Origin: a virus | IMG/VR virus record: IMGVR_UViG_3300021373_002018 | Span: 1-28,276 of that record | Strand: one strand, 5' to 3' | Length of the DNA stretch: 28,276 nt | Shown here: piece after piece, positions 1-28,276 of the stretch | Layout: every line of letters starts with the position of its first letter | How positions within the stretch are numbered: position 1 is the stretch's first letter | Program-made: the position numbers and the translations under genes | Notes under the pieces: generated by a model | Database searches by the model: none | What the model saw: the letters and a program-made list of their open reading frames with translations, nothing else | Told to the model about the DNA's origin: nothing

Positions 1-1149
1 ATCAAGAACAGATACTACGGCAGAGTCCATCGTAACCTTACCGAAGGTTACATCGTCTGTAGTTCCTACGGACTGTCCAATACTGAACTGTCCACTACTG
101 TATGAAACACCAGTCCCCGCACTTAAATGTGCACGTACTTCTGCAGCACTTGGGCCGGTGTATGTGATTACACCAGTAGAGTTATTGTATGCAAGTGATC
201 CATCACCACTCGCATCGTTGACAGAGATTGATTGTCTTGCACGTGCAGTAGTGAAATATTGGTTAGACCCTTCTGAAAGATCTGAGGTAGACTTCGCATT
301 GAAGTCGGAATCAAATCCACCATATGCGACTTCGCTGTAAGTGATTACACCAGTAGAGTTATTGTATGATAACGCTCCACCCGTAACACTGATAGATGCT
401 CTTGATCGTGCATCGGTGTAGTAAAGGTTGGTGTTCTCTGTAAGATCTGCGGTAGTGTTTGCACCAAAGTCAAACTTCTTTTGAGTACCAGATCCGTTAT
501 GTACGTTTAATTGGTCACTATGTTCACTAAGAACAAGATCCCCAAGATATATTGATTGTCCGGTTAGATATAAGTCACGAAACTTTTTAGATGGTGAACC
601 TAAGTCGTATGCACTATCTGTAGCCGGAAGGATGTGTCCAGTAACATTACCTAGTTTAGTCTGTACACGTGCGTCCGTGTAATATAAGTTACTAGACCCT
701 TCACTGAGATCGTCTGTAGTGTCAGAGTCTCCGAAGGTATCTAAGTTAATTTTTACAGAATATGATCCACCGTCTGCAGTAGAAAGTGTCAGAAGATTTG
801 TATCGGAATCATATGCAAGACCAGAAACACCCGCAACACTTACTGTGGTTGCAGAGTCTACTTGACCTTGTGCGTTGATTGATAGGACGGGTATTTGGGT
901 TGCCGAACCATAGGAACCCGAAACTACTCCACTGTTGGTGATACTAATCTCACCTGCAGTTTCGGTAATTCCAGTTCCTCCAGAAATCTCACGTAGTGTG
1001 ACGATTGCACTAGAGGATGCACTATCTGTTGTTTTGAAAAAGAGGCGACCATCATTTGTGTTGATCGCTATTTCACCCAGATCTATATTTGACGTAGTTG
1101 GTGCTTTACCTTTAACCGAACTACGCTTCAGTTTAAAAACTGTAGACAT
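1..1149 (-). CDS. Tail-fibre-type structural protein, C-terminus missing (runs off left edge)
   Basis: The frame stays open from an ATG at 1149 to the window edge, giving 383 residues with no stop, so this is the N-terminal part of a longer protein. The start has a GAGG Shine-Dalgarno about 7 bases upstream. The N-terminus (MSTVFKLKRSS..., then LGEIAINTNDGRLFF) resembles the short N-terminal domain seen on many phage fibre proteins. It is followed by modules common in marine myovirus fibres: 'GSYGSATQIPVLSINAQGQ', three 'DLSEG/DLTEN..LYYTDAR'-type units, 'ILPATDSAYDLGS..KKFRDLYL', and two 'YNNSTGVITY' units. The visible end, 'GTTDDVTFGKV', is typical of a further repeat, so more repeats probably lie beyond the edge. 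It is the last visible gene of the cluster starting at 3785, and its likely role is host recognition or fibre shaft. The exact fibre type is unknown. Confidence 0.85.
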   Translation of the reverse strand, partial: MSTVFKLKRSSVKGKAPTTSNIDLGEIAINTNDGRLFFKTTDSASSSAIVTLREISGGTGITETAGEISITNSGVVSGSYGSATQIPVLSINAQGQVDSATTVSVAGVSGLAYDSDTNLLTLSTADGGSYSVKINLDTFGDSDTTDDLSEGSSNLYYTDARVQTKLGNVTGHILPATDSAYDLGSPSKKFRDLYLTGQSIYLGDLVLSEHSDQLNVHNGSGTQKKFDFGANTTADLTENTNLYYTDARSRASISVTGGALSYNNSTGVITYSEVAYGGFDSDFNAKSTSDLSEGSNQYFTTARARQSISVNDASGDGSLAYNNSTGVITYTGPSAAEVRAHLSAGTGVSYSSGQFSIGQSVGTTDDVTFGKVTMDSAVVSVLD

Positions 1150-1176
1150 TTGTCAACCTCGTCCCAATGTTGGAAT

Positions 1177-1194
1177 CCCCCTTATATAAGGGGG
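1177..1194 (-). other. Perfect 18-nt palindrome in the 55-nt gap between two fibre genes
   Basis: The sequence CCCCCTTATATAAGGGGG is a perfect inverted repeat between the stop at 1205 and the start at 1149. In RNA it could fold into a stem with five G-C pairs closing an A/U stretch. No T-run follows on the minus strand, so a classical Rho-independent terminator is not supported. A processing or stability hairpin, or a protein-binding palindrome, is possible. Confidence 0.5.
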
Positions 1195-1204
1195 TATATC
1201 TTAT

Positions 1205-3193
1205 TTAGTATGTTCCCCCATCTAATGTTGCGATAGTCGCAAAACCAGATGTTACGGTAAACTGGTCTGAGTCAAAAGACGCAACACCTTTGTTAGTATA
1301 TGTCGCAAGTTCAGCAGAGAATGAGATAGTATTATCTGAGTCTTGACCTGAACCGTAAGTAATGTCCATACCTTCGCCTGCAGCGAAGAAATTATTACCT
1401 AGATGATCTTCGATATACTCACGAAGAATCACACCGTTTCTGTAAATTTCTGGTGCATCAATATCTTTATTGAATGACCACTTGTCACCCGCAACAGAAT
1501 ATGTTATAGTTGCACCGGCACCGTTTACTGTAATACCTGCACCATTAGCTGCAGATGCGTCTGCGGCACTATCCGCAAGAACTAGGTTCTTATCATTCAC
1601 CGACACAGTAGTCGAGTTAACGATTGTCTCAGTACCTTGTACTAAGAGATCACCCAGAATTACTACACGACCACCATCACTGTCACCACTTAGTGGGTCA
1701 AGTATAAGATCGTTGGTTGCGGTATTAGTAGATATCTTGTTACCATCAATACGAATCGTATCAATAGTTGCACCTGTCAATCCGGTAACATCTGTGAGTG
1801 TTGCACCTAATGCAACAGCAGTGTCACCAATGGTTACGTCATCATTGACCAGATCACCATTTGCGATTGACGAAGGTTTAATTGTTACTGCACCAGACGA
1901 TACATTAAAGTCTTGATCGTTAAATGATGCAACACCTAAATTGTTTGCAGTTGCCTCTTCACCCGCAACACTAATCGTAGTACCTGCGTGTGTGACATTG
2001 ATTCCCTCTCCACCAAGGACAGAGATTGCGTGACCACCAATAGTCATCGCACCATCATCGGTAGTGATAGATCGTATAAAGTCAGAGTCAATACTTACGT
2101 CACCACTGTTAACTACAAAGTCACCAGACTCAAACTTAGAGACACCTAACTGAGAGTAAGTTGCAGTACGTGGAGTCAACGTTACAGTAGAACCTGAAGC
2201 ACTTGCGTCCAAACCTTGAATCGCATTACCCGCAAAGGTCATGATGTGATTACTAGGAGTAGCGTCACCAGATGCAGTAGTTGCACCCTTCATTACTGCG
2301 GCATCTAAAGATGCAACACCAGAACTTACTGAGAAGTCAGAGTCATGGAACTGAACAACACCTTTAGTAGACGTAGATGCATCATCGATTGCATAGTCTA
2401 TTGTGTTGGTAGATGTAGTATAAGTGAGAGTAAGACCATTACCTGTTGCAGTGAAAGTTACGTCAGAATCAAGAAGACTGATTGCATCTCCATTGATAGT
2501 GAGGTTAGTCGCAACATTAGCGACACCCGCTGCAGTCAAACGACCTTGTGGATCTACGGTGAACGTTGGAATCTGTGTGGTAGAACCATAGGAGCCAGGC
2601 GTTACTGAAGTACTGTCTAGTTCAAACCGAATGTTGTCATCGGTTACTAAAGTAGATAAACCTGTATGACCTTGGAATGTTAATGTACCAGTAGCAGTAT
2701 TGAAAGAGTCATTTGTCCCTTCGTCTGCGGCAATGGTAAAGGTGTTAGTAGTAACTGCATTATCTACATATGCTTTGTTAACACCATCAGAGTCTACTGT
2801 AGGAGTCGCAACACCATAAAGTCTTACATTACCGACATTGATATTGTTACCATTGGTGTCAAAGGTAATTGATCCAGTACTAGAAATAGTACTTCCATCT
2901 AATACCAAATCATCTACCAGAAGTCGATCTATTTTACTGTCGGCATCTACGATGATAGCACTATTCGGGGTTAGTGTACCTTTCGCATGATCCAACATTT
3001 GGGTAAAGAACTTACCACCGATAACTTCATGATTGACCGCATTACCTGCGATCTCTGTGCCAGTACCAACATAGAGGCGATCACCACCATTGGAACCATT
3101 GTCTGCCAGATATGAATATGCTAATTCACCTGCTGCCAGAGTTGTCGGATCTCCCGAAGTCCCCGACCTTTTTATTCTAATAATTGATGCCAT
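1205..3193 (-). CDS. Tail-fibre-type structural protein with 'GVASF..DF.V.SG' repeats, 662 aa
   Basis: This is a 662-residue repetitive structural protein. The N-terminus (MASIIRIKRSG..., then LAAGELAYSYL and DRLYVGTGTE) resembles the small N-terminal attachment domain of many phage fibre and tropism-determinant proteins. The body carries about four copies of a unit of the form GVxxFxxxDFxVxSGxVxI. Examples begin TKGVVQFHDSDF, SQLGVSKFESGDF, NNLGVASFNDQDF and NKGVASFDSDQF. It also has one 'GSYGSTTQIPTFTVDPQGR' module shared with the next gene downstream. It ends in LDGGTY. The ATG at 3193 overlaps the preceding stop codon by one base (TAATG), and a strong GGAGG lies about 10 bases upstream, implying translational coupling. 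The likely role is a fibre or baseplate-attached adhesin; the specific T4 counterpart cannot be assigned. Confidence 0.85.
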   Translation of the reverse strand: MASIIRIKRSGTSGDPTTLAAGELAYSYLADNGSNGGDRLYVGTGTEIAGNAVNHEVIGGKFFTQMLDHAKGTLTPNSAIIVDADSKIDRLLVDDLVLDGSTISSTGSITFDTNGNNINVGNVRLYGVATPTVDSDGVNKAYVDNAVTTNTFTIAADEGTNDSFNTATGTLTFQGHTGLSTLVTDDNIRFELDSTSVTPGSYGSTTQIPTFTVDPQGRLTAAGVANVATNLTINGDAISLLDSDVTFTATGNGLTLTYTTSTNTIDYAIDDASTSTKGVVQFHDSDFSVSSGVASLDAAVMKGATTASGDATPSNHIMTFAGNAIQGLDASASGSTVTLTPRTATYSQLGVSKFESGDFVVNSGDVSIDSDFIRSITTDDGAMTIGGHAISVLGGEGINVTHAGTTISVAGEEATANNLGVASFNDQDFNVSSGAVTIKPSSIANGDLVNDDVTIGDTAVALGATLTDVTGLTGATIDTIRIDGNKISTNTATNDLILDPLSGDSDGGRVVILGDLLVQGTETIVNSTTVSVNDKNLVLADSAADASAANGAGITVNGAGATITYSVAGDKWSFNKDIDAPEIYRNGVILREYIEDHLGNNFFAAGEGMDITYGSGQDSDNTISFSAELATYTNKGVASFDSDQFTVTSGFATIATLDGGTY

Positions 3194-3423
3194 TAGTATT
3201 GGCCTCCGTTTACGTCTTGTTTGTCTAAATCTACAGTTGCCTCGAAATTACCCGAAGATGCGTTATATACTAAGGTTGACCCATCTACTGCCCCTGCAAT
3301 GTCAACACCACCTAGAGTGCCGAGTGTTCCGGATGCAGCAATTGTGTTAATACGTCTAATTGGTTTACCAACAACTACACGTTTTACCTTAGTTCTTCCT
3401 CTAGTGGATACTGTTACTGCCAT
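3193..3423 (-). CDS. Small structural-cluster protein, 76 aa, unknown function
   Basis: This 76-residue protein has a basic N-terminus (MAVTVSTRGRTKVKRVVVG) and a Gly/Ala/Ser-rich second half containing 'VDGSTLVYNASSGNFEA', a pattern also seen in fibre modules. It ends NGGQY, close to the C-terminus of the following gene (DGGTY). The ATG at 3423 lies two bases after the previous stop and is preceded by GAGGTAAG. The tight spacing on both sides (1-base overlap downstream, 2-base gap upstream) indicates one operon with the fibre genes. Co-transcription suggests a virion or fibre-accessory role, but no function is recognisable from the sequence. Confidence 0.75.
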   Translation of the reverse strand: MAVTVSTRGRTKVKRVVVGKPIRRINTIAASGTLGTLGGVDIAGAVDGSTLVYNASSGNFEATVDLDKQDVNGGQY

Positions 3424-3425
3424 TC

Positions 3426-3785
3426 TTACCTCGTTACTGAAGGGGTAACTTTTACCTTACCCTCTAGAATTCGTTCGATAATAGTATTACTTGAACTATC
3501 CAAGAAGGACAATTCAACATCATATACGTATCTTAGCCTAGGGTTGAGTGCATCGGTTTGAGTGTTAGTGAGGGATAGGGTTAAAATACCGTCCGTTGCA
3601 GGGGTCGCCACCTCAGAGTTGAACGTGACGATTTCGTCACTATCCACTGAGTTATAACTTCTTTTCATTTTAGCAAGAACAGAGTGTCCAGTCAAGTCTT
3701 TTTTTGAACCGTCAGTTTCCTGAAGGTGTAACTCGATTGCGACATCTGCGCCTTGATCTATCGTAAAGTCTTCGTAATCTGCCAT
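3426..3785 (-). CDS. Small beta-rich structural protein, possibly BppU-N / Ig-like, 119 aa
   Basis: This is a 119-residue, beta-rich, soluble protein with no signal or membrane segment. The opening pattern (DFTIDQGADVAIELHL, then DGSKKDLTGHSV and KMKR) and the late 'LRYVYDVELSF' followed by 'ILEGKVKVTP' resemble the N-terminal domain of upper baseplate proteins (BppU_N-like). Small Ig-like structural proteins of marine T4-like phages look the same. It is the first gene after a late promoter core at 3820-3827, so it heads the 3785-1 fibre transcript. A connector or baseplate role is inferred from neighbours only, and the fold assignment is tentative. Its start is fixed by the 5' end of the transcript and the lack of an upstream in-frame alternative close to the promoter. 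Confidence 0.75.
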   Translation of the reverse strand: MADYEDFTIDQGADVAIELHLQETDGSKKDLTGHSVLAKMKRSYNSVDSDEIVTFNSEVATPATDGILTLSLTNTQTDALNPRLRYVYDVELSFLDSSSNTIIERILEGKVKVTPSVTR

Positions 3786-3819
3786 TCTAGTTTCTCAAGT
3801 AATGCCACTCTTATGGTTT

Positions 3820-3827
3820 TATTTATA
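3820..3827 (-). promoter_or_regulatory. Candidate T4-type late promoter core (TATAAATA) for the 3785-1 fibre operon
   Basis: An exact TATAAATA on the minus strand lies in the 67-base gap between the oxygenase-like gene (stop at 3853) and the 119-aa gene (start 3785). The spacing leaves a leader of roughly 25-30 bases. This octamer is the core recognised by T4-family late sigma/gp55-type systems (established for T4; assumed here). Confidence 0.65.
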
Positions 3828-3852
3828 TGTTTTGGAAACTAGAAATTGAAGT

Positions 3853-4548
3853 TTATTCTACAGATGATATCTCTTCTAAAAGATCTTCTCTAAAGTCTGC
3901 GGATAGTTCAGAGGTGTCAAAGGTAAATGACACGGTACATCTCCAACAGTCAGTTTTTGCAGAGTGATAAAATAATCTCTCAGGTTCTTCATAGTGACCA
4001 AAGTAAGCAGCTTTGCACTGCCAACCTGCATGGTCTTGCATTACGACAATTTCTTTTGAGACTGGATCTACATAGGAAAATGATCCATCTCCTGTTTCCG
4101 ACCAAGTAAAGATCAGATTATATGCGGGTGCGTTTGCATTGTTGTGCCATGAGATGTATCCGCCTGGCGGGTACCATGCACTCAATGCGTTGTGTCTTAC
4201 TCCCAACCATTGGATAAGATCGTTGTTCATGAATCCTAATTCTGCGGTCTTATCCTTCCTCATCATAGGATCTACACCTTTATTAAAGAATTCATGACCC
4301 TTTCTATGAGTACTTAACTCATACCCATACATACTATCCGGAAACCCTTCATGGTCATGACCTTCATTTCTAACTTTATCAAGTTCAGGTTGACCCGTCC
4401 AGTAGTGGCGTTGTGATGCATGTTCTTTACAAGACAGGTGGAAGATTCTTTGAAACTCATCCACGTCATCCATGAGAAAATCTCGATAACGATCTAGTCT
4501 CGTTAACAAGTCGAGGTTTCTGACAGGAATGTCTTGCATATAACTCAT
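3853..4548 (-). CDS. 2-oxoglutarate/Fe(II)-oxygenase-like protein, 231 aa
   Basis: The C-terminal half looks like a double-stranded beta-helix oxygenase of the type frequently found in marine T4-like phages. The segment 'WYPPGGYISWHNNANAP' gives a first metal histidine candidate (H135). 'RLFYHSAKTDCWRCTVSF' gives a second histidine (H195) and an arginine eight residues on (R203) that could bind the 2-oxoglutarate carboxylate. The usual acidic ligand of an HxD/E motif is not present, since H135 is followed by N-N. Residues 1-100 carry no recognised domain and are rich in His, Asp and Arg. The ATG overlaps the stop of the glycosyltransferase-like gene by four bases (ATGA), so the two are translationally coupled. 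The substrate is unknown; a structural protein or a glycan made by the neighbour are possibilities. It could also be a catalytically altered member of the fold. Confidence 0.7.
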   Translation of the reverse strand: MSYMQDIPVRNLDLLTRLDRYRDFLMDDVDEFQRIFHLSCKEHASQRHYWTGQPELDKVRNEGHDHEGFPDSMYGYELSTHRKGHEFFNKGVDPMMRKDKTAELGFMNNDLIQWLGVRHNALSAWYPPGGYISWHNNANAPAYNLIFTWSETGDGSFSYVDPVSKEIVVMQDHAGWQCKAAYFGHYEEPERLFYHSAKTDCWRCTVSFTFDTSELSADFREDLLEEISSVE

Positions 4549-5273
4549 ATAATAAATCCGTCTTTATCTAGTCCACAAGAGTAGTGTCTAATAACCACTT
4601 CCCCTTTCGGACGTGTTCTTGCCCAGTTTAGGGCGTTGTAATAATTCCATCTCAAGTCATCTTCGAAAATACCTACCTTGAGATCCTTATATTTGTCATC
4701 TTTCTCCGTCAACCACCATAACGAGAACTGATCCCATGATTGTAGGGACTCACTGTATCCTTCTGGCCACCAGTGACCATCCATCTGTGCCTTGGTTAGT
4801 TCCCACCAATCCTGCATAAACTCACGTACAATAGGTTTTCGCATATCATACAGAGCAATGCCACCACACAAAGTAAATTTAGCCGGGCCTTCCGGAGTAT
4901 CAAAGTCACGTTCTGCATAGACATATGATCTATCGTCCGTCAGTTCAGAGAACATAACGTCAGAGTCACCCAGTTCATCAAAGATAACTGCAATGTCTTC
5001 ATGTTCACATTCCATGTCAACGTCTAGGTATGCAGTTAAATCATAGGGAGACCTTGCCATACCATCTAGTTTTGCACGGTAGTGATTTGAACACCACTCT
5101 ACATTATCAAACAACTCACGATGTTGTTCTTCAAACATCCACTCTTCACAGAACAGAGTAATCTTTGCATCTTCGTAATAGTCTAAGATAGACTCTGCTA
5201 AGTTAATCGCATATCGGTAGAAATTAATTTTCTTCGATGCAACTAAAACATAACCTTTACTCGGATTCGACAT
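4545..5273 (-). CDS. GT-A-fold glycosyltransferase-like protein, about 242 aa
   Basis: The protein begins SNPSKGYVLVASKKINFYRY, a typical beta-strand plus helix of a nucleotide-sugar-binding fold. It has 'AYLDVDMECEHEDI', whose D-V-D (D84 and D86 from the chosen start) fits the DxD metal/nucleotide-sugar motif. 'TLCGGIALYDMRKPIV' resembles the acceptor-site strand of GT8-like and related enzymes. No membrane segment is visible, so it should act in the cytoplasm. I chose the ATG at 5273 rather than the in-frame TTG at 5288 because the bases between them form an AGGAAAAGG ribosome-binding site. With this start the gene overlaps the upstream coiled-coil gene by 17 bases and the oxygenase-like gene downstream by 4. 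Position between fibre genes suggests modification of a virion component or of cell-surface glycan, which is inference. Confidence 0.7.
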   Translation of the reverse strand: MSNPSKGYVLVASKKINFYRYAINLAESILDYYEDAKITLFCEEWMFEEQHRELFDNVEWCSNHYRAKLDGMARSPYDLTAYLDVDMECEHEDIAVIFDELGDSDVMFSELTDDRSYVYAERDFDTPEGPAKFTLCGGIALYDMRKPIVREFMQDWWELTKAQMDGHWWPEGYSESLQSWDQFSLWWLTEKDDKYKDLKVGIFEDDLRWNYYNALNWARTRPKGEVVIRHYSCGLDKDGFII

Positions 5274-5721
5274 TTTCCTTTTCCTCAAGTTCTTCTTGTA
5301 GAAGCATCATAGCATAAAGATTTACTTCGATCTTAGATTTGGCACGTCTAATTTTTGCCTTCATCTTTCTGTTCTTAGATTCTTTAATCTCTTCTGTTTC
5401 GAAGACTTCCAACTTATAGTTGAATAGATCCTCTAACTTACGTGCACGTGCATGTTCCACATCACGTTGTTTCTTTTCTTCTGCTTCTGCAGCCTTACGA
5501 GTCTTCCGTTCTTCGGTGTTCTTATCAATCTCTTCTTCACCACGAGCTTCGATCACCTCATTGAACAATTCATTCTCAGTACCATCTTTGTCATGACGAT
5601 TCAACAACATAACTTGTCGTTGTTCTCTGCCACCATCATCAATCAGTTCCAGAATACAGTTGAGTTGTTTCTTCTCATCTGTTTCCCAAAACGCATTATC
5701 CATCCATCTTTTAACGCTCAT
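5257..5721 (-). CDS. Coiled-coil protein downstream of the giant fibre gene, 154 aa (possible assembly factor)
   Basis: This is a 154-residue, highly charged protein. The first 50 residues (MSVKRWMDNAFWETDEKKQ..., then CILELIDDG) look globular. From about residue 55 to 150 it is dominated by Glu, Lys, Arg and Ala in heptad-like runs, consistent with a long helical coiled coil. A good AGGAGA lies 8 bases before the ATG at 5721. The gene follows the 1748-aa protein after a 56-base gap and overlaps the glycosyltransferase-like gene. Small coiled-coil proteins next to fibre genes often act as fibre chaperones (T4 gp38 and gp57A occupy such roles), so an assembly role is plausible, but sequence homology to those was not recognised. 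A virion component is the main alternative. Confidence 0.7.
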   Translation of the reverse strand: MSVKRWMDNAFWETDEKKQLNCILELIDDGGREQRQVMLLNRHDKDGTENELFNEVIEARGEEEIDKNTEERKTRKAAEAEEKKQRDVEHARARKLEDLFNYKLEVFETEEIKESKNRKMKAKIRRAKSKIEVNLYAMMLLQEELEEKENVESE

Positions 5722-5777
5722 TCATATGTCTCCTATGATATACCTAATTGTATTGTACTATATATGCGCTACCTATG

Positions 5778-8700
5778 TCAAGCAGTTCTCACATATAAAG
5801 TGTATGTCTCAATCACCTCAGTTGCAGAATCTAAAGTTGTTCCTGTATAGTTTCCGACAAAGTTCCTTGAGTAGTTGCCTATAAAGTCCCTACTATAGTT
5901 ACCAATAAAGTCCCTAGTGTAGTTACCTGTAAAGTCACCCAAGTATTGAGAGGTTCTAGTACGATTAAAGTTAGTCGTATATGTAGAGTTCCTCGTTCTA
6001 CTATAGGTTGACAATCTTGTTCGTGTTGATACACGAGTAGAGACTCTGGTGTACTCACCTGTAAAGGTTCGAGTATAATCTCCAGTAAAGTCTCCTAAAT
6101 ATTGACTTACACGGGTTCTGCCATAGTTACCTATGAAGTCACGACTATAGTTACCTGTAAAGTCTCCCGTGAAAGTTTGTAATGAGTCACGAGTATAGTC
6201 CCCAATAAACCCACGAGTATAGTCTCCGGTATAATCACCCGCAAATGTTCTGGTATAGTTACCAGTAAAGTCACGAGTAAAGTTGCCGGTATAATCACCC
6301 ACAAAATCAGTCTGTCTATCACGGCTGTAGTTACCTACGAAGTCACGACTATAGTTTCCGGTGTACTCACCTGCAAAGTTCCTTGAGTAATTTCCAACAA
6401 AGACACGTGAGTAGTTACCTGCATAGGTAGATACACGAGTACGTTGACTGTTTCGAGTATATTCACCCACGAAAGTTCTACTATAATTACCAGTGTAGTT
6501 ACCACCAAACGCACGTGAGTAATTACCAATGAATGATCTTGAGTAGTTACCTATATAGTTCGCAACAAAATCAGTGGCCCGATCACGGGTATATTCACCA
6601 ACAAAGTTTCTGTTATAATTGCCAGTAAAGGTTCGTTGTGAAGTACGTGTCGAAATGCGAGTATAGTTACCGATAAACCCACGTGAGTAATTACCAACAA
6701 AGGTTTGTTGTGAAGTACGTGTTGAGATACGAGTATAATTACCAGTGAACGTTCTAGCATAATTACCGACATAGTTCGCAACGTAGTCAGTAATACGAGT
6801 ACGGGCATATGCACTTACACGGTTTCTACTATACGCACTTACACGGTTACGAGTGTAGGCACTCACACGGTTGCGAGTCGATGTACGTGTATACTCACCA
6901 ACGAAGTCACCCGCAAAGTTACCTGCGTAGTTTCTCGAATAGTTACCAGTGTAATCTCCGGTAAATGTCCTTGCGTAGTTACCTGATACGTTGATCAAGT
7001 CTGCAACACTTGGACATAATCCATTAGTCGTATCGTCTACACGAGGTTCCCAGAACTGTTGGTTTGTGCTAGTGTCCGTTGAGTAGTACAGGTATGAACG
7101 GTGTCTTGCCTGTGTGTTAGTTGTTTGCCACACAAAGTCTCTCTGTGCACCTATAACCTTTTCACCTGCCCTGTTGTAGATACCTGAATCGGCATGGAAT
7201 GCACCCGTTCCAGATCCAGAAGGAAATACGTGACCTACAACTAAGAACCATTCTCCCTCAGATGCGTTATCCCACCAACCACGTGCTTGGAAGTATGGGT
7301 TAGTATAAACAGTTCCGTTGTCTCTACCAAGAACACCAATGTTAGTATTAGCAGCGTTCCAACCATTCACACCAAGATAAAAACTACCGTTACCAATCGT
7401 GTTACGTCTTACCCACACAGACCATCGATAGAGTTTAGTATGATCAATCGCAAACTTAGATGTGTTCCAACCACCGTCTGCGTTTGAGGTTGCGTCTTGG
7501 TTTGATACGTCCCAAACAACATCTTGACCTTTCGGAGACGCATCAACAATACGTGAGTTACCGTCACCGTTCTGACCATAGTTGGTTGCACTACCTGTAC
7601 CAGTTGTCCACTCTGGGAAGTTCTGATACAACAAATTTGATTGATCTGAGTATCTTGTACCTACTGTTCCAACGTAAGTAACTACACTATCACGAGTACT
7701 TGTTCTTGTGTATGTAGAAACTCTTGCACGTTGATAGTTCTGCGAATATGCAGATGACCGACTACGAGTTGATATTCTTGTATAGGCAGATGTACGAGTA
7801 CGTGTACTGATTCTAGTATATGCACTTACACGAGATCTAGTATAATCTGTTGCACGAGTTCTAGTATAGGCAGATGTACGAGTACGTGTACTAATTCGAG
7901 TGCTGTTACGAGTATAGGCAGATGTACGAGTACGTGTACTGATTCGAGTATAGTTTCCGGTGAAGTCCCCAGTGTAATATCCAGTACGCACATAGTCACC
8001 CACGAAGTCACCCGCATAGAATCCTATGCGAGTGTAGTTACCCGTAAAGTTACCTGCATAGAATCCAATACGAGTATATCCAAGTATACGAGTAGAAGTA
8101 CGAGTAGAGATACGTGTGTAGTTACCTGTATAGTATCCAATACGAGTATAGTTTCCTGTGTAATAGAGGATACGTGTATAGTTACCAGTGTAGGTCACAT
8201 TCCGTGAATAGTTACCAGTGAAGTTACCTGCGTAGTACAAGGTTCTACTGTAGTTGCCTGTATAATATAAAGTTCTTGCATAGTTTCCGGTAAAGTTTCC
8301 GGCAAAGTTACCAGTAAAGTTACCAGTAAAGTTACCTGCATAGTAAGCTGTTCCTGTGTAGTACAGCGTAGCACCGCTTTTCGGGGCGATACGAGTAAAG
8401 TTTACGGCCGCATTGACACTGGTACGTGTACTAATACGGGTACTGATACGTGTACTGGTACGTGTACTAATACGTGAATAACTCGCAGCAGCAGTACGGA
8501 TACGGGAGTATGATGCGCCCGCAGTACGGGTACGGGTACTGATACGACTGTAGGAAACTGCCGCAATTCGTGCACGGGTGTATGTTCCCGTTGCAGTACG
8601 AATACGAGTGTACGCAAGAGTTCGAGTGGAAATACGTGTGTAGTTTCCAGTAAAGTCACCTGCGTAATAACCAGTTCGGTTATACGTCAAAATACGAGTT

Positions 8701-11024
8701 GACGTTCGAGTCGAGATTCTGGTATAATCTAAGATACGTGTACTGGTTCGAGTACTCGTTCTCTGGTAGTTCAGAATACGAGTACTGATACGAGTAGAGT
8801 TACGTGTGTAGTTTCCGGTATAGTTTCCCGCAAAGTTTCTTGCATAGTTACCTGTAAAGTCGCCTGTATAGTTTCCGACAAAGTTTCTTGCATAGTTACC
8901 TACAAAGTTACCAACGTAATTACCAACAAAGGTTCTGTTATAGTTACCAGTATAGTTTCCCGCAAAGTTTCTTGCATAGTTACCAGTATAGTTTCCTGCA
9001 AAGGTTCTTGAGTAGTTACCTACATAATCTCCAGTAAATGTCCTTGCATAGTTTCCGGCAAAGTTTCCGGTAAACGCTATGACATCATCACGAGTATAGG
9101 TGGATACACGACCACGTGTATATACGGCAGAAAAGATTCTTGAACTTGTACGTGTAGAAGTACGTGTAGAAGTACGTGCATAGTTTCCTACGTAGTCACC
9201 TATGAAGGTACGAGAATAGTTTCCTACGAAAGTTCTACTGTAGTTTCCGGTAAATGTTCTTGAGTAATTACCTACAAAGTCGCCAGTAAATGTTTGCAAA
9301 CGATCACGAGTGTATGCAGATATACGTGCACGTGTATAGTTACCTGTATAGTTACCTGCATAATTGGATACACGACTTCGAGTATAAGCGGATATACGAG
9401 TACGTGTATAATCTCCGGTATAGTTCCCTGCGTAGTTACTGACCCTTGCTCTTGTGTAAGCCGATACTCTGGTACGTGCGTAGTTACCAATAAAGTTTCC
9501 TACGAAAGTTGTTAAACTATCACGAGTATATGCAGAGTTTCTGGTACGACTATAGGAAGAGTTACGAGTCCTAGTACTAATACGAGTATATGCAGAGACA
9601 CGGTTCCTTGCATAGTTACCAATATAATCTCCAAGGAAATCTCTGGTACTGGTACGTGTATATGCACTACTCCTGTTTCGAGAATAAGAGGATACCCTAG
9701 TTCTTGAGTATACTGCAGAATACGCAGAGACACGAGTACGTGAGTAGTTACCCACGAAGTTCCCAACATAATTTCCTGCAAAGTTTGTAGTATATGCAGA
9801 GGTACGAGTTCTGGTGTATGAACTGATTCTAGATCTAGTACTATTTCGGGTGTAATTCGATATTCGAGTTCTAGTGTAGTTCCCTATGAAATTGCCAACG
9901 AAGTCGTTTAGACTATTTCTGGTATAAGACGAAACCCTTGTTCTAGAATAATTACCTTCGAAGTTACGTGAAAAATTCTGAGTACTGTTACGAGTATAAT
10001 TTGAGACACGATTTCTTACATAGTTACCAGTGTACTCACCCGTGTATTCCCCCGCAAAGTTCCTTGAGTAATTACCTACAAAGTCACGAGAGAAATTACC
10101 GACATAATCTCCAATGAAATCTCTTGCAAAGTTATCTGTACTGTTTCGGGTATACTGTGAGTTGCGGGTTCCCGCATATGCGGATCCACGAGTACGTGAG
10201 TATGCAGATGCACGTGTACGAGTATACGCAACTTCTGAAGTTGTACGTCTAGTGTTAGTTGCAGTTCCACGTGCCGCCCAAGTACCTGCATCTGTTGGTG
10301 CACCTTGAGTAGCAGATCTTAATTGATAAGATCCAATGTTTCCATCGATAGCACGTTGGGTTTTAACATGTTGTCCCAATGAGTACTTAATTTGACCGTC
10401 ACCCATTTCAGTGATACCAGAAAATGCTCCTGCACTGTCAACATTTAACCCTGTTAAACTCATTGGTCTAACAGCAGTTGGTGCAGACATCGACTGTCTT
10501 TCATATAGATTAGTAACAGTAGACGTACCATTACCTAAAGTATCTGTGAAAATATTTGCGGTGTGTTCTGCCCAGTCTGCACTTGGAGCAGATGTACCCA
10601 TACGGAATGCGCCTGGATATTCAGATGTTTCAATACGAGATAATAAACGATTAGACAATGTTGCCATATCACTATCGTTCATCTCATAGAAATCACCATT
10701 ATGGAATCCTATAGGTCTACGATAATGAGTACCATTTGTATCTGCCGCTCCGTTTCTTATTTGACGAAGGTTGTATGAAGTTGTTCCTGAAGTAATAGAA
10801 GATGCCGGATGAGTTCCGTCTGGTTCATTGTAGTAAGAATCAACGAAGGTTCCAATTAATGTACCACCATTGTTACCTGCTTTTAACATACCTGCGGAGT
10901 TTACACCACCATCTTTTAGGTGCAACCCTGCTTGATAGGCCAAGTAGTTTTCTTCCGTAGGAGACATCTCCTTCAGATCACCGTTGGTACCTTCTAATTT
11001 TAGTGGGATATTAGATGCAGCCAC
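5778..11024 (-). CDS. Giant tetrapeptide-repeat fibre-like protein, 1748 aa
   Basis: Residues 1-265 form a non-repetitive head (NIPLKLEGTNGDLKEMSPTE..., then NYLAYQAGLHL and later GQHVKTQRAIDGNIGSYQLR) that is paralogous to the head of the upstream 961-aa protein. Residues 266-1119 and 1348-1728 are near-continuous four-residue units such as GNYT, RTFV, RTRV, SAYT, RIST and RTST. Residues 1120-1347 interrupt the array with a Trp-rich beta-sandwich-like domain, probably carbohydrate binding. The last 20 residues end ETYTLYVRTA, as in the paralogue (DTYTLYVRTA). The start is GTG at 11024, because a TGA lies two codons upstream in frame; it has AAGAG 6 bases ahead and aligns with the paralogue's start. 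A late promoter core lies 37 bases upstream. The likely role is a long shaft plus receptor-binding element; trimerisation and location on the virion are inferred. Confidence 0.85.
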   Translation of the reverse strand: MAASNIPLKLEGTNGDLKEMSPTEENYLAYQAGLHLKDGGVNSAGMLKAGNNGGTLIGTFVDSYYNEPDGTHPASSITSGTTSYNLRQIRNGAADTNGTHYRRPIGFHNGDFYEMNDSDMATLSNRLLSRIETSEYPGAFRMGTSAPSADWAEHTANIFTDTLGNGTSTVTNLYERQSMSAPTAVRPMSLTGLNVDSAGAFSGITEMGDGQIKYSLGQHVKTQRAIDGNIGSYQLRSATQGAPTDAGTWAARGTATNTRRTTSEVAYTRTRASAYSRTRGSAYAGTRNSQYTRNSTDNFARDFIGDYVGNFSRDFVGNYSRNFAGEYTGEYTGNYVRNRVSNYTRNSTQNFSRNFEGNYSRTRVSSYTRNSLNDFVGNFIGNYTRTRISNYTRNSTRSRISSYTRTRTSAYTTNFAGNYVGNFVGNYSRTRVSAYSAVYSRTRVSSYSRNRSSAYTRTSTRDFLGDYIGNYARNRVSAYTRISTRTRNSSYSRTRNSAYTRDSLTTFVGNFIGNYARTRVSAYTRARVSNYAGNYTGDYTRTRISAYTRSRVSNYAGNYTGNYTRARISAYTRDRLQTFTGDFVGNYSRTFTGNYSRTFVGNYSRTFIGDYVGNYARTSTRTSTRTSSRIFSAVYTRGRVSTYTRDDVIAFTGNFAGNYARTFTGDYVGNYSRTFAGNYTGNYARNFAGNYTGNYNRTFVGNYVGNFVGNYARNFVGNYTGDFTGNYARNFAGNYTGNYTRNSTRISTRILNYQRTSTRTSTRILDYTRISTRTSTRILTYNRTGYYAGDFTGNYTRISTRTLAYTRIRTATGTYTRARIAAVSYSRISTRTRTAGASYSRIRTAAASYSRISTRTSTRISTRISTRTSVNAAVNFTRIAPKSGATLYYTGTAYYAGNFTGNFTGNFAGNFTGNYARTLYYTGNYSRTLYYAGNFTGNYSRNVTYTGNYTRILYYTGNYTRIGYYTGNYTRISTRTSTRILGYTRIGFYAGNFTGNYTRIGFYAGDFVGDYVRTGYYTGDFTGNYTRISTRTRTSAYTRNSTRISTRTRTSAYTRTRATDYTRSRVSAYTRISTRTRTSAYTRISTRSRSSAYSQNYQRARVSTYTRTSTRDSVVTYVGTVGTRYSDQSNLLYQNFPEWTTGTGSATNYGQNGDGNSRIVDASPKGQDVVWDVSNQDATSNADGGWNTSKFAIDHTKLYRWSVWVRRNTIGNGSFYLGVNGWNAANTNIGVLGRDNGTVYTNPYFQARGWWDNASEGEWFLVVGHVFPSGSGTGAFHADSGIYNRAGEKVIGAQRDFVWQTTNTQARHRSYLYYSTDTSTNQQFWEPRVDDTTNGLCPSVADLINVSGNYARTFTGDYTGNYSRNYAGNFAGDFVGEYTRTSTRNRVSAYTRNRVSAYSRNRVSAYARTRITDYVANYVGNYARTFTGNYTRISTRTSQQTFVGNYSRGFIGNYTRISTRTSQRTFTGNYNRNFVGEYTRDRATDFVANYIGNYSRSFIGNYSRAFGGNYTGNYSRTFVGEYTRNSQRTRVSTYAGNYSRVFVGNYSRNFAGEYTGNYSRDFVGNYSRDRQTDFVGDYTGNFTRDFTGNYTRTFAGDYTGDYTRGFIGDYTRDSLQTFTGDFTGNYSRDFIGNYGRTRVSQYLGDFTGDYTRTFTGEYTRVSTRVSTRTRLSTYSRTRNSTYTTNFNRTRTSQYLGDFTGNYTRDFIGNYSRDFIGNYSRNFVGNYTGTTLDSATEVIETYTLYVRTA
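5841..6983 (-). repeat. Tetrapeptide (12-nt) repeat array, C-terminal block of the 1748-aa protein
   Basis: About 95 four-residue units in one reading frame, dominated by GNY[TSA], R[NTD]F[VTAI] and RTRV-SAY[TS] combinations. Codons of equivalent residues vary freely (GGT/GGA/GGC, AAC/AAT), so most units were not copied recently at DNA level. The block starts immediately after the inserted domain ('NVSGNYARTF') and keeps the four-residue phase to 'GNYTG' near the C-terminus. Confidence 0.85.
6984..7665 (-). other. Inserted domain in the repeat protein: probable carbohydrate-binding beta-sandwich
   Basis: Residues 1120-1347 break the tetrapeptide pattern. The segment is rich in Trp and Tyr, with 'LYRWSVWVRRN', 'GSFYLGVNGWN', 'ARGWWDNASEGEWFLVVGHV' and a closing 'QFWEPRVDD' plus 'CPSVADLIN'. 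This order (strand with YRWSVWV, then W-rich loop, then F-x-x-P-R-x-D) resembles non-catalytic carbohydrate-binding domains found in marine phage fibres. The family is inferred from pattern only. It contains the only cysteine I noticed in the array region. Confidence 0.6.
7780..7950 (-). repeat. Three near-identical ~35-nt direct repeats inside the array
   Basis: Copies begin near 7780, 7864 and 7912 and share the core GTATAGGCAGATGTACGAGT (read on the plus strand) plus about 14 further bases with only one or two changes. Offsets of 84 and 48 bases are multiples of 12, so the copies are in the same repeat phase. They encode RISTRTRTSAYTR. The close DNA identity contrasts with the synonymous divergence of the rest of the array and points to recent local duplication. 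Confidence 0.75.
8335..8402 (-). other. Conserved interruption motif of the tetrapeptide array (copy in the 1748-aa protein)
   Basis: Residues 875-897 read NFTRIAPKSGATLYY followed by TGTAYYAG and break the four-residue phase with Pro-Lys. The 961-aa paralogue has a matching break at 12165-12227 (FTRIGPKGNTQYY, LGTAYYTG). Its retention in both proteins suggests a structural junction. Confidence 0.7.
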
Positions 11025-11049
11025 AAATCACTCTTTTGTCAAAAATTTA

Positions 11050-11073
11050 AAACTTATCTCTATTTATAAGTTT
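11050..11073 (-). other. A/T-rich hairpin overlapping a late promoter core
   Basis: AAACTTAT at 11050-11057 and ATAAGTTT at 11066-11073 are an exact 8-base inverted repeat with an 8-base loop, just downstream of the 961-aa gene's stop on the minus strand. On that strand the second arm is followed by TTAAATTTTT, so it could act as a weak terminator for upstream transcription. The stem has only one G-C pair per arm, making this tentative. Confidence 0.3.
11061..11068 (-). promoter_or_regulatory. Candidate T4-type late promoter core (TATAAATA) for the 1748-aa gene
   Basis: An exact TATAAATA on the minus strand lies in the 51-base gap between the 961-aa stop (11076) and the 1748-aa GTG start (11024), leaving a leader of about 30 bases. 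It would let the larger repeat protein be expressed independently of its paralogue. Confidence 0.65.
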
Positions 11074-11075
11074 AT

Positions 11076-13961
11076 TTAGGCTGTGCGAACATACAACGTA
11101 TAGGTGTCTACAGCAAGTACTGTGTTACCAATCGTTTGTCCGAAGTAGTCTCCTGTGAAACTTCTAGAATAATTACCTGCATAATTTCTCGCATAGTTAC
11201 CCACATAATCACCAACAAAGAATCTAGTAAATGTACTTGCACTGTTACTGGTATATTGACTTACACGAGTTCTACTGAAATTACGTGAAAAATTCTGGGT
11301 ACGGTCTCTAGTATAGGTACCTTCATAGGAACTAGTTCTGGTACGAGTATAGGTGCCACTGTAATCACCCAAGTAGTTACCTATAAAGTTACCAAGATAA
11401 TCTGCAGTGTAATTACCTAAGTAGTTAGATGTTCTAGTTCTTGCAAAAGCACTGGTTCTATTGTTTCGAGTAAAGTTTCCTTGGTAGTTACCAGTGTAAT
11501 TACCCGCAAAGTTTCCACCAATATAGTCACCTACAAAGGGCGAAGTTGCCGCATATTGAGAAACCCTTGTTCTATTGAAATTCGAGGTTCTAGTACGAGT
11601 TGATGTTCTAGTACTAATACGAGTGTAATTACCTGCGTAGTTTCCTGCATACGCATTTACATAGTTACCAGTGTAATTACCTGCGAAGTTTCTACTAAAG
11701 TTACGGGCATAATCACCTGCATAGTTTGGTATATAGTTACCAGTGTAATTGCCTGCAAAGTTCCTTGAGTATACACCGACATAAGCGCCCGATTCTGGGC
11801 CACCACTGTAGTTACCAGTATAGACATCCTCGTTAACATAGTTACCAGTGTAATTACCGGCAAAGTTCCTTGAGTATGCAGATGTACGTGTACTGGTATA
11901 GGTGGCAACGTAGTCACCAACAAAGTTGGCAATTACAATTCTAGTAAAGTTACTAGTACGGGTACGTGAATAATCTCTCGTAAATCCTCCACCATAGTTA
12001 CCTATAAAGTTACCTGTGTAACTCTCGGTACCGACACGATCTCTAGTATATACCTGAGTACCCTTTTCCTGATCAGGGATTGGCCCGATATAGTCACCAA
12101 CAAAAGTTACTGTACTAGATCTTGTGCGAGTGCTATCACGAGTATAACTACCACCTATATAATCACCAGTATAGTATGCAGTACCTAAGTAGTACTGGGT
12201 ATTACCTTTTGGCCCGATACGAGTAAATGGCCCTGTTACACCAAGACTTGATCTGATTCTAGTGAAGTTACCAAGGAATGTACGTGCGTATTGACCACTG
12301 TAATCTGCAGTGTAGTTACCAGTGTACGTTTCATCTCTTGATCTAAGGAAGGCAGAATCTCTATTGCCTGTAAAGTTCCTTGAGTAATTAGATGTACGAG
12401 TACGAGTCGAGATTCTGGTAAAGTTACTACTACGAGATCTCGTGAAATTACGTGCGTAATTACCTGTGTAGTTAGATGTTCTAGTTCTGGTCGAGATGCG
12501 AGTGAAACCTACCGTCCTTGTGTATTCCCCTACATAGTCTCTCGAATAATTAGATGTACGGGTACGAGTCGAGGTTCTAGTAAAAGCAGACTCTCGTGTG
12601 CGGGTCGAGTTACTTACATAGTTACCAAGGAAGTTACCTGCATAGTTACCTGCAAAGTTTCCACCAATATAGTCACCTATAAAGTTTCTTGCATATGTTG
12701 ACCCACGACTTCTCGTGTAGTTACTAGTACGAGTACGTGTACTGGTACGTGTGAAGTTTGCGGCATAGTTACCTAAGTATCCAATGGTTCTGGTAAAACC
12801 TGCATAGTTACCTACGAACTCCTGAGTATAGTCACCTATAAAGTTTCTTGCATAGTTCTCACTAAAGTTTCTTGTGAAGTTTTGGGTTGAATCACGAGTG
12901 GATATTCTCGTGTAGTTACCAGTGTAATTACCTATAAAGTCACGTGAGTAAGTACCTGAGTAATTACCTACGAAGTTTCCAAGGAATTCACCTGTATAGT
13001 TACCTATAAAGTTACGAGTATAATTACCAATAAAATCCCCAATAAAATCCGAAGATGTGGTGCGTTGATAGTTATCTGTGAAGTTACGTGAGTAGTTACC
13101 AATATATACAGATGATCTCGAACGTGTATAGTTTTGTTCGTTAACTAAACGAATTGTGTTTGTCGCAGTACCAACACTTCTCCAAGTACCTACCGCTGGC
13201 GCACCTTGAGTCGCAGTACGAAGTAAGTAAGATCCAATGTTGTCACTGATCGCTCTACGAGTCTTTGCACGTTGACCTAATGTAACTTCGATTTGTCGTT
13301 CGGTTAACTTCTCTAAACCTTGGTAAGTACCAGTGGATCCACTACTTCTTTTAATACCCACGATAGAAGACTCACCGTTCTGATCATCACGGATAGAAGT
13401 AGGTGCGGTCATAGAAGTTCTGCGCCATATACTATAGTCGTTTATAGTAAATGCATTACCTGCACTATCTGCACGTTGATCCACCATAATACTTGGTAGT
13501 AGTATATCGTAATCTGAACTTGGACGTGACGCAGATAATTTTAGACTGCCAGGATAATCCGACAATGCAATACGAGAATTTAGATCATCTACGAGAGTGT
13601 TCAGATCGGTACTATTCATCTCATAAACATTACCATCATAGTGCGCTACAGGTAATCGGAAATCACTGTCGGTCTCTGCCGCAGTACCGTTAATCTGATA
13701 AATGTTTTGACTAGTAGAGATAACAGATTGTTGATCGTATGGGTGAGTTCCTACAGGTTCGGGAAAGTACGTATCAGTTAACGTACCAATCAACCTGTTT
13801 CCGGAAGCAGTTGTGGTTAGTAGTCCAACATCTGAACTGTCGGCCACAGCAGTATGACTACCGACCAGATAGGCAAGATAGTTCTTCTCTGTTGAGCTAA
13901 CCTGTTGGAGCTTACCATCACTGTCTTTTAACTTTAACGGTAATGCCTTATTATCCGACAT
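11076..13961 (-). CDS. Tetrapeptide-repeat fibre-like protein, 961 aa, paralogue of the 1748-aa protein
   Basis: Residues 1-275 are a head domain related to that of the 1748-aa protein. Shared landmarks include PLKLKDSDGKLQQVSSTEKN, NYLAYLVGSH, the LIGT-TDTYFPEPVGTHP stretch, YEMNSTDL, and GQRAKTRRAISDNIGSYLLR. Residues 276-937 are tetrapeptide units (GNYT, RNFI, RTRT, SNYT, FTRI and similar), with several breaks such as 'GPFTRIGPKGNTQYY' and 'GPIPDQEKGTQVYTRD'. The tail ends DTYTLYVRTA. Unlike its paralogue it has no Trp-rich inserted domain. The ATG at 13961 follows the 1101-aa gene's stop by 17 bases and has AGGAAG 5 bases ahead. A late promoter core lies about 100 bases upstream, inside the 1101-aa gene. 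It is likely a structural or receptor-binding fibre partner of the larger paralogue. Confidence 0.85.
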   Translation of the reverse strand: MSDNKALPLKLKDSDGKLQQVSSTEKNYLAYLVGSHTAVADSSDVGLLTTTASGNRLIGTLTDTYFPEPVGTHPYDQQSVISTSQNIYQINGTAAETDSDFRLPVAHYDGNVYEMNSTDLNTLVDDLNSRIALSDYPGSLKLSASRPSSDYDILLPSIMVDQRADSAGNAFTINDYSIWRRTSMTAPTSIRDDQNGESSIVGIKRSSGSTGTYQGLEKLTERQIEVTLGQRAKTRRAISDNIGSYLLRTATQGAPAVGTWRSVGTATNTIRLVNEQNYTRSRSSVYIGNYSRNFTDNYQRTTSSDFIGDFIGNYTRNFIGNYTGEFLGNFVGNYSGTYSRDFIGNYTGNYTRISTRDSTQNFTRNFSENYARNFIGDYTQEFVGNYAGFTRTIGYLGNYAANFTRTSTRTRTSNYTRSRGSTYARNFIGDYIGGNFAGNYAGNFLGNYVSNSTRTRESAFTRTSTRTRTSNYSRDYVGEYTRTVGFTRISTRTRTSNYTGNYARNFTRSRSSNFTRISTRTRTSNYSRNFTGNRDSAFLRSRDETYTGNYTADYSGQYARTFLGNFTRIRSSLGVTGPFTRIGPKGNTQYYLGTAYYTGDYIGGSYTRDSTRTRSSTVTFVGDYIGPIPDQEKGTQVYTRDRVGTESYTGNFIGNYGGGFTRDYSRTRTSNFTRIVIANFVGDYVATYTSTRTSAYSRNFAGNYTGNYVNEDVYTGNYSGGPESGAYVGVYSRNFAGNYTGNYIPNYAGDYARNFSRNFAGNYTGNYVNAYAGNYAGNYTRISTRTSTRTRTSNFNRTRVSQYAATSPFVGDYIGGNFAGNYTGNYQGNFTRNNRTSAFARTRTSNYLGNYTADYLGNFIGNYLGDYSGTYTRTRTSSYEGTYTRDRTQNFSRNFSRTRVSQYTSNSASTFTRFFVGDYVGNYARNYAGNYSRSFTGDYFGQTIGNTVLAVDTYTLYVRTA
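11150..13140 (-). repeat. Tetrapeptide (12-nt) repeat array of the 961-aa protein
   Basis: About 165 four-residue units with the same vocabulary as the larger paralogue: GNY[TSA], R[ND]F[AIST], RTRT-SNY[TS], RIST. There is a higher share of Phe-containing and SNYT units and more frequent breaks. Synonymous codons are scrambled between units. The array starts at NYTRSRSSVYIGNY and ends near RSFTGDYFGQTIGN. Confidence 0.85.
12165..12227 (-). other. Conserved interruption motif of the tetrapeptide array (copy in the 961-aa protein)
   Basis: Residues 579-599 read FTRIGPKGNTQYY then LGTAYYTG. They match the break in the 1748-aa protein at the F-T-R-I, P-K, Y-Y and G-T-A-Y-Y positions with one residue fewer between them. 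Confidence 0.7.
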
Positions 13962-13978
13962 TCTACTTCCTATCTATT

Positions 13979-16900
13979 CTAGTTAAGAAGAGTACCGTTT
14001 TCGTCATAGATTAAAACAGTCCTTCTTGCGAGTTCATTCAGTGCATTTACGATGTTATCATTATTTATACCTGCAGTAGCAAAGAATCCACCGTCTGTAC
14101 TGGAGTCTAGATTATACAGTTTTCCAACTCGTGTGTCAAGTTCCGCAATGTCACTGTCATTTGAGAGTATATCATCATGAAGTTCGTTGATACCACCCGC
14201 AACATCTTGTGCAGTAGTATCAAGATCTTCGTCTGTGTGAAGAGCACGTCCATGAATCTCGACTTTACTTGCAGTCATCTCCACCGCAAGAGTAGATCCA
14301 GACCAGATATCTAGTTGATTACTACTGTTCTGTAAACGACCAAACTGAGTTCCTGCATCCTTGAGATATATGTCACCACCATCTGCATCAAGAGTGATAT
14401 CTCCTGCAACATCATATGTCAAGGATCCTACAACATCAATCTCTTGGTTGGTACCAAGGTTGTAGGTAAACTTAGTTACCGCATTATCCTTGAAGAATAT
14501 ATCCGCACCGTTTGCATCTAGTACGATGTCACCGTTCGCATCCAATGTGATATTGGATCCTGCAGTAATAGTTGTATTACCACCTGAAGTGATACTCTGG
14601 GTTGTTCCTGCAGTTGATGCAATTGCACCTGTCGCAATCTCTGTGAAACTTGCAGCGCTATCAGTATGAGAACCAGATACTCCGTGAGATAGATTACCAT
14701 TAATATCTAAGGTATTGGTTGCACCCATACCATACGAGAATCTTGCAGTTCCACCATCTTTAAAGTCAATGTCCCCACCGTCTGCATCTAGTACAATATC
14801 ACCAGAGGCATCTACTGTATATTTACCAGATACATCCATCTCCAATGAGTTATCATTGTTAAGAGTAAATTGGACTGACTGGTTATTTGCTTGACCACTT
14901 GTATGTTTAAATCTAATCTGGTTGCCATCTGCTACAAGATCAATATCACCAGTCGCATCCACTTTAACATCATTGGGTGCTGTGATTATATAATTACCAT
15001 CCGTATTTGAAACTGTATGAGTTACTTCATCAGAATTGATACCATTTTTAAATATAATATCATTGCCATCGGCATCTAATGTGATATCTCCAGAAGCATC
15101 TACTAAGAAGTCACCAGTGACATTATGAGTCTGATCTAATGACGTTGTATTCAAAGTACCCAAAGAAGTACTTGACATATTTCCAGTAGATGTTATACTG
15201 TATGTACCATCGGCCGAATCAGAATAGTTACCTGATACTGTACGGTCTAGATTACCAGTGACATCCAGAGTATTCGTTGCACCCATACCATACGCAAATC
15301 GTGTAGTACCTGCGTCTTTGAAATCAATGTCTGCACCATTTGCATCAAGGACAATATCCCCTTCTGCATCTACAGTAAAGTTACCTTCCGCATCTATTAA
15401 AGTATTTCCACCCGAAGCGATAGTAGCGTTACCATCTGCAGTCATAGACAATGCACTGTTTGTGTATACAGTGAATCCGTCTGCGGCATTGATTGTTCGG
15501 ATACCTGCAGATGAGTCTGTATGATCTCCTGTTACATCTACATTGAGATTCCCTGATACATCCTCAGTCAGATTTCCGGTTACGTCTAGTGTGTTACTTG
15601 CACCTAGACCGTATTCAAAACGAGCAACACCTGCATGTTTAAAGTCAATGTCATTACCGCCAGCATCCAGTACTATGTCACCTGCGACATCGTATGTTAA
15701 GGATCCTGCAACGTCTACTTCTTGGTTTGTACCGAAGTTGTATGTGAACTTAGTGACACCACCATCTTTGAAGAAGATATCTGAACCATCAGCATCAAGA
15801 GTAATATCTCCAGATGCATCTACAGTGTAATTACCTGTTACTGTATGGAGTTGTGCACCAGACTTGGTGTTGAACGTTCCAGAAGTGCTAACGTCAGTAT
15901 TTCCAGTCGCACCGATATGGTACGTACCATCTGCACTGTCAGAGTAATTACCTGAGACAGTTTGTGATAGGTTTCCAGTGACATCAAGTGTATTGGAAGC
16001 ACCCAACCCGTATTCAAAACGAGAGGTTCCACCGTGTTTGAAGTCAATGTCGGTTCCACCGGCATCAAATACAATGTCACCCGAAACGTCATAGGTAAGA
16101 TTACCAGTTACATCAATCTCGTTCGTTGCACCAAGATTGTGTCGGATTCTTAATTGACCTGCATGTTTGAAGTCAATCTGATCACCGTCAGCATCAAGGA
16201 TCACATCACCAGTTGCATCTACGAAGAAGTCTCCGTCAACGGTGTGAGTTGCTGCAAGTGAATTTGTGTTGAACGTACCACGAGTTATAAGTTCTGTGTT
16301 ACCCGTTGCACCAATGTGTAAGGTACCGTCTGCACTATCTGATTTATTACCAGATACAGTCTCGGTAAGATTACCTGTAACGTCATATGTGTTAGTTGTA
16401 CCAAGCCCATATTCGAAACGAGAAACACCTGCGTGTTTAAAGTCGATATCGTTACCACCTGCGTCAAGGACAATATCGCCCGCAACGTCATAGGTCAAAG
16501 AACCTGCTACGTCTACCTCTTGGTTTGTACCCAAGTTGTAGGTGAATTTGGTTGTACCTGCTTGCTTGAAGTAGATATCATCTCCGTCTACATCAAGACT
16601 GATATCCTTTACTGCGTCTACAGTATAGTTGCCAGGCGCAGTGATTGTGAAGTCTGCGTTATCTGCAAGAGTATGAGTAACAGTGTCAGCACCCGCACCG
16701 TTCTTGAATATAATATCATTGCCGTCTGCATCAAGTGTAATGTCTCCACTTGCATCGACCAGTACATTACCTGTTACGGTTGCAGTGAGATCATCCCCTG
16801 CAGTAAAGTCCATTGTACTGACAGATGTCAGATCATAGAGATCAGAGACATTAATATCATACGCACCAGTAACGTCTTGTACGTTTGTCGAACCTAGTGT

Positions 16901-17284
16901 GAATGCAATGCGGTTGACCGAATCATCAAGGAAGTTGATGTTCGATCCTCCGGCATCAAGATTAATATCTGCAACTGCGTCTATGAATGTATCATTACCT
17001 GATCTCAGGATGATGTCAGTACCACCATTCTGTGCAGTTGATATTAATAATCGTGTTTGAGTTTCGTAACTAGAACCTTCATCCCATTTACTAGCGCCTT
17101 GGGGATAAAGAATTTCACCCGCAGAGGCATCGAATACCGTTTCTATTTCGTTGATAGCAGATACTACATCACTATCATTATAGGTATTCAGATCATCGGG
17201 GTCGCCAACGTTATAAGAAACCGTATTGAGGTTATCTCTCAGTATCTTGAACGAGTCGCTTAATCTTGTAAAGGGACGTGCCAT
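13979..17284 (-). CDS. Repetitive fibre protein with 'GDI.LDA.G.DI.FK' units, 1101 aa
   Basis: The head (MARPFTRLSDSFKILRDNLN, then YNDSDVVSAINEIETVFDA) is alpha-helical in character and typical of marine phage fibre N-termini. Between about residues 100 and 970 it carries some 14 units of the form [VD]DAxGDI[TV]LDAxGxDIxFK, several followed by 'F.YGLGASNTLDVTGNL' and 'VSGNYSDSADG' segments, which suggests a beta-solenoid shaft. The C-terminus changes to a helical piece (LDTTAQDVAGGINELHDDIL) and ends RRTVLIYDENGTLLN. A further copy of the 'N.I..A.NE[IL]' pattern (INEIETVF, INELHDDI, LNELARRT) occurs at both ends, as in fibres with short helical caps. The ATG directly abuts the stop of the 78-aa gene (TAGATG), with only a weak GAGAAA ahead, so reinitiation is likely. 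Role: tail fibre or fibre-like structural protein; no enzymatic motif seen. Confidence 0.85.
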   Translation of the reverse strand: MARPFTRLSDSFKILRDNLNTVSYNVGDPDDLNTYNDSDVVSAINEIETVFDASAGEILYPQGASKWDEGSSYETQTRLLISTAQNGGTDIILRSGNDTFIDAVADINLDAGGSNINFLDDSVNRIAFTLGSTNVQDVTGAYDINVSDLYDLTSVSTMDFTAGDDLTATVTGNVLVDASGDITLDADGNDIIFKNGAGADTVTHTLADNADFTITAPGNYTVDAVKDISLDVDGDDIYFKQAGTTKFTYNLGTNQEVDVAGSLTYDVAGDIVLDAGGNDIDFKHAGVSRFEYGLGTTNTYDVTGNLTETVSGNKSDSADGTLHIGATGNTELITRGTFNTNSLAATHTVDGDFFVDATGDVILDADGDQIDFKHAGQLRIRHNLGATNEIDVTGNLTYDVSGDIVFDAGGTDIDFKHGGTSRFEYGLGASNTLDVTGNLSQTVSGNYSDSADGTYHIGATGNTDVSTSGTFNTKSGAQLHTVTGNYTVDASGDITLDADGSDIFFKDGGVTKFTYNFGTNQEVDVAGSLTYDVAGDIVLDAGGNDIDFKHAGVARFEYGLGASNTLDVTGNLTEDVSGNLNVDVTGDHTDSSAGIRTINAADGFTVYTNSALSMTADGNATIASGGNTLIDAEGNFTVDAEGDIVLDANGADIDFKDAGTTRFAYGMGATNTLDVTGNLDRTVSGNYSDSADGTYSITSTGNMSSTSLGTLNTTSLDQTHNVTGDFLVDASGDITLDADGNDIIFKNGINSDEVTHTVSNTDGNYIITAPNDVKVDATGDIDLVADGNQIRFKHTSGQANNQSVQFTLNNDNSLEMDVSGKYTVDASGDIVLDADGGDIDFKDGGTARFSYGMGATNTLDINGNLSHGVSGSHTDSAASFTEIATGAIASTAGTTQSITSGGNTTITAGSNITLDANGDIVLDANGADIFFKDNAVTKFTYNLGTNQEIDVVGSLTYDVAGDITLDADGGDIYLKDAGTQFGRLQNSSNQLDIWSGSTLAVEMTASKVEIHGRALHTDEDLDTTAQDVAGGINELHDDILSNDSDIAELDTRVGKLYNLDSSTDGGFFATAGINNDNIVNALNELARRTVLIYDENGTLLN
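14062..14069 (-). promoter_or_regulatory. Candidate intragenic late promoter core (TATAAATA) for the 961-aa gene
   Basis: An exact TATAAATA on the minus strand lies inside the 3' end of the 1101-aa gene, about 100 bases before the 961-aa start. It also encodes part of a Gly-Ile-Asn-Asn stretch, so chance occurrence is possible. Confidence 0.4.
14350..16990 (-). repeat. Array of ~14 'GDI.LDA.G.DI.FK' coding repeats in the 1101-aa fibre
   Basis: Units recur roughly every 60-90 residues as alternating long and short versions. One composite, beginning EVDVAGSLTYDVAGDI and running to DIDFKHAG, appears twice with identical protein sequence (around 15630-15730 and 16430-16530). The DNA differs at synonymous sites, which indicates selection on the protein rather than recent copying. 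Confidence 0.8.
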
Positions 17285-17521
17285 CTATAGTTTCTCTACT
17301 AGTTGTGAAAGTAAAGATTTTATATCTCGCATATCATTTTCTAGTGATTCCACTTTAGACTCTATATTAGCAGATGACTTTCTTTTCATCTGCCTGCGTC
17401 TCTTAGCTTCACGTGCAAGACTAATCTCATTTCTATTTATATTAATTATCGCACCTGAATCCGGACATCTTGCAAAAGATGGTTCGTCTTTTACTGCGAT
17501 TAATTCTCTTTCTTTCTTCAT
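17285..17521 (-). CDS. Small basic protein with C-terminal coiled coil, 78 aa
   Basis: This 78-residue protein has the N-terminal part 'ELIAVKDEPSFARCPDSG' then AIININRNE, a basic middle (AREAKRRRQMKRKSS) and a C-terminal heptad stretch, NIESKVESLENDMRDIKSLL then SQLVEKL, consistent with a short coiled coil. The ATG begins two bases from the stop of the 2134-aa gene and its stop abuts the 1101-aa start, so the three are coupled. The invariant-looking 'RCPDSGAI' motif suggests a conserved small virion or assembly factor of T4-like marine phages, but I do not know its function. It contains one cysteine and no membrane segment. Confidence 0.75.
   Translation of the reverse strand: MKKERELIAVKDEPSFARCPDSGAIININRNEISLAREAKRRRQMKRKSSANIESKVESLENDMRDIKSLLSQLVEKL
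17434..17441 (-). promoter_or_regulatory. Candidate intragenic late promoter core (TATAAATA) for the 1101-aa fibre gene
   Basis: An exact TATAAATA on the minus strand lies inside the 78-aa gene, about 145 bases before the 1101-aa start. Because it overlaps codons for the Ile-Asn-Ile-Asn stretch, coincidence cannot be excluded. Confidence 0.4.
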
Positions 17522-17522
17522 C

Positions 17523-20500
17523 TTATACCGCCAATGCTATAACTCGTAGATCACGGAATTTCGGTACTTCCGCACTGTTAGTGGACTGCATCACAATCTT
17601 GATTTGGAACTGAGTGAACTTCACTAGAGTTCCGTTATCACCACCCACCAGATATTCATACTCACGGAATACGTTCTTGTTTGAGTCTGGTAATAGATCT
17701 ACTTCAGGTTCAACAAGGTTCCATGGATTACCGAAGATCGATTCTCCACCAGTCGAGGTTCTCCAATATACTTGGAATGAAGTTACCTTGGGTTTGTTTG
17801 CCGCAAGGAAGATCTTCAGACCTGTCGCATCTGTCGCAAGAGTAGTAACCTTGGTGATATGTTTCGCAGATTCAGTACCACCATCCGGATGCGTCTCAGG
17901 AACATATGTAAGAGGTACGTTGTATCCACTAACAGTTGTTTGAGGAGTATTCGCAGAGACCGACAATCCTGTGGCATGATCAGTTGAGTTGACAGTAGTT
18001 GCACCGTCAGATACCGTCCATGTTCCAGTAGTAGATGTATGGACTTTAGTAGTAAATCCTAAGCCATCACTTCGACTAATGATCAGACCATCCGAATCAC
18101 CCGCAACAGGTTGGAACACATAACCTCTTCGGAAAGAAGGATATCCTTGTGCTATCGTTTCACCAGTGGCAAAAGTATTGTTGAGTCGAACAGCACCAAC
18201 ACGTGGATCTGTTGCCTCTAGAACCAGATTAAGTTTCTCACCATTACTATAACTACCAAAGGTCAAAGTCTGTTCAGTACCTTCAACACCACTAGTTTGT
18301 TTAGTGATTAAGTTGTGCATTGTATGACAACCTAATGTCTCCAAGTCAATGATAGGTGAGACTAATGGGTTAGTAGTCTTCAAAGTACACTGTAATGTCA
18401 GAGATCTTTCACCACTTAGTCCGGCACTACCAGTTTGATTCTCGGTTGATCTGTTATAGATTGCACGAGGTGTCTTAAACCGGATCTGCTTGTCAGACTC
18501 AATCGGTATGAACTTAGAATCTTTGACAAATCTAGTCTCAGTACCCGCCAATGAAGACTGAGTAGTAGTCTTAATAGAAGGAGTAAATGTAGTCTCCTTC
18601 GGCAATGTTGGGTTGATTATGATTCTCAAGTTTTCATAGTTCTTATTCAGTGTAGATGTAACCTGTTGTCCACCAAACCACTTACGTGATGTAGCGGTTG
18701 CATCTGCTTGGTACGTGTATCCACTGTTATCTGCTCTTATTACGGTTCTCTTACCAATGACTTGTACACCAGTTAGACCGTTTCCAAGATTTTCGGCAGA
18801 GTCGATACCACGAATCCATGCTTTGTCACCTGTACGTAATCCATGACCTTCCATCATTACACGAACAATGTTACTACCAGAATCCATCACAAGAGGATCC
18901 TTTCCTAATGCCTTAGGCGGAACGTTAATGTTCTCGAAGATAGCGTTACCACTAGTCTTAAAGTTTGCAACATTAATTCGGAATGTCAAGTCAGTGTTAC
19001 TTGCAGGTTCCCAATGTTGACTGTTTTGAGACTTGAAGAACACACCAGTTGCAGGTTGTTGTGAAATAAATGTCTGATTACCACCAACCGCATTTTCACC
19101 AACTGTTGCAACGTAAACGTTGTAATTGGTGTCGTTACTATCAGGAGTCAGTACAATCGCATACTCACCTCTTGACAAGTACTGTGGTGCATCAAAGGTA
19201 AACGTAGTACCATTTTGCAATACAGTCTTGTTAGTAGGATTGGACGGTACTAAGTTTATCTGACTTGGTTTCAGGTGTGTTGAACATAGAGATTGACTAG
19301 ACGAAGGTACACCTTGTACCGTAGGTCTGATCTCACATTTAACACCGTTAGCAGCATTAGAACTCTTAGACGCAAAGTATACTGTCACAGAAGTAACATT
19401 AAGTCCTGAAGTTTCCTCAACTGAGAAAGTCTGTGCAACTGGGTCATGGTGAATTAAACCCTGATCAGTGTGTCTACCTTGACGTAGACCACCTCTAGTA
19501 GAGGCATTGTATCCTGCTCCTTGACTTCTACCCTCATCTTCTCGACTGATAAAGTTACTACCACTCTGATTGTAGTAAGCACCGTATTCACCTTCATCAA
19601 CTGCTTCTTCAAGGTCTTCATCGGTATCGTAATTGTCACTACCTTTTGTAGTACCGCCAGGAGGTGTATCTTCTTCCTCTTCGTCATCATGATTTGGTGG
19701 CTGGGTCTCAGTCTGATCAGAACGTTCGTATGTAATATCCTCAGAAACAAACTCTTCAGTAGTTTCTGTACCTGTTACGATTGTAGTAGTAGTGGAAGAA
19801 GATCTTACGTCTTCTGCAACTTCTTCTGTCACTACAGTATCAGTCCAAGTAGTTCTCTCTACCTCCATCTCACGATCAACGTCATAGGTAGTAGTACCAG
19901 TCACATGAAGTATTCGAGTGATGTAAACTTCATCTTCATACTCTTCAAGAGTACCCGCAGCCACAAACAATGCTTTAGCGAATGACATAGCACCACCAGT
20001 ATCAGCAGAGTTAACGTCAGTTAGCATGAACTCACGTTTACCAGTGGCGAATCGCATGAAGTTGTTATTCGGTACTTCGAATTGACCCTGAAGGATACCT
20101 TCAGCATCCGAAACTAAAGTAGTGTAACCCTGACTGTGTTCTTGTGTTGGCTTTTGAGTTCCATTACCATCTGCCTCAGTCGCACTATTCTCTACGTCTT
20201 TTGCAGACATAGTTTTGAAAGTTTGTGACCTACAGAAAGTACTAACGTTCGTATTGTCGAAGAACGGGAAGTACTGTGTATTTGGACGCAATCCAGTACA
20301 CTTAAAGTTAATGTCGATAGATCTCATGAATGGAATTTCTACAAGTTCGACTACTTTTCTACCTACGACATCACGCAATGTGGATTCACTAGAGATACGG
20401 TTTACAGTATTTTCTGTAGTCGTAGTCGTAGTGATCTCCGCAATACCTTCATACTCATTTGTAGTAGTGATGGTTTTAGTCTGTTCGTAAGTAGATGTAT

Positions 20501-23500
20501 TAGTAGTCCTTACTTTATCACGAGTTTCTGTAGTGACAATATCCCAAGTCTGATTAGTAACTTGATCAATACTCCATTGATAGTAGTAACCATTCCAGTT
20601 ACCATACCATCCCCAGTATTGACCATTGTAGTAATTATAGTTCCAATTCTCGTACCAGTATCCCATGTAGTTCCACCAAGCGTCAATACGCTGGCGATCC
20701 ACTTCACGAGTCTCTGTTTCACGTCCTACTTCTACTGTTGTAGTAGATAGCACTTCAACGTCAGTTACATGTCCAGTTTCAACCCATTCACCCAGAGAAA
20801 CTGAAACATCGGAACCGATAAGAGTCGCACCTTTAGAATCATAGTCTACACTAGATGAAACACCAGAAATAAATGACTTAGCTTGGTCACCTACTTCTAA
20901 TTCACTTGGGTCTATACCATACCACTCATTCTCGGAACTGTTCCAGTTCAACGATTTATCTAGGTCAAATTCTGTCTTAGTACCTAGAATCTGTTCACCC
21001 ACAATTTCTTCTTCAAACCAGTTATCGACTTCTGGTGATAGTTTTAAATCACCCAAAGAAATAGGCACGTAGAAAGGTGCAAGGTTTTCTGTATTAGACG
21101 CAAGTTCTTGGTTAAGTGTATTGTGTGCTCGTGACACATAATCCAACATTACGAAGTTGTCTTTCTTAACAGTACGTAATTGTTTAGAGTTATTAGGGTC
21201 ATAAGTTAGGTGAGTTTCACCTTGCTTAAATCGAGGTTTTAACGTCTTACCCTTGGCATTAATAGAAGCACGGTATTGAGGATTTCGTCTACCGTTGATT
21301 CGAGTTTGAGAATATGCATGGTTCTTAAAACTATCAACAAAGAATCCGGACTTAGTTCTGTCTAAACCATCTGAGTCTAGAACCTGCAGGAACTTAGTAT
21401 TAAGTTCTAACAGAGATAGAACAGTCATCTCTTCTAAACGATCAATCTTATTCTCTAATGAATTGATGTCCGCCATTGTGTATCCCTTACGAGGGATCAT
21501 GGTAGTCTTCAAGTCACGTGAATGTAGTGTATTTGGATTCAATCGTATCTTATACAGATCCATTGTATCTTCAGGGATTGCAGGGAACTTAGGATTAAGT
21601 GAAGGAGTACCTTGTATAACACGAAGTTCACCAGTACGTGATACGACTAGTTTATCGTTACGTGGTAGATAGTATTCTGCAGTTGCCTGAATAGTGTCCG
21701 TAGGAACTGGAAGTGGAGGTACAACACCATTAGTGAATGAACCAGATCCATCGGTTGATGGACGTAGATCAATTACGTCTCGCAATGATGCTTGTCCACC
21801 TTCAGGTAGATTTTGTGCAGGGATCTTTAAGTAGTCTAATTGACCAGTATAAGAGTTGACTGCATAAAATTCACCACTAGGAGAATGATCGAAGTATTTG
21901 AATCGAACAAAGACCTCTGACGCTTGTGCACTGTCAAGACCACCACCGCTCCATACTAATCGGGAATCATCGTAGTGGGTTAATCTAGTACCTGCATCGA
22001 AACTGAAGTATGGGAATAAGTCTTCACCGTCAGAATCAACTGCACGTATTCTTGAAATTTCGTAAACGTCTGATTTACCAAGATTCAGTACGTCAATTCC
22101 TGGCCCTTCGTTTGATAGCAAACTAGTAACAGTGTCACTAGTAAGTGTCTTAGTTTTTACTGTTGCGTTTGTCTTTGTAACGAATAAGATTACTTCGTAA
22201 GCAGTGTTCTGAACTAACCCAGTGAAATTAACCTGAGAGTTTCCAACAGCAATATTTGCAGTTGCACCACTAGCAGGGAACTCAGTAGAAGAAGCGATAA
22301 TGATATCTGCTTCACGAGTGAATGATTCACCTGCATCTGTAAGAGTTATGTTATAGGTTGTTTGACCGGCACCTGTCGTAAAGTTTTCTTTACGCATGAA
22401 CGTCATCGAACAATTTGTGAAACTCTTAGGTCTCGGTAACGGTGTGTCGATCATCAATGCCGTTTTTCTTGGTTCGAAAAGACGGGTCTGTCCACCAGTT
22501 GCTAGAGGCACAAGGTTTACTAAGTCACTATTTGCAACAGACTTAATAGACTTAACGTCCTCCAGAGTTTTAGTAAAATCTGTTCGGGCAATATTGAATA
22601 GGTGAACTTTATATTTTAAGTCACGCAAAAAGAATTCTTGTCGGAGACCTTCACCAGAATATCTCTTACCATTAATACCTTCGGTAATTGCTCTTACGTT
22701 AGCGAGTCCGATCTGTGATCCGGTACCGTCAAATCCACTGTAAAGTGTTACTGATTCTGCTTTATCAATGTCCAACATTCCTTGACCACTGTCAAAGAAA
22801 TAGAAGTTACCGTAGTCAATACCAATTTGTTCGTCTTCATCGACAATGGTATCCACTGCCTTTCTGAGAGGTATAGACTGAGTAACCGTAGTGGCTGCTC
22901 TGTGACCGTCAATATATGCAGTGCCGGGGTCGATCTTCATCATCAAGTAATCGGAACTGATATTTGCATTCGGATCAAATCGAAGTTTCCAGTACTTCTT
23001 AATGAAGTCCCCGTTAATTTCTTTGACACGAGTATTGACAAATTTCTTTATCTGGTTGTATCCGTCTGTAGACTTTACTTGTCTAATGACTCGACCAGAT
23101 TGTACAGAACAGAAATAAACAAACGATTCACCAATCTCAAAGTCAGTTCGTTTGGTTAGAACCATTCGTATACGATATCGGTCTGCGCCAGGCGAAGCAC
23201 GGTTAGGTGTTATGTTTTGGTTATCGTATAATGCCTCAGTATCGTTAACAGTAACAATATCTTGTACAAGTTTAAATCCAATATCAGCAGTTCTGAAGTT
23301 GGTGTACTTACCAAGGAATATAGTTTGTTTTGGTATGAAAACAAAGTGTCCATTTACATAGAAGGTAGACTCACCAACAGATATTGTACTACCGAAACCC
23401 AATGCAGGGTTCTCAGTCGTATCAGTTGACTGTGTTACCATGTTGATATCTGATCCATTAGAGATCGTCTCGCCAGGCACCAGAGTGGCAGCAGTCTTAA

Positions 23501-23927
23501 ATCTTGTATCCACAGACACACGAGTTGGATTATCTAGGTACTGAATGTATAATGTATCTGGGTCACCATCTATAGCAGGTACCGCAAAAAGAACTTTAAC
23601 TTTAAGTCCAGATGTAGCACCAGTTAACGTGACACCTTGCAATGCAGTAGGGTCATCAAAAGCGTTGTTTAAATCAGATTGAATCTTGAAGAAGGCATAT
23701 GCATTGTTAACAGATACACCACCCGCAGAAACGGGTACACCATCTTTTTGGAAGATGTTGTCGGCAAACCTAGAGATTTCTTTCTGCAGAATCGTCTGCA
23801 TCTGTGTAAGTTCACGTGCCTGTAGTGCACGTCCTGCATTAAACAGAATTCGATGATAACCGTCAGAATCATTATAATCGTCTTTATACGAAGATCTAAA
23901 GGTTTGTTCAGTGAACGTATTAGCCAT
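17523..23927 (-). CDS. Large virion structural protein with DUF4815-type N-terminus, 2134 aa
   Basis: The N-terminus (FRSSYKDDYNDSDGYHRILF, then NAGRALQARELTQMQTILQK and the EISRFADNIF stretch) matches the DUF4815 type seen in large structural proteins of marine T4-like phages. A fibronectin-III-like stretch occurs near residue 560 (QVNFTGLVQNTAYEVILFV). Around residues 1040-1160, Thr/Glu/Arg-rich arms flank an aromatic segment of 36 residues containing 8 Trp and 11 Tyr. Around 1330-1460 a second set of Thr/Glu-rich arms flanks an acidic Asp/Glu run (DDEEEED). Residues 1480-2134 are beta-rich (DPVAQTFSVEETSGLNVTSV, then VRVMMEGHGLRTGD, ending KFRDLRVIALAV). ATG at 23927 follows gp8's upstream position reversed: the gp8-like gene stops 9 bases before, with AGGAAT as ribosome-binding site. 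It is likely a baseplate-attached fibre or spike; the receptor role is inferred. Confidence 0.85.
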   Translation of the reverse strand: MANTFTEQTFRSSYKDDYNDSDGYHRILFNAGRALQARELTQMQTILQKEISRFADNIFQKDGVPVSAGGVSVNNAYAFFKIQSDLNNAFDDPTALQGVTLTGATSGLKVKVLFAVPAIDGDPDTLYIQYLDNPTRVSVDTRFKTAATLVPGETISNGSDINMVTQSTDTTENPALGFGSTISVGESTFYVNGHFVFIPKQTIFLGKYTNFRTADIGFKLVQDIVTVNDTEALYDNQNITPNRASPGADRYRIRMVLTKRTDFEIGESFVYFCSVQSGRVIRQVKSTDGYNQIKKFVNTRVKEINGDFIKKYWKLRFDPNANISSDYLMMKIDPGTAYIDGHRAATTVTQSIPLRKAVDTIVDEDEQIGIDYGNFYFFDSGQGMLDIDKAESVTLYSGFDGTGSQIGLANVRAITEGINGKRYSGEGLRQEFFLRDLKYKVHLFNIARTDFTKTLEDVKSIKSVANSDLVNLVPLATGGQTRLFEPRKTALMIDTPLPRPKSFTNCSMTFMRKENFTTGAGQTTYNITLTDAGESFTREADIIIASSTEFPASGATANIAVGNSQVNFTGLVQNTAYEVILFVTKTNATVKTKTLTSDTVTSLLSNEGPGIDVLNLGKSDVYEISRIRAVDSDGEDLFPYFSFDAGTRLTHYDDSRLVWSGGGLDSAQASEVFVRFKYFDHSPSGEFYAVNSYTGQLDYLKIPAQNLPEGGQASLRDVIDLRPSTDGSGSFTNGVVPPLPVPTDTIQATAEYYLPRNDKLVVSRTGELRVIQGTPSLNPKFPAIPEDTMDLYKIRLNPNTLHSRDLKTTMIPRKGYTMADINSLENKIDRLEEMTVLSLLELNTKFLQVLDSDGLDRTKSGFFVDSFKNHAYSQTRINGRRNPQYRASINAKGKTLKPRFKQGETHLTYDPNNSKQLRTVKKDNFVMLDYVSRAHNTLNQELASNTENLAPFYVPISLGDLKLSPEVDNWFEEEIVGEQILGTKTEFDLDKSLNWNSSENEWYGIDPSELEVGDQAKSFISGVSSSVDYDSKGATLIGSDVSVSLGEWVETGHVTDVEVLSTTTVEVGRETETREVDRQRIDAWWNYMGYWYENWNYNYYNGQYWGWYGNWNGYYYQWSIDQVTNQTWDIVTTETRDKVRTTNTSTYEQTKTITTTNEYEGIAEITTTTTTENTVNRISSESTLRDVVGRKVVELVEIPFMRSIDINFKCTGLRPNTQYFPFFDNTNVSTFCRSQTFKTMSAKDVENSATEADGNGTQKPTQEHSQGYTTLVSDAEGILQGQFEVPNNNFMRFATGKREFMLTDVNSADTGGAMSFAKALFVAAGTLEEYEDEVYITRILHVTGTTTYDVDREMEVERTTWTDTVVTEEVAEDVRSSSTTTTIVTGTETTEEFVSEDITYERSDQTETQPPNHDDEEEEDTPPGGTTKGSDNYDTDEDLEEAVDEGEYGAYYNQSGSNFISREDEGRSQGAGYNASTRGGLRQGRHTDQGLIHHDPVAQTFSVEETSGLNVTSVTVYFASKSSNAANGVKCEIRPTVQGVPSSSQSLCSTHLKPSQINLVPSNPTNKTVLQNGTTFTFDAPQYLSRGEYAIVLTPDSNDTNYNVYVATVGENAVGGNQTFISQQPATGVFFKSQNSQHWEPASNTDLTFRINVANFKTSGNAIFENINVPPKALGKDPLVMDSGSNIVRVMMEGHGLRTGDKAWIRGIDSAENLGNGLTGVQVIGKRTVIRADNSGYTYQADATATSRKWFGGQQVTSTLNKNYENLRIIINPTLPKETTFTPSIKTTTQSSLAGTETRFVKDSKFIPIESDKQIRFKTPRAIYNRSTENQTGSAGLSGERSLTLQCTLKTTNPLVSPIIDLETLGCHTMHNLITKQTSGVEGTEQTLTFGSYSNGEKLNLVLEATDPRVGAVRLNNTFATGETIAQGYPSFRRGYVFQPVAGDSDGLIISRSDGLGFTTKVHTSTTGTWTVSDGATTVNSTDHATGLSVSANTPQTTVSGYNVPLTYVPETHPDGGTESAKHITKVTTLATDATGLKIFLAANKPKVTSFQVYWRTSTGGESIFGNPWNLVEPEVDLLPDSNKNVFREYEYLVGGDNGTLVKFTQFQIKIVMQSTNSAEVPKFRDLRVIALAV
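20570..20690 (-). other. Trp/Tyr/Asn/Gly-rich segment within the DUF4815-type protein
   Basis: Residues about 1080-1118 contain 19 aromatic residues in 36 (segments such as WWNYMGYWYENWNYNYYNGQ and YWGWYGNWNGYYYQW). The flanks are charged and Thr-rich (VEVGRETETREVDRQR before; TTETRDKVRTTNTSTYEQTK after). The arrangement suggests a beta-hairpin arm with an aromatic tip. Confidence 0.75.
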
Positions 23928-23936
23928 TTCTTATTC

Positions 23937-25313
23937 CTAGATAGTAATTACTATTTTCAAGTCTTCGGTTTGATCGTTCGACCTAGTGACTGCAGATCTG
24001 TTATCAATATATAGCATATCTCCAGAGAAGGGATCGAATTCCCCTGCAACCAAACTCGTTATATTTCCGTTAATGTTAGAGTTACCCAACACTTGAATCT
24101 CTTCTCCATTCTCGAAGGGAATAAATCCAGTTGTAACATTTTGATGATACCAGATTGCATCTGAATCATTGGTGTCGTTGATGATTGCTTTTGCACCAGA
24201 TGTCTGACCTTGTATCTGAGATTTCTGTACAGTAGCCTTGACAAATCCAGATCCATCGTGTATAATCTTTCTAAGTGCAAGGGCAGAAGCAGAAGTAATG
24301 TTTGTGCCTTCTGCACTATCAACTTTAGGGTTACGCAGTAACAATACTTGACGGAAGATCTCATCACCAGTGATGAAGTCATCGTTCTCTCTACCGTCTG
24401 GTTTAGAGTTAAACATAACACCACTTGCTTTCAAATCAACAATAGGATTCGAACCAATACCTTTGGGGTTTGGTGTTAGAATTGCACGAGCAGTACATGA
24501 GTCACCACCACCACCTGTTATGACGATGTTTGCGTAGTTGTATTCAGATCCGTAGTAAGAATTCCCTGAGTTACCTGCAGAATCTTCTTTTACTCGAATG
24601 TCTACAATAGATTCACCTGCACGAACTGCGTATGCTTGTGCACCTGTACCGTCACCTATGATTTCTACTTTTGGTGCCGAGGTATAACCTGATCCACCAT
24701 TAGTTACACGGTAACTTAGAATCTGTCCACGTATTGCATTGTTTTGTACAATCTCTTGTTGCAAGTCTTCTGCAGGAGAATCGGAGTCAGTAAATGCAAC
24801 ATACTGTACTGGTTGATACTGCGAAGACAAGAACTTATCGGCACGTAGTGCACCGATAGAATATAGGAACTTCCATGTGTAACCATCCGAAGTACGGAAT
24901 GGGGATCCTTCAGTATTACCTCTAGGAGATACTGTAGATAATTGTGATGTACCGTCTTGTCGTTTACCTTGTTCAAGACATATGTAAACTTCATTGTTGT
25001 CATTGATAACATAGAAAGGATTCTCTGGGAACCCAACATCGTTGTCATCAAATGCAGAATAGATGAGGTTTGCAACCCAAGTTCTTCGTGGAATTACGTA
25101 AGACAAATCCTCAATCAATTTGATAGACTGCATAGAATTACGTGCAGTTCGGACATCCGCAAAACTATTAGTCGGTACTGCAGGAATATCAGAATCGTTC
25201 CAATCTTCTGCTCTACCAATAGCTGCGTAGTATCTCACATTGTCAGAGTCACGGAAATCATCAAAGAGATCGTCCAAGACTTGTTTTTTAAATTTGTCTG
25301 AAATTATTGGCAT
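23937..25313 (-). CDS. 8: Baseplate wedge protein related to T4 gp8, 458 aa
   Basis: The protein resembles T4 gp8, which links wedge proteins in the baseplate. Near the N-terminus it has 'YYAAIGRAEDWNDSDIPAVP', corresponding to the 'F..FGR..PW' region of T4 gp8. Further on come 'SYVIPRRTW' (T4: DAVIPRRDW), 'NNEVYICLEQG', and 'TSDGYTWKFLYSIGALRADK' (T4: GDGYVWEYLFEIP). The C-terminus 'SGDMLYIDNRSAVTRSNDQT' and 'EDLKIVITI' aligns with T4 'GEMIYMENRPPIIMAMDQTE' and 'EINILFTF'. At 458 residues it is longer than T4 gp8 (334), with extra material around residues 200-350 (GGSGYTSAPKVEIIGDGTGA and related). ATG at 25313 has AGGATAG ahead and lies 9 bases after the preceding stop. Confidence 0.85.
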   Translation of the reverse strand: MPIISDKFKKQVLDDLFDDFRDSDNVRYYAAIGRAEDWNDSDIPAVPTNSFADVRTARNSMQSIKLIEDLSYVIPRRTWVANLIYSAFDDNDVGFPENPFYVINDNNEVYICLEQGKRQDGTSQLSTVSPRGNTEGSPFRTSDGYTWKFLYSIGALRADKFLSSQYQPVQYVAFTDSDSPAEDLQQEIVQNNAIRGQILSYRVTNGGSGYTSAPKVEIIGDGTGAQAYAVRAGESIVDIRVKEDSAGNSGNSYYGSEYNYANIVITGGGGDSCTARAILTPNPKGIGSNPIVDLKASGVMFNSKPDGRENDDFITGDEIFRQVLLLRNPKVDSAEGTNITSASALALRKIIHDGSGFVKATVQKSQIQGQTSGAKAIINDTNDSDAIWYHQNVTTGFIPFENGEEIQVLGNSNINGNITSLVAGEFDPFSGDMLYIDNRSAVTRSNDQTEDLKIVITI

Positions 25314-25322
25314 CTATCTATC

Positions 25323-26321
25323 CTAAGTATTTAATGTTGCGCCTATATTGTTTATCACAATCCATTGGTCAGCGAACCATCCTAATGTCACCGCAGAGTT
25401 CTGAGGCATTGTTATACTTGCGTATGCCGCAAGGTTGTTTGTAGTTTCGTTAACCGTCTGGGTACCATTACCCTTGTTCACGAGATACTTAATCTCACCA
25501 TTTTGACCAGTCGTTCCATCTGAAAGAGTTATTGTACCCACCGATGGATTGTTAAATAGTGTCACTGGAAAATTAGAACTGGTTGCACCACCATTATTTA
25601 GTCCTTGTGTAGAGAGGACTAATCGTGAATCTACCTGTACACCACCATTACCCGTACCCCTCAATGATAGAGAAGAACTAGATTGTCCGGCAGCCTGTAC
25701 GAATACTGGTTGTCCACTAGTGGAGTTTTTAATCCTTACAAAGTTTACTGCGTTCGCAGAATCTTGGAACTGCAGTAACTCGTTACCCGCACTGTCAAGA
25801 ATATCCTTACCAATGATAGGTCTGTTTATAACAGGACTCATCAATGTCTTATTCTTGAGCATTGCAGGGTGGTCATTGAATACAATAGAGTCATCACCTG
25901 TCAACAAAGGTAGAGTGACGTTTCTATCTGCTGATAACTCACTAACCGCTAAAACATATCGGTGATTAGAACTTGTGTCGTTGATACTAGGAGTAGAGAT
26001 GATAGGACTCAAGATAGTCTTATTAGACAAGGTTTGTGTTGCAGAGTCCATGACCAATGCACCGTCATAGTTCGGAATACGAACTTCACGATCCGCAGTC
26101 GGGTCATCGGAACGCAATCTGAGTTGGAAGTTGTTTGCAGATCTTCCTTCAAATACAATCGCATCCGAATCGAAATCCATCAAAGACATCAATGCTTGAC
26201 CGTCACCTAGTTTGGTGTAGATCTCATCAAAGTTCTGTTGGATTTTCAGAGTCGCAGTACGGAGTGTATCGCCCGTACCATCGTTAGCAATTGTTCCTCT
26301 GTTTAGTACCTGTTTAGTCAT
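25323..26321 (-). CDS. Baseplate protein with T4 gp9/gp10-like N-terminus, 332 aa
   Basis: Residues 6-43 (NRGTIANDGTGDTLRTATLK, then IQQNFDEIYTKLGDG) match the N-terminus of T4 gp10 (VDDGTGDYLRKGGIKINENF, then DELYYELGDG) and, less closely, gp9. In T4 both attach fibres or pins to the wedge. The middle contains two copies of a 'L.NKT..SP.I..P.I' motif (TQTLSNKTILSPIISTPSI; MLKNKTLMSPVINRPII) common in phage tail proteins. The C-terminal third is beta-rich (GTITLSDGTTGQNGEIKYLV, WFADQWIVINNIGATLNT). At 332 residues it is nearer gp9 (288) than gp10 (602), so I leave it unnamed. It has its own late promoter core 29 bases upstream and AGGTAAAAGAG before the ATG. Confidence 0.75.
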   Translation of the reverse strand: MTKQVLNRGTIANDGTGDTLRTATLKIQQNFDEIYTKLGDGQALMSLMDFDSDAIVFEGRSANNFQLRLRSDDPTADREVRIPNYDGALVMDSATQTLSNKTILSPIISTPSINDTSSNHRYVLAVSELSADRNVTLPLLTGDDSIVFNDHPAMLKNKTLMSPVINRPIIGKDILDSAGNELLQFQDSANAVNFVRIKNSTSGQPVFVQAAGQSSSSLSLRGTGNGGVQVDSRLVLSTQGLNNGGATSSNFPVTLFNNPSVGTITLSDGTTGQNGEIKYLVNKGNGTQTVNETTNNLAAYASITMPQNSAVTLGWFADQWIVINNIGATLNT

Positions 26322-26349
26322 TCTCTTTTACCTAAAGGTTTCATAGTTC

Positions 26350-26357
26350 TATTTATA
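26350..26357 (-). promoter_or_regulatory. Candidate T4-type late promoter core (TATAAATA) for the gp9/gp10-like gene
   Basis: An exact TATAAATA on the minus strand begins immediately after the 392-aa gene's stop codon and 29 bases before the 332-aa start. It would drive the gp9/gp10-like, gp8-like and DUF4815-type genes. Confidence 0.65.
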
Positions 26358-27536
26358 CTAGTATTGACCATCAATTAAGTTTCTTAGTGACAATTCTGAA
26401 TCTGAGTCACCAACTGGGGTTAATCCACCACCAAACTGTAAGTTGTCCGAATCAATACGATTTATTGTTGGATTCCAATCGAATCTCTCCTGATCGATTG
26501 TCTCTGTACTTGAGATGTCGAATCCGGTAGTACCTGTACGTGCATTCCAAACATCAGAATCTTCTCCGATAGGAGTACTTCCAGTGAAGATACTTGTTCC
26601 ATCTGAATCATCATCCAACGTTGGTGAGTTGGGTGACAAGAACTCACCCATACTTGAGTATAGTCTGTCCAGTTGATCAACTGTCAAATTACTTACGTCA
26701 TTAATGTCGTTACCAGAGAACGTTGGGTAATCGGTTGATGGAGTTCGTCCACCACGTCCAGATCCCATAATCATACGGAACTGGATGCGATCACCTGTTG
26801 TGTCTGTTGGATTATTAATATCAAACAATGCAGTATGTTGTGCAAATCCTCTCTCATCAAAGTCTGCAGTACCTTCCAATACGATTGGTGGTTTGATCGC
26901 TTCGCCTGGGTCGAACTGTAATTCTTCAAACGATCCAGTACCTACGATCTGAGTCAGACCTCCAAGATACATCCCCGCAGGGTGGACTAACAACTTATAC
27001 GCATCCCTCCACTGTGCAACTGATAATTCTGAACGGATCTGAATTGCGTATGTTTGATACAGTTTATTGTCTGTTAAATATCTAGCAGACTCCGCACCAA
27101 CTTTAGATTCGTTCAACTTAAATATATATTGTTTGGTATAGACTACATCTGGCTCTATAGAAAAAAACGTTTTAAAGAACTGACGGATACTATATCGTGT
27201 ACCCTTGGTTCTATAGAGGTAACTAGAGTACTGCACTGCAGTACGTTTGTCATCAAATCCCTGAAAGTAGTTCTGACCCAGTAGATAATCATCTTCGAAG
27301 TATTGAAGAAGATCTCTATCTGTCTGAGTAATATCTCTCGTTTCAAAAACATTATTTAGGAAACGATTAAGTGACTCATCCTGTTCTTGAAGTTCAAAGT
27401 ACTTCTTCAGAAAGGTTACAAACTTAGGGTATTCCTGCAATACAACAGAAGGAAGAAGAGAATCAATCTGTTGTTCTCTTACATTTAAATCCCTTCGGAT
27501 CGTATCCTTTAATGTCTTGTCTGTATGACTGGTCAT
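26358..27536 (-). CDS. Conserved T4-like phage structural protein in the baseplate cluster, 392 aa
   Basis: The N-terminal 220 residues are alpha-helical in pattern, with 'LLPSVVLQEYPKFVTFLKKY', 'TDRDLLQYFEDDYLLGQNYF' and 'YLYRTKGTRYSIRQFFKTFF'. They end with 'LLVHPAGMYLGGLTQIVGTG'. The motif 'YPKFV.FLK.Y' plus 'KGT..S.R.FF' is one I associate with conserved baseplate-region proteins of marine T4-like phages, but I cannot name it. The remaining 170 residues are Asp/Ser/Thr-rich and appear less structured, ending LRNLIDGQY. Its position directly downstream of gp6 is where T4 has gp7, so a wedge role is a reasonable inference, although it is far shorter than T4 gp7. The ATG abuts the gp6 stop (TAAATG) without a clear ribosome-binding site, suggesting coupling. 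Confidence 0.75.
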   Translation of the reverse strand: MTSHTDKTLKDTIRRDLNVREQQIDSLLPSVVLQEYPKFVTFLKKYFELQEQDESLNRFLNNVFETRDITQTDRDLLQYFEDDYLLGQNYFQGFDDKRTAVQYSSYLYRTKGTRYSIRQFFKTFFSIEPDVVYTKQYIFKLNESKVGAESARYLTDNKLYQTYAIQIRSELSVAQWRDAYKLLVHPAGMYLGGLTQIVGTGSFEELQFDPGEAIKPPIVLEGTADFDERGFAQHTALFDINNPTDTTGDRIQFRMIMGSGRGGRTPSTDYPTFSGNDINDVSNLTVDQLDRLYSSMGEFLSPNSPTLDDDSDGTSIFTGSTPIGEDSDVWNARTGTTGFDISSTETIDQERFDWNPTINRIDSDNLQFGGGLTPVGDSDSELSLRNLIDGQY

Positions 27537-28276
27537 TTAGTTACTCGCAGTTGTCCTGAGTCCTTTAGCACTTAACCTTGTATTGTCGTATTGCAATATG
27601 TACTCTCTTTTTGGTACAATAGCACTTGCATTCGCAGGTACACAGGATAACTTAATTACTTTACTTTCGTCTGATTTAAAACCTTTCAAATCTACCCTAC
27701 CTGTAGAGGCGGTATAGTATCCTACATTATCACCGCCTGGCGCAACTTCACCAGTCGAAATCTCAATGATCTGTAATCTAGTACCACTAGTTAATGAACT
27801 CCGTGCGGATACAGACACCGTACCAGAAGTTTGTGCAGTATTGGTTGCGGTAACTAATCCAGTTGCGGTTACTGTTTCTACGACATCTTTCGTGACAACT
27901 GGTCTACCGTAAATATCGTAGGTAACTCTACTAGTCGATAATGTAGCTGTTGCAACTGGTTTGACTAACTCATTTCGAATCTTACAGTTCGCACCATTAA
28001 ATTTGAAGGTTGAACTTTCAATGATTATTTCTTTATCGTCTGGATTGGCAATAGGTACAGGGAAACTAAACGCAAAGTCCTGTTCTACACCAGAAGCTGG
28101 TTGGAACCTTTGTTGCATCTTGATATCTGCACGAGAAGAAAGAATTGCATTACTAACTTCATCGACATCTGCAATCATTTGTGACCTACGGAATGCTTGA
28201 CCAAACTTACCAACATTCTGAGAGAAGTAGTTGGTCATCGTATTCCTTACTTTTTCTTGCAATGCATTGATTGACA
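27537..28276 (-). CDS. 6: Baseplate wedge protein related to T4 gp6, C-terminal part only (cut by right edge)
   Basis: The frame remains open to position 28276 (upstream codons read S-I-N-A-L-Q-E-K), so the apparent TTG start at 28262 is an artefact and the true start lies outside the window. Visible are about 245 C-terminal residues. The stretch 'NYFSQNVGKFGQAFRRSQMI', then 'AILSSRADIKMQQRFQP' and 'FSFPVPIANPDD', matches the conserved C-terminal region of gp6 in T4-like phages (T4: 'NVGTFDSIFRRSNLL', 'LSTRIDVQVQQRINP', 'IDFPVPI'). gp6 forms the ring-shaped iris joining neighbouring wedges. Toward the end, 'YGRPVVTKDVVETVTATGLV' is an Ala/Thr/Val-rich stretch between 'RNELVKP' and 'TRLQIIEISTGEV' and may be a lineage-specific insertion. 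Its stop abuts the next ATG. Confidence 0.85.
   Translation of the reverse strand, partial: SINALQEKVRNTMTNYFSQNVGKFGQAFRRSQMIADVDEVSNAILSSRADIKMQQRFQPASGVEQDFAFSFPVPIANPDDKEIIIESSTFKFNGANCKIRNELVKPVATATLSTSRVTYDIYGRPVVTKDVVETVTATGLVTATNTAQTSGTVSVSARSSLTSGTRLQIIEISTGEVAPGGDNVGYYTASTGRVDLKGFKSDESKVIKLSCVPANASAIVPKREYILQYDNTRLSAKGLRTTASN

Follow-up and report, generated by a model that had tools for sequence, protein, structure and literature searches.

The closest described counterparts of the repeat proteins in this study belong to five different systems. The C-terminal triple beta-helix of T4 gp5 is a long, slender beta structure of the virion and is built on a fixed octad, VxGxxxxx (PMC4576200). 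Mycobacteriophage Tweety gp54 contains tens of four-residue repeats flanked by unique N- and C-terminal parts. Its AAxx repeats are encoded by GC-rich, near-identical 12-bp DNA units, and the protein has a counter-defence role and is not a fibre (PMC2884959, PMC9262239). In Mimivirus, the hydroxylase/glucosyltransferase L230 and R699 act on collagen, a repetitive fibre protein (PMC9546862). Pelagimyophages and cyanomyophages have, at a similar genome place downstream of VrlC, a host recognition cluster with tail fibres and glycosyltransferases; neither a tetrad-repeat family nor a fixed cassette is mentioned in the available part of that account (PMC7029224). T4-like cyanophage structural proteins (S-RIM2 R21_2007, AGH06777; AG-345-D19) have GN[VL]T stretches, which are likewise G-[ND]-hydrophobic-T units.

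The window, a virus record of 28,276 bases, encodes two proteins, A and B, that resemble each of these systems in some respects. A hydrophobic/aromatic-x-Gly core is shared with T4 gp5, as would be a long slender beta structure in the virion, but in A and B the tetrad is the unit of insertion and deletion and the order of units is aperiodic. Compared with Tweety gp54, the units are R/G-led and their DNA is diverse. The S-RIM2 protein differs in having only a short GNVT stretch, a negative net charge and other flanking domains, and it lacks Arg units, an aromatic face and all the units of the rule described below. The tblastn matches to S-RIM2 were rejected as family members for being a different protein of this kind, as were the contigs of marine virus AG-345-D19, the proteins of which are of GNVT type. 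The Mimivirus system serves as a working analogy for two genes next to A, p231 and p247. These encode separate small proteins, unlike L230, and the Mimivirus target is Lys in collagen Gly-X-Y, whereas A and B are non-collagen proteins and the arrays of such proteins contain almost no Lys or Pro. In all relatives with checkable flanks, such proteins are adjoined by a protein of hydroxylase fold and a probable sugar transferase, and A and B are therefore probably attachment fibres of a new, chemically modified kind.

Repeat proteins, gene order and relatives

The main genes of the window are all on the minus strand. In gene order, baseplate wedge genes are followed by a 2134-aa baseplate-region protein (17523..23927; phrog_358), a 78-aa protein, a 1101-aa repeat protein (13979..17284), B and A. 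After A come p154, p247, p231, a 119-aa protein of tail-fibre assembly type (3426..3785) and tail-fibre-like genes. The 119-aa protein matched phrog_3304 ('L-shaped tail fiber protein assembly'), its best match being phrog_1084, of unknown function. The 1101-aa neighbour has VDASGDITLDADG repeats and matched baseplate-type PHROGs. It was also observed to be made of VDASGDITLDADGxDIxFKDGG repeats that have diverged, with matches of DUF2345/DUF5649 type, and looks like another beta-helical baseplate protein.

Two giant open reading frames had been predicted in this region, and both were found in the ORF list and by HMM on the minus strand: A with 1748 aa (5778..11024) and B with 961 aa (11076..13961). 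A has a GTG start, as does its ortholog L007:12913-17760. The N-terminal domain of A (PLKL..EENYLAY.., 10233..11024) is common by alignment to B and phage C48C1. It is followed by a first tetrad array (residues ~265-1118, 7671..10232; HMM), an inserted domain of 226 aa (residues ~1119-1344, 6993..7670) seen in alignments with L007 and relatives, a second tetrad array of 95 units (5835..6992; HMM) and the C-terminal signature ..ETYTLYVRTA (5781..5834), recognized by comparison of homologs. B has the same N-terminal domain and C-terminal signature. The arrays are rich in R, Y, G, S, N and T, and the net charge is +113 for A and +34 for B.

Relatives were searched by scanning viral contigs with a DNA pattern for GNYx-R[ND]Fx-GNY. 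The pattern was found in at least 119 sequence stretches, and at least 116 loci hold repeat ORFs, a number that includes the window and a few loci obtained otherwise. The tetrad-repeat proteins are thus large and widespread in viral contigs. Among the matches listed, most complete repeat ORFs have both the PLKL..ENYLAY domain and the ETYTLYVRTA end. In a set of 50,697 phage records, the N-terminal domain of B, p231 and p247 each had a match in C48C1 (Kyanoviridae) and in no other phage; C48C1 is the only named phage with the tetrad family, in the form of a single 3347-aa protein. This protein (L008, 13989-24032) has several globular inserts between its tetrads and an exact tandem duplication of ~80 residues (RHRSYLYYSTDTSTNQQFFEPRVDDM...FSGQY), which is either a recent duplication or an assembly artefact. 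The N-terminal domain had no match in the genome contigs searched, and so no host or prophage link was obtained.

Proteins of the A/B type are nearly invisible to Pfam and PHROGs. The N-terminal domain of A had no usable Pfam, PHROG or PDB match, and HMMER searches of Pfam, PHROGs, NCBIfam and PDB gave nothing usable for the tetrad repeats. No Pfam repeat family matched A or B at or above the gathering score, and PHROGs gave weak matches, with families whose function is unknown. A phmmer search of PDB with B and the last 307 aa of A gave no match to E 10, although the composition filter of HMMER may hide repeats. The original prediction that no described family follows such a rule is consistent with these searches and with those of the open literature; none was found in the sequence libraries and open-access literature (subscription papers being outside the scope).

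The 226-aa inserted domain is absent from the L007 ortholog. Relatives are present in C48C1, in proteins annotated as virion structural in Vibrio phages, and in large Vibrio and Acinetobacter phages. We regard it as a mobile virion domain that possibly binds carbohydrate. A match to MppJ with an E value of ~0.003 was judged to be a chance match.

Tetrad units and the nearest-neighbour rule

Units were located with an HMM that cycles through four positions and was trained on A and B. This four-state model found 293 units in 8 runs in A and 141 units in 9 runs in B, about 430 together; an earlier count of about 300 was close for A, and one of about 165 was too high for B. Position 1 is R/G/S, position 2 N/T/D, position 3 Y/F/R/S and position 4 T/V/S/A. 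The tetrad was confirmed as the unit, but the four-residue phase is not unbroken as had been supposed: the tetrads of A are interrupted by the 226-aa non-repeat domain, and phase slips, mostly of 2 residues, occur in both proteins.

The units had been claimed to be interdependent, and a comparison of transitions with shuffled units agreed with this. Position 3 carried 0.84 bits of mutual information with position 1 of the following unit in A and B, and 300 shuffles gave 0.16 or less. Three of the particular transitions predicted were recovered in A and B. RxFx was followed by G[NDE][YF] in 43 of 50 cases (86%), RxRx by SxY/F (predicted as S-x-Y-x) in 47 of 55 (85%), and R[TI]ST by another R unit in all 31 (100%). 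A fourth, from R-[DN]-[SR]-L to [QTN]-[TD]-F, was weak (4 of 10) when tested as R[DN][SR][LV] to [QTN]x[FY]. The same rules were found in 66 independent ORFs from 55 other contigs (9451 units, dereplicated, among the matches listed), with 0.67 bits over 8918 pairs and a null of at most 0.02 in the same set. The rule is therefore not private to the genome of the window. An explicit tetrad rule could guide structural work and the design of beta-fibres.

The cassette of p154, p247 and p231

The most informative context of the repeat genes is a conserved downstream cassette, which the original prediction had missed. p154 (5257..5721) encodes a small charged protein and is nearly always located directly 3' of the repeat gene, p247 (4545..5288) encodes a glycosyltransferase-like protein, and p231 (3853..4548) a protein with a predicted prolyl-hydroxylase/2OG-oxygenase fold; all three are on the minus strand. 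Flanking genes were mapped onto the repeat loci by tblastn. The order repeat gene(s)-p154-p247-p231 was fixed in nearly every assessable locus, at identities down to 30-36%. Among the matches listed, all three genes were present in 42 of the 50 repeat loci with 2.4 kb of downstream DNA. Six of the remaining eight have B-type genes, followed by an A-type partner that is cut off by the end of the contig, and two (L016, L031) have other repeat proteins without the C-terminal signature. With these eight set aside, the 42 assessable repeat loci among the matches listed all had the complete cassette.

p231 has at least 577 relatives. Seen from the p231 side, a recognized repeat ORF was present in 60 of the 61 loci with enough upstream DNA among the best 80 loci, and p154 and p247 in all 61; distant p231 relatives are under-sampled here because the 80 loci are best matches only. 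The 61st locus, L206, shares these N- and C-terminal parts with the others and has, judged by eye, a variant array. In three p231 loci the repeat ORF is located ~5 kb upstream with other genes between. Genes between the repeat gene and p247 were observed in L150, L151 and L164, and in this set one intervening gene ends in an intramolecular-chaperone-like segment (YYSDERLKDLKG).

An AF2 model of p231 was obtained with a pLDDT of 93.3, from an alignment in which one row from a GenBank record was left out. The model has the double-stranded beta-helix fold of prolyl-hydroxylase type. The nearest solved folds were the prolyl hydroxylases P. putida P4H and PHD2 (Foldseek E 6e-6 to 1e-4, with 6e-6 for P. 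putida P4H). Comparison with PHD2 (VIA) gave Z 11.3 and rmsd 3.6 with 149 aligned residues, prolyl hydroxylases in general having Z ~10-11. The invariant residues of p231 are H135-x-N137, H195 and R203, and H135, H195 and R203 are spaced much like the residues of PHD2 that bind iron and 2OG. The HxD/E...H iron triad is incomplete, as the invariant Asn137 replaces the usual Asp/Glu, and the catalytic activity of p231 is therefore uncertain. In p247, D89xD91 and H235 are invariant in the alignment. Pfam GT2 was touched by 21 of 31 p247 homologs, weakly (best E 0.0019), and no convincing match was found among PDB profiles. p247 is a probable sugar transferase, DxD glycosyltransferase-like, an assignment that is weak by sequence.

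On the best explanation, A and B would be adsorption fibres associated with the virion of a marine phage that is T4-like and related to Kyanoviridae. A virion location is suggested by the gene context and by the relatives of the inserted domain in annotated virion proteins. The strongly basic Arg/Tyr-rich fibre would bind the anionic surface of the host, p231 and p247 would most likely modify the fibre, and p154, a possible assembly chaperone, would help the fibre to assemble. That the fibre is the substrate of p231 and p247 is suggested by the conservation of the cassette and by the modification of viral collagen (PMC9546862). Against modification, the variable even positions are without a conserved target residue, and Lys and Pro, the usual hydroxylase targets of the p231 fold, are almost absent from the arrays. 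The whole explanation, in which A and B are Arg/Tyr-rich, homo-oligomeric beta adsorption fibres modified by their cassette partners, is given a little under an even chance. The proposal of an undescribed class of virion fibre, an aperiodic tetrad beta polymer modified by its own hydroxylase-fold protein and glycosyltransferase, is a tentative one.

It is also conceivable, if somewhat unlikely, that the fibre is the same and that p247 and p231 act elsewhere, on host lipopolysaccharide or another part of the virion, being merely co-inherited in a host-recognition cluster. GT8 enzymes are reported from the host-recognition cluster of pelagimyophages, where O-antigen modification has been proposed (PMC7029224), but a gene order fixed to 30-36% identity is tighter than expected from mere regional sharing. 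If the cassette does modify the fibre, these phages would have a dedicated hydroxylation/glycosylation pathway for a tail fibre. Many marine T4-like phages would then have their own equivalent of collagen maturation, acting on a fibre that is not collagen, and such modification could bear on adsorption and on protection in dilute seawater.

Fold of the tetrad arrays

Unit order in A is colinear with the L007 ortholog across most of the arrays, residues ~820-940 of A aligning poorly. Over its last 404 residues, A can be aligned to three homologs (L007, L072, L118) at 66-71% identity with no gap. Between A and L007, positions 1 and 3 were identical in 87 and 85% of cases, against 50 and 48% for positions 2 and 4. 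B is conserved less well than A (71/67% against 36/35%), and the contrast between alternate positions was repeated over 142 homolog pairs. Indels were collected from 333 homolog pairs, giving 333 well-placed indels inside arrays and 68 outside. Inside, 301 of 333 (90%) were multiples of 4, 26 were 2 mod 4 and 6 were odd, and outside 12 of 68 were multiples of 4 and 35 odd. Fisher tests gave P 1.5e-33 for multiples of 4 inside versus outside and P 1.2e-4 for odd versus 2 mod 4 indels, values that are only indicative since the homolog pairs have common ancestry and the flanks alone served to tell the indels apart.

Both the conservation of alternate residues and the avoidance of odd indels are expected of a beta strand in which one face is constrained, and the arrays may well consist of such strands. 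A long beta array of tetrads would then extend between the conserved N-terminal domain and the ETYTLYVRTA signature. The odd positions would make up one face, its packing governed by a local side-chain rule by which, two residues on, bulky F calls for G, R for S/T, S for R, and Y for R or G, and the even positions (N/T/D and T/S/V/A) would form a face free to vary. The chains would most likely pair in register with identical chains, giving a homo-oligomeric and probably trimeric fibre; we infer both this oligomeric state and an adhesive role.

The coupled octads of the original prediction were not retained as a fixed unit. Indels inside arrays were 4 mod 8 in 198 cases and 0 mod 8 in 103, the single-tetrad type thus being commoner than the octad type, and the dominant lag varies by phage (2, 3, 5, 6, 7 or 11 units) with no fixed longer period. 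The tetrad is the repeat unit, and the octads reflect local coupling. The same results make a T4 gp5-type trimeric beta-helix, with its obligatory 8-residue VxGxxxxx repeat, an unlikely structure for the arrays, and a PDB sequence match was not found with B or the last 307 aa of A. What remains of the comparison with gp5 is a resemblance, not a family assignment: the dominant F-x-G-N-Y octad, with F followed by G, has an aromatic-x-Gly core like VxG (PMC4576200).

The highest lag is 24 residues in A and 12 in C48C1, which could be read as the fixed coil of a monomeric beta-solenoid. An AF2 run on the last 404 repeat residues of A, with 15 homologs aligned, gave no fold (pLDDT 31.3), and the strands placed 24 apart in parts of this low-confidence model are not usable as evidence. 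The preferred lag is not common to homologs, no constant coil length was found among them, and most indels have other lengths than the multiples of 12 or 24 that stacked coils should require. The solenoid is thus improbable. In-register pairing is preferred because the tetrad and the nearest-neighbour rule are the sole invariants and no longer period is common to the homologs.

Equally doubtful is an Arg/Tyr sticker-and-spacer polymer that is intrinsically disordered and either adheres or forms condensates. The composition, the net charge of A and the low AF2 confidence would fit such a polymer, but the strict four-residue phase, the colinear unit order, the gapless conservation over 95 units, the conservation of alternate residues and the bias against odd indels do not. 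Unit order like that of the arrays is seldom conserved in disordered regions. A beta-structured fibre is, in contrast, supported for A and B at the sequence level. The earlier guess of a trimeric beta-prism or beta-solenoid stands to this extent, through alternate-residue conservation, the odd-indel bias, the tail/baseplate context and the relatives of the inserted domain.

An artefact of DNA slippage or assembly, to which the 12-nt unit and the one exact internal duplication in C48C1 might point, is highly improbable and slippage was ruled out as the origin of the arrays, as the 14 copies of RIST are encoded by 13 different 12-mers, A and B lack exact DNA repeats of at least 36 nt, orthologs are colinear and a single open frame is kept throughout the arrays in many independent contigs. 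The codon differs at 576 of the 989 residues identical between A and L007 (58%). Identical tetrads in diverse 12-mers and colinear orthologs point to selection on the protein and not to DNA slippage. More regular arrays were observed in L014 and L091, the repeat ORFs of which have a near-perfect period of 5 units (20 residues) with a class autocorrelation of 0.8-0.9. VGQVPEQY motifs are present in L091, and both arrays are related to the tetrad family but much more regular.
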